64,000 nucleotides of DNA, from assembly GCA_000310025.1 (NCBI GenBank), contig FN649736.1:1160736-1224735 (forward strand), given 5' to 3'. Origin of the DNA: Ectocarpus siliculosus (taxonomy: Eukaryota; Sar; Phaeophyceae; Ectocarpales; Ectocarpaceae). Numbering within the stretch: position 1 is the first letter of the stretch; every line of letters starts with the position of its first letter. Under the pieces are notes generated by a model that saw nothing but the letters and a program-made list of their open reading frames with translations, was not told where the DNA came from and searched no databases. Position numbers and translations under genes: made by a program. Below are positions 1-64,000 of this stretch, one piece after another.

Positions 1-401
1 CTTTTGTTGGAATATATTTTTTTGTGTAGGGGGCTTGCGGTTTGTTAGGGGTTCAATATGTTTCCTGGTTGGGGTCCCTTCTCGTATCTGGAGCGTTGTC
101 CACTCGGAAAAACAAAAAGGTAGGATCGCGAACTGCATGCACTCAAGACCTCCACACGTGAAGCATGTGAGCTCGAAAATCACACTACTGAGCCCGAGGC
201 CGTTTCCCTTTTGCGTAGGTTCTATTGTTCTTGGGTCGATGGGAATATAAATTGAATAGAGTGAAGGGACCGGGACGCTGGGAACCAACAAAATCTGGTA
301 TTGTAAGGCATGCTCCTGGGGAACTTTGGTTTTGGTCGCCATGGCCAATATCAACGTGACGTTCCTTCTTCGATGTGTCTCGTTTTCGCTGTTAAAAGCA
401 G

Positions 402-3400
402 GCGGCGGCTTCAATTCCCGGTGCGCGCGCCGCCATCGAGGCTCAATGGGCGAAGCACGAGGCAAGTCGGCGACGCGTACAGGCCCTGGAGGACGACAAT
501 CGCGCCCTCAAGCAACGCGAGGCAGAAGCACAGGTGCGGTGTGATCCATGCTCTAGAGGCGTTGTTGGGGTGGAAAGCGAGAGGGCAATTATGTCGTGCC
601 AGGCTTGCTCTGCCTGTCCATCGGGATTTAGTGTGGTTTCGATACCCAGGGGCCCCGTGGTCATTGATGGGGGGTGGTGGTCTTGGGTAGAAGGGCACCT
701 CACGAGGTAGTGTACGGAGTTTAGTCCAAGAGACGTCCGAAGACATGCATTCATTAATTCGGGGGGGTTGTACAACCGAGGTGGGTGTCCTGTTTGACCC
801 CCTCCCCCATGTGATGTGGGTGTTTGTTTGGGCAGGCGAACTTGGACCGGCTTGGGTTGCTGGAAGAGGAGAGGGACTTCCTTTTGCGCGAAAAGGACAC
901 CTTGGTAGGCCGACTGGGAAATCTAGAGGCGCGTCAGGCGTCCCTCCAAGAGCGAGAGAGACAAGCCGAGAATCGAGGTGTGTATGATACAATGTATGGT
1001 ACAATTTTTTGCACCCGCGTGGTATCGGCCGAGTACATTGGGAAAATTTCAACATGCCGGTCGCCACGGTGACCTAGGGTAGTGGTAGCCGCGCAAACTA
1101 TGTATATACGTAGCGCCGGGGAGTTCCAATCCCATCGACATGTGGTTTTCTTCCGCCATTCTTGCGGGTCGCAGTCGTGAAACGCGTTTGTTTGTTGATA
1201 TAGTTGGGGGAAGGCCAGGTGAGAAGCCTTCTCGCGTCAAAAATTGAAGGCATTTCGTTGATACCCCTAAAGAGATTTCCTGTACAGTGTATGACCCCGG
1301 GTTGGGGCTCTAGGCTGTGGGAGGCAAGGCGGTAGCGTCAACAAATGGGATCAAAACAACATAAAATCAAGGCCAATGTTCGATGCTAGTGCGTGGTACC
1401 TACCTAAACCTGCCTGTTACCGATGCCCTTTCCACACGCGCGGTATGTGTTCTTTATTGGTGGGAAACTGTGTTGCTTGTGTTCTGCTCCCCTTACCTGT
1501 CTCTATCTTATCCTGCCTTGGGATCATTCGTTGTCAGCAAAAAAAAAACTCCGACCCTACCATCTGTTTTGGGCTATCTGTTGCGTGTGACGCAGAGGGC
1601 GAGGCTGCCTTGGCGAGAGATGGCCTCGAGGACCAAGTACGGGGCTTGAAGGAGCGCCTGGCTCGTGAAACTGACCTGCGGGCGAAGGAGGCGAAGGAGT
1701 TCGCCGATCGCCTCAAGGAGGTACGTTTGGACTTGGACTGCGCACCATGTTGTATCCAGGTGGTTGATTGTTGACTTTATGAGGCATCGCTGCATTTTGT
1801 AGAGCTCACATCTTCGTGGCGCGCGTATCATCGACCGGGTCATGGCAGTCCTAGTTGCGGACAACCGCTGTATTGAGGTTTCTGTTGAGAGCACCGCGCA
1901 CGCTAGAATGCGCTGTTGCTGTCTGGTTTGGGAGTGTTTGGTGGTAGTTCGTACGCAATGCTGAAAGTCTGTCCAATGTGGAGTGACCCTGTTCTGCGAC
2001 GTCGGCACCGTGATCGAAAAACTCATTTATTCGGCTACCCCCCAAGTGTACGTGTGCAGCCGAGGAACCCGTTTGGTCCTTGTGCTCTAGGAAAGTCAGC
2101 ATGGTAGTACTGCTTCAGTGCTGCTTCGCTCCCAGTCTTACTTGGCGTCGCCCATCCTGCCCCATCTTTGTAGAAGGAAGATCAGGCTGAGGAGCAGCTT
2201 GGAGACACGTTGAAGCAGGTGATGGAAGGAGTCAAGTCTCAAGCTGGGCACATTCGAGGCACGGTGACGCAGCTCGAAGAAGAGAGGGATAGGGCCATCA
2301 GCGGAAAGCAGGCAGCTGTCAAGGAGCTCGAGGTCGGTCGGCACACAAAGGGTTGGGCAGGAACACGCACTACGTACCTAGTCATTTCCTCGTTTTAGCG
2401 CTCGTTTGCCTTTGCTGAAGAGAGCGTTCGTTTCGTTTTGGAAGGCACTCGACGTACGAAGTTTGCACGGCCGTGAGCGCGCCCTCTTTGGTTCTCCAGA
2501 TTCCGAGTTGCCATATCACAGTTTCTGCGCCGTATGCATGTATCGCCACTACGTGTCCATTGCGCTGGGTGCCTTGCGAGTTTTGACAAGGACCATGATC
2601 GTTGTTCGGACCCGTCGGAGGTACTGACTGTTGGTAGCCGCTTCTTGTGGGAGTTTGGTGAGGACGCGTTAGAGAGAAGTACTACTTGGGCTCTCGCCGG
2701 TGCCGGCATGCAACGCGCACAAACTCACAGTTCCTTGAATCCTACGGTTATGGCGACACGTTGTCAGGATATCAAGTGCGAGCTTGAAGCCGTCAAGAAG
2801 GAAAAGAGTGAGGCGAGGAGCGACTTCGACGAACAGATGAAGGTAAGCATAGGGTAACTGCACATGCGGCGGTTTGCTTGAGTGGCGTCGAGAGTGTCCC
2901 GCCTATACTACTCGTCATCGAAAATGAGTGTATTTTTTTTCTGTCGACTTGTGTGCGACTTATCTCGTCTTCCTGACATACAGCAGTAGTGAGAAGAAGA
3001 CACGAAGTAGATGGCGAGACGACCGCGTAAAGGAAGAACAACCAAGCTGTGGGAGGGTCCGCCCGGAATATTCGTACCGCTGTACCACCCACCTCTCCTG
3101 AACGTTGCACGTTTTGCTCGTCCCGATCTGCCATGCATTGCTGCACTACAGCAATCAGCAAGGGAGCGCGCGGCGCTGTGGTTGGCGGTGAACAAGCTTG
3201 ATGTCCTTGAGGCCGCCAAAGACTCTGCCATCAAGGAGTTACAGGTCTGTTCGTTGTGCTCTGTACCACTCACTCAGTCACTCGAGTCAGTGTGAGCTTT
3301 GAGAAAATGAAAAATCAACTCCCCGAATCGCGGGCTTGACGCCATCAAAACTATGTAGTACAGTAGTAGTTATCTAAGAGACGACCTCTTCGAAGACCAC

Positions 3401-5776
3401 TCCGTTGTGCTTGCCATCGGACGAACTCGATACTCTCGTTACATCTTTTGTCATCCGTTGCATTAAAATACCCGCCTGTACATGTGTGCCGACTTTCGCA
3501 TTGAGCAGAAGGAGGGAGAGGACAAGGCGCGCGCTCTCAAGGTGCTGCAGGCGCATAACGCCGGGTTGACGAGGGAGCTTGGGCAGGTTGACATGTCCCT
3601 CATGCAAGCCTTGGAAGACAACGGGTTGACTCTGGACAGCGTCCGGTTGCAGAACACGCCCATGTCAAGGAGGCTCGGCCGCCGCAGGTGCAACGATCAC
3701 AACCCAAACAGTGTACTCGTCAAATGCGCTGACGTAGTCCTGCATCAACGGATTCAACCAAGTGACTCGGGAGAACCTCATCAACGCCCGCCCGACTGTT
3801 GACACTGAATTCCGACCAACGGGTGCAGCTGACGTCACGAACTGAAGGCATTCAGGGATCCCATGAACACGAAAATGTAAATGTTGACCGAATTCGAAAG
3901 CTCGCAGTCGTTCACACCCATCGGTTACTACTGTCGTATATCACACGATTCCTCAGGCCGTCAAGCCACGACCCTGTCGGCATCACCAACGGCCGTGCGG
4001 CGGGCAGCCCGCCACCGGAACCCGAGGAAATAGACTATGGTAACATGTACCCTGTGGCCGGGAGGGGCGACGGGACACCGTGGCAACAAAGTCCTACGAG
4101 GTTAGACATGGAGGGAGGGCGAGAGCGGCCTCCTCGGAGCCATTCCCGGGCGGTGGGCAGGCCTGGGCGCCGTGAAGAAGACTCCAGAACCCGAAAGCAC
4201 ATGACCCGAACCCGCAGTGCAGGCCCCGAAGGGTATTATGCTGGGGATGGGGGGAGAATGCACTCCGGATCGGGAGCTTCGTCGCAAACGGATCGCTGGG
4301 ACCCCGCGGTGAGTCTGTTTGAAGGGCTTGCGATTGCTTTGACAATGTTGAGCGGCAAAACGAGCGGGGTGAGCTCATGCATGCAACGTGCCAAATGACT
4401 GGAACGCACGCGCAAAGCAGCACACCGACGGGAGATTTTTTGTGTCCCATGTTCCTGTTGGTTCATCTGCTGCTCATTGTTTTGCCCTTGCTTTCGTGGC
4501 ACTCACGCGTCTGCAGATCAACACGATTGAACGCGAGATTGAGCAGCTGTCGGAGCGGCTGGACACGGGCCGGGTGCGCCGAGTGAGCTCCCAAGCAGAT
4601 CTGCCCGGTGAAGATCCGTCGCGAGGGGGGAAACGCCTCCGTTTAAGAACCGAGGTACGCACAAGCGTTAAATTCTCTCGAGAAGAGTGCTACTGTACCG
4701 AATAGTCATTAGTATGATCACGCCCTCAAACAACAAAGGGTTATATACGTAGGGCGAAGGTTAGAATCGTTCATGAGCAAGCCCAATAATAATAATAACA
4801 TAATAACCGTGTGCACCGGTGTGTACTTTTTCGCCTTGTTTGGCCGCCCTGCCTGGTCTTCAGCCCATGTTGTCCGTGTGCATCCGTGCACAACAGCGAA
4901 AGTCTCAGCACCCCAGGACTTTTCACCTCCCGGCGTGTTTTCTCGTTCTTCGCCCCCCCCCCCCCCACACTTGAGGAATCCAAAGGCATTCTCTTCACAT
5001 CGCACACTATATTTTGCGTATACTACGATGTAGCCGGTCGCCCCGGTAGTCTAGTGGGCTTCCTCGACCTCCTACTGCTGTAGTGTCAGGGTCAGGGGTT
5101 CGAATCCCGGCGTAGGCGAGCTTTTCTCTCGCTTCCGTTCCTGGCCTGGGTGGGAAACAGCGCTAGTACGTATGTACACAGAGGCAAGAGAGTGCTGCAC
5201 TCTTCTCGCATAAAAAAAACGAAGGCAAAGCACCGCAGCAGTGGTGGGTAGGAGGCCTCAGGGAGAGGAACCCTTGTGTGTGACCACGGGTTGGAGTAAA
5301 CCGCACAAGTGCTGTGAGCGCTGATTTGAAGTCACGACAAAAAAAAAAAAAACACTACGGAACTTTCTCGAAGGATGCGCTGTAAGGCATTTACATTCGT
5401 TCTAGGGTTGTCAGGTCGTTTCAGCAGTATCCCTTCACTTTCAACTGGCTTCATTTGCACTGCACCAAAACGAGCTCAGCTCAGGGAGGCGCTCTCAGAC
5501 AAAAGCAGGTGATGACCGTCATGTATGCTGTAGTTTGCTTTGTTCACGTCCTTTCTCGTAAGGCTCGCCCAAGCCCAAAAGGTCCCTTCCATTAATTAAA
5601 CGCCTCATCCGAGTGGGTCAAGCTCGGTTCCACGTGCTAACAAGGGCTTCGTGGATTGGCTCGCCTTCTCGTTTCTCGCTTCTCTCCTCGTCTTCCGGTT
5701 TGGTTTTCAGGTGTCACCCCCACGGACGCAGGAGGTCAAAAAGAGAGAACGGAGAGCTCAACCACAGGTTACATAG
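402..5776 (+). CDS. Coiled-coil protein, 3' part of a multi-exon gene
   Basis: Ten exons join in phase: 402-533, 836-977, 1596-1720, 2174-2332, 2768-2842, 3152-3244, 3506-3645, 3957-4308, 4517-4654 and 5711-5776 (stop TAG), giving at least 473 residues. Exons 1-7 are rich in Glu, Lys, Arg, Leu and Gln with heptad-like spacing, for example LLEEERDFLLREKD and KEDQAEEQLGDTLKQ, so a long coiled coil is expected. Exon 8 is a Gly/Pro/Arg/Ser-rich linker that looks disordered. Exon 9 begins with another short helix (INTIEREIEQLSERLD), and the tail is basic. No start codon is visible, so the 5' end probably lies before the window. The donor after exon 7 (CG^GTTGCA) is weak and that junction is the least sure. 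I do not recognise the family. A centrosomal, basal-body or other scaffold role would be typical of such proteins but is not shown here. SINE copies lie in two of its introns. Confidence 0.7.
1055..1330 (+). mobile_element. Diverged tRNA-derived SINE copy (copy 1)
   Basis: Sits in an intron of the coiled-coil gene. The head (GCCGGTCGCCACGGTGACC) matches the head of the copy at 5032, followed by a degraded B-box-like GGAGTTCCAATCCC. Further on it shares the CTTCTCGC...GAAGGCA block and the 3' block GTATGACCCCGGGTTGGGG with the other copies. It is much more diverged than copies 2 and 3. Boundaries are approximate. Confidence 0.55.
5031..5352 (+). mobile_element. tRNA-derived SINE (copy 2), poly-A tailed
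   Basis: The tRNA-like head carries an A-box-like TAGTCTAGTGG near 5048 and a canonical B box GGTTCGAATCC near 5098. These are followed by a roughly 230 bp body and a tail of 14 A at 5339-5352. It lies in the last intron of the coiled-coil gene, in the same orientation. The body is clearly homologous, in reverse orientation, to the element at 38905-39310. This is a SINE and not a tRNA gene: the sequence does not close into an acceptor stem and the head runs straight into the body. Confidence 0.8.
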
Positions 5777-6151
5777 TGTTGGCTTCGTCTTGCGTTGTTG
5801 GGGGTGGGGAGAGCAAATTATGCGAGCACCCATAGCGCGGACGCAAGCCACTGCTGTAAGTATTTGGATGTGTGTCGTGGGGGATATTTGTAAGTGGTGA
5901 CGTTTGTTTTTTCGGCGCGTTCGAAGTATAATAGTTTTTAGTTCAAATAAACAGAACACATCTATCTCTTGTTACCAAAGGCTACAACGCACTTACTATT
6001 GTACAGACGGCCGGGTGATACTCCGAACCCGCTTCCTGCGGGGTATACACACCATCACTCATTCTTTCTTTCACAACAACCCAAGGGTCACAGATCCCTG
6101 GTGTCCTAACTTGGTGTCAGACACCCTAGGGAACAAACAGTTCACGTTCGT

Positions 6152-7223
6152 TCACATAACGACGCAAGAAGAACAGCCGTTACCACTGCTCCTTCGCTCG
6201 TAGCTGTCCAAGTACGACAACTGCTTGCGGTTGATGGCCCCGCGGCGTCTGTCGCGAATATATTCTACCGCCTTGATTGGATCCTGGTCACAAACGGTAA
6301 CGGTAGCGAACACACGATTGCGGTGGGGATTATCAGCATCGGCGCTTGGCCGCCAGAAGATCAAATGGGACATGAACAACTCGCAGATGATCCAACCGAC
6401 AAACGATGATGCCGCCAATGCAAAAAGTAATACGACCACTTAAACGAAACACACAACCGAGCTGCAAGGCGGACTTCAAACCAGCACCATCCATCCTCAT
6501 ATGGACCGGTCTGCAGCGAACAAGGGTGCGCCAGCCCAGCTAACGAGGGTACACGAGCAGTCCTGGTACTTGATAGATAAAAGGTCAACAGCATCCCATG
6601 CCCCCAGATCTGTAGTATCGCAAACCCTCGACAAAAGCGTACCTTTCCATACTCGATGAGAGCGATGGCTACCAGCACCGGTGCGCGCCCCAGTCCCGCC
6701 ACACAGTGAACGGCGATGGTCGGTCCTTCCGACCCGTTGGGCCCCGAGCTATCGGGAGCGTTGTGGAACGTGGTCTGCACCACATCAAGCCATTTGTTGA
6801 TGATCTCAACAGGAGGGGCACCGCCATCGTCGTACTCCATTTCCAGCAGCTATACTCAACACCGCGGGGAGAGCGAGACAGGAGCAAGTCGCGCGCAAGT
6901 TAGCAGCAGCAGTGTTAACGGCTAACAAAAGGTGACCAACAGACGTAAACCATAAAATGTCGGGCACATGTGCGCACTGCCGTCTACAGTAGTAGCAGTG
7001 CTACGTGTCCACATCTGCAACCACAAGCAAAGAACGCGCTTACCTTAATGCCCGCGGCCTCGACCTCGGAGGCAGGGTAGGTCGGCTCGCAGACGCGCAC
7101 AACGCACACCACATTCTGCTTCTTGAGCTCTCTAATATATAAGTGCAAGTTGTTCGCCTTTGGGGCGTCCATGATGACGAATCGCAGCTTCTTCCACTCA
7201 ACCAACGACGGGTGGGCAGACAT
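6152..7223 (-). CDS. PRL-type (PTP4A) protein tyrosine phosphatase
   Basis: Three exons join in phase: 7044-7223, 6643-6849 and 6152-6283, giving 172 residues against about 173 in animal PRLs. The start is the ATG giving [16 protein letters not shown], which aligns with the family N-terminus. The signature [12 protein letters not shown] gives the catalytic Cys about 109 and Arg about 115 (CX5R with the AGLG core that marks PRLs). The general-acid region reads [11 protein letters not shown], near residues 63-73, with one more Gly than the usual DDGAPP. The protein ends CVVM, a CAAX box for prenylation, preceded by a short basic stretch (YERRSS). Known for the family: a membrane-anchored dual-specificity phosphatase that also binds CNNM magnesium transporters. 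Whether that holds here is inference. It converges with the coiled-coil gene, stop codons about 375 bp apart. Confidence 0.93.
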
Positions 7224-10200
7224 GGTGGCAGCAGCTTCGACCCGGCCTAGAGCAGTGTTGGTTGGCGCGGTCCTAGCAGGAGGGAAAGCATAAAACGATT
7301 TGGTCCATTAGATTGATTACATTGGGTCTGGCGTGGAGAACGTCCCCGTGTTCAAAACAACAAGACGTCTTGCTCTCCATGCTCCCATGTCGCGACAAGA
7401 GCAAAGATCCACACTACTGATACTGCAACACGGCTTTAGCCCGATCATGGATACAGTACGCATGGGTGTTACGTCACCATTGCTTCCAGGCAATGGGCAT
7501 CATACGGACTCAAAAAGTACTGGCAACGCGTTGGCGGAAGTATCCAAGCCCCTCTAGGTGTCTGAAGGGGACTTCTCGGTACGGTAAAACACCACTTCTC
7601 TTGGCTCAGTGTCAGCCATGGCCGTTGCACAAAAACTGCTCGAGGCCATGGAGAACCGTCGACATTCTGAAAATACAACCACAGATAAAACCTTAGACGT
7701 CGCTTGGTGGCGGCTTCATCAAGACGCTTGCTCTTGCGGGGAATATTGACCGAAAAAGCGAACAGAGTGCGCGCGTTGTAGCTTTCGCCTTGCAGAGGAC
7801 AACAGCAAATTACTGGCCCACACATCAAAATCTCTCAAGCCAAAAACGGAGACCACCGCGTGGGCGTTGATAGGTTCAGTCCATAGACAAACGTGAGTGT
7901 GCTGTGCTTTTGATCAGAAAAACTGAACGGCTGATTCAACATACTGCTGTACACACAATATCAGCAGCTTTTGTAGAGTTGGAGGAGCCGTGCTGGGCAC
8001 AGCAGCATGCGCATTCAAAATGCATACGCTGAGCTGAGCGCGTGGCGCTACCCATTGCATATCAATCGCTCGTCACGTTAGTGGCGCCTCATTGCTCGTT
8101 CTCAACCACACGTGATAAGAGTGAATCCTCGACACCGCCAACTACAGCTTGCCAAGGTCCCAACACAACGGGAAGAGTATTCCAAGGCAGCCCACTACCG
8201 GCAGTGAAGACGTGAAGACTGATCACGACTGCGGGAGACGGGACCTCTGACGGAATGTCCGTCTGTACCCCGACATGTTCCAGTTTTCCGGAATACAAAA
8301 ACAACTACCCACTACGGTCAAAATTACTTGTTCAAACTATAATTAGATTTCAAGATGGCGATCTGATTCGCGCCCTGCTCACAGCGAATGGGCACATCAG
8401 TCATGATCATCTGAAGCCCATTCATTGAAAGATGAGAACGCGAGCAGCGCAAGCCACGAAAAACTTGAAAGTACGCTTGTCCTGTCTCTGCTTTCAGACG
8501 ACCACACTACAATCAGGAATGAGCAGGGCACCCATCGGAGTAAATCGGACCGGGGTGCGCAAAATACAGCAAGAACGGCACGATTGTACGATCTACTCCA
8601 TTTACGGTTCAGTCTCGGTGCATCAAAGAAGACCCTTCGAGCATGAGATCAGCATCACACCTATCGGGGTCATCGTAGCGGCGTGCCTGCTACCACACCG
8701 TTCGTGTTCGAGCATCAGGAACGTCGCTGTGTTGTACTGGGCATCGCACCGGGGGTGTAATAAAAAAACTATGGGAACGAAACGATATACTTCTATTTGT
8801 ACTTCGGACCAGTGCGGAGGTTTAGGTTTTCGCACCTACAAAGGGATTTTCGCAAACATCGTGGTGGTGGCAACGAGGTGCCACCGCCCATATGAACCAC
8901 GACGATCCACTCCTGCTGTAAGTAGGTAAACTTCCGACTATAGACTCTCTGTACAACGCATACATCGCATGTGCATGTTGTGCGTTGTGCATACCAGTAT
9001 GTTCAGGCCAAGCAAGGGTGGTGGGTTCACTCTGGCATCATGATCACGGTGACGAGCACTGGTTAGGTAATCACCACGAATTTCTGTATTTTCGTCAATA
9101 CAAAAATTGAAGTACAACACCTTGTGTCCGTCTCCTGACGTCCTTGGTATTTGTCGAGGCTGCTTGCCATCTCTCTACTTTGACCTGTCTCACCTTGTGC
9201 TGGACCCGCCCCCTGGCCCCGAGCTGTCTGCCCCTCGGCTCACCATCCAACCGCAAGCTGCAGGAGATGAGGCAGCCCGCCCAACCCCTGCTGCTACTGT
9301 GGGAGAAGTGCGCCAGCTTCACGCTGTTTGCCACGAACACGCGATGAAGTTACCCCTTCGTAGTGAACAACCCGCGGTGGTGGTGTTGAGCTAAAGGCCA
9401 ACCGCGTCTCAACTCGGTACACCCGCTCGCCGCTGGTGGCTGCAGTACTGCGGCTGCTGCAGCGGCCACGGCTCACTCTACAATCTCGTCTGCGGAACGT
9501 GCCTGTTCGCCGGCACGAGAGAGACATCAGGAGATGAAAGTTGGTATGCTGTTCAAGCGATGTGGCACTCTGCCATGATAACATACCTCGCAGTACTAGT
9601 GAGCTAGCCTGAGAGCCATGCCAGTACCCCAGTATACAACAGCAGCACAAAACATCGCCAGAGGAAACGACGCACGCTCTTCAACAAAAGAATTCCAATA
9701 TTTTGATGGCGGTCACAACACTACACCAGAGCCTTTCCCTCACGCCAACACCCTTACTAACCCCCAACGTATTTTGTCGATGAATCTAATCGAAACTCAC
9801 AAGGATCGAGCCCGAGGCAGGCTGCGGAAGACGTTGTTGTTGTCGTACAGCGGGGCGAGGGGAATGACGTACAGAGCAGTGGGATGCCACGAAGGTCTTC
9901 TGCACGTAAACTTCTAGCCCGGCTCGAGTTCTAGCCCTCCGAAGACGAAAGAGGATGGCGCTCCTAGCAGGGTAGTCTTTGCCGTGACTTGTCCCATGTA
10001 TGAAGGGGTTGGACAGATGCGAAGGGGAAAGGAGTGGGGAGCGTGTTCGCGGTGTGTCGGTACAGAGAAGCAGGCGTGTCGGTGCTATGAATGGGAAAAG
10101 CTTGATCGCGAGGGGGCACGCAGAGCATAACTCAACAACAACCATCAGAACATCAGAACGGGCGGTGCAACCTGACGGGTTCTGGGGGCTGGCGGGTCCT

Positions 10201-11020
10201 CGCAGCGGCTGCTGGCTGGCCCGACAGATTCCAAAATTCGAAAATTCGATTGGCCAGACATGCAGAATTACGAGCACACTGCTCTCATTACTCCTTGCCT
10301 ACGTCTGCCCTGCTGCCTTACCTCTCTAAACGAAATATCTCGAATCCGGCATCCCACAGCAAGGTCTCTCCTCTCTGCGATTTCAGCGCGAGAAGTATTG
10401 TGTATTGCGCTCTATGCAGTCTACCTAGGACTAAATTATTATTCGATGGGTTTCGAAACGACTCTGAAACCGACACAATCGACAGCAGCAGCGTAGGATA
10501 TATAAAGGAATGGTAGTAAATACACACACAGAAAGACTACCCATTCGAGATATACCCACAGTCGAACGGGACATATACGAACGGGATATATAATATGCAG
10601 ACCGCGCCACCATGCTCCTCTGCGGGGTAACCAACAGCGACAGGCTGCTGTGATACTACTGTAAGTACGCGTTTTGGGATTTTTCGTCGAGCAGCAGCAG
10701 GGGCAGCAGCAGTAGATAATGTTCTGAAATTTTGGAACCTCTATCGCACCACATTGATTGATAATCATTCTCTCGCGAATTGTAGGCAAGCCGTCCTCCG
10801 TACGTGGTGGATGATGGAAAAAAGCATCTTGTGCCTGTGTGACCCCGGCTGAAGCGTCCAGAAGGTTGTGCCGAAATACGTAAAGACCGACATAAATGAT
10901 GGCATGAAAAGAAAGAAAAACAGAACACACACAAACAAACGCCGCCATCCATTTTTCAATATCGATCACCGCCGTCGATCGCCCGTGTAGACTACGTACT
11001 CTGGAGTGTAAGCCAAAATG

Positions 11021-11040
11021 TGAATAGATAGATAGATAGG
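11021..11040. repeat. GATA microsatellite
   Basis: About four GATA units (GATAGATAGATAGG) followed by TAGTCTAGACTA. Short simple repeat in non-coding sequence. Confidence 0.7.
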
Positions 11041-11173
11041 TAGTCTAGACTAACTCGTAGTACTTCGTTACATTACGGAACAATATTCGCCCCTGTTCTC
11101 TTTACAATATGGACCAGACAGACCGCTACACACAAACACATAAGTGAGTGGCAGACTTGGCCATGTACAAGTA

Positions 11174-11421
11174 TACACTGGTGGCCAGAGGGGCAGGTTG
11201 GGCACGAACTACAACCTGGGGGGGGGAGGTTGGGAGGACGAGTTCGACGTTGAACCCATTTTTTCTTCAGGCTTGCAGCCCGCCGTGTTGATTGCAATAA
11301 CGCCACTATCCAAGATGCGGGATAACTTGCACGCTTTGGGCTGCAGCCTCCCTACAACCCCCCCCCCAGGTTGTAGTTGGTGCCCCAACCTACGCACAAC
11401 CTGCCTCTGGCCACCCGTGTA
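11174..11421. mobile_element. Small inverted-repeat element (MITE-like)
   Basis: The left arm from TACACTGGTGGCCAGAGG to the ACTACAACCTGGGGGG block (11174-11226) is mirrored by the right arm ending at GTGGCCAGAGG and ACTACAACC in reverse complement (about 11358-11421). The arms are about 55-65 bp with a few mismatches and small indels. The central 120 bp has no coding potential. No convincing target duplication beyond a possible TA. Confidence 0.65.
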
Positions 11422-12438
11422 GGCTTCACATGTAGTTCAAGACACCGCCCGCTATAGGACTCTGTCACCCACTAATCATCATGTGCATTAAATCTCGTAT
11501 TTGTGCAGGACGGAGTCAGTCAACGCTACATTCATCTAAATAGGCATCATGCGGGGCATCGACATCGATTACGAAGTGTCGACTAAGTTGTTAGTGGACT
11601 TCATGAGGAGCAGCATGGCAATGTTCTCACATCGCCCCCCCCTCAACGCTGTATATCCCGTGATATTACATCACAAAGGAAATTAGTCTCTCTCGTGATC
11701 TGTGTGCATGCACCAGCAAGGAAGGCGCGGACACCGTCATTGCCCCCCACCCCCGTTTCTGCGTTTTGAGGCGCACTTTCGGAGCCAAAAATAAAATCTC
11801 TACACGTTGTGACCAGGTCTGCCTACACAATAAAATTAGTAGTGGCGTTTAGAAGTATTTTTACTTTGTACTTCGATTACATGTCCGCGTACAAGTTGTC
11901 GCCCCAATCGAACGGATCTTTTTGCTCAACCAATCTTTCCACTGACGCTCCTTCGTGCCTACAACGTGCTATGTATTATAATAGTATCGACTCCCCTTGG
12001 TGGTCGGAACCGGAATTTCACAGGATTCGTTGCTCAATGTCCATGGGCGTGCCGAGGACGACGTCCGCTTGCCGTGTAGAAACATACCGAACGAAGGACG
12101 GTTGCAGCGCCTCGTACCAATACTCTGCCCTTACAGCAGTACAACAACCTTTCACCGCCCGATATGCATTTCGCCGGGTGCTGCTCTCTGGTGCTCCCTC
12201 CTTAATTCGTTCGTAGCATAGTAGGGAGGCGATCAACGCCTCTCCAACACCAATCAAAGGCAGGCGACACCGCAACCCGACACCACCAAGTCTGGAAAAA
12301 TGGCCACGTCGACAACGCACACTGCGGGTATTTACAACCTCGTACGATCGAGAAACGAAATGCAAGCGAAGGCACCTCAGTCTCGGGAAAGTCTTCGCCC
12401 ATTTCGAAATCTACGACAAACACACGCATTTGGAAACT

Positions 12439-15400
12439 TTACAGATTCCAGCCTTGCAAGTCTTCCTCTCTGAGACCGCTGCCTAGTCCAAGAGATAATC
12501 TCTTAACAGCATTGCCAACACATTATACTAGTGTTGGTGGCGACAGACTCCTTGCCATTCAGCTCCTCAGAGATGTGTCAATATCACAAGAGGGGGCACC
12601 TGCCAGGACTAACCTAGACCCCCCGACCGGCGCGCATCGATAGATATTCTTGGCGATCCACCCAGGAAGAGCCGGAAATCTGCGGCAAACGTAAGCAGGG
12701 AAAAACCTGAGAGAGATGACACCAACATGCCAACCTCGTTGGATACGGAGTTTGTTTGATACGTTGGATCTTGTACGGGAGAGACACACTCTAAGACTGC
12801 GTGTATCTCCGGGCAACTAGCTCACTAGCTCACTCACCATCGATTCCGAGCTTTTCATCGATAGAAACCGTTGCTTGTCTGAAACACTGAGTAGCAAGCG
12901 CCGCTCCGAGCCGGTCTGGATTGGCAATACCTGATTGGCGAAGGGTCAAAGTTGGGCAACACGAACGTTCGATTTGCGAAAGAAAGTGAATACAAGGGTT
13001 TTGGAAGGCTTGGGCACCGGTTTCAAAAGGATCACTACCATACCGGTGCTAAATAATACTCGACGCCGAACACAGTCTCACAATGGGGATCCGTGGCATG
13101 CAAACCGCTACTTGTATCATATCAGACACCATGAGATCCTGCACAAACCCGCCAACCTTCTGGTGCTTCAAAAAAAAGTATGTGGTTACCTTTCACGTCC
13201 TGCCCGACAGCACAGACCACTCTCAACACGCTCGCGATACACGTGGTAAGTTCTTCGAAGGTTAACTGGCCGTCTCCGTCTGTATCGAACAATGTGAACG
13301 CCACCAGTATCTGCACACCGGGGGACGGTCGACGGGCGCAAAAATATCAGTGTGAGGAAGCCAAGAGTAACAATCACTAACCAACCAAAACAAAACGATG
13401 GGCAAGGACCTGAACCAACAGGGAGTACGTTGCACAGATGTTTCCGAACTTGCACCAACCTTGTCTTTCACGGACAACTGGCATAATGTCGATATGCCGC
13501 AAGTTAAGGCAGCAAACCCCACAATTCCGTCGTTGTCTTGGAAGGCGCGGTGAATGCGCTGTGTGAGGAAGAAGGCGTCGTCCCATTCGACCGTGCCCTC
13601 ACTAGTCCCTCCCAGCTGCAAGAGGTAGCCGATACAGCGCCACATGTCGCCCAGAGCCAAAGTGCCCTGATACCGATAGATTGAAGACACAGGAAGATAT
13701 GTCTGGGTGCAAAAAGAAGGCATATTGACGGCGTGCTTCGCGTACTGAGGACTACTTGAAAGTTTGCGCTCCCTCAACAAACCGTTGTCGGAGGTATGGG
13801 TGGGGCACATATGACGAGGCCCGCAAAATAGGGGGGGGGATCTTCACGACTCACCGTCACGGTCACTTCCGCCAATATTTCCATGAGTTCCATCACGTTG
13901 AAGCAGTCCAGGCAGAGTAACTTTCTCGCGCGCATTACAATATGCTGCTTCCGCGACAAGCCTGCACCGTCTGCGTGCCCTACTTCCCTATCACCGCGAA
14001 GTGCAACATCCTCATCCGGCCGCGCATCATCTTCGCCCGCCTTTTCAATGCCCGGTGGCTCCAGTGGCTCAGCATCACGCGCAAACCCTTCTGCACCGTG
14101 TGGATTACCATCATCGGACAGCCACCCACTGAAGTCCCTTGGAGATATTCGACCATCGCCATTCCGCAATGCTTCCTCCATCATATTCGATGCTGTCAAG
14201 ATACCCAATGCCTCTGGAGCGATCCCCACCTGCTAGTACGACAAGCAGTGCAAGATTGAGAAAAAAGTGTCTGTTGCGGGATACTGTATGATCCACACAG
14301 AGATCTGACGCAATATTGCGGAAGTGCTAGCTCCAGCTGGAAATTTGAGTACGAGCCAGATCGGGCAGCTTCGCACCGGTAGTGTTTCGGAGTGGAAACA
14401 ATTGTACTTGATCCCTTTGACGAAACTAACAACTCGTTCCCACCTCTCCCTCGAGGCTTGGCTGCAGCTTGTACATGGCGCGAAACGCGGACGTGGTATA
14501 TGTTGCAATATCTCGTGCGGTAATCCCGCATTCTTCACCGCCCAGGAACAGATTGAAAATCGCTCGCATTTTCTCTTGTCGTGTATCTCCGCACAAAACC
14601 TGCCAGTTGAGATCGTCGTGGCGCTACAGAATGGTTGTCGCATGGTAGTAATATCACACCTATATCTGTTGCTTTCAACTTTTTTTATGTGTCCAACTAC
14701 CAATGTGCCGGGTTTTCAAAACGAATTCAACGAACCCCAGGGGCACGTGGAGCAACTCACACATAAGCCAAAAGATTGAGCTACCTCACTTTGGTGTGAA
14801 GCATACAAACGCAGTATCTTCGGACGCTGCTTGCATCAGATATCATGAGCATCGACATAATCTAACAGCACGACTCAGGTTAAGCGTAGTCACCAAACTA
14901 AACCACTCTCAACAACCGTCGCGCTCGAGATGTTCAGAGCTAGGACTTTATAAATCAAGTAAAACACAGACGTACCGACAGAGCGCTTGCAAACTCGCAG
15001 AAATTGACGTCCCCCGCGTTGTGTACATCAACAGCATCGAACAGGCGATTGATGACATGGTGTGCTGCCGCTGAGCTGTAGCTTTGGTCGCGAGCATTTT
15101 CTTCGTACTCCCCGACCGTCTCCCTAACTCGACTCTCGTTTTCGATCGCCGTGCGCAGACGGCGAATGCATTGATGAACCGATTGTCTTGCTAAGCGTCC
15201 TCCGTCATTCACGAAGTCTTTCAAAACTACAACAACCTGCGCAACTGAGGTATTGCACAACCGCGTGACTCGCCGCGCTTGCTCCAAACTCTCCTACGGG
15301 AGAGATCCACGGGACAAAGGTAGGGCCGACGGCGTGTTGCAGCCCAACGAGAGGTAGAGGTAGAGAAAGCAGAGCAAAGCGAAACCCAACACAATCACTA

Positions 15401-18400
15401 GAAACACTAGAAACACATCGTGTGTCGTTGCGGAGCGATGCAGCGAGGTGCAAAGCCCATGCAAGCGAGGTACCCTTCGATTCCCACTGTCAAGTGTCTG
15501 TAGCGCCGTCGCCCCGTCAAGTGACCACGAGAGGTTGGGTGGCTCTCGTGAGAAAATTCTGCAGGAATACATATACTACTGCGCCATAAATTCACTACCG
15601 CAGATCGCATACATACACATACATACACATTACTTCACATAGAAATAGTGAATATAGAACCTCGAGCACATGGGTGCATGTTAGTTCGTAGCGTAGCACT
15701 TGGTATGCAACACATAATTCTGGTCCTGCAGCAGTACGATGATGCCAAGGAAAAGCACACCAAAACGTACTTGCTGGGTGTGATCCGTACGGGCAATGGG
15801 GGTTCGGAATCGCGCAACACCCACCGAAAGAGGGGATTCGACCTCATCGAGAGTTCCCTTGCACGGGCGACCTTCTCCCCCTGTGTCCTCCTTGGAGGAC
15901 GAGCCATTGGCCGAGCGTTCAGCAAGTTTTTCCAGCTCACCCCGCAACTCATCCGGTTCCGTCCAGGAAGCCTCATTCGAGTTCGCCGCAGTGCTTGTGC
16001 TCGGATGCGCTTTCGAATGGAGCTGCAGCATATTAAAATATACAACAAGGTCGGAGTGCGCCAAAATTTGCACGGAAGCATGGGGAACACATACAAGATG
16101 GGCACCCAGGCTGGTATTTGGCACATGTCAACGACGCCGTAAACGTCTCTCACCACTAACCCGCTTACCCGTGCATGAAGGTCGACGTTCCGCTCTATTC
16201 TCTCATCATTCACGTCCAAGTCTCTCCTTTCCGTCGCTGCTGCTGTGCGAGATTCTTCCATGAGAGGTCGGGAACTCGCCAGGCCACAGCAGAAACGGAG
16301 GAAAGGTGTCAACGAAACCCTCACACAGCATGCAACTGCGCCCAAGTTGTGAAGTGATTCGGCCCAGTTCATGGAACGTATTTCCCTCACGCCCGAAGTT
16401 ACTGGTGCCCGGACGAATCTGTTCGGCGCGTATAAAACATGGTATGACACAGCGGTGGGGACACACGGGCTCATAAACAGAAATCCAGGTATGTAGCGAG
16501 CGAAGAGAGCTCCAACGAGTGTGTCACCCACACGCACTTCTTTGTCATAGCCAAAACCTTTTTCCCAGAAATATCTTGCATTCTTCGATCGGCACAAAGA
16601 AGAAGATTTCGCTCATTTGCCTGCCCTTGTGTTGCTCTACCTTGAGTACCAGTGGTGGAATTTTTCGCTGCCCAGCGTCCCATCTGGGTTCAAAACCGCA
16701 TCCTCAAACACATGAGCAGTGGCGGTTTCAGCTAAATATGCAGGATCCACGCGCTCTCCCCTTCCGCCATTCCCCGTAAGAACCCGTGCTCCCGGGTCCA
16801 CGCGAAACAATACCTGAGAGAGTGCGAAACAAGGGCATCGACGATGACGCCGAGGTTGCTGAAACACCCCGGTCACATACGAGTGAATGACTCAATGTCT
16901 TATTTGAACACCTCTTGTGCGACAATCGGAGATCGAGTCGTGGCCGCACCTTGAAAACCGCCTGTAGAAACTTCCGCATACAGTCTCGTGTGATGGAGCC
17001 CGCCGCAGTCCCGTAGACTTCGAACATCGCCCGGATACTTGCATCGTTGATGTTTCCACAGAATAAACTGATACCGCTGCTTTTTTATGGCCGTCAATTG
17101 AGGGAATTTGGGTCAAAACTACCTCAAATCCAAGTGACAAGCTGCGAGGGCCAGTCCCAACGGGATAGATCCCTGGTGAAAAATTACAAACAAATCAGAT
17201 TTCCGCCTGGACCTGAATGGGTAAGTGGAGGAAGCATCCCTTGCCACATTGCCCCCTTCGCGAGTAGTGAGACACGGGCAGCCTGGCCCATCTAGCGCTA
17301 CCGTACGTGACAACGAAGGTTCTTTTCTCCATCGCTCACCTGGCCAGATCTCTGAACGCCACGGTCTCCATTCGATCGCCGTCTAAAACTTGGTACAGTC
17401 GCGTTAGACTTATCTGCCAACACCCCGGAAACGCCAGGCGCATGGACGACAGAAAAACAAACTAAGATATACCAGTCTTTACGTACCTAGTGCCCTCCAT
17501 CCTGTCGTGGGGCGGGATGCAGGAGGCGACAGTGGCAAGATGCTCCCTACCGCGCTAAGATTGGCCATCTCGAAGTTGCGCATCACTTTTTCTTTTCATG
17601 AATATTTTTTCGCAATCCCATTTGTTGACCTTTGCTCGAAGTTTTCTGCCTAGGGTATGGTTTTGCTGCAAAATGAAGAGCTCCCACCCGGGGCCACACC
17701 GAGGAACTTCTCTGACGCTTCCCTCCTTTTTTCTTCGAGAACAGCTTCAGCAGTTCGTTGCTTCGAGTGTACTCACGAGCAAGCGCTCTTTCAGTACCAG
17801 GTACGAGCAGCAGGCAGAGCTCGCTTCGGTGGGATTCACTCCCTACGCTAGTTACTACATACAATAGACGGCTTGCCAGGTCACAACCACATTCCAATCT
17901 AACATATTCCAATCTAACAGGACACTCAGGATGCTCTTCTTGCATGTCGTGTTGACGATAGCCAAAGGGAGCTAAGAGGAAGTCATGTATCCCTACCTTG
18001 AGCTCCATCGTTTCCGCGGCGGAAAGGACGCAGCACCCGTCCTCCTGTACCAGTACACACCAGGCAGACACGCGCAGGACATATCCGGGTCACAAAGGGA
18101 ATGAATTACACTGATATGAGAATTTGCTTTGCCCCTTATGAAGCTGTTTCGACTCGGCAACATGCGTCGACAGGGGGCTTTACGAAAAACGAGCTTACCT
18201 CGAACAAAGCTCGCATGCATCCAACAAAAGCCGGTCGAGAAATTCCGCCGCTCTGGTCCACGAACGCCGACAACAATCCGAGAACAACCGTGATGTCGTA
18301 TTTCCGAAGACCTTGCAGTAAGTGTCCCCAACACCCGCCGCCTGCCGTTTCACTGCTCCTTTCGGTTTCCTCCAGGGCAGCAAAGGCCGACCTGAACCAA

Positions 18401-19581
18401 GCAGGGGAATGTTAGTAACCTTACTTCAACTGGTGGCGGGCGTTGGAATCATGGCTTGAAGTCTCGCATCGCATAGATTTCTTCTGTCTTCAGCTTGACA
18501 CTACCAACAGATGCATGCAAGACCCGATACTTGAGATGCAAACACATTTCCTGTTGGATATCTAGGCAATCCGAGACATGCATAAGCATAACTTCGTGGA
18601 TCTTCCACAACTTAGGGGGCTGCAAACACAGAGGAAGAAACAAACGAATGGTCGATTGTCAGGCGTCGAAAGGGCGGTGGGCTCTTACCAGTCGATCGTA
18701 ACGCGTCCACTCAGTGGTAATCCCTTGCGAAGGAAGAAGTCCGATGAAACAACGGCGGAGACCTCGTGCGGTAGCATCCCTGGCCAAGGCCAGTCTGCGC
18801 GGCCAGAGGCGTGGAGAACCTACGGGAGAAAAATCCAGGTTTCTTCTATTAAAAGTGCTGGAAGTGCAGCAGGGATCAAACTTGTTCGTCTCCGCAATAT
18901 CTTCGTTGCATGGTTGTGTTGAGCGGCACACGCCGCGTCAACCAGGAAATCCGAGTGCGATAGACTCGTACAACCGGTGGCAAGCGGATCGTGTACAGTT
19001 CGCGGTGTTGCTACCAGGCACATACCTTGAGAATCGAGAGGGTGAGTCCAAAAACGTCGTCGAACCCGGAATCACCATCAGGCCCTCTGTACAATCGGCA
19101 AGCGCACTGAACAAATTGTGCCATACTCGCATCGCACAGCACTGTCAGCCCTGCAGCCAAATCTTGGATGTGAAGGATTCCCCCTCGCCCGTCGTCGAAC
19201 AAACCAAATATCGCGCGGGTCGTGGACAGGGCCTCAATGCCGAGATTTTTCGCCAAGTGCTTCAAGTCGGCATCGAACTCGGCTCTGAGGACGCCCGACA
19301 AGTGAGAGGGAAGGACTCAACGATTGTAAGATGGAGCTCCCTGGCATGACTAAAGGGATCGATTCTTTCCGTGGGCGGTTTCGTGTCCACGGAAAAATGA
19401 AAGAAATGCAGCAAGGTAAGCGTACGAGATTGCAACCCTTTCCGAAGAGGTGGGTTATCCCAGCAAGATCAGCACATCGAAAGTAAGAATTAAGTTGCGG
19501 ATCAATCTCAGCGATCTGGCACAGACCTGGTCAGTTTCCCGTCACTTGCTGCAGTGGCACAGAGAGCATCCAAAACTTTGT
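12439..19581 (-). CDS. Large protein of four tandem EF-hand-type modules (5' end incomplete)
   Basis: Exons, 5' to 3' on the minus strand: 19527-19581, 19026-19284, 18689-18819, 18505-18619, 18199-18311, 17997-18044, 17340-17413, 16950-17076, 16641-16813, 16169-16274, 15771-16022, 14976-15293, 14444-14599, 13855-14229, 13460-13666, 13190-13310, 12838-12930, 12614-12679 and 12439-12467 (stop TAA). All join in phase except 18689 to 18619. The sum is about 935 residues. A module of four parts occurs four times. Its core is an EF-like segment followed by a line such as DLAAGLTVLC, DLASGISLFC, EFASALSVLC or ALTCGISTLC. A second EF-like helix follows, then a segment ending in FSGWL, HHWYS or DFRLFL. 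Only the last module keeps a canonical loop, DTDGDGQLTFEE; the others have lost ligands. I know no named family with this build. The first exon or exons and start codon are not resolved; they may lie at 19592-20260. Confidence 0.72.
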
Positions 19582-20984
19582 CTGCGGGAAACGCGAAGAG
19601 TCTCAATCTCCTTCTTAGCACCGCCAAACCTGTGTCCACCTGCATTTCATGTTTCGAGTGTTACATGTATGCAGCTTGAACGCTTTGACTTGATTGATAT
19701 ATAAAATGATAGCTATCGCACGAGGGACGGCAGTAGAGGGAATCACCTTGCCATGTGCCATCCACGTATACATTCCGAGCAACGTACATTTCCGAGCACA
19801 TCCAATTCTCACCGTGGTCCTGGGTGCATCGGGTACCACTTGTTGTACTGCGGCATGTGCCGAAAATAAATCTTGGAGAATATTTTCCAAGGTATCCTTG
19901 CAGCCTGACTCGCTTGCTTCTATTTTGTCTTTCCTCCCCGTCGCACGCCCCTGCTTTGCAGTACCTCCAAGCACAGGGACAATGCGGCATGGGGCCCGCT
20001 CCGAAAAATACTTTGGCGCTCTGGAAATGAAGCTGACTGGAAAATAAGTATCGAGAGACGGATCCACGAGCCCCGCCACCTTGATTGCACGCAGTACGAA
20101 GTGTTGCAAACGAAGTGAATAAAATATCAGCTGTGTACTGAGGAACAAACGCAAACAACGGCGATCAAAGTTCGGCGCAGCACCGCCACATATCGAAACT
20201 GGTCGACGTTGGTAGAGAGGCTGCCGATGAAAACATGCACATGTTAGCCTCCCGTCAGACATGACCGAATCTCAATATGCAGTGCGCGGCCCGACTGCCT
20301 TGTTAGTACATGTTTGCACAACCTTCAAATGTACAACTGTGTTCTTCACCTTGTCTGGGAGCGAAAACGCAGCTCTCAACGCCTGTTGAACGTCGCTGCC
20401 AGATATTCCCGGATACACAAGAAGAGCCTAACGAAACGCAGGCAGGCATTTGGGTGTTCATGGTGTGTCTGCGTTGCTGTACAGAATGCGTCTTGTACTA
20501 CATGAAACGGCAGTTTGCAGGGTTAAACGCTTCCACAAATACTACAGAAGTAAATTCGAAGGGCATTGGGGGGCCTCGGCCCAGGAGAGATACCTTACAA
20601 TTGGCGGGTGACAGCCGCTCGTTGGATAACAGTTCGCAGACCACCAGACTGGTATGAATACATCACTGCTGCGTAGAACCAGAGGACCATCGAGACGGCC
20701 AGGAATTCGGTGGGCTATGCATACATCTTTTGACCAAACGATGTATCACTTATATGCATATGACAGCTCGTGGAGCGAGCGAAGGGTCACGCGGGAAAAA
20801 GCGCAAGAAATAAAGGCGGCTAGTCTAGAGGATACGTGTACTATAGGAGTGCGTGCAATTACGGGGGCGTGCCTTCTGCAAGAATCAAGCAACAATACGG
20901 AGGATTGATGCATCAAAGGACCAGTTCCGACCCCTTGCCGCGCAGCTGTAAAATGCCCAACAGCAAAAACGCTACATGCAGCAT
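19582..20984 (-). other. Region upstream of the EF-hand gene exons; start not resolved
   Basis: An open frame on the minus strand at about 20080-19823 (DPSLDTYFPVSF ... VPDAPRTT, ending at a GTGAGA donor) could be an N-terminal exon of the EF-hand gene. Its frame does not join cleanly to the exon at 19581, and a second frame across the same donor does. I could not decide. Nothing else is recognised here. Confidence 0.35.
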
Positions 20985-21119
20985 ACCGTAAACTACACAA
21001 GATAACACCCCTCCGGTGATACATTTTTGGCTTTAAAAATCTTATCACCGGGGGTGGTATCCTGTGGGGTGTGTGGTATCTTATGTAGCCCGGGTGATAA
21101 GTGCAGCTCGCAGGGGCAC

Positions 21120-21345
21120 CTAAGGGGGTGTGATAAACCAGGGGGTGTGACAGCACGTCCGAACACCCACAGAGTGTGTTTGGGGGTGTGATAAATGAGG
21201 GGGTGTGATAAAAGGGGGGTGTGATAGCCAGTCAGTCTGAACACCCGCAAGGTGTGTTTGAGGGGGTGATAAATGAGGGGGTGTGATAAAAAGGGGGTGT
21301 GATAGCAACTCCGAACACCCACAGGGTGTGTGTTTGGGGGGGGGG
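21120..21345. repeat. Tandem array of about 75-80 bp units built on GTGTGATAAA
   Basis: The phrase GAACACCC(A/G)CA occurs near 21159, 21238 and 21312, each followed by GTGTGTTTG and two or three GGGGGTGTGATAAA words. The unit is thus about 75-80 bp, roughly three copies, ending in a run of 13 G. Single copies of the word recur near 21897. Confidence 0.75.
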
Positions 21346-21355
21346 GGGCGTACTC

Positions 21356-21890
21356 TTATGTTTTGCATGCCTTAGCGGTTAGACCATTGACCACGCGTCC
21401 TCGAGAGGACGGAGCATTATTCCCACAGGACCGATCACCGATGGCCAATCGTTCCTTCCTACTTTGCCAAAGGTGGCTCAAAAATGTCTTCCCTAGTTTG
21501 TCTATCCTACCGATGTCCCTTCCCGCCTTTTCAAACCACTTTCTACTCCCCAGTACCGCTACCGTCCTCTCCTCTCTATTCCGTGCCTCAAACATCTCCC
21601 TGTACGTCACTTGTATTCTTCCCAGCTCAGTCATGTACACTTCCCTCTCCTTTTCGTACCACGGACATTCCGCGACTACATGAACACTGTCTTCGCATTC
21701 GAAGCCGCAATCGCATTTGAACTTATCGTCTTCGTCGTCTACCGTCCTATGTCTTCGTCGACGTTCGCGAAGGCCTATGTCCCCGGTCCTGAATTTGACC
21801 TTAAGCTTTGTCCCTGCATCCATTGGTCCATGTAGGTAATCCTTGAACCCTATTCCTTCTTTCAACATTCCGTACACTTCTAGACCCTTG
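21356..21890 (-). pseudogene. Fragment of a non-LTR retrotransposon reverse transcriptase C-terminus
   Basis: The minus frame reads RTGDIGLRERRRRH, then a Cys/His cluster CDCGFECEDSVHVVAECPWY, then a helical tail. This order (basic segment, CxC..C....HVV..CP, WYEKER) is typical of the zinc-binding region near the C-terminus of LINE-type reverse transcriptases. The polymerase core and endonuclease are absent. The open frame runs back into the surrounding GTGTGATAAA repeats, so it is a captured or 5'-truncated piece and not an active element. Confidence 0.7.
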
Positions 21891-22552
21891 TTTGGGGGGG
21901 TGATAAAAAGGGGGGGTGATAACACTGCTTGTAGAGTCGAACCGCTGCTGCCGCACACTTGAAGGGGTGCCGCAAACTTGAAGTGTGGTTCTGCGGGGAT
22001 GTGGTAAAACAAAGGGGCTCAACGGAGGTAGGTGACGAAACTCCTGAGCACGTGATCTCGGTGATGACTCAACCCCCTCAACACCGAAGAAAGTTTCAAA
22101 CAAAATAACGTCAGCAACCATCGCTTGATGGAGCATGAAAAATGAAAATTTAATCGAAGGTACCTTGTCCGATATGATGCGAGGCCGTGGCCAGAGTGCG
22201 CCATCCTGCCCCATAACAAAAAAGTGGCTGCTGCATACATACCTACCTTGCTATCATCGGGTACGACCAAAACAAAATTACGCAAAGAAACCACCACCAA
22301 AAGTCGAAGACCACAAACCACTACCGTGTGACAGCAGTGTGCGATGCCCACGGGGCAGATGATGTATCACCCCGGTGATAGAAGGAGGGCCCCCGTGAAT
22401 GTATGCGGCGTAACCACGGGGTGTGTTATCTTACGTAGCCCGGGTGATAAATCGATGGTTTGTCAGAAATGCCGAAAATTACCACCGGGGTGTCGTATTC
22501 TATGGGGGGTGTGGTTTCTTATGTGGGTGTGTTATCTTGTGTAGTTTACGGT

Positions 22553-23519
22553 TCTGTCGTGGTTGGAGGGTTGGTCTGCACCTCTACACACACACATTGC
22601 TGTAAAATGTTCAACAGCAAACAAGAATACCGCAATACTGTCGTGGTGTGCGGTTGGTCCGCACCTTTGGTTGCCTGCGCACACAGATCTGCAATTGTTC
22701 GAGGACCCACAACAAGTAACTGCTATGTCAGCAGTAGTAGTCTAGTCTTCACAAAACGTACGTAGACTAGATTTAGTCGTGTGACTACCTACTACCGTCG
22801 TCTTGCCGCGAAGGAACACTCTTTTAGTTCTCCTCAGAGGAGGTAGAAGCGTAATGGGAAACGTTGTAAGGAGGCGCCCTCTAATGTGGCAACGTGGTAC
22901 AAAACACTTGGATCCAACACGAGAGGCGGGGTCGGCACCAAACTAACATACGTCCACTTGCGTGGATGTGCGTGTACATGAATCGTTCCACCTCGGAACA
23001 AATCCGAGCGAGTTGCATTTTTTGAAAAGTTGTGTTTTCTACGAAAGAGGTTTCGAGGGTTCATGGTTCATGGCCATGCCGCATGCCTCTTTCTTCTTTG
23101 TCTGCGCGTGGCAATATGACCCCCAACACCGTACCTTTGTTAGCATTCCTTGCGGATCTTGTACGTTCACCGCAAAGCATTCCATGCCGCCGCCGTCATG
23201 AGAGCCAGCGAGATATCGCACAGACTGCTAAGAACGTTGCGGGGCCACACATACAGGATTTCGCCATACCCATCGGTGCGCTAGCTCTGACCCCCTCGCA
23301 CACAGGCACCCCGGGATCGGCTGCCACACAGGGCAGGGGACCGCTGCTGGACAAAAATAGCGAGAGGGGGGGGAGCTCACTTACGGACAGATTCATCTCC
23401 TAGATCCAACGAGGCAAAAAGAAGTTCGACACCAAGTTGTACCTGCTTCTGGGCGTATTTTGGCGGGACAAACCTTTGCTCTACGGGCGGCGCTGCTAGG
23501 GGTAGCGGAGAGGGAGCGG
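22553..23519. other. Intergenic region before the HDAC gene
   Basis: Contains the expected HDAC promoter at its right end; no TATA box is clear. A minus-strand open frame that starts inside HDAC exon 1 enters this region (see its own entry). Nothing else recognised. Confidence 0.4.
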
Positions 23520-23535
23520 ATGGCGTCTCTTCCAT
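23378..23535 (-). CDS. Possible first exon of an unknown antisense gene overlapping HDAC exon 1
   Basis: From an ATG at 23535-23533 the minus strand reads [20 protein letters not shown] and then PPKYAQKQVQLGVELLFASL up to a very good donor (GTC C^GTAAGTGAG) near 23384. The composition is protein-like. The start overlaps HDAC exon 1 (23520-23580) head to head. I could not find a following exon that joins well, so this may be chance. No family recognised. Confidence 0.3.
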
Positions 23536-26500
23536 CAAACACGGGAGGGAACAAGAGAAGAGTGTCCTACTTCTATGATGGTGAGGCGCCAATGTGTAGA
23601 ATGTTGATAGGCGTTTTTATTATATATATGAAATGCTGTCAACTGGACCCAAGTTTACGAGAGAGGAAAGGCGAGAATCCCAGAGTGACAGCAAGCAGCC
23701 GGTAGCAGATGTACAGCGCAGCACGCCGTAGACCGACCGTGCGCTCGCGAAGCGAGTGTTGCGCCCCCTGCTCTGGGCTGAACTACAACACCTGGTACCA
23801 CACAGCCTGGGTCTCTCTTGATTCCCAAAACAACGGCAATCTCTTGATTTACTGCACCTTTGGCGCCAATACTTCAAACGTTAACGTGGGGGTGGGTACC
23901 TTGTCTGCGAACTCAGCCAGATGGGATCCTGACCTGGTGTACCCATGCGTCCTGACGTTGACGCTAACAGCATAGCCCTTGTCCGTCTTCGTTCGTTTGC
24001 AGCCGAGATCGGGAACTACCACTACGGGCAAGGGCACCCCATGAAACCGCACCGTGTTCGTATGACCCATAACTTGGTGGTAAACTACGGTTTATACCGC
24101 CAGATGGAGGTGTTTCGGCCGAAGCCCATCAGCAGCCAACACATGACTCGCTTCCACTCCGATGACTACATCAACTTCCTACGGGTCATAACACAAGACA
24201 ACATGCAGGTATACATGATATTTGGGTGAGTTGAAGCGTACTGTAAGACACACACGCGCTTTGGTGCTTTGTTGTCCCGCGAGCACTACGATCGTACGTT
24301 CATGGTCAGCCGGTTGTGTTCTGAAGCAGCTACAATACTACGAAGGAGTACATACGAGAAACGCCTCCGAGTTAGCATAGGACTGATGTCTTCTCATTTG
24401 TCAGCTGGTTCTGCCCGATGCTAATGACACAAATTGATCCTCTGTTTTAAGTAATATTATAGTAGTCTGAACCCGACGGCTGAATCATCAACCATCCTGC
24501 ACGCTCTCCTTCCATGCTCGTCATCATAGGCGCAGCCTGAATATTTTTTGCTGCGGTGTACCTCCCCCAACGCGGAGGGGGTTTGATCAACGACGTTCTG
24601 ACGGGTTCCCCTTTGTCCAAAGGTGCTGAGCGGAAAGGCTGCATGTCTCGCTGGGTCTTGAGTTTTGTAGTGTGTATCTGAGTTCTTGCGGTAAAAAACA
24701 AAGGACGATGTGTGAATGGCGCGTGCGGCGCTCGCTTGACATGCTGTCGGGTTTGTGTGTTTAGCGACAGCCCGCTCCGCCCCGCTGTTCTTTTCCCATG
24801 CCTGGTGCAAAAGCACAACTACACTCAGCTGCAGCGCTTTAACGTCGGCGAAGACTGCCCCGTTTTCGATGGGCTTTTCGAGTTCTGCCAGCTGTACACG
24901 TCCGGCTCCATCGGTGGAGCCATCCGGCTCAATAACAAGCAGTCGGACGTGGTGATCAACTGGGCTGGGGGCTTGCACCACGCGAAGAAGGTGAGGACAC
25001 CCCAAATCGCCCATAGTATCGTCAGCTTGTGACCGAAATCTTGTCCTCGTCAAATCTAACAAGGTTTAATCTTAGCGGTTGGCGTCTAATCGTTCCCGGG
25101 GACGAAAGCTACGACCTGTTTGGAGCTCGGAACAAGTATTTTGTGTATCTCACCCCCACCCCCCCCCACCGATGTCAGCAGCCTCCGCAAGGTTAATATA
25201 TTTATTAAACATGTTGAATAAAGCATGCAATGAGGGAAGTCGGGTTAGGGTTAGGGATAGGGATAGGGTCGACGTACCCCCTGCCTTTTCTTTTTCCTCA
25301 TGAACTTATTTTCTCACGAAGGCGTTCCACCGATGTTCGGTGGGCTTCGTTAATTTTTGAAGTTCCTCTCCGATATGTTTCATGCCAGCCAAAAATATCT
25401 CGTACCAACAACAATAGCGGCTACGTTTAAGAGATGCTTGGTTCAAGTCTGCGGGGGTGGATGCAGGTTGTCGGCTTCGCACACGCAGCAGTATACATCT
25501 ATGGTGCTCAATTCAACTCAAAGCGTGATTTTCTCGAGCTTGGCTACTTGAGAGAGGACTTCTTGAGTTTTCCGTCGTGCCAAACCAGTAGCTCGCTTGA
25601 ATCCGTTCTTTATGGTGGTGGTGGGTTTAGCTTATCCGCAGTCGTCGTTTCTGTATGGCTTGCAATGGCGAGCACGTCGCCTATGGCGGTGTAGTGCCGC
25701 CCACGCACGGTATATCCTCGACTCAGCAAGTTGCCCGTGCATCGTTCACTCGTGTGTTTGACTGTGAAGAGTGAGGCTTCTGGGTTCTGCTACGTGAACG
25801 ACTGCGTATTGGCAATTCTAGAGCTGCTCAAGACACATCAGCGTGTGCTGTACATCGACATCGACATTCACCATGGAGACGGCGTGGAGGTGATTTTATT
25901 TCCGGAAGGGTTGCGAGCTATGATGGCACAAGTGCATATGTTTTTACCATGGGGTGGCATTTTCACGTACGTCCCTTGTGCGTTAGCTCCGAAGAGCACA
26001 CAACACCACAAATCAAACAGTAAACCGTCGGTGAATAATGAAATCGCGGCGAATTTTCGAAATCCTGCCATTCGCGGTGAAAATCGGTGCTAACAAGCTT
26101 CCCGCCAATGTGTTGATGTCTGCAGTGCGAGTTGGGTTTGGGATGTGCAATGTCCAACTACGCGTTTGCCTGCTTGGAATTTGTCCACATGTGCGTGCAA
26201 ACTTCTTTTGGAGTGAGTGATCCCCTCGTTTCTTTTTGTCCTCCGAAGCGGTAAAGGTAGTACCGTGCATCGGCGCGTTGTAGGGTGCGGTAATTGCGCT
26301 GCTGACAGATCTAGTGGTTGTCGATGAATGCCGATTAATGGAAGTTTTTTCATTTCTTCGTGTGCGCCTTCACGGTGCGATGCGCTAGTGGGACTCCCGG
26401 TATGAATATCCTAACCCTAGCGTAGTTAGCACTGAAGAAGTGTCCATAACCTCGTGGTACTACGCACATCGAAGTGGAGTTCCGAGAGATACTGACTGCA

Positions 26501-29349
26501 CATTGTGCCATTGTGCGATATCTGTTCGAGGTTAAAATTATCACGTCGTTGTTTACTTTGTATTACACGTGCTCTTTCTAACACTCCGGACTGCGCCATA
26601 GTTGGCAACGTCACGGTGGTCATTATTTCTATTGGAACGATTGGTGCAAACTGCTTCACGATGGGCTCGATCACGGTAGGACTCTGAGTTCTGTCGAAAT
26701 GTCACAAGGCATGCACATTCTACCTACTCGGCATTTGCTGGTTTTTACGCCGAGGCGTAGAGCAGTTGGGTGTGTTTAGAGAGCCAAATGTGTATTTTTT
26801 GAACCGTATTCTACATTTTTCTGTGTGGCGTACTGTTTGCAGGAGGCCTTCTACACGACGAACCGGGTCATGACGGTGTCTTTCCACAAGTTTGGAGAAT
26901 ATTTCCCTGGCACGGGCGACGTCAAAGATGTTGGTGAGGTTGCATTGTTTGTTGGCATGTGCGATGCGAGCCACGACTTGACTACTGTCCATCCACCCTT
27001 TTGCAATGTCTTCGTCGCTAGCGAGCAGCACTTGATGTTCAATTTTAGGTGGCATGGTACACTCGTGAGTTCACCTGCATTTTCAATTTTTCTTTGCGTT
27101 GCCTGCTTTGACGTTGGTCCTTTTACAGGCGTGGCGCAGGGGAAGAACTACGCAATCAACTTCCCGTTGGCAGACGGCATCAACGATCAGAGCTACCGAA
27201 GTATCTTCAGGCCAGTCATCGAAAAGGTATATATTTTCTCACCCAAAGTGCCTCGTATGTGTCAGAGCTTGCCACCGTGCGTTTGCACCCTGCACTAGCG
27301 CTGTTGCCTCCATTCTCGCCAATATTAGTTCTTGTTCCGCTTTTCTCTTGGAAAGGGAGCCGTTATCGTCCACTCACCATGGATCGTCGGCCAGAATTTC
27401 GTGGAAGTTGCGTGACCGAATCTCGATTGTGTGGATGTTTGGCACTCACAATTTCGTTCTGACATGTACAACCTTGCTTGTTGTGAAGGTGATGGAGCAC
27501 TACTCGCCGGAGGCAATCGTAATGCAATGCGGAGCAGACTCCCTCTCAGGTGACCGTCTTGGCTGCTTCAACCTCTCGCTCAAGGGCCACGCTGATTGCG
27601 TGCAATACGTGAAAAGCTTCAATGTGCCGCTATTGGTGCTTGGTGGAGGAGGCTACACGCTTCGCAACGTGCCGCGCTGCTGGGCATACGAAACTGGAGT
27701 ACTTCTTGACACTGAGCCGTCGGTAAGCAGAATGGTACCACAAGGGGGCGCACGCATTCGGTTGGTGTTCATGTAGCCGTCGCGTTCAGCGGGAAAACAA
27801 CGGGCAACGATATATTTGCTCTTCTTCAGCGAGACCTACACATGTCAAGCTCGATTGTAGTGGACTTGAACGCTGGATGGCACACGTACGTGCTGTTTTC
27901 TTTCGTACTCCTTTTGTACGACACACGGCATGGGTCCCACCAATCAAACCGTTTGGCCTTATGTTTTGACAGTATCGCCCCCGTTCCGCCGCGTTGCAGG
28001 ACATGCTTCCATACAACGATTACTTCGAGTACTACGGCCCCGACTACCGCTTGCACATGCCTACGTCCAACATGGAGGACATGAACAAGAGGGAAACTCT
28101 GGAGGAGGTGGGTTGGTTGATGGGATGGGGTACCTTTCGAAGATTCCAAAGCCAGCTGAAAACATCGTTCGTTTGGAACTACTGTTGTGCGGGTGCTTGG
28201 GTACGTGGAAGCTGACCTGCCAAGTTTTTCACACTTGTTTCTAAGAACGCACTTTCGAAGGCACCGGACAAGTAACACCTGAAGGTATTTGTATTGCCGC
28301 CACTGGATGCAATCAATCGTATAGAAAACGATGGGCATTTTCAACCACAAAATTTAGAGATACCGTGGCATCAAGTAGGGGACCGGGAGCTCGCTTGCGC
28401 TATGTTTTGGACTCGAGAGGTTCTGCGTCATGCCGCAGTGTGATTAGTACCAGCTGGCATCACTGATACCTTCAGTGCATGCGCTTAAACAGGCTCAAAA
28501 TACGTGCAGGGTTTTGCTCCCCCGCTTACTGCGAAGTTCAATACTCTTCGACTGTGGTATTATATCTCCAACGGGTAGGGTCTTTCAGGGATGGTATCTT
28601 CTAAGTACTAAATCGAGCTGAGCTTTTTGGTGTCTCTGTATGCTACACACTCGCCCCCCCTTCGAACGGGTAGAGTCTTTCACTGATTGTATGATATCTT
28701 CTACTAAATCGAGCTAAATCGGGAGCGCTTTTTGGTGTTTCTTCGTAATGTACCCTCGCCGCTCCTTCGGTCGACGGACCGAAGGTCGAGTGTGTAGCAT
28801 GCAGAGACAAGCTCCCGATTCAGGTCGATTTATTACTTAGAAGATACCAATTGGAAGATACCATAAATTCACTGAAAGACTCTACCCGTTGGATATAACA
28901 CCACGGTCCAAGGGTATTGAAATCTTCGCAGTAAGCGGGGGAGCAAAACCGTAGGATGCTGGGCTATTTTGAGCCTGTTTTAGCTTAAGGTATCAGTGAT
29001 GCCAGCTGGTACTAATCACACTCGTTTCATGTGTCAGGTCTCACTGACCTTGGACCATGTCAAGTACCACTTGTAGCCGTGCAACTTGATGTACGCTTAC
29101 ACCGTCACAGCCCGACACATGCGTACCATGTGAGGGACTGACACACCGTTCTAACGAAACATGTGATTTCCCCGTCGTGCTTTGGTACCACAGACCAAAA
29201 TCCAGCTGTTCGAGATCCTTCGGTCCCTCGAAGCTGTCCCCGGGGTTCCGATTGAAACGGGTGCTGAGGTCAAAACCCCGGCTACGTTGCGGATGCCAGA
29301 AGAGGACGAGGAAATGACGGAAGCGGACGACAGGCCGACAGGTGCTTGA
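23520..29349 (+). CDS. Class I (Rpd3/HDAC1-type) histone deacetylase
   Basis: Nine exons join in phase: 23520-23580, 24003-24208, 24814-24990, 25770-25889, 26843-26933, 27129-27226, 27489-27722, 28000-28107 and 29194-29349 (TGA), giving 416 residues. The start ATG is 18 codons before the conserved YFYD, as in the family. Motifs: [10 protein letters not shown] (substrate rim), [22 protein letters not shown] with the catalytic His pair about 144-145, [11 protein letters not shown] with zinc ligands Asp about 180 and His about 182, [14 protein letters not shown] with zinc ligand Asp about 268, and [10 protein letters not shown] with the transition-state Tyr about 307. All catalytic residues are intact. 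It removes acetyl groups from histone lysines in nuclear corepressor complexes (family knowledge). The C-terminal tail after about 375 is acidic ([13 protein letters not shown]) and much shorter than in human HDAC1. Introns hold a telomere-like run and a foldback element. Confidence 0.96.
25241..25270 (+). repeat. Short telomere-like run in HDAC intron 3
   Basis: GGGTTAGGGTTAGGGATAGG and a further GGATAGGG: two exact TTAGGG units then two ATAGGG variants. Too short to be more than a trace. Confidence 0.6.
28437..29022. mobile_element. Foldback (long terminal inverted repeat) element in HDAC intron 8
   Basis: The ends AGTGTGATTAGTACCAGCTG and its reverse complement enclose 586 bp. Homology between the arms continues inward with gaps: the GCTCCCCCGCTTACTGCGAA block (28517) is mirrored by TTCGCAGTAAGCGGGGGAGC (28925), and the GGGTAGGGTCTTTCA block (28576) by TGAAAGACTCTACCC (28874). 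The left arm holds a second, diverged copy of its inner part (28668-28760), so it has an internal duplication. No open frame. No clear target duplication. Confidence 0.8.
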
Positions 29350-31287
29350 CGTGACGTGACTTGAAGGAGACCATACTCCATTGCTGATCGTAACAGGATA
29401 GGATATCTAGCGATGTTTCATAAAACAGCTGTTGCCAATATCAATCACTCCACCCTCTAGGACTACGTCATACTCTTTGCGTTCGCACGCTATCATCATG
29501 CTACAGGTTGGATTCAGCAAAATATCGCTTTCATTCTCAACGTTGGTTTGCTTGTTATCCGGACATAGATACGTTCGACGGGTTGACGATATGATTTGTT
29601 TCCCTCAAGCACGTCGAACTCGGGACGACGCTCTGGCTGTGGACAAAATTGCGTGAAAACACACGCTCGTTCTTCAATCTACAAAAAAGATGCTGTGTTG
29701 CGGAATCTCCCACGGCCTTTTCCGTTTGGGAAGGCAATTTTGTTACGAGTCAACCTACACGTTCACTAGGCAGAGGTGATGTGTTACGTCCGTTCTCAAC
29801 CCGGACCTTTTCACCAAAAAGCTCTGATCCCCACCTTGTCTGAACGAGGAACTAGATACTAGTATCATTGGGGTGATTTTGTGAAACTGTTCCGCAACTA
29901 ATGTTTCAATGATAGCTGCTGCAAATGATCCAAATTCTGCATCCCTGTGCTGTGCTTTCTGTGCGTAAGTGCTTCACTGTTGTGACAGTATACCAAGCGC
30001 GTCTAGTCTTTCGATGCGGCCCTACCGCGTGAAATTTCGTGCAGAATGCTGAGAGAAGAGGCTTTAATAAATACAAGGCGTGAATTTCCTTGGAAGGCAG
30101 AATATGGCAGTGCCTACGGCTTCCTGGTGATTTTATGGCAAGCCGCGGTCTGTGTCAGGTGCACGAGCGGTGATAAAGGTCTACTTTGACGACATGAGGT
30201 GTTAACCACAATAAATCCAAGGGTGGATGGAATTGTTTTGCCCTAAGAGATGGAATGGATTTTCAAGACAGTCTTACTTTGCATTCGCGGGTTGAAGCAC
30301 GAATGGACATCGTGCGGATAGCAACCCTCTACGCTAGTATGTACCCCTTGGAAAGTTGAAGCACGTCCGAGCGCCCTGTTGATAACTCGTTTCCCGCTCG
30401 ACACTTTGCCCCCTATTTCGTCTCTTGTTTTTGGAAGGCGAGGGGCGGAGGCAGCACGATGCGGAGCAAGTGGGCGAGACTTTGCGTGTACCGCCCAAGC
30501 CAGAAATCAAGGCGAACGCATGGCCGCTCGGAACTTGATCGTTCGGTCTTGTCGGAAGGGGGGTCACAATCATCTTTCTATCGCCAAATCTTTGGATGGT
30601 GGAAGTGTTAGTTTTTGTCTTTGCCGCGTTTAGCATCGTCAATGAACCAAAAGATGGGAGTGCATTTAGTGAGACGCCGCTCTTCATTTCTGTTGCTTTC
30701 ATCTCATCCCGTGCTGACCTTCTACTGGTAGGCTCCAAATATTGTTTCGAGGCTGTACCTCGTTCGTTCAAGAGAGGCAATGGTAGAAAGGGTGTTTCGC
30801 ATTTAGGTTGGCCAAGGGTACTACGAGGATAACCGTTATTTTAATATCCGTTGCAATGATAGGCGTGAATGTGTTAGTGTCGCATTAGAAAATGTTCTGC
30901 GCCTCATCATTTGACGAGCCAGTCGCAGGACCGAAGCGCGTTAGGTTTGCATCGCCGGCGTTCAACTACGCTGAACGCTCGTACGTTTTATCCGTTGCAG
31001 TTGATGCTTTAGGAGAAAAATGAACCGACAAAATGTCAAAACATCGCCATCCACCGCAATTCTTGTTACATCGTTTCGCGAACCATACACGACCTGCGTC
31101 GGCAACTCGCCAACGCAGTAGAGACAGTGCACGGGTTTGTGCAAACATCGACACATGAGAGCCCAGGGCTGCCAATTATCTGCAAAACGCTCTTCCGCTT
31201 ATTGGGGCAAACGCATAAAAAAACATTCTTGCCGGTGAATCCCGACTAAACGGTATTTCGAACCAAGAGGCACGAAAGACGCTCATG
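29350..31287. other. Intergenic region between the 3' ends of HDAC and ARPC4
   Basis: The two genes converge on this 1.9 kb. I see no exon series, repeat family or RNA gene in it. Short open frames here lack splice support. 3' UTRs of both genes are expected at the two ends. Confidence 0.45.
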
Positions 31288-34200
31288 TCACTGCACAAAC
31301 TGAAGCATGAACTGCTGTGCAATTATTCTTCCCCTCGCGTTGATGGCGATTTTCATGCCACTGATCTCCTTGTCGATGTCTTCCATGAACTGGATGATGA
31401 AATCGATCAGCTTATGCTTCCACAGCTTCTCCAGGTGCGAGTGAGTCACGAGGAAGCTGATGTCGAATCCCTATCGAATCACGCGAGACGTGGGTGAACA
31501 AGCACTTATTAGATTGATATCGCCGAAGAACCTCCATCGTATCATCGTGTTAAACTAGATGCGCAGAGCTTCCACCACGTGCATCACAAATACACTGAAC
31601 ATTCACCTCTTTAGGCCAAGCAACACCCTTTTGGTTCGCGACGCATCTATCCGGCGGACGAGAGGAAAATACGGTTGCGGTTGCGATAATACTAACCTCG
31701 GCAGGCTTTCGTCGCATCACCACAAATTGCTCCGCACGCTGCATCAAGAAGCTCGTGAACTTGTGGCACAGAATCGTCTCGATCTCGTCAGCTTGCTTAA
31801 CAGCAATGCTAACTCGCACGCTGTTGACGCTTGTTTCGATGAGGCATTTCTCTTGTTCATTCCGGCAAATCGTCACCGGGTTGAGAAGAAGTTCTTTGCT
31901 CGACCTGCGGTAGAATAAGACAGAATTTTTCCAGTTATGCATCACACATGTAACGGCGAGGGAGATTGTACGGCGCTGCTTTATGTGTCCTTCGCTAATG
32001 CTGTACCATCAGTTTTCGAGATTTGTCGCTTGCAGAGGGAATCGTCGCATCGGAGGCTCTCCCCCAAAACGTGCCCCGCTCCAACGATTGGGTTCTCATC
32101 AGCTTCATCGACGCCGTAGTACCAGCACAGGCCATTGCTGCCGTAACCCTAACGATAAAGCCCATTAAATCACGACTGGTGGAGCAAGTCACCGCAGGGG
32201 TTGACCAAACCGCCCGAAACTCGGTCACGGTGCAGATAGACCAGGAGTAGAAGATCACCACCACGAGCACGAAAACCGGCCTGAAACAAGTTGGCTTCAG
32301 ACGAAATCGTTAAGGCCGCGGCGAGAACAGGTACTCCTCGAACGCCGGTCTGCTGCTGGCAGCATGCAATCAACTTTGACTGCTGTGGTTCGAATCGCGG
32401 ATCATCACTGCAGCGTGAGATATCGAACACCATCCGGGAGCCCTCGGGGGGAAAGGGCAGTGCATAGGCCTCATGTCATGCTGCGCAAGCCATTCCTAGC
32501 GAGCTGTGTATGGTACCGCCTGGCGATAGGAGAAAAGCATGCGGCAAAAAAATCTTACCACTGCTACCATGACATCTTCCGTTCATCTGCCATACACGTC
32601 GGATTGGTTTCCTCCGAGTCCGGGCGACTGAACGAAGAAATGGCTATCACGAAGCTATCCGCTCTGGGCTAGCCAGGTTGTGGGGATCAATCACATAGCG
32701 GAATAAATTGCAAGCCTCGAGCATTCTGAGACGTGGAAGAGTCGGCGGGTTGGAACGTTGTTGGACAACACTGCATGACAGCTGAATCCATATCCTGCTC
32801 AAACTCCCACACTTATTGGACACAATGGGGCTATCCGAAAGTGTTGCCCAAAAGTTGATGATTCAAAACAGGCCTCTTCGTGCATACTGCAAGAATTTGG
32901 TGTTCATGTCAGGTGTTACTTCCGAATCTGTGTTCTATCACCTACAGTAAGATGGTCTACCTAACATTATTGAGCACGGCAACACCAGCAAACAACTATT
33001 CGGCAGCTATTCTGCAGGATGAAGGATCGCGTGTTTAAATGTGGACGTTCGCTTGGCATGCACAGGTCGGAGGGTTGTATTGTTTGTTTCCGACAATCTA
33101 TGTGTGCGTGAGAACGAGAGAGAAGGGGGGAGAATTCCATGAGGGCACTAGGGGTGTCATGCGTAATGGGTGTACTGATGGGGTTGGAGCCTGTACAAGC
33201 ACCACGCTTGCTCCTGTAAGCGATAAGAGCAAGCCATTGAAACAACACCCCGAGGGGGGAAACCGCTGCTCTTCCAAAGCATCAAAACTCGGGCTTTGCT
33301 AACGAAGAGACAGGCGGGATTGTACGCCAGTCAAAGCAACGAATTTTGCCGAGTACTTGAGCCTCACGATTTGCAGTACCGGGCCGCTAAAAAAAAACAC
33401 CTTCACAACATATCCAGGCTCAGATTGTTGGGAAAACAAGATAGTGGCGCAAGAAGTAGCCTTAGCCATCTGCGAAACACATAAATACCCACCAGGTTTA
33501 CAGCAGTAGCTTAGATAGCCTGAACTCAAACGTCTCGGCACTCTAAGGCCTTGAGCCTTGCTGTGTACAGGCGATTCTTACGAGTGAGTGGGCATTGCTG
33601 TTCTTGCAGCAGCCTCCATGTGCGCAACGGCTGCTGTGGCAAATGATGGGAATGGGTGCGAAAGCAAAGACGAGACAACAAATGCCTGGTTTTGGTTCAT
33701 CTATGGTAGAACATATAATGTGCCCGCGCGTACTACCTACTAACGTTGCGAATAGAGTCGTCCTGAATTGGTTTAACCCCTTAAGTGCTAGGTCGACATT
33801 TTGGGTGACACTTTGGCCCGATTCTTTCACCTGCTTCAGCTCGCAAAGAAACGTCTCCAACTTTAGAGTTCTCGACAATGGGGGTGCCAGGGTACAACGG
33901 GAGAACTATAGTCTGTGTAGTGTGGGTGCTTCGCAGAGGGGAGAAAGAGGGTACTGTAGTGGAAGGGACAATCAAGGGACGATACCGCAGGTTCAACAGC
34001 GAAGTTGCGCCGCGTTCATCTGTGCTTGACTGGATTGCGCTACTAGGGGCATGAGGGGAAGAAGCACCCCGCCCACCGATGAAAGGAGGCGCCGGGCAGC
34101 CGAGAGCTAGGGTTTTAGAACGTCTCGCGTTCTCTCCACAGAAAGATCTTCACAACCTCCTTTTCGTGCCCCCTTTACCACGCTCCCACCAGATGTTGTC

Positions 34201-34843
34201 TAATCCCTATCAAAGGCCCCTCGATAAATCGAGGGGCAATTGATAATGGTTGTAGACATCAGACGGAGGCAGCTTTAGCTTTGCACTTTGCAACCAGGGC
34301 CGGAACTGTCCGCATCATCCAATCAACCATCTTTTTAGTAATCTTGTTCTTATGCTTTAGAAAATTTCACAAGAACACCACATTTTCTGTGCATTCTAAA
34401 GGGGTTAAGAGGGGGTGCGAATAGCGCGCCGAGAAAGTAGCACGAGCAGCCGGTACTCTTCCGCTGCATCTCCACACTTGCTGTGGTGTGAAGAGTAATA
34501 ATTCTACACTTGCACTGCTGTACAAAGCAGTAATTGGCAGTAAACGTAAAAACCGTGTTTCTCCACAAGCATTGCTGGCGTACCTTGTTTCAACCTCTGG
34601 CTTGTTGTGCCTTTCCACAGTTTGGGAAGGGAAGTTGCGGAGACACAGTGCCGCATCCAAGGTCCCACGTATCGCATTGAGATACGGTCGTAAGGTGTTG
34701 GCCTGGGGGCATGAAGGTGTAGGTTCGGATCAAGAGAGACAGCGCAATGAACACAAACAATAGGAAGGCGCCTGCAGGTGGTCATCATCTACACCTCCAC
34801 CTACAACATTTATGAGTAAAGTCACAGTACGAAAACGTACCAT
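31288..34843 (-). CDS. ARPC4: Arp2/3 complex subunit 4 (p20-ARC)
   Basis: Four coding exons: 34841-34843 (ATG alone), 34584-34702, 31697-31904 and 31288-31470 (stop TGA), giving 170 residues against 168 in human. The sequence opens [20 protein letters not shown], continues with [29 protein letters not shown] and RRKPAE, and ends with [20 protein letters not shown]. These are near-identical to conserved stretches of ARPC4. The start exon is inferred: exon 2 opens at a CAG acceptor directly with GCCAACACC, and upstream the only good match is ATG^GTACGT. ARPC4 forms, with ARPC2, the structural core that holds the Arp2 and Arp3 subunits and binds the mother actin filament (family knowledge). The 2.7 kb intron 2 is unusually long for this window. 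Confidence 0.94.
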
Positions 34844-37800
34844 ATCTTAGGCAGTAGTCGGGTCGGACGGAGACAGAGAAGAGAGCAGAGGTCTGCTCAA
34901 CAGCAGTGTGGAGGCAAGTGCAGTGAATGCAACAGGCAATGTGAACATGTGAACAACAAGCGTGTGGGGCTCCACCAATAGGGGCAACGATGGGGCATGT
35001 CATTTCATTTGTATTTCAGTCGTGTGCCCCCGAGATCGTATTGTTTGGACATTTATTTGCTTCACATTGCGCAGCACACGGCACAGCAGTACTCCGGGAC
35101 TCTTTGTTTGCTTCATGTTGCACAGCACAGCACAGCAGTACTCCGTGGCTCTGGAAGGGACTACGCGTGACACTGTAGACGCCTTCCGCAGTAGCGCGTC
35201 ATTGGCCCTCCTTGTTCCTCACCTGCAAAAACAAATTGGTACATCACGGTTCGGAGTTGGAGGTGCGGATGGACTTGTACTGCCGTACAGCAGTGCAGTT
35301 TTGCGCCGCATTTCGAACTCTGTTGTGGAGTGGTGGAGTGGTGGAGTGGTGGAGTTCTGAGCAAGTTCGTGGGACAGCAGATCAGCTGAGGAGAGGCACC
35401 ATCCATGAGCGTGGCCGAAGTTGGGCCGGTGGCAGTTGTCGTAAAGCCAGGCATTTGTCTCTCTTCATGTATAATAAAGTTACTACTGCTGTAGACTATA
35501 CAGCAGACATGTGCTACAAGCAAGTACACATGTATTTGCGTACTGCTGTGTCATACCTGGTAGCCCTCTGGAGGATTCAACGCTACCCGCGGTGAAGTGC
35601 TGTTGTTGGTCACAAAGCTTGTAGACAAGAGGGAACCACAACAAGTCTTTCAAAACAATGCGAGCGTTCGTCGCGAACTCTGAAAATCTGGCAATGTTTG
35701 AGCTCGAAAGCCGTTGAGTTGGCTCGCAGATAACCCTGAAGGACAGCTGTGAGATTGCGTTGACAGAGTGGCAGACCGGTTGTTGCAGCAGCAGCAGCGT
35801 CACCAGGAGGAGGAGGAGGAGCGCAGACGTGGAGTTAGCGGATCCATTCATTGCAGCTTTGCAGGGTGGCGGAAGGACCTGGTCTGGGTTGACAATGAAT
35901 GAGCCGGAGGGCGAGAGGTGAGATATCATGTCTGAAGAACACTTACAGTTTGCACGTCACGTGTACCCCGCATTTGGTAAATAATTGCCCAACGTATCGC
36001 TGAACACGTCAACTTTTTGTGCCTCTTGTTGTCACAGTGTAGTACTCGAGCGTTACCACCGCTGCATGCAAAATACTGAAATGTTGACGCCTTTATAGTT
36101 TGCTGTTTGCTGCCCCGGAACATGGAGCTCTCCACGCCCCCAGCATATGCGTGCAAGCTCACACTACTTTTGATTTGAGGGTAACCGGAAACGCACATGC
36201 TGCACTATTTGGTGAAGAGCGGTTATATGCCTAACATCACCACTACCCTTTTTCCATCTTAAAAATATTTTGGTGAAGTCGAAGTAGGTGCTGTGTGCGC
36301 CGCCTCTCGCTGTGGACACTTCGCTCTTACCTTCCCCATACGTGTTGCGCACAGACGGAGGTTTGACTGCAGGATCCAGAGGGCGGAAACTTCCCTCTCT
36401 TCAATGGGCAACATGGGGGCATCAAATGCACTGGTTATCATAAGACCCCGAAGGCCGTGCCAAGGGCATCCGGCAGCGCGTGCAAGAGCTGGAGGCTGAG
36501 GCTTGGCAATTTGGCTGGAGAGAACTATTGAGCGAGCGAAGGAACAGAATGGAACGAAGCGCGCCATTCGAACGTGGCAAACTTTCGTCACTGCTGCGAC
36601 CTTCGGCAGTGACGAGGAGGAGGCCTCAATGATGTCGGCCAAACGAAGGCCGCCGCGAGCGGGGTTCGGGAACTGGGAGCACAGTTTTAACCAAGTTGTG
36701 GACCGTGCCAAGCGCTCGACAGCCGACCTCCGTCCAGTCGTGGCGATGAAACGCGTTGTCTGCTGGTTCTGGCCCCGGGGTAAGAGGAGAGGCATGCCGA
36801 CATGGTACCAAGCTTTCGGACCTGCCTTGGCCTCCTCGCGAATCAGATCGGATCCCTTAGGTGTACCGGGGTGCAAGACCGCGAATCAGATCTGATCGTG
36901 GGCTAACAGACCGAGGTACCATGGCACCTGCTGCTCTTGACGTGCGACGGAGCTGATGATCATGAAGCATACTGGGAAGCAATTCGTCCAATCTCCTGAC
37001 ATCACTTCGAGTGGTCAAACAGCACTTCCTGGTATATTTCGTACAACCATAACGAAAAGATAACTTACGATGGTACACTATCACATCTAACCGATTGGCT
37101 AATCGCTAATGTCCCTGGGGGTCTGACGACATGCACGTTAAAAGTACTCCGACGGAAACGTGACACCATGACCGTGGACAACGTTAGCCGCAACCCAAGG
37201 GTTTTGGTCAACTAACTCGGGCTCCCCGACCAAAGCATCTTTTTACCGATCAAAAGACTGCGTGCCACTACTAAATGTGGTTTCTCTCGTACGACACGAC
37301 GATGAAAAGCGAGTGTGGATCGACTTCTTCATATTATCATGCAGTTGTGTGCAGAAAGCTCTGAACAGCCCAGGCAGGTCTCTTACTACCCAAGCCTTCG
37401 TCGCAGTACAGTAGCGTTGGGCTGAAGAGGGTGTGGAGAGAGTACCGCATCATCAGTCGTGCGAGCGATCGCACAGGGGGGTGCTAAGAAGCAAGATTGA
37501 CATGATTTATTTGGGTTTTCGCAAAAAGGGTCGGAGTTATCGCACACGCACAGTTTTGTATACGATAACCACGACTAATCCCACTGTCCGGCGTGGGGTT
37601 GGATTCTATCGCAAGTGAAGCGATGGACCTCTCGCAGTGTCAATCGGGGCTCCACTGCTGCATGTGCATGCAGTGTGGCAGAGTGCACACGTGGAAACGA
37701 GGAAGTTCATCGTTGCAATCTGGAAAAAACAGGGACCACTCAACCAGGCACAAAATGACAAAGGGCAGTCGCTTTGTTACCTACCTAACCTACCCCCCAG

Positions 37801-38237
37801 CCAAGAGACACGTAAGCTGGAAGGCAAACGGATCATGTTCAACGAGCAACCGCATCGTATCCGACTCTTCTTGCACACTGCTGCAATCCAACTCGTCTTC
37901 TACCTTCGCTATATCATTGAAGAAACGAACCTTCTGCTACCTTCTCTTCTACCTAATCCCCCACTACTGATCTAATACCTAATCCCCCATGTTTGATAGG
38001 TTGACATCTTCTGCGCTGTGGTTTCTATCAGTATCGAAGATGTTGGAGACACGCTCCAGGGCGCGCATTACACACATCAGCCGTTGGTACTTATTTACTC
38101 TGTATCACGTGTCGGAGTCATCGCAACAGCGGATGCCGTAAAAAACAGTTGAAACGACGTAAAAATCGTTCACACACGTGCGCGCTTGCTCGCACAATTC
38201 CAGTACCCGGAAGTATACCGCTATGACAACGACGACA
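34844..38237. other. Gene-poor region between ARPC4 and PEN-2
   Basis: No gene model could be supported. Two weak traces: a minus-strand frame at 35850-35600 with a signal-peptide-like start (MNGSANSTSALLLLLLVTLL) and no family match, and a plus-strand Arg/Glu-rich stretch at 36440-36620 that is open in one frame and continues in another. Near 35085-35150 a 30 bp phrase (CACAGCAGTACTCCG) is repeated, and at 35324-35356 there is a GTGGAGTG array. Confidence 0.4.
35324..35356. repeat. GTGGAGTG short tandem array
   Basis: About four copies of a GTGGAGTG-type unit in a row, in non-coding sequence upstream of ARPC4. Confidence 0.7.
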
Positions 38238-41200
38238 TTACCAGCCCGTCAGGTCTGAGTCAGGTACAGAAACCATAAACGCCGTTCCCCACGATTTCCA
38301 CGACGACAGGGAAATAACAACCCATGCTACGCACAACGTTGTCGACACTCCAGCGGCCGCGAACGACAGCAACACCCCTGCCGACGGAGGTGGAAAGACG
38401 AGCAAGCACATTGTTACAAGACATGAATAACCATAGGATGTTGCCCGCCTCCATCGTGCAACGCGTGGCCGAACGTCACGTATATTATGTGTCTAGGCCC
38501 GTCACAGCTTGCCTCCAGCCACCGCTGTCGATCTCTTTTGATCTTTCGGGCGGCCGAGAAATACAGAAGGCAGGTTACACGAGCAAAACCCAAGGCACTT
38601 ACTTGTATTAACACGGTCATTGCTACCAGTACAGCAGCACCTTGCAGCAGGAAAAGTGGTATCCTGCACGCTTCCATGTTATGACTGCCAGACTATTGAG
38701 CACTCACATTTTCTCGCCTCTGTCGGAATATCTCGCAGTTTATCTCTGAAGAAGAAGCAGCTGACCTGTTTCAAGCATGCACCATAAAAGGTAACCTTGA
38801 CTCACAAAATGCAACTGTCCTGTTGTTGATTGTTTGTGGTTCATTTTTCTTTAGTTTAATCACATTAAATCAGCGCACACAACAAATCTGCCGGGTAAGA
38901 GCTCCAATCCGTGGCTACACTGAAAGGTTCTTCTCCCTGAGGCCCTCAACCAACCCCTCCTGCGGTGCTTGCATTCGATTGCGAGAAGAGTGTCGCACTC
39001 TCTCTTACCTCAAAGTCTATACACGTCACGTACACACGAACTATGCAGCGCTTTCCGCCACCAGGAGCGGAAGCGAGAGAAAGACTCACTTAGCAAGAAA
39101 AACCTGGCTTACGTGGGATTCGAACCCATGACCTGGCCACACGCTGGAGTGTAGTGTGTGTGTCTATGATATTAGCATCGACCGCGCTAACCGGCTGACC
39201 AATGAAAAGGCGTCAGCCTTAGTGCGGTTGAAAACACAAAACACGTCAATATGCCATGAACTGGGACCCCGTGCGGGGGCATGGGGGAGGCTAAGCTATT
39301 CTCCGTAGTGTGTGTGTGCTTGTGCCGTCTATTCTGGCGCCGGTTAACAGGTGGTCCCGATATTCTCCGCTCAGTACCTTGTAATGTCCCTACTGGTCCA
39401 ACTGACGCGGATGCCTTCCGTGGTCACAAGCCAACTGCCGCCAAAGGGGGGTACACCTTTGTACATAAAAAACGGACCCCACAAAGTCCTCCAAGGCGCG
39501 ATTGATTGTTAGGCTGTTTCCTATACACCTGATTTCCCTTCCCAAAAAACACGACTTTTCAGGATGGGCAAAAATCCGGCTGAAAAAACTTCCGGTAGTT
39601 CTTCAGTGAACCGGATTCCTGAGGCGGATTCTTGGGGGGTGGGTATAGATCAACCCAGACGACATTATCATCGAGTGCGACCTAAGTTCTTGACGTATCG
39701 CTCCCGTCAAGGGCTCCCAGCAACCCTACGCTGAAGGCCTTGCTATTCTGCACGCTGGCTGATGATGGTCGCTCGGCACGAGTGCGTAAAAAAAGCATAT
39801 CGCATCGCACCAACCTGGAGACGCCGAAACAGGCCAAACCGCCAGGAGACAGCAAAAAGAGTCGCTTTTTTGTCAGAGAGGGGAGGACACCGCAATTGAT
39901 TTCTCGCTCCCTAGGCCACCGATCGAAGCCAGACCGGTCAGGGTGTGCTATCTGTTCTTTGCTCTCTGCTGGAATAGATTTACTGAGCAGCTCGTTGATC
40001 CAATCATTCGAAATCGTCTTTTGCGTTAGCACAAGCTGTCTGTTGAAAATTGTTTTCAGGCTTCAACACATCAATCAATTCTCAAGTGAAGCAAACCAGA
40101 AAAAAATCACAGTTCGAAAAAGCAACGGACACCACGCGCGTGCTTCTCTCCGTCGATTGAGAGTACACGCTGCTCAGCGAACCTATTCCGGCAGAGAGCA
40201 AAGAACAGATAGCACACCCTGACCGGTCTGGCTTCGATCGGTGGCCTAGGGAGCGAGAAATCAGTTGCGGTGTCCTCCCCTCTCTGACGAAAAGCGACTC
40301 TTTTTGCTGTCTCGTGGCGGTTTGGCCTGTTTCGGCGTCTCCATGCTTGGTGCGATGCGATATGCTTTTTTTACGCACGCGTGCGGAGCGACCATCAACA
40401 GCCAGCGTGCAGAATAGCAAGGCCTTCAGCGTAGGGTTGCTGGGAGCCCTTGATGGGAGCGATACGTCAAGAACTTAGGTCGCACTTGCCGACTACTTGT
40501 ATGTCGTCTGGGTTCACCAGCGGTGAACTGTTAGGGCCATAAAATCTGGGTGGGCACCATCCTGATTTCTGCCAAGCTTTTCGGTTGGAGGCAACCCAAG
40601 AAGCTGAACACGGATTGTGTCGACCCAAAAAACTGAAGAATCTGGCTGAATAAGAAGCCGGATTGTGAAACGTGAAGCTTTTTGGAAAATGAATCCAGGT
40701 GTACAAGAAACAGCCTTACCCAAACGAAAAAAAAAAAGAAGGAAAACTCAGGCCTGTTTCAAACAGAATCCAAATTCCCAGAAAATTTCCCCGAACGGTT
40801 CTTGCGTGCAGATTTCCCGGAAAAGTTCTCGGTTCTGGAACCGGATCGGGGCAAAAACAAAACTGCGTGCTCCTTTCCCCGATCCGGTTATTTGCTAAAG
40901 GATCGGGCAGGCGAACCGCGAGCGCTGTAACATCACTGAGAACGCTAGCAAAGCCTGCTACACTCACGTCCAGGTCTATGGCGGACATAACCAGCGGCAG
41001 AAGCCAGGTTCAGTCCGTTCTTGGTCCAAACCGAGACATTGCATGGCCCTCTCGTCTTCAACTGGTGCTGTTGATGTTCGGGTTTTTCTCTTTATCACAC
41101 ATGACAAACACGAAAACAGTAGAACGAGCATATAGCAGCAGCGCCAAGGCCTCCAACGCATTGATTCCTTCGGTTCGGCGGTCTATGTGATACTCAGCCC

Positions 41201-42432
41201 CGGCGCTGTGCTGTTTCGTGGGTATTGGGGGCTCGGGTGCTGCTCAAGACGTTGTGTGAGAGATGTGTGCCACCCTGCCAAACTGCCGTTGGGAAAAATG
41301 CGATGAGATGCCCTGTTTTCGGCCGGAGACAGCAACACGAATCCACGGCACCACGCCGCAGTAGAGCAACAGGGCCTCCGACATGCTAATTCTTTCGGGT
41401 TGGTCCTGTATATGATGCTGGCCCTCAGCGCCGCTGTCGCCCCATGATTGTTGCGCTCGTCTACCTTTGGATAGGTGGTCAAAAAAGGGGGTCGCAACGG
41501 TGAAAAACGAGGAGCAAACTGAAGAAATCGCAAGCAACACCCACGTTGCGACATTCTGCCCAGCGCCTGTTGCTGAAAACAGCAGACCGGGTGGACGGGG
41601 TCTTATTAAGTGTGCTGTCCTGTTTGTCGGGTGCTGCTCTTTGCGCTTTTACCGCTGCTCTATGGTGAGCAAAACCAAGAAACCAGGTCAACCTGTTGTG
41701 TGGTCGAGCAAAGCGTGTATTCAGCGAAGAAACCGAATATTTACGATGACATCACGATGAGAACAAGCGGGAAAAGGCCCTTCATCTTTTCACCGCTTCG
41801 TGTTTTCAAATGGGGGAGTTGGGTTCCGTTTTGGAACGGGCCTAACCGGGATACAGACGATCGACCCCGGATAAAAGGGATGAATGAAGGAAAGACCCTG
41901 TGAAAGAAAGAAAGAAAGAGATATAGACAACGAAAACAATAACGAAGATAGACAGGTCCAACGCTCCAGTCCACCGGATCAACAAAGAAATAGATAGGCA
42001 ACTGTACCTCTGTATAACTCGTCGGCTGTACACTCACTGAAAAGACTCCACATCCCGTTCGACTCCGTGGGTGTACAAAATCTCGATGGGTATTTACTTG
42101 TGTATTTTTCCGAACAATTATACTGCCATATGCATACAAAATGTGGACATCAAAGCTGTTCTCTTCAATAGTATTGCTGTAGTGACATTATTGCCACTAT
42201 ACATCAATTGCTTTACATCGTATCGAATAGTGGCACTGCCCTGGATAAAAGGTAGCATATTTTGCTCTTCCCCTATGTACATGTTATCTGGCAGGTTATA
42301 CGACCCCTGCTGTAGATTGTAGATTACTGCACTCACGATCCAAAGGAGCGGCAGACCTGCGCATCCGTACAGAAACCATCTCCTTGCAAGCGTGATTGAC
42401 TCCCCACTGTCAGCTAGCGGCGGTCGAATCAT
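38238..42432 (-). CDS. PEN2: Gamma-secretase subunit PEN-2
   Basis: Three exons: 42302-42432, 38708-38745 (38 bp) and 38238-38377 (TAA), giving 102 residues against 101 in human. The N-terminal part, LARRWFLYGCAGLPLLWIVS, matches the conserved first hydrophobic segment (family: ..RK/RFY..GF..LP.LW.VN). A short polar loop (DKLRDIPTEARKW) leads to the second membrane segment, GVSTTLCVAWVVISL. The tail SWKSWGTAFMVSVPDSDLTG matches the family's W..WG......P ending. PEN-2 triggers presenilin endoproteolysis and stabilises the complex in intramembrane cleavage of type I membrane proteins (family knowledge). Exon 1 could also end 5 bases earlier (GGG^GTCG); both donors are weak, and the GTATAA donor was chosen. 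The usual Asn after LW.V is Ser here. Intron 1 (3.56 kb) is filled with mobile elements. Confidence 0.85.
38905..39310 (-). mobile_element. tRNA-derived SINE (copy 3) in PEN-2 intron 1
   Basis: On the minus strand it has an A-box-like GGTTAGCGCGGTCG near 39192-39179 and a B box GGGTTCGAATCCC near 39129-39117. A body follows that matches the SINE at 5031 over about 200 bp (TCTCTCGCTTCCG, CACTCTTCTCGCA, CACCGCAG, GGCCTCAGGGAGA). The head differs from copies 1 and 2 but matches the fragment at 59131. It has no poly-A tail like copy 2. Confidence 0.75.
39512..40715. mobile_element. 1.2 kb palindromic element with TTA target duplication (PIF/Harbinger-type MITE)
   Basis: The ends read GGCTGTTTCCTATACACCTG on the left and GGCTGTTTCTTGTACACCTG in reverse complement on the right. 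Both sides are flanked by TTA (39509-39511 and 40716-40718), the target duplication of the PIF/Harbinger superfamily. The arms stay complementary for about 480 bp each. The inner part (39674-39990 against 40175-40486) is nearly exact, the outer part diverged. The loop is about 190 bp. No transposase frame, so non-autonomous. It would form a very long hairpin in the PEN-2 pre-mRNA. Confidence 0.85.
40751..41842 (+). mobile_element. 1.1 kb non-coding DNA element, copy A
   Basis: Starts GGCCTGTTTCAAACAG and ends with the reverse complement of GGCCCGTTCCAAAACGG, so short imperfect terminal inverted repeats. The right flank is TAA, the left flank TCA. Near its start CCGATCCGG words form a small palindrome (40845-40885). 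A second copy lies inverted at 62609-63700. No open frame of note. The end type resembles the palindrome at 39512, 35 bp away, so the two may belong to one superfamily. Confidence 0.7.
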
Positions 42433-42715
42433 GGGGTACAGACAATGTATACGCGGCGTGGAGCGCGGGGCCGTGCGTGCATGAGAGAGAGCGTCGTAGC
42501 CGGTGTGGTGGCACCGGTCGCAGCTGGGCAGCTGGGCTCTCGGTATAATCGTTAGCTACCCCCCGCGAAACGCGAGGAGGCGTTCAGGTTCTCTCGCGCC
42601 CAGATGCTCAGGTACAGCAGTAGACGATGCAATGACCTACGCCTAGCAACCTAGCGAGGTGCATAGAACGTACACCTAAGGGAGCGAGTGCAGTGCGGGC
42701 GTTAACAAAGGCAAG
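42433..42715. promoter_or_regulatory. Shared divergent promoter region of PEN-2 and eIF2B delta
   Basis: Only 283 bp separate the two start codons, which point away from each other, so both promoters and 5' UTRs must lie here or overlap. No TATA box is clear. GC-rich words and a stretch GCATGAGAGAGAGCG are seen. The assignment rests on layout alone. Confidence 0.55.
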
Positions 42716-45700
42716 ATGGAAGGCCAGGAGCGTGTCATCAAGCCGAAGCCTAAACTGACCAAAGCTGAACGAAGAGAAATTCAGGAGAGGCAGAGAGCCG
42801 CGAAAGCCTCAGCTAGAACAGGCGAACAAGCCGCTGGAGCCGCAGGTTTGTCTAGCGGGAAACATGGCCAGGCGAGCTCGTTATCACCATCACTGCCAGG
42901 CTCGGGGCATGTATCTGCCGGACAGGTTCGTGCATCGGTCCCACGCATGGGTACAGAGTAACAAGGGTGTTGCAGGTTCTTTGCCTTTTCTTTTACAGGA
43001 CTGTCAAATCAGCGGCTCCTTGCTGCCGCGCACCGCTGTACGCTGACATACTGCTGTCATGCAGTAGAATACAAAATGAGCCACGTAAACCTTTGTTGCT
43101 GTGATGCATGACGACCTTCCTTTCCTTCGTAAGGTATATTATCGTATATATATATCATCGATTCATTTTTCCTTCGGGGTAAGGAGATGGCACACATTTA
43201 CACGTTACTGCAATGCCAAAACATTTTTCTCAGCAACGGGTTCAATATTCCACTAGCACCGTTCTCGGCAGCTTCACGCGTGCGATGTGTATCAACCGGT
43301 GTGTGCTTGTGAAAATCGCTCTAGGGCTGAGGTCGTTATGCCCCTCTTGGGGCAAAGGACGGTGTGGTATGAGAAAGGTTTGAGCAACAACCACAGGTTT
43401 TGTCTGCCTCCCTCCCTTAACATCAAAACAACAAAATACGAAAAAGTACGTATCACTACAACAGAGCACAGCAGCAGCAGCGGACTTGTTGTGATAATTG
43501 GTAAACAACGCCCTATTTTTGGCTTGGGTCAACCGCAGAGAGAGAGATGGAGAGATCCTTCCACGTATGGTTTCTGGCTTCCCGTAGGATTGCGAGTCAT
43601 CGCACCTCCGTGTGGTCGTTTGTGAATCATTGTCGCCATTTCATTTTTTCATTTTTTCGTCGCTAGCACAACGGTTCGGTGGCCCCGGACTGTGCGATGA
43701 CTCCGGACCCTGTGCGGAGATCGAATTAAATCGTTTAACCAGTTTATTTTTATCGCATGGGGGTGCGAGGACTCCAGACTGTGCGATGTCTCTGAACCGC
43801 GCGATGTCTTGTAATGTTCCGGTTATCTCTTTGATGTGGGCTGGAATGGAACCCACTTCCCTCTGAGGGAATACTTTATATATCTCTAAGATACGGCACC
43901 TCGGCCGCATGTCATGTACGCCTGGGCAGAAGCGAGCGGGGGGGCAGCAAGGTGCATTGGCGAACAACGTCCACATGTTTTCGCACCTGGAGCAGAATCG
44001 AGGAGTGCTACCATTGACGTCGAAGGTACGGATATGATGAACGAATTGATGCGCTCGGCAGTCTCAACAATCGTCACCAGGCCGAACCAAGGACTTCGTT
44101 GTCGTCAATGATGTCGACGATAGTGGAAAGGAGAGACAAAGATAGCTCGCCGCACCGTTGGGACCTGTTGACTGCCCGAAAGTACGCGAACATAAGAGCT
44201 GCTGTAGGCAAGTTCCGCCGAAAGATGCCTTTCGGCAGCAATGTATAGACCTTAATATGGATAATGTGACGTGCTTTGTTGCCAGGGAGACATCCACCCT
44301 GCGATCTTGGCTCTAGGACGCAAGTATTCGAGCGGTGAGGTGACTGGAGCAACCGCAAGGGCAGTGGCGATGCTGATGGCGTTCAAGCAGGTCGTCATGG
44401 ACTACTCCACACCTCCGGACAAGGTGCAATCTTGGTGCAAAGCAGGGAAAATAAACGATCTCGCACCGTCGCTGTCGACTTTTTGCTGCACCCTCGAAAA
44501 CTCGTCACGCTGCGATGCGCCTCCGTTTTCTGTCATTCTCCGGCTTGTGTGGTTGGGCCACAATTTCACCAATGGGCTTGCGTTCCGCCGATTCAATAGC
44601 GGCTTGGAAGTCTCCTGCTTCGTTCCACCCGCAAGCGTGCCTCCGTGTGGTGTGTTTGGCATTCGCTGGGCTAGCCTACAAGACCACGCTGCAGTCAGTG
44701 GCTGACCGAGTAGTGGGTTATCCTATCTATCCCATCGATCCACCACCCGCCCGCTCAGAGGTTTGGCTGACCTCTGCTGCATGATTTTAACTGCCGTCGA
44801 TGAAAAATCCAACCACAGATGCTGAGCTGGGATCTGGACAAGAGGCTACGCCCGATGATGCAATACCTGATAGATTGCCGACCCCACTCAGTGAGCATGG
44901 GCAATGCCCATAAGGTGCGGGAACTGCTTCCACTTGTTTGCGTATGATTGGCGTTGCACTTCCAAAACATCGAAATCAAGATAACCACGGAGTGTTTTTG
45001 AGCACGGGTGCTGCCTACAATGTACGGGAAGCTCTGAGTACGGCTGCGTGTCATTGGGGTGCTGGTGCGAAAACACCAAAGCTCTAGCCGCCAGTCTGTT
45101 GAAAGTAACCACAGAGTTGCATATTCTCGTGAAGCGCGGAAACAGCTTACGAGACTCCCACTGTTGTACTTGGGCGTTCTACTCTTACTCCTCGTCGTCG
45201 GGCTCAATAGATGTGGATGGCCTCCGTAACCCTTTCGAACTTGGTGCCCTTCCCACGACTTCTGGAACGTCGGCGTTGGGGCAAAGCTTAATTTTTCGTA
45301 GTGGGATGCAGTGCTGCGCAAGACAGTCAACTGACGTCCGAACTGATGAACCTCAAAAAACTGATGAACCCCTAAAAAATTGATCAAGGCGCTGAGGAAT
45401 ATCATCGCCAAGTCGCCCCCTTCTCTGCCGGAGGAAGAGGCCAAAGCGAGCATCGTCGACAAGATCAAGGAGTTCATCAACACGCGGATTACCTTGGCGG
45501 CGAACGAGATCGCCAAGAACGCCATCACTAAGATCAGGGATGGTGACGTCATCCTGACATACGGAAGGTGTGTTGTTAGCTTGTTAGGCACAGCGTTAGG
45601 CCTCTTGCCGCAGAATAAAGGTGAAGATGGTAGCACGTTGGTGAAACGGAATGCAGCCTCAGCAGAGAATTTTCACCACCGTTATGTTCGTCATCTCCCT

Positions 45701-47607
45701 TCTTTGGTGTTGCGGAGCAGGTCTTCTTTGGTCGAAAGCGTTTTGGTGGCTGCGCAGCAGGCCAAACGAGGGTCTTTCAGGGTGATCATCGTGGACTCGC
45801 GCCCTGGAGTGGAAGGTCGCCAGCTTTCCGAAACACTCTCTGCGGAGGGCATTCCTTGCACATACGTCCTGCTCACTGCAATATCTTACATCATGAGGGT
45901 AAGCACGGACAACCTTTCTCCTGCTTTGAATGTGTCTTTCTGATGTCCGTGGCTCTTGGGTAGTCCGTGCAGTCTTGGCGCACAAGAGGATAGTGGGGGT
46001 GATGACCGAAAACGCGGGATCACACCTGGTGCAGCATGGCAGAAACTCCATTTATCTTTGCGACCGTCTCACAGTATTTTTGTTGCATGATTTCGTGCTT
46101 ATTGCAGGAGGTGACGAAGGTTTTCATCGGTGCTTCGGCAATGATGTCAAACGGCGCCGTCTTGTCCCGAGTGGGCACGGTGAGTAACTTTCGTTTCGAG
46201 AGGGACCATGCGATGGAGATGAGATTATTTGGTCTAGGAACCTTTGTGTGTTTCCCGTCAGTAATGCATGCTCCCGCATCATGTCCCGCCCCGCCTTTCC
46301 TGTCCTCTGTCAATTGGCTCGCTGAATGATCTGTAGGCGGTCGTGGCGATGATGGCGCGCTCGCACAACCTCCCGATCATGTTCTGCTGCGAAACCTACA
46401 AGGTGGGACTTCTGACGTTGTGACTGGCTTCATGGTGCATGATGTCAATAGCGTAGCCTTGTTGGACCGCTGGACTTCTTAAGCACCAGCAGGATGGTAT
46501 CGACCAACATGGTACAGTCTAAACCTACACGGGAAGAACTGACCACGGCCTGACTCTCTGCGCTGCCACATCCGTTGCCTATTTTGTCGATGGTCATTAT
46601 TCTACCGGGAAAGTCTTGACACTATCGGGCGTACAGCACCAGAATTTGGAGAGTAAATTTAACAGCAGCCTAAGAACGCCTTTTCCCCATGGTCACGCTA
46701 CTTTCAGCGCTGTTCGTCTTGCCCACCTCTTCCGCTTCCTTGTGTGTTTTCACCCAACTAGTTCTGCGAGCGCGTGCAACTTGATTCGATCGTATACAAC
46801 GAGCTGGGCCAGCCGGATGACCTGATTTCTGACGCCAGTGGTGGGGATGTGGACGAGTTCAAGGCTTTACCCAGGTAGACGAGACACGTTAGTGAGTTCA
46901 CCGACGTTATTTGTTGAACTGCGTGTCTATGTGGTCATGTTCGTGTGCACCGACTAGTTGGGGAGTCTTCCCGAGCTGCGCAGCTCGTGCCGCGCGCCTT
47001 GAAACGGTTGCACACCGACGAACTAATTGAAGACGGTCATCTCTCGGTTAATGGCGGCTTGGTTTAGATCGTGGCCAAAAACATTGCAGGTAGACCAGGG
47101 CTGCATGTAGTTCATTGACAAGCACAGTTCAAGGACCCGATTTGGGTCCCTTTTATTTTCTCAACAATGAGGTTAACTAGGGTAATTCTGGCAAGGAACT
47201 ATGTTACTTAAGGGTGTTCGCTTCGACCAACTAAATGGCCACAGATGCTCGATTGCCAAAACCAAAACGACCAGGACTGCAATCCGACACGGAGACCTTA
47301 CTCAAATTGCAGGTTTGGCACGGATAGGGTGCCAAGGATATGGTACTTGTTGGAATGTATCCACGGCATGCCACTTTTGTCCGCTATTCCCGCGTGCGAT
47401 CGAGTGTCGTGTAACATCTATGCCCACCCTTGCTGCCCGTTTGTTGTTTGTGTCCTCAGCCTCAAGCTGTTGAATCTCCGCTACGACCTCACACCGATCA
47501 AGTATGTCACCCTCGTCATCACGGAGTTTGGCTTCTTACCTCCGACGTCTGTACCGGTACTCATTCGAGAGATGACACGAAGGGAAGACAAGGACGAAAA
47601 GTACTGA
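42716..47607 (+). CDS. EIF2B4: Translation initiation factor eIF2B subunit delta
   Basis: Ten exons join in phase: 42716-42845, 43952-44025, 44286-44423, 44819-44914, 45389-45567, 45721-45898, 46108-46179, 46337-46402, 46762-46874 and 47460-47607 (TGA), giving 397 residues. The N-terminus is Lys/Arg/Glu-rich (PKPKLTKAERREIQERQRAA). Then follow the family motifs NVHMFSHLEQNRGVLPL, GDIHPAILALGRKY, LIDCRPHSVSMGNA, GDVILTYGRSSLVESVL, VVDSRPGVEGRQL, IGASAMMSNGAVLSRVGT and FCCETYKFCERVQLDS, and near the end NLRYDLTPIKYVTLVITEFG. The delta subunit lies in the decameric core of the GDP-GTP exchange factor for eIF2 and helps sense phosphorylated eIF2 alpha (family knowledge). The N-terminal extension is much shorter than in human (523 residues). 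The exon 1 to 2 join is the least sure. Confidence 0.95.
43141..43164. repeat. TA-rich microsatellite in eIF2B delta intron 1
   Basis: Run of TATATATATATCATCG type in non-coding sequence of the first intron. Confidence 0.5.
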
Positions 47608-47768
47608 ATTGATGAAGACTTGGCTAGACAAACAGACTAGTTCTGACACAAGGAAGCGCCGCTGATTTCGCTTGAACCACCAAATGCTGATTTCTCCCTT
47701 CGGCGTTGGTTGTTGCCGATGGGATTTCCGTAGCAGCCCCTTCCCAAGGACTGCTGTTACGTGGCTTT

Positions 47769-50700
47769 TTAAAATGGAGCCTCGGCGGTCGCAATGCCAT
47801 CCTGCCCTAATACATCGTCGTCTCCCTCGTCATCGTCTGTCACAATCCAGTCGTCGCTGCCATCAATATCCGTCGAATCTCCAACATCTCGCTCATCTTC
47901 GGCAGCAAGCCGGTTGTAGTCGTGAAACGCAAACCTGCGGAAGCACACAGTGTAGATGCAGGGTTGCGTTGGGGGTGAGGCGAGTTCTTGGGGTCACCAC
48001 GACTTGGCAGTATGCTGTCATGTGTGTCAAGTACACATGCACACCAAAATCCCGAGCACACAAATTCTATTGATGCGGAGAAACGTTCATTACAGTCGAT
48101 CTCATGGCCGGCAAGTATTGGCGCAAGTCGGCTCATCACTGTCGTGTAACATTTCGCCGATAAGACGTTCCACACACGGCAATTTCGAACAGCCTGCGTG
48201 TTCTGCATGCCGGAGAACGAGAGGCTAGAAGACCGTGCGTCCAAGGTGTTGGTCTGACGAATTCCTAAAAGTCAGACGTGCAACGGCTACGGGAGCACTC
48301 CTGTTCGTCGGGCAGCTTGAGCACGTTTGATGCGAAATTATTTGTGACAACGGACGACGACACTGCCGTCACACAGCAGTACACAGCAAGAGTGACAAAA
48401 ACATTTACTCCAAGTGGAGTAATTTGTATACACGGAACAACGCGTCCGAAATGTAGAGGTGCTCATAATGGCTCTGGAAAACAACCACAAGCAGCCAGAC
48501 GACCTACCTATCCCAATCTGTCTCAAACGGGTCGTTCCTCCTTTGCCGCTCTGCAAAGGGGTCTCGTTGCTCGAAGCCAATGAATTTGTTCAAGTTGAAC
48601 AAGGCGTCGAAGAAGACGCCCCCCACCTTCAATGTCTCTGGCCTCAGAAAGTCCTGCGAAACCCCCAAAGGCAACGCTCATATGAGTGTAGTTCGAATGG
48701 TACAATAGTTCCAAGTTTTAGATTCCGCTAGAGAGAGGGTGGGATTCCTCGATGTGGTTGCGATACTTGTCCAATGGATGTGGACCCATTTGCTTACGCG
48801 AAAATTACCAAAAACCGTTGAGTTATATAAAAGCCGAAGTTGCCTTCATCGGGTGAGAGGCAATCGGAGGAACTTGAACGCATGCGCCGTTCGTTTTTTT
48901 ATCACACGAGGCGCGCCAGATAAACAGCGTCAGTGCTCGCACCTGCAAGGTTACGTAGCTGCGGTCGCCAAGCTTGAGCATGTCCCACATCTGACAGACC
49001 ACGTCTTCAAAAGGCACGACTTCGTGGCCCAGCGACTCCATCCGATGCACCTGCAGCCAGTTTCACAACAGCACTTGATCGAAAAAAGACGTGGCTCACT
49101 CTGTCGGTCCTTCCACACTCCACACGAAGGTATTGATGGCCCGTGCATCTACACGAGTGACTAGGCAACATCATGCCAGTGCAGAGGTTCGCTGACTGAG
49201 TCAAGTGCATGGGCTAAGACCCAAATTTGCACTCATTCCGCTGAAAGCAGCAAACGATGCAGAAGAGAAAATCGTTTGGCGCTACATGCACACAACACAT
49301 GAGTGCTTACGAAGCGCAAAAGGTCTCAGGTTTCTGTGCATCCTTCCAACCTTCGGTCACGTGCCTGATTGTCATAAAACAAACGCATCTCCATGTGGCC
49401 GATACGCCCATCCCCGTCCAGGTCCACGCACGTGAACCAATATCGCAGACTATGTTCGTTCCCTCGATCTTCTTCACTGAGCATGAAGTACACATAGTCT
49501 TCGTAGGTCATTGTTGCTCGGGGGTCCGATCCGTCCTCGTTTCTTCGCCCCTGAGGAAATGGCCGTGGACCCACCGACATGATCCTGTTCGACAAAACAC
49601 AGCACGAAATGTGGTAGACTGTACGCTTCCAGTGCCGATGAAAACAAGAGCCCGCACGCACCTTCACTGTACGTACAGTATGTACCGCCAAACAGCAGGT
49701 TGACACCTCCTCAATTCTCCAAACCATGGGCACAACACAATTCGTACAAAAGTGCACGTGGCGCGAATAAAAAGAGAAATCAATGTGCTCTGGAGTGTTC
49801 GAGTTGGAACAAATGGGTGGGCGATGACGGTGATTCTTCGGCAGTCCCGCTGCATAGTTTGATATGCGAAACGTGCGTTCACCTGTCCACGATGAGGCGG
49901 CTTAGGCCATGCTCGCCGTATTTGATGAGATCTTCTTCACTCAAACGCCCGTCTCGATCAGCGTCTAGCTCGTAGAAGCGACAGAACACAACGTAGAAGT
50001 GCTCGTACGAGAAGTACTCCGTCACCTTGGAAAAAAAAAGTTTGTCGTTAACCACTCACGTACGTTTATCCGTCCGTCCCCTCTTGTTAACTTAAAAAAA
50101 CAATGTGACAGAGGGACAGCGTATCAACCCATTGCCTTCCGTAGTCCTGCAACATCTTCCGCTTTGGTAGCACACATTCGGCGTGACATCAATGATTGGA
50201 GTGGTCATGCTAAACATTTCCGTCCGCTACTGCTGGGGATACCTGAGCAGTCGGAAACACCGCTTTCCGCTTACTTTGTTGATGTCCTCCTCTTCATCAA
50301 CCGTGTTGAACACCTCCACCAAGTTGCTCCGTCGCAGTTCGCCTTGGCTGATGCGGCCACACCGACTGTGCACACGAAAAGAAAATCCAAGTACTACTAA
50401 ACAATCCTGGCCAGGTCACGCATTGTACGGCATCATCTTGAGTCCCAGAGACATCGCCTGTTGCCTACAAGTGCCTGCAAATGATGAAGGCTACTTTAGG
50501 TGCCAGCGTGCAAAGCACGGTACAATCACTGAATGCCGACTTGTTTGATGACGGGCAATACTAGTGATGCTGTTCTTGTCTCTCACGGAACCAGATAATA
50601 CTCAGCCGTTTCCTACTTGCATGGTACATAGTCGTAAGGCGCCTCACCTCGTGTTGACGATATAAAATATTCTCGTGGTGACCGTTGTAGCGTACTTTGG

Positions 50701-52348
50701 GTGGAAGTCAGGGTGGGCCTCGAGAAACTCCAGGCCTGGGTGATAGAGGAGCAGTTCCCGGATGAACGGTTGCAGGTCGTCCTGCATTGCATTCAGTACA
50801 TGAAAACACGTTATTTGAAAAAGAAAAAAACGGCAGCTCCTTGGGGAAGCGTGGCGTAGGTTCCGCTGGAGGGAATAAGGCACTAAAAACCAACAATAGA
50901 GTCACCGGTCGCAATATGTTGTGGACCCATGAGCGGATGTAACGAATGCGCGTACCTCACCTATGGCGACCGCAGTAACGTCACCTCAGGCCAAAACAGC
51001 TTACACGCACTTAGCATTGACGAATGATGCTAAACTGGAGCATGATTTAAGCTGTACCTTAGTCGGCCCTTGTCATCTTTGAATATCGGCGTACAGCTGA
51101 CACTTTACGGCTGGGAAGCGTACAGCGTGTTGCCCCTCTGCCATATCTGCAGGGGTTCCCCGCTAAACGCCACGTGTCTAAAAAACCTCACCAAACACGC
51201 TGTCGCTTGGCACGCTCACTTTTTCGATGAAGTGGTTCTCCGGTTTCTTGACCAGCCGGAAAAATCTGTCGATGTGATCGTACGTCTCGATCTCATCCCT
51301 CCAAAACTCTTCGAACAGAGCCAGGGGTATTCGTGCGTCCGGCGGGAGTTCGTCTGCTCCGTTGTCCTGCCCACTGTGTGCACCCTCCGATTCCTCCCCT
51401 TCTGGCGCGGTCTTCTCCTGTTGGCGGGCCGCCGACGCCCGTGCTTGCTGGCTACGCGCAAAGATTCGCTTGTAGAGAACAGCATTGAAAAAGCTTGGGA
51501 ACCCGCACAACGTCTTCGTAACCGGGACGAAGTCATCTACTCCAAGTCCTTCCGGGTGTCTTTCGAACAGACGTTCCATTTCCTGGCGTCTCTCTTCTAG
51601 CGAGTCGCGTGGTATTGGGCGTCCCCTCCCGCGCCCGCCTTCCCCCTTGACCCAGAAGTGGGGAATATCTTCTCTGCTTACTTTCGCTCGTCCTTCGTCT
51701 GCAACCTTGCGCGAAGCTTCTGGGGGGCGAGAGCGGGAGCTTTCCTCGGACACGCCAGAGGATCGAGACGGCGACCTCTTTTCCGGAGACAGGTATCGCT
51801 CGAACCTCTCTGACCGTGGTGACAGATGTGGAGTCCAATGGCTCTTTGACGTCGGCGAGCGATGAGACAGTCCGGCTGGGCCCGCACTGTGGCCAACGGG
51901 AGACTTCAACGGCGAGGGCGAGCGAGGTGACAGAGGCAGCGATGACGACGAAGACGGCGACGATGAGAGCGTCTGGAAGAGGGATGATCCCGGCTTGTCC
52001 AGTGGTTGGTCAGCCGCCACGGCTTCGAGGTACCCTCGAAGTAGCTTCACGGTCTCCTTTTGGCTTGCCCAGCAAACCAAGAGCTCATCCATTTTCACCC
52101 TCGCGCTCGAGACATGCTCGAGCCCGAGTGCGGGAGATCCAAGGATTCCCATTCGCACGCGACCTTTGCACCTGCCCAGTCGTGGAGGATTCCGTGGAGA
52201 GAGGTAGAGATCCGCCATCAGGAATAAGCACATTCTACGGCAGCAACTATCAGACAATAACACTTCGCATTCTTTTAGTCTGGCGGTTGTGTCGTACAGC
52301 ACTTCGTAGGACGCGGGGAAGCGCCGACGGTCCCTCACAGCTGTACTG
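47769..52348 (-). CDS. PP2A regulatory subunit B'' (PR72/PR130 type)
   Basis: Eight exons: 51220-52348, 50648-50781, 50275-50365, 49883-50025, 49365-49584, 48943-49050, 48508-48653 and 47769-47934 (TAA). They give at least 711 residues, phases all consistent. The C-terminal 335 residues follow the B'' family closely: [28 protein letters not shown], [15 protein letters not shown] segment, [20 protein letters not shown], first EF-hand [32 protein letters not shown], second EF-hand [31 protein letters not shown] and [16 protein letters not shown]. The family directs the PP2A catalytic core and responds to calcium. The N-terminal 370 residues are Ser/Pro/Arg-rich ([20 protein letters not shown]). 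The tail is acidic (TDDDEGDDD). Intron 5 has a GC donor (CAG^GCACGT). The first exon may be at about 52950-53003 (MASRSKLAETAASILNQASR), joining in phase to an acceptor before 52340. It converges with eIF2B delta, stops 161 bp apart. Confidence 0.92.
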
Positions 52349-52945
52349 CTGTAGAGAGACTATGTAAACACTTGCATGATACTGACTTCCTCAACAACCG
52401 CAATGGCGGTTCACGAGCAAATTACAGCTGCTGTTTCGTCATTTCCTTGACATATGAGCATGTACTTTTTCGATCGCTGTGCGCAACATCCTCATCTGCT
52501 TGGGGGATGGTTACGCTGCCAGTTTCAGATGCTTTTCGTAACCAGCAGCCTTCTCGTAGCTTATTTCCCGCGCTGGGTGTCCCGCTCTCGCGCTTGTTTG
52601 CCTCCGCAAATCGCCGTGGCCCCTTTGTACCCTCTTCTATCTGCAGCACTACAACACGCCGCACACATACAGCAGTAGTCCTTGCATTTACCTCACAGAT
52701 TTCCACCTTCGAATAGTTATAGAGCAGAGTAGAGATGGGGAGAGAGACGCTGGACGAGAGAGAAGATGGCTGGGAGGGGCGAGATGCTAAAGATGGGTCA
52801 GACAGAGGGCAGGCACACACACTTTGCGTAGGAGTACATAGAGAGAATGCGGCGTTCCTGTCAAGGGCGTTCCAGTCTTGTTCCGTTTTAAAATTTGAAA
52901 GACTTTGAAAGAAAAGACAGCGCATTGCGAGTGAGTGGGAACTGC

Positions 52946-53009
52946 GCGAAGCTTGATTGAGGATGCTTGCGGCCGTTTCAGCGAGCTTCGAGCGCGATGC
53001 CATCTTCAT
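52946..53009 (-). CDS. Candidate first exon of the PP2A B'' gene
   Basis: ATG codons at 53007-53009 and 53001-53003 open a frame reading MKMASRSKLAETAASILNQA. A possible donor after CGC A (GTTCCC) or a little later (GCT^GTCTTT) leaves one base, the phase needed by the acceptor before 52340. The donors are weak, so the join is tentative. The LTR element begins 45 bp upstream of this ATG. Confidence 0.4.
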
Positions 53010-53053
53010 CCACTATGAGGGTGAGGCAAAGTACGAGACATGCCTACATGCAC

Positions 53054-53580
53054 TGTTGGATGTACTCACAGCATTGACAGATTATTGCAACCGAGGAATG
53101 TTCCTAGAAGATGGAGCGGGGGATTTTGGGGGTTCCGCAGTTGTAATAAATTGGGGGAATGGTGGTACCATCTTTGCCACATATTATTGTTTTCTGGGTA
53201 TGCGTGTCAGCAACGGTGTTGGCCACGTGCCCTTGATTTATTCATCTTCCTTTTTCTGTGTATAATCAAGTCCTTTTTCCGGCTCTCACGCCAACCCCGG
53301 CTTCCACGCCCATACTCCGGCTATCACGCCAACCCGGCTTCCACGCCTTCAGGACTCCCACGTCCCTACATATACCTTTACATCAGGGCCACCACGCCAC
53401 CCGGCTTCCACGCCACAACTATATTATACACGAGCTTCCACGCTCCACCACGTAGAAGGGCTTTCACGCCCGCGGATAGTTTCTACATTTTGACCGTTGG
53501 CAGTAACCCAGCTGCTGGCACCTTTTGTTTCCCACTACGGGACCCCGCGCCGAGGCACCCACGCACAAAGCTACTCAACA
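53054..53580 (+). repeat. 5' LTR
   Basis: Direct repeat of 58305-58830. Ends TGTTG...CAACA. Its second half carries many copies of a (C)GGCTTCCACGCC-type word (about 53280-53472), giving it an iterated structure. TATATTATACACG near 53420 is the best TATA-like site. Confidence 0.9.
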
Positions 53581-53581
53581 C

Positions 53582-54973
53582 GCTAGCGTAATAGATCAAG
53601 AAAGTGGCTGCTGTGTCTGCGCGAATAAGACGGCTGGAGGAGATGGACGAAGACCTCCGCGGGGACCAGGGACTAGTTCCTCTCCCCACGGGGAAGACAA
53701 CGGGGGGGAAGGACGAGGTTCGTTGAACCTCCCCGATGTGGACCAGCAGGGAGGAACGAAAGCAGCCGCGGATGGAGGGGAACAAGATCCAACTATCGCC
53801 CTTGTCGACCTCCTCCGCCGGGTTGCCAACTTCGCCTCCCAGACTCCGGGACATGACGTCCGCTCAGGCACGTCTAGTTCCCAGCCCATAGAGTTGAAGC
53901 TGAGAGAGAGAGTCGAAGTACCTGAGTGGAATGATGCTTTCTTGAAGGATCGAAGTGTGACTGTCGCGTTCCGAATTTTTACGAGTTGTTTCTCAGGGTG
54001 GATGGATGCAGAGGGTCTTGAAGAGATCATGAGAGGAGAAGAGATTCCTGTGGGTTCGTTGCACGTCGATAAGACTTGGTTGCGGCAGAGGTATGGCGAT
54101 GAAAGTGTTCGAAAGGCCACGAGAGTCTGGATGTGCTTGATCACGAAAATCAACGTTCAACCTATACTAGACCAGATACTAGCTTCAGAGAGTCCACGAG
54201 CAGGGTGGAGAGTGTTTCAGTCCTACTACACTACAAACAGGACGCATGAGAGAGAAATCCTGGACGGCACTTGGAACTGCCTTAGACAGAAGCATGGAGA
54301 GACTCTGGTCGACTACTGGGGAAGGGCGAATACTGTGTGGATGCAATTACAGTCTTGTGGGGACAATCGAGAGGAGACGTTAATGTCGAGACACTTTGCA
54401 CGTGGCTTGCTCCCAATGTACGACGATGTCAAAGACCGTATTCTGTTCCACCCCATGCTTTCGAGAGGTACTCTGGAAGAGACGCTGAGGCTGGTCGAGC
54501 ACGAGCAGAGGATCAAACGGAGGTGTGGGGAGGGGATCGAGGACACGAGGCATGCGCCCGTCGCTGCCGGCGCAGGCCGGGACGGCGGCATGAGGAGAGC
54601 AGCTGCTGCGGGAGCGGATGGCGGACCATCTCATGAGCAGAGAGGTGCCTTCTTCTGCCAGGTTCACGGAGCGAACTCCTCCCACAACACCCCAGACTGC
54701 CATAAACTTCGCAAGGACTTCTTGTTCCACTACAACGACTTCATGGCGTTCATTCGCGAGAGGGACGGTATGCGGGGACCAGGTTTTCCTCAGGCCGGGG
54801 GGCAAGAATCGGGGCGCTTGTCGGGCGGATCATATCGAGAGCAGCTGCACCAACTCGACCAAGGGGCAAGCTGGGGTCGGGGCCGCCCGTTCTGTCCCCG
54901 TTCTGCAGGGCCCGACGCTGATGAGCAGCGAGTCTTCAACGAGGCCTTTAGCACCGCTACTCAGCCGGCGACT

Positions 54974-55026
<53 letters not shown>

Positions 55027-55243
55027 CATCGGCGCTAATCCAACGACCTCTGCCTCCTCGACGGCGACCCCCTCTCCACCTCCGGGCGACACTCCTCCAG
55101 CAAGTGGCGCCCCTCTTCGTCTCTTCCTCACACGTAGTGTGAATTCTCTAGGCGAGTCTGATTCTGTGTCTGGAAATGAGATTAGAGTTGTTAGTGATGG
55201 GGGAGGTGTCTGGTGTTCCCGTTGCTGGTATGTCTGTGCCTGA
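53582..55243 (+). CDS. Gag-like polyprotein of the LTR element
   Basis: The frame is open from inside the 5' LTR (53525) to a TGA at 55243. The first in-frame ATG I see is near 54002, well inside the conserved region, so the true start is unclear; translation may begin at a non-ATG codon or after splicing. Order: Gly/Arg/Asp-rich N-terminus, then a Copia-type gag (UBN2-like) domain with QSYYTTNRTHEREILDGTWN, LRQKHGETLVDYWGRANTVW and HFARGLLPMYDDVKDRILF. Then comes a Cys/His cluster FCQVHGANSSHNTPDCHKL like a zinc knuckle, a polyglutamine run of about 16, and a Ser/Thr/Pro tail. Gag packages element RNA in virus-like particles (family knowledge). It stops without entering a pol frame. Confidence 0.8.
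54974..55024 (+). repeat. CAG trinucleotide repeat coding for polyglutamine
   Basis: About 16 uninterrupted CAG codons inside the gag-like frame. Such a run is expected to vary in length between copies of the element. Confidence 0.9.
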
Positions 55244-55868
55244 TGTTCCTGTGGTTCCTGTGGTGAAGCCTGCTGTGACCTTTCAAGCCCCGGTATGGCA
55301 CACTAGGATGTCAACACCCAAAGGTGGTGAGCAGTTGCAGGGAGACTCGGGGACGAGTGCGGGGATGTTTGATGCGAGGGAAGGTGTTGCGTCTAAGTGT
55401 GATGTGGCTGTGTTGGGTCGTGCCGAACAAATGGATGTTGACGGTTTCCACCACCGCGCTGGCTACTTTCCCCAACCCGTTTTGAGTTTGACTGCCAAGC
55501 AACAAGGGAACACCCTCCCCAGGGAGTTGGGACCCGGGGCCATCGCCGCTTCGCAGCCCGCTGCCACCGCTGCGCCTTGGCCTGTAGCCGCCGCCGCCGC
55601 CGCCGCCGCCGCACCACCGCCGCTGCCGCCAAGTCCCGGGGCACCCGTGCCGCCTGCATCCTCGCCGGATGTCGCCGCGCTGCCGGACCCGCGGATGACT
55701 GCGACGAGGACTACCGCCGCTCCGCTGCCCGCCGCTGTTACTACCGCCGCGCCGTTGCCGACACGCAAATCGGTGCCGACCTCCGAGGCCGATGGACCAC
55801 ATCCATCTCCGACGGCGCGTATTGAACGGCAAGCCGATGATTTGGCCTGGGATGATACGGACCGGTGA
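55176..55868 (+). CDS. Second open frame of the LTR element, Val/Pro then Ala/Pro-rich
   Basis: Overlaps the end of the gag frame by 68 bp in another frame. Reads MRLELLVMGEVSGVPVAGMS, later an Ala run from a GCC repeat (about 55589-55612), then Pro/Thr-rich sequence to a TGA. No protease Asp-Ser/Thr-Gly motif and no other domain. It may be a remnant of the next coding region or simply open GC-rich sequence. Confidence 0.35.
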   Translation: MRLELLVMGEVSGVPVAGMSVPDVPVVPVVKPAVTFQAPVWHTRMSTPKGGEQLQGDSGTSAGMFDAREGVASKCDVAVLGRAEQMDVDGFHHRAGYFPQPVLSLTAKQQGNTLPRELGPGAIAASQPAATAAPWPVAAAAAAAAAPPPLPPSPGAPVPPASSPDVAALPDPRMTATRTTAAPLPAAVTTAAPLPTRKSVPTSEADGPHPSPTARIERQADDLAWDDTDR

Positions 55869-58304
55869 GCTGGGGGAAGGCGAGCTGGGGGGCGACGAGA
55901 TAGAGGGCGGTGGAGAACAGGATGTTTGGGAGGGGTGCATGTGGGAGATCAAGAACAACCTGCTGGGGGTCGCCCCTCCGAGCGGGGCACTCCGTTTGGG
56001 CTCGTGACGCGCCTTGCATCGCGCGACGACATCGAGTCTGATCTAACAATGTGGGTTTCGTGTTTAGTTTAGTTTTTTTTGCCTTTCTTTCTGGCAGCGC
56101 GTTTTACTTTTGCACTGGTTTTTTCTTCTTTGTTGCTGTTTTTATGTACATCCAGAATCATGGGGGGGGGGATGTCATGTGTGACCATGATTCTAGAGGG
56201 CATGAACAGCAATCGATTTGTTTTTGTTTCCCCATATGAACAGCTACCTTTGCAGGGGGGCTGTCTCCATGTTTGTTAGTTGGCATTTTGATATTCGCGG
56301 AGTGTTCTTGCATGAACTCTGGAAATGTAAGGGGTATGTTTCGGGATGTGACAGCGGGGGGCTGTCTATATGTTTGTTTAGTTTTCTATCCGTTTCGTGG
56401 ACAGCAACGGCGGCACCGATTTGCGTGTGCGCACTGTTTAGTTTGGTGCTCAACGACTATACTGGAGCAAGGAGTTGGCAGGAGTGATTGTTAGGGCCTA
56501 TGTGCTTTCCGAATACTCGTTTCTGTCGTCCAAGAAATTGTAACATTGTTTCGTTTGAGTTTTTGTGCCTACTCTTTGAAGCTGTTTTCCTCAGAATTGT
56601 CCGTCCCCATTCCGATGTTTTTCTGATGCAGCGCTGCCGCTTGTTTGGTATTTGTCTGAGAATGGTTCTGTGCTGTTGACGGTTTGAGATAATTTCCAGA
56701 GAAGGATGCATCGCCCAGCGGGGATGGAAACCACGGGCAACGGCGGTTTAGTGACAGATGTATGCGGGTTTGTGGATCCGGAATTGTTTTTTTTGGTTGG
56801 TTTTTGGTTTTGGCTTGTTTCGGCGTTCTTTCGGATTTGATTTTGCGATTGAAATTGCACCTGCAAGAATATTTGACGGCATGAAGGCTGCGTTGAAACT
56901 GTTCAGAAAGGATCATGATGATGGAATAGGGTTATTGGTTTGAATCCTTGCGGCCATGTCGCGAAGGCCGCTACTATGGTTGTGCTTGTTGTTTTTGTTT
57001 TTTCCTTCTGCGTGTGGCATTTTTTTTAGGTAGAAGGCTCTATCTACATTGTTGTTGTCCCCTGTGTGTTTGGCGCGCCTCTCCATGTACCATCGGCCAG
57101 GGGTAACCCCTCTATTTATATAAAATGCTATGTCTTCGATGCTGTTGTCAATTGTCATTGGGGGGGGAATTGGTGTGTCATGACAATTAACTACAGCAAT
57201 GTTACGAAGAATGGAATGTTTCGTCTGTTTTCGATGTTCGATTTGCAGAGTTCGGGATTTGACAATGCAGGTTGCGATTTTGGGGTTGTTTCCAGTACCC
57301 AAATGTCACAAGATGCGTTTATCAAGTAGAGGGTTGATCCCTTCACGTCTGGTGTTCGGAGAAGGGGGGCCGCAGCCAGACATGCATGGGTAGGGTATGC
57401 AGGAAGAAAATAAAAGGTATTGTAGGAAACTGAACGAACGGAGGTTTGTTTGTGTTTGAGGAAAAATAATGAAAGAAGAAAGGGGGGCCTATCTTTGTAG
57501 CACTCCATGACTCCAATGTACCTCGCGCTGTCAACCACGCAGGCAGGGCACGTAGCGATGTCACATGTTTCAAGGAGATTTTGTTTCTGAGGCAGGTTTG
57601 GTGTTGCTCCCATGTTGCTGAGGTATTCTGGTTTGTAATTTCATCGTGTTTGTTGGACATTGAATTCAAGATTGGCCGATAGAAAATACTCGAAAGGGTT
57701 TTTTTGTATTAATGGTCTTCGTGTTGTTATGAGGATGAGGTATTATTGTGGAGTCGAGCATTTTTGTGCAATCATGATTCTTGTGCTACGTGTGGATTTG
57801 AAGTCTCCTCGGAAAGTGATTTGTCCCGGACGGTGTTGGATGTGTTTGCATTTGTGTTCGTTTTCATTTGTTCCTGATATAACCCATTGCGGTTGTTTCC
57901 ACGATTTGAGTTTTGGATGATTTGATATTGGGAATTTGAAATTCATGAGCGACCGATGGAAATTGTTGGTGGTGTTCCTGGTTTAATGGTTTGGAACCGA
58001 TGGGAATTGCAATCAAGTGTTTCTGGTTTAATGGTTTTTAGTGAATGTTTTGATCTTTGGAGATTCTGGATACAATGGAGACCGATGGAGATTCTGGTAG
58101 TAGGTGTTTCTGGTTCGTTTGCGACAAATGGAAGTTCGAACTAGTCTCTCTGGTTTAATGGTTTATGGTTGTTGCAAGAGGATGGGAGGAGAAACGACTG
58201 TTGCACAATGACATTGATTTCTGGAGTTTTTGGGATGGGTTTCGTGTGATGCATAATATAAGCAAGTTCGGGTATAATCTTGACAATGCAGCGAGCAGGG
58301 GGGC
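55869..58304 (+). other. Non-coding 3' interior of the LTR element
   Basis: T- and G-rich, with many stops in all frames. No pol motifs on either strand. Contains scattered words such as TGGTTTAATGGTTT (about 57982, 58025, 58153) that recur every few tens of bases. Ends in the polypurine tract. Confidence 0.6.
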
Positions 58305-58830
58305 TGTTGGATGTACTCACAGCATTGACAGATTATTGCAACCGAGGAATGTTCCTAGAAGATGGAGCGGGGGATTTTGGGGGTTCCGCAGTTGTAATAA
58401 ATTGGGGGAATGGTGGTACCATCTTTGCCACATATTATTGTTTTCTGGGTATGCGTGTCAGCAACGGTGTTGGCCACGTGCCCTTGATTTATTCATCTTC
58501 CTTTTTCTGTGTATAATCAAGTCCTTTTTCCGGCTCTCACGCCAACCCCGGCTTCCACGCCCATACTCCGGCTATCACGCCAACCCGGCTTCCACGCCTT
58601 CAGGACTCCCACGTCCCTACATATACCTTTACATCAGGGCCACCACGCCACCCGGCTTCCACGCCACAACTATATTATACACGAGCTTCCACGCTCCACC
58701 ACGTAGAAGGGCTTTCACGCCCGCGGATAGTTTCTACATTTTGACCGTTGGCAGTACCCAGCTGCTGGCACCTTTTGTTTCCCACTACGGGACCCCGCGC
58801 CGAGGCACCCACGCACAAAGCTACTCAACA
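58305..58830 (+). repeat. 3' LTR
   Basis: Same as the 5' LTR apart from one missing base in the CAGTAACCCAGC/CAGTACCCAGC stretch near 58755. Confidence 0.9.
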
Positions 58831-59072
58831 TGCACAACTTTGCGTTTTCGGACTAAAATGCTCTGTATGCATCTTTCATGCCAGCAGTCGATGTTATTTT
58901 TAAACACACAGCACTACACAGCACTGCTGGACATGTAGTCTACAAGTAAAGCGTTGCGAGATTCGCCGTTTCTCGTGTGCGGGTGTGTTCCTGTTGAGGA
59001 TGTTCTTGCACCAGCACAAGTCAGCTTGTCGGGGGGGGTTCTCTCTCTCCCCCGCTCTCTCCCCCTCTCTCT

Positions 59073-59078
<6 letters not shown>

Positions 59079-59121
<43 letters not shown>
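59079..59121. repeat. CT microsatellite
   Basis: About 20 CT units preceded by CCCC/CTCTCT runs from 59041. It directly abuts the SINE fragment at 59122. Confidence 0.9.
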
Positions 59122-59124
<3 letters not shown>

Positions 59125-59275
59125 GTCTTTAATACTAGCATCGACCGCGCTAACCGGCTGACCAATGAAAATACGTCAGTCTTGTAAGTGGTTGAAAACA
59201 CAAGACACTTTTATCTGCCATGAACTGGGACCCTGTGAGTGGGCAGCATGGGGTTGACTAAACTATCCTTCGGAT
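59122..59275 (-). mobile_element. Truncated SINE fragment (copy 4)
   Basis: GCATCGACCGCGCTAACCGG and the following 120 bp (GCCATGAACTGGGACCC) match the head and 5' flank of SINE copy 3 at 39170-39305, same orientation. The body is missing; the CT microsatellite takes its place. Confidence 0.7.
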
Positions 59276-59498
59276 CAAAGACAGAAGCGGTGGCAACAGA
59301 AGAAAACTGGACGCGTCTACCAAGGCTATTACCTTGTACTCGAGTTCGTTTAGGAGTACTTTCACCATTATCCTCCTTGTTGTCGCTACCATCATTCTGA
59401 TCCTCATTTTGACAACGATCTCTTGGCAGTTCTTCCCTCGCCCTGCGTTTTTTGTTTTGGGGAAGGTCATCTGGCTCAAACCCTTTGCTCTCTTCCAC
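59276..59498 (-). CDS. Unrecognised basic/acidic open frame, possibly a gene remnant
   Basis: Minus frame reads KGFEPDDLPQNKKRRAREEL, then an acidic Asn/Asp-rich part and KRTRVQGNSLGRRVQFSSVA. The composition looks like a real nuclear protein and RRVQF fits the RVxF docking motif of PP1. There is no ATG at its start, no following exon was found, and the frame ends inside SINE sequence. It could be a captured or broken fragment. No family recognised. Confidence 0.3.
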
Positions 59499-59870
59499 TC
59501 TTCCATGTTTTCCTCCTCCATGTCGTCCTCGTCCTCCTTTCTTCCCTTTTCCTTTCCTTCGTCTCCGTGTGTGTGTGTGTATCCTCTTCTCTCTGTCTCT
59601 CTGTCTCTCTCGCTCTCGCTCCTCTTTCTCTCTGTCAATCTAGACGATGAGGCTCGCTCAATGAAGTGCCTGTAGTCTGCTGGATGCCAGCTATGCCAGC
59701 TTTATGCCATCGTATCGCTTTCATCGTACGGCGGTCTGTAGATGTACTGCTGTATGCATAGATGAGACTACTGTCTACTGGAGTACATGTAGCGAATAAA
59801 ACGGCATCTCCGACTTCCAGAGATCTGACAAGCAGGAGGCAAGACCCGTTTGATTTTTCCGTACAGTGCC

Positions 59871-60003
59871 GGCTACGATATAAGAGAAGGCGTGACAAGC
59901 CGAAATCCTTCTCTTATATCCGACTTTCTCTTTTTTCGTTTGAAGAGAATTTTCTCTTGCATCGAAAGTACGATATAAGAGAAAATTCTCTTTCATCGTA
60001 GCC
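59871..60003. mobile_element. 133 bp MITE (copy 1)
   Basis: Ends GGCTACGATATAAGAGAA and, in reverse complement, GGCTACGATGAAAGAGAA, matching at 16 of 18 positions. Between them are further CTTATATC and TCTCTT words in both orientations. A related, shorter copy lies at about 60635-60747. Confidence 0.7.
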
Positions 60004-60634
60004 AGAATCTCAATGGCTGTTTAGAGCGCAGGGATTCTTCCAAAATTGATGTCAGAGCTCCATGGGCGCATTCAATACCCATGTGAACGTCATGCTGCAG
60101 CAACGACATCGTGTCGTTCTCACTCAACGCATCGTTGAATCTGTTAAATTTAGTGCCATGCCCATATGCGTACTTGCGTATGCGGGTCTGCTACGCGCTG
60201 TGCCTACCAATCAATGCTCGCCCCAGCGAAAGCAGTGTTTCACGTGACGCATACGTACCCCCTTACAAATACATGCATGTGTATAAAAAAAGTGCAAATT
60301 CCCAATCAGCAGGGAAAACAAATAAAAGCAAATAGCTGTGCGCTCCTCCGACCACATTGGTGTTTCCTTCAACCACTCTTTCCTGCCTCCTTTCCGTCTC
60401 AGAAAAAGTCTCTCATGCACGTTTGCTTGGCTTCTCTCGACCCGTGATTGCTTATCCAAGCGAGCTTGGCCATACGAAGATGATAGGAAACGTCAGGCAT
60501 GTCGCACTTCTCCGCAACGTCCTCGAGCTCACAAAAATGATCGGCAACATCCACGTACGGTGGCGGAGATGTGCCAGTCCGTGTGGGTACTGCTGTAGAA
60601 CGATTTGTCACGGCTCGGTTTAAGACAATTCCAC

Positions 60635-60747
60635 AGGAACAAGGCGAATTTTCTCTTATATCGGTTTTAGCCGTGACAAGCCGATTCCATTATCTTATAT
60701 CCGTACTTTTTCTTGTATCGATTCTCTTACATCGTGGCCGGCATTTT
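60635..60747. mobile_element. MITE related to that at 59871 (copy 2)
   Basis: Shares GTGACAAGCCGA, CTTATATCCG and the end TGCCGGCCACGATGTAAGAG (reverse complement) with copy 1. The left end is diverged. Confidence 0.6.
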
Positions 60748-62608
60748 ATCGAAAAACCATTTCAACATATTTAGACTAATTGGGCAAACGACACATCAGG
60801 CAGGGTACCCTGGTCGAAAAGCGACTCAGCTGGGTACGTTCACTTCTATTCAACAGCGCGAAATTAACCCAGATGATTGGTCAAGGCCCACTTTCACCCC
60901 GCTGCGTCCTAAAAAAGGCGGGGTATACCCTGCTTTGGTTACTTTTCTCCGGAAATGTACCCTGATTTCGGAAAATGTACCCTGACCTGACGGGAAATGA
61001 GACCCTTTAATCAACCATTTCCTCCGCAGGAATCCTTCCCCAATGATGTTCCCCTCCAACCATGGGATGCCAACAGCGACTCTTCCCGGCCACAAACAAC
61101 CATGGCTACTGGGCAGAAATCAATCAGGACAGAGTTTCCGCGCCCTGCGAAACAACACCATCATTTCTTCCCGCTCTAAACAAACAATGACTGGCAAACG
61201 CCAGCACAATTCCGTTTGGAAAGCAACCGACACATATGTACAGCATGTACTCGTATGCGAGACATGGGTCACGCTTAGAACGCGAGACTGATCCGGCATG
61301 GTTGAGATGCATGCATCTGCCAATGTACGGTGGTGTGGTGGCGGCGAGCTCGTGGCCGTAGAGAGGGGAGGAAGGACACATACACATCGACTCTTCTACT
61401 CCAGAAGCAGGACACGGCTATGTTGTCTTGCACCCTCTCTATCGGTAGAGAGAGTGTTCGCTTTTTTTTTTTCATCCCGCTGAAGACTGACGTCTTATTT
61501 GTTGGTCAGCTGATGGCGGGATCGATACTGATGATTCAAGCGAGGCACGAACACCACACAACACGCACGCGCGCACACACACGCCGTCATCATCAATCAA
61601 ACCCGGTAGCAACATTTTCGGTGGAAGATTCCGGTGACAAGACCCATCTTGAGCATAACCGACAGGTGCTTCGATGTATTCCTGACATGGAGGACTTGTA
61701 ATGCGCACAACTTCACAGAGAGTTTCTCCCCGGGGTTTTCTTCGTTGATCCAGCAGAGACGTGCCTTATGCAAAAGTTTACCTCTGCAAGGTTTTCGGCA
61801 CTCCCCGCCTAATCCGGTGAGAATCTGGCGTGCTCCGTCCCGGCTTTGTAGGGATGCGAGGTCAACGGTCTAACGACAGCATGGACGACTATGAGTGCAC
61901 CCCCCCCCCCCGCCACGGCCCACGTCGAGCGATTCCAAGGCACAGGTCGATGAAGAGCACCCAGAAGACAGGCCCTCGGTTTAGATAAATAAAAGAGGCA
62001 ATGAATCATTGTTTTCGCCACTGTGGATGACACAAAGCAGAAGTACACACCGTCCTGTGCAAGACAGAATAGCGCCTATAGAAAAGAGGGGGTGTTCGGC
62101 GATTCGCGCGACCGCCTAGCTTGAGCGATCCCAAGGCCAAGAGTGGCCAATCACGCGCGAAGGCAAGAGTGTGCTGATGACAACAAATAAATAACCATAC
62201 AGCATGGGCCCAGAGATAAGAAACGTCAAAATCGGGTCGAGGCTCAATCCCTTATTTTGGGTCGAAGGACCAGCCGAAGTCGTCCATTTTCTTAAAAGGC
62301 ATTTCTTATTCCTTTGGACTGTGGCATCCTCCTGATTCTCTTATATCTTTGTTTCTTAGATCTGGCTAAGAATACAACAGCACACCAAACATTCATGCAG
62401 GAGTGGGTAAAGCAGCCCTACGAAAAAAAACAATGTTCAGCTATGGGTGAGGACGGGGTGGGAGCACGGAACGAGCAGCAGTGTGACGTTTCTTATTGGA
62501 CACCCTCCCCCAGCAACCCTTGTTTCATATGTATTGGGGGTATCGCACGATCATGTTTCTTATCGGGACGCATCTTATATTGTGGCCGAGATTGAGCTGT
62601 GTTTCTTA
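60748..62608. other. Repeat-rich intergenic region, no gene seen
   Basis: No exon series or motif found on either strand. Words like CTTATATC and GATAAGAAACG recur. An (AC)n/CACG stretch lies near 61560 and a run of C near 61900. Confidence 0.4.
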
Positions 62609-63700
62609 GGCCCGTTCCAATCAGCGGGGAAATTTCCCCTATTGAAAACACGGAACGGTGAAAAGAAAACCGGCCCTTTTTTCGCTTGTTCCAATCGTGA
62701 TGTCAGCGCAAGAATACAGTTCCTGCACTGAATACACGCTTTGGTCGACATACCGCAGGTTGACTGGGATTGCTCACCATAGAGCAGCGGTAAAAGCGCA
62801 AAGAGCAGCACCCGACAAAAAGGACAGCACACTTAATAAGACCCCGTCCACCCGGTCTGCTGTTTTCAGCATCAGGCGCAGGGCAGAGTGTCGCAACCTG
62901 GATGTTGCTTTCAATTTCTTCAGTTTGCCGGCTCACTTTTCACCGTTGCGACCCCCTTCTTTGACCATCACCTGTCGAAAGGTAGACGAGCTCAACCATC
63001 ATAGGGCGGTAGCGGCGCTGAGGGCCAGCATCATGTACAGGACCACTACGAAAGAATTAGCGTGTCGGAGGCCCTGTTGCTCTATATAGTGCTGCGTGAT
63101 GCCGTGGATTGTGTTGATGTCTGCGACCAAGAACAGGCCATCTCACCGCATATTTTCAAAGGGCAGTTTGCCCGAGGTGGCACACATCCTTGACACACCT
63201 TCTTGAGCAGCACCCGAGCCCCCAATACCCACGAAGCAGCACGGTGCCGGGAGTGAGTATCACATAGACAGGCGAACGAACCGAAGGAATCAGCGCGTTG
63301 GAGGCCTTGGCGCTGCTGCTGCTGTGTTCGTTCTACTGTTTCTATGTTTGTCATGTGTGATTGAGCAAAAATCCCGAGCATCAACAGCACCAGTTGAAGA
63401 CGAGAGGGCCATACAATGTCTCAGTTTGGACCAAGAACGGACTGAACCCGGCTTATGCCGCTGGATTATGTCCGCAATAGACCTGGACGTGAGTGTAGCA
63501 GGCTGTGCTAGCGTTCTCAGTGATGTTACAGCGCCCGCGGTGCGCCTGCCCGACCCTTTAGCAAATAACCGGATCGGGGAAAGGAGCACCCAGTTTTTTT
63601 TTTGCCCTTGCTCCTTCCCCGATCCGGTTCTTCATGGGTAAAAATGCCTCCGCATCTGCACGCAAGAAACGATTCGGGGAATTGTTTCCGGGAAATTTTC
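62609..63700 (-). mobile_element. 1.1 kb non-coding DNA element, copy B (inverted relative to copy A)
   Basis: Begins GGCCCGTTCCAATCAG after a TTA and matches the reverse complement of 40790-41842 over most of its length. Shared blocks include CGGTAAAAGCGCAAAGAGCA, CCACCCGGTCTGCTGTTTTC and CGGATCGGGGAAAGGAGCAC. The outer right end (past 63700) is diverged and its limit is uncertain. Confidence 0.7.
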
Positions 63701-63759
63701 AAGGCTCCTCTCGGGAATTTTCTCGCGGTACTTTTCCCGCGGGAATTCCACGGGAACGC

Positions 63760-63975
63760 CAATTGGTAACGTTACCGTGATAATTCCAGGTTACCGTACC
63801 CATCCAAATCGTTACCATGCAAATGGCCTTCTCCCATTCCCATCCAAATCGTTACCACGGAATTAAAATCCCGTTGTTCCCACCCAACCAATTACCGTGC
63901 AAAATGTCAAAATCCCGTGGCTTTTGGTTACCACCCAGGCAATTACCGCGCAGATATAGAATTACCGATACCGTA
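63760..63975. repeat. Degenerate repeats of TTACC/ATCC words
   Basis: CCCATCCAAATCGTTACC occurs twice (63798 and 63840), with further AATTACCG and GTTACC words in between and after, up to the window end. No fixed period. Confidence 0.55.
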
Positions 63976-64000
63976 CGGGAGTAACACGTTTTGTTGTTTT

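Follow-up and report, generated by a model that had tools for sequence, protein, structure and literature searches.

The minus strand of the window (the whole stretch of 64,000 nucleotides that was analysed) encodes four homologous units, u1 to u4, of 180-199 residues each, which share pairwise identities of 19.5-26.0% and can be aligned over their full length. This fourfold repeat is beyond chance, and each unit reads as a predicted four-EF-hand domain with the layout of NCS proteins and calcineurin B. In the modelled product of 1,028 residues, a single loop, located in u4, matches the EF-hand calcium-binding pattern.

The gene model spans 11,877-19,645 on the minus strand and contains 19 exons and 1,028 codons with no internal stop. 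The introns, 18 in number and of 63-583 bases, all have GT-AG ends and agree in phase, and the predicted product has a computed mass of 112 kDa and a pI of 4.9. Exons were picked from the three minus-strand frames, from 24.0 to 9.0 kb, by open frame, GT-AG ends and phase; the choice was made by eye with the repeat already known, so the phase agreement is no unbiased test. The predicted start ATG lies at 19645, with an in-frame stop TAA at 19663-19661, six codons upstream. An AG stands immediately before 19639, and an upstream exon is also possible instead of the exon-1 ATG. The weak points of the model are the GAG acceptors at exons 16169-16274 and 12022-12239. The first-pass annotation had placed the protein at 12,439-19,581; the locus and the minus-strand peptides were correct, whereas the limits were replaced by those of the model. 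The features, all on the minus strand, are as follows.

18361-19645, minus strand: unit 1 (residues 1-180)
19527-19645, minus strand: exon 1 with the ATG (19527-19639 from the AG); start of unit 1; profile match 41.8 bits
19026-19284, minus strand: exon 2; unit 1
18689-18819, minus strand: exon 3; unit 1
18199-18391, minus strand: exon 4; a single open exon in which unit 1 ends and unit 2 has its first EF-hand-like motif
16268-18333, minus strand: unit 2 (residues 190-377)
17997-18044, minus strand: exon 5; unit 2
17340-17413, minus strand: exon 6; unit 2
16950-17076, minus strand: exon 7; unit 2
16641-16813, minus strand: exon 8; unit 2
15771-16274, minus strand: linker connecting units 2 and 3; its splicing to unit 2 is inferred
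16169-16274, minus strand: exon 9; unit 2 in its first bases, then linker
15771-16022, minus strand: exon 10; linker
14107-15293, minus strand: unit 3 (residues 495-693)
14976-15293, minus strand: exon 11; EF-hand-like motifs 1 and 2 of unit 3
14444-14599, minus strand: exon 12; unit 3
13855-14229, minus strand: exon 13; end of unit 3, linker and first helix of unit 4 in a single open exon
12376-13950, minus strand: unit 4 (residues 746-929)
13460-13666, minus strand: exon 14; unit 4
13190-13310, minus strand: exon 15; unit 4
13251-13286, minus strand: canonical EF-hand calcium loop DTDGDGQLTFEE; third motif of unit 4; pattern match, coordinates checked
12838-12930, minus strand: exon 16; unit 4
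12376-12410, minus strand: exon 17; unit 4
11877-12239, minus strand: C-terminal tail of 99 aa, phase-consistent with unit 4
12022-12239, minus strand: exon 18; C-terminal tail; lowest codon score of the model; GAG acceptor
11877-11958, minus strand: exon 19; C-terminal tail; stop TAA

The C-terminal tail matched no Pfam family, and its best match in the PDB was urease (E 1.3), which was regarded as chance. Scans of the window with Rfam and for tRNAs found nothing. Several further pieces were considered for the model and rejected. Phase-consistent pieces resembling motifs 3 and 4 suggested a fifth unit upstream, at 20,012-20,648, and their joined score was just 0.7 bits, a value equalled by 50 of 999 shuffles (758 reported by the program); compared with open stretches of introns, the codon scores of the three pieces were under the 95th percentile, in a test that is weak for pieces this short, and u1 already begins at an ATG with a stop upstream. 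An exon at 18,505-18,619 between u1 and u2 was dropped, as no splice was found that keeps the frame open. Longer versions of the linker exons (16,612 to 16,283 and 16,100 to 16,023) showed, in the frame scanned, codon usage that was for the most part like that of introns, with one of 11 windows positive in the first.

The similarity among the units was quantified by scoring each one with a profile built from the remaining three, using two sets of boundaries and alignments. The held-out scores were 27.1-28.9 bits for u1, 54.2-54.7 bits for u2, 64.1-64.5 bits for u3 and 39.7-41.1 bits for u4. In the first set, the top scores of 999 shuffles per unit were 6.6, 7.5, 6.7 and 6.0 bits for u1 to u4 (721-838 of the 999 were reported by the program and the remainder had scores too low to appear), and over the eight held-out tests together the top of 999 lay between 5.3 and 8.4 bits. 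The fourfold repeat proposed by the first-pass annotation therefore lies far above chance, at 27-65 bits against a top shuffle score of 8.4. The six frames of the window contain 2,334 open stretches of 15 aa or longer, and these were also scanned with a profile of all four units. The scan gave 14 matches above 15 bits in 13 stretches, all on the minus strand at 12.8-19.7 kb, compared with 5.6 bits for the next-best match and 6.0 bits for the best match in the reversed window (2,603 stretches); the profile was built from these sequences, so the 14 matches are partly there by construction and the held-out scores are the fair figures. The single-frame exon 13855-14229 alone contained two profile matches (45.2 and 26.3 bits). 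The peptides on which the repeat had originally been recognized were all present in open minus-strand exons: DLAAGLTVLC and ALTCGISTLC lie inside exons, DLASGISLFC and EFASALSVLC are each split by an intron, and the four helices that follow them (ACRLY, AMFEVY, AIFNLF and AFTLFD) were found as well.

The EF-hand nature of the units was examined with profile and structure searches. By our own reading, motif 1 of each unit precedes the DLAAGL-type helix, motif 2 ends in that helix (GLSVLC), motif 3 comprises the ACRLY/AMFEVY/AIFNLF/AFTLFD helices, and motif 4 lies near the end of the unit. The earlier description of the unit thus held as to its EF-hand type, but its "third EF-like piece" gave way to four EF-hand-like motifs per unit. 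The four-unit profile matched 370 distinct PDB sequences at E <=1, and among the best 60 of these were NCS-1 (1fpw, which we take to be the yeast protein; E 4.3e-12, aligned over motifs 2-4), KChIP4 (E 9.1e-11), calsenilin (E 1.5e-10), hippocalcin, calaxin, calmodulin and calcineurin B, with calmodulin below NCS-1. A profile of u1-u3, which lacks the canonical loop, matched 154 PDB sequences at E <=1; the best 60 of the 154 included NCS-1 (E 9.1e-9), in a collinear alignment that starts inside motif 1 and extends through motif 3, as well as calaxin (E 3.5e-6) and RIB35 (E 8.2e-5, with no RIB35 stretch significant singly). Together, these matches place the units by significant profile similarity in the EF-hand superfamily, as predicted members.

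Searched singly against the PDB, u3 matched guanylate cyclase activator 1A (E 1.3e-4) and KChIP1 (E 1.5e-4), and u4 matched calmodulin best (E 6.9e-9), with NCS-type hippocalcin at E 2.3e-8. The best match of u1 (calsenilin, E 0.11) and the sole match of u2 (NADPH oxidase 5, E 0.18) were not significant, so the case for an EF-hand nature of these two units depends on how they relate to u3 and u4. In Pfam, EF-hand_1 scored 45.5 bits in u4 against a cut-off of 25.4, and every family above its cut-off had its best stretch in u4; u1 alone gave one EF-hand match of 12.1 bits, under the cut-off of 25. NCBIfam yielded one match on the four units (E 0.27), regarded as chance.

Structure prediction, which had been proposed as a check, gave a tentative paired EF-hand for the u3 half-domain. 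With an alignment of six other exon pieces, AlphaFold2 modelled motifs 1-2 of u3 (exon 14976-15293; model m4b4cb4e9aec9) as helix-loop-strand-helix twice, at a mean pLDDT of 72.1 in the best model and 60.8-66.8 in the other four, whereas motifs 2-3 of u1 were modelled poorly (mean pLDDT 51.4) and that model was given no weight. Foldseek with the u3 model returned 140 matches at E <=10, none of which reached 0.001 (best E 0.29). Judged by our reading of their titles, nearly all of the 50 Foldseek matches listed were EF-hand proteins or complexes containing one.

The EF-hand consensus pattern was used for the loop scan. The sole match in the 1,028 residues was DTDGDGQLTFEEL, at residues 855-867 in u4, and the other 15 of the 16 candidate loops, which were picked by eye, fall outside the pattern. 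The claim of the first-pass annotation that only the last unit has a canonical calcium loop was thus supported. Its further claim, loss of calcium binding, is a fair reading of the 15 non-consensus loops but goes beyond proof; the sequences suggest such a loss, and the absence of a consensus does not prove it.

The four units are encoded by one gene or, at least, by two adjacent genes of two units each. The single open exon 18199-18391 physically joins u1 to u2, and the single open exon 13855-14229 joins u3 to u4, whereas the join of u2 to u3 is inferred and runs through the linker exons 16169-16274 and 15771-16022. It is unlikely that there are two genes here, one with u1-u2 ending in HHWYSR and a stop, the other with u3-u4 and a separate start within the linker or ahead of it. 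Such a division would fit the reading beyond the donor of exon 16641-16813, where one further codon is followed by a stop, as well as the in-frame ATG inside the linker exon and the GAG acceptor of exon 16169-16274 at the u2-u3 splice. However, the gap between the two halves is merely 366 bases, the splice is phase-consistent, and the run of positive codon scores begins at the modelled linker exon: scores are positive from the 20-codon windows at 16282 and 16010, near the modelled starts 16274 and 16022, and negative in the first codons of the linker and in the last window of exon 15771-16022. Of the 11 twenty-codon windows in the gap, which was scanned in a single frame, 10 are non-coding-like and the remaining one, at 16552, is coding-like (0.196), so the codon evidence for the join is not clean. 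None of four poly-A-like words occurs in the 366-base gap, a test that says little because just one occurs in the 477 bases past the model's own stop. Whether the units arose by duplication inside the gene is undecided, with clear sequence support for u3 only. When the unit scores were compared with those of PDB chains (hmmsearch without filters, same alignments), u3 reached 64.5 bits on the profile of u1, u2 and u4, where the best PDB chain had 38.2; u2 (54.2 bits) tied with NCS-1 (56.7), u4 tied on the u1-u3 profile with the best PDB chain (39.7 and 38.8), and u1 (27.1 bits) scored far below a calmodulin-calcineurin B fusion (52.1) and NCS-1 (50.9). By this measure u3 favours the intragenic duplication put forward by the first-pass annotation, u1 does not, and u2 and u4 point neither way. 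The similar intron places within units that the first-pass annotation described were not supported: among 14 introns within units, one coincidence exact in place and phase was found, shared by u1 and u2 behind motif 3 (P = 0.12 when introns are placed at random; P = 0.13-0.59 by looser criteria). The scores of u1, u2 and u4 and a shared intron pattern no greater than chance would also follow if four already different EF-hand domains had been joined, which we consider a real possibility, though not the favoured one. Against such a joining, u3 scores well above every PDB chain, degenerate sequences lose score fast, profiles containing the canonical loop of u4 are biased towards canonical proteins, and a cysteine follows the second motif in all four units; this shared cysteine, at the end of motif 2, is a weak hint of common origin.

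NCS proteins are single-domain proteins with at least two working calcium loops, and their N-myristoylation signal is a Met-Gly start. The family (NCS-1/frequenin, KChIP, hippocalcin, recoverin and GCAP) resembles the units in having four EF-hand motifs in the same order within about 190 residues, and it gave the best or near-best scores among the listed matches of the unit profiles; the units are of corresponding length (180-199 residues), and their collinear NCS-1 alignments jointly span part of motif 1 to motif 4. In contrast, the modelled chain carries four such domains, has 15 of 16 loops off consensus, and begins with MQVDTG rather than Met-Gly, the start codon being predicted. Calmodulin differs as well, with four canonical loops in 148 residues compared with one such loop in 1,028. 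Calcineurin B, plant CBL and calaxin share the four-motif layout and gave significant profile matches, but they are single domains and scored below NCS-1. EFCAB6 and similar multi-EF-hand proteins likewise carry many EF-hands per chain; EFCAB6 was absent among the matches listed in the PDB searches (best 60 per search). Centrins are alike in having calcium-free motifs, as one report describes some pseudo-EF-hand motifs in them that bind no calcium (PMC8622359), and unlike in being small single proteins. In a review, calaxin is recorded from opisthokonts only and homologues of LC4 and DC3 are recorded in brown algae (PMC4415241). The literature, searched with few terms, offered among the matches listed no account of a protein built from four NCS-like units, and nothing on the present gene was seen in passages of a kelp study that surveyed calmodulin and calmodulin-like genes genome-wide (PMC10222329). 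The four-unit alignment contained no stretch of sufficient conservation for a search for homologues. Searches for relatives of u3 in viral contigs (2 pattern matches) and prokaryotic genomes (34 pattern matches) confirmed none, and they carry little weight in collections without eukaryotes.

Myosin essential light chains hold a partner helix irrespective of calcium, and in NCS-type domains the partner helix sits in a groove between EF-hand pairs. Judging function from the fold alone, we give a probability of about 0.5 to the prediction that the product is a multivalent scaffold, for the most part blind to calcium and with a single site that responds to it. It would be an acidic intracellular protein of ~112 kDa in which every domain may retain the EF-hand fold and its helix-binding groove, gripping a partner helix regardless of calcium; since 15 of the motifs depart from the consensus, its likeliest role would be to hold several partners constitutively. 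The intact loop of domain 4 would bind Ca2+ (or Mg2+) and tune the partner of that domain or the packing of the chain. More tentatively, and with some doubt, the architecture may be lineage-specific, consisting of NCS-like clamps in a row of four, of which three are calcium-blind, with the single site of the last domain controlling the multivalent scaffold. An axonemal structural protein, for example a microtubule inner protein with many degenerate EF-hands like EFCAB6 or RIB35, is the main functional alternative, though an improbable one: the u1-u3 profile does match calaxin and RIB35 at the E values given above, and EFCAB6 is a doublet-microtubule inner protein (PMC10663601), but calaxin and RIB35 score below NCS-1 and KChIP in the same searches and the locus carries no ciliary evidence. 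It is far less probable still that this is a calcium sensor gene in decay, a pseudogene or nearly so; 15 of 16 loops outside the consensus would suit such a fate, whereas 1,028 stop-free codons over 19 exons (chosen to be open), GT-AG ends at all 18 introns, and units that align over their full length at about 20% identity speak against it. Open frames and units alignable at 19.5-26% identity argue for selection on each unit, a point in favour of the scaffold reading.

The EF-hand is among the commonest folds of eukaryotic proteins, and the architecture described here would be an unusual arrangement of this very common fold. The best Pfam stretches all lie in u4 and u1 alone falls under the cut-off, so a domain annotation would probably leave most of the chain blank. 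If the protein is merely one among many unnamed multi-EF-hand proteins, the finding is an ordinary one. Should the architecture prove real and conserved, it would mean that calcium-sensor domains can be converted into a calcium-blind scaffold, and the degenerate modules could be used to seek such proteins in other protists.

Beyond the EF-hand gene (a minus-strand, 19-exon gene model), the window contains the following features:

21359-22018, minus strand: ORF with a cysteine-rich stretch, amid a short-repeat cluster
27069-27773, plus strand: ORF encoding the C-terminal portion of a histone deacetylase domain (Pfam, E 4.9e-18)
45368-45940, plus strand: ORF with a Pfam hit to the family of IF-2B initiation factors (E 5.3e-23)
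49329-49901, minus strand: ORF with a sub-threshold hit to an EF-hand family (PF13202, E 8.2e-4)
53053-53352 and 58304-58603: identical direct repeats of 300 bases each, 5,251 bases apart
53507-55240, plus strand: long ORF between these repeats

The clustered short repeats, which are direct and share the core GGGGTGTGATAA, occupy 21068-22450, on the upstream side of the EF-hand gene, and the ORF among them had no Pfam match at E up to 0.01. The predicted sequence of the ORF at 49329-49901 appears similar to a PP2A B'' regulatory subunit.

The ORF flanked by the 300-base repeats showed a weak match to Retrotrans_gag (E 0.0073, below cut-off). With the identical repeats on either side, it probably belongs to a young LTR retrotransposon.
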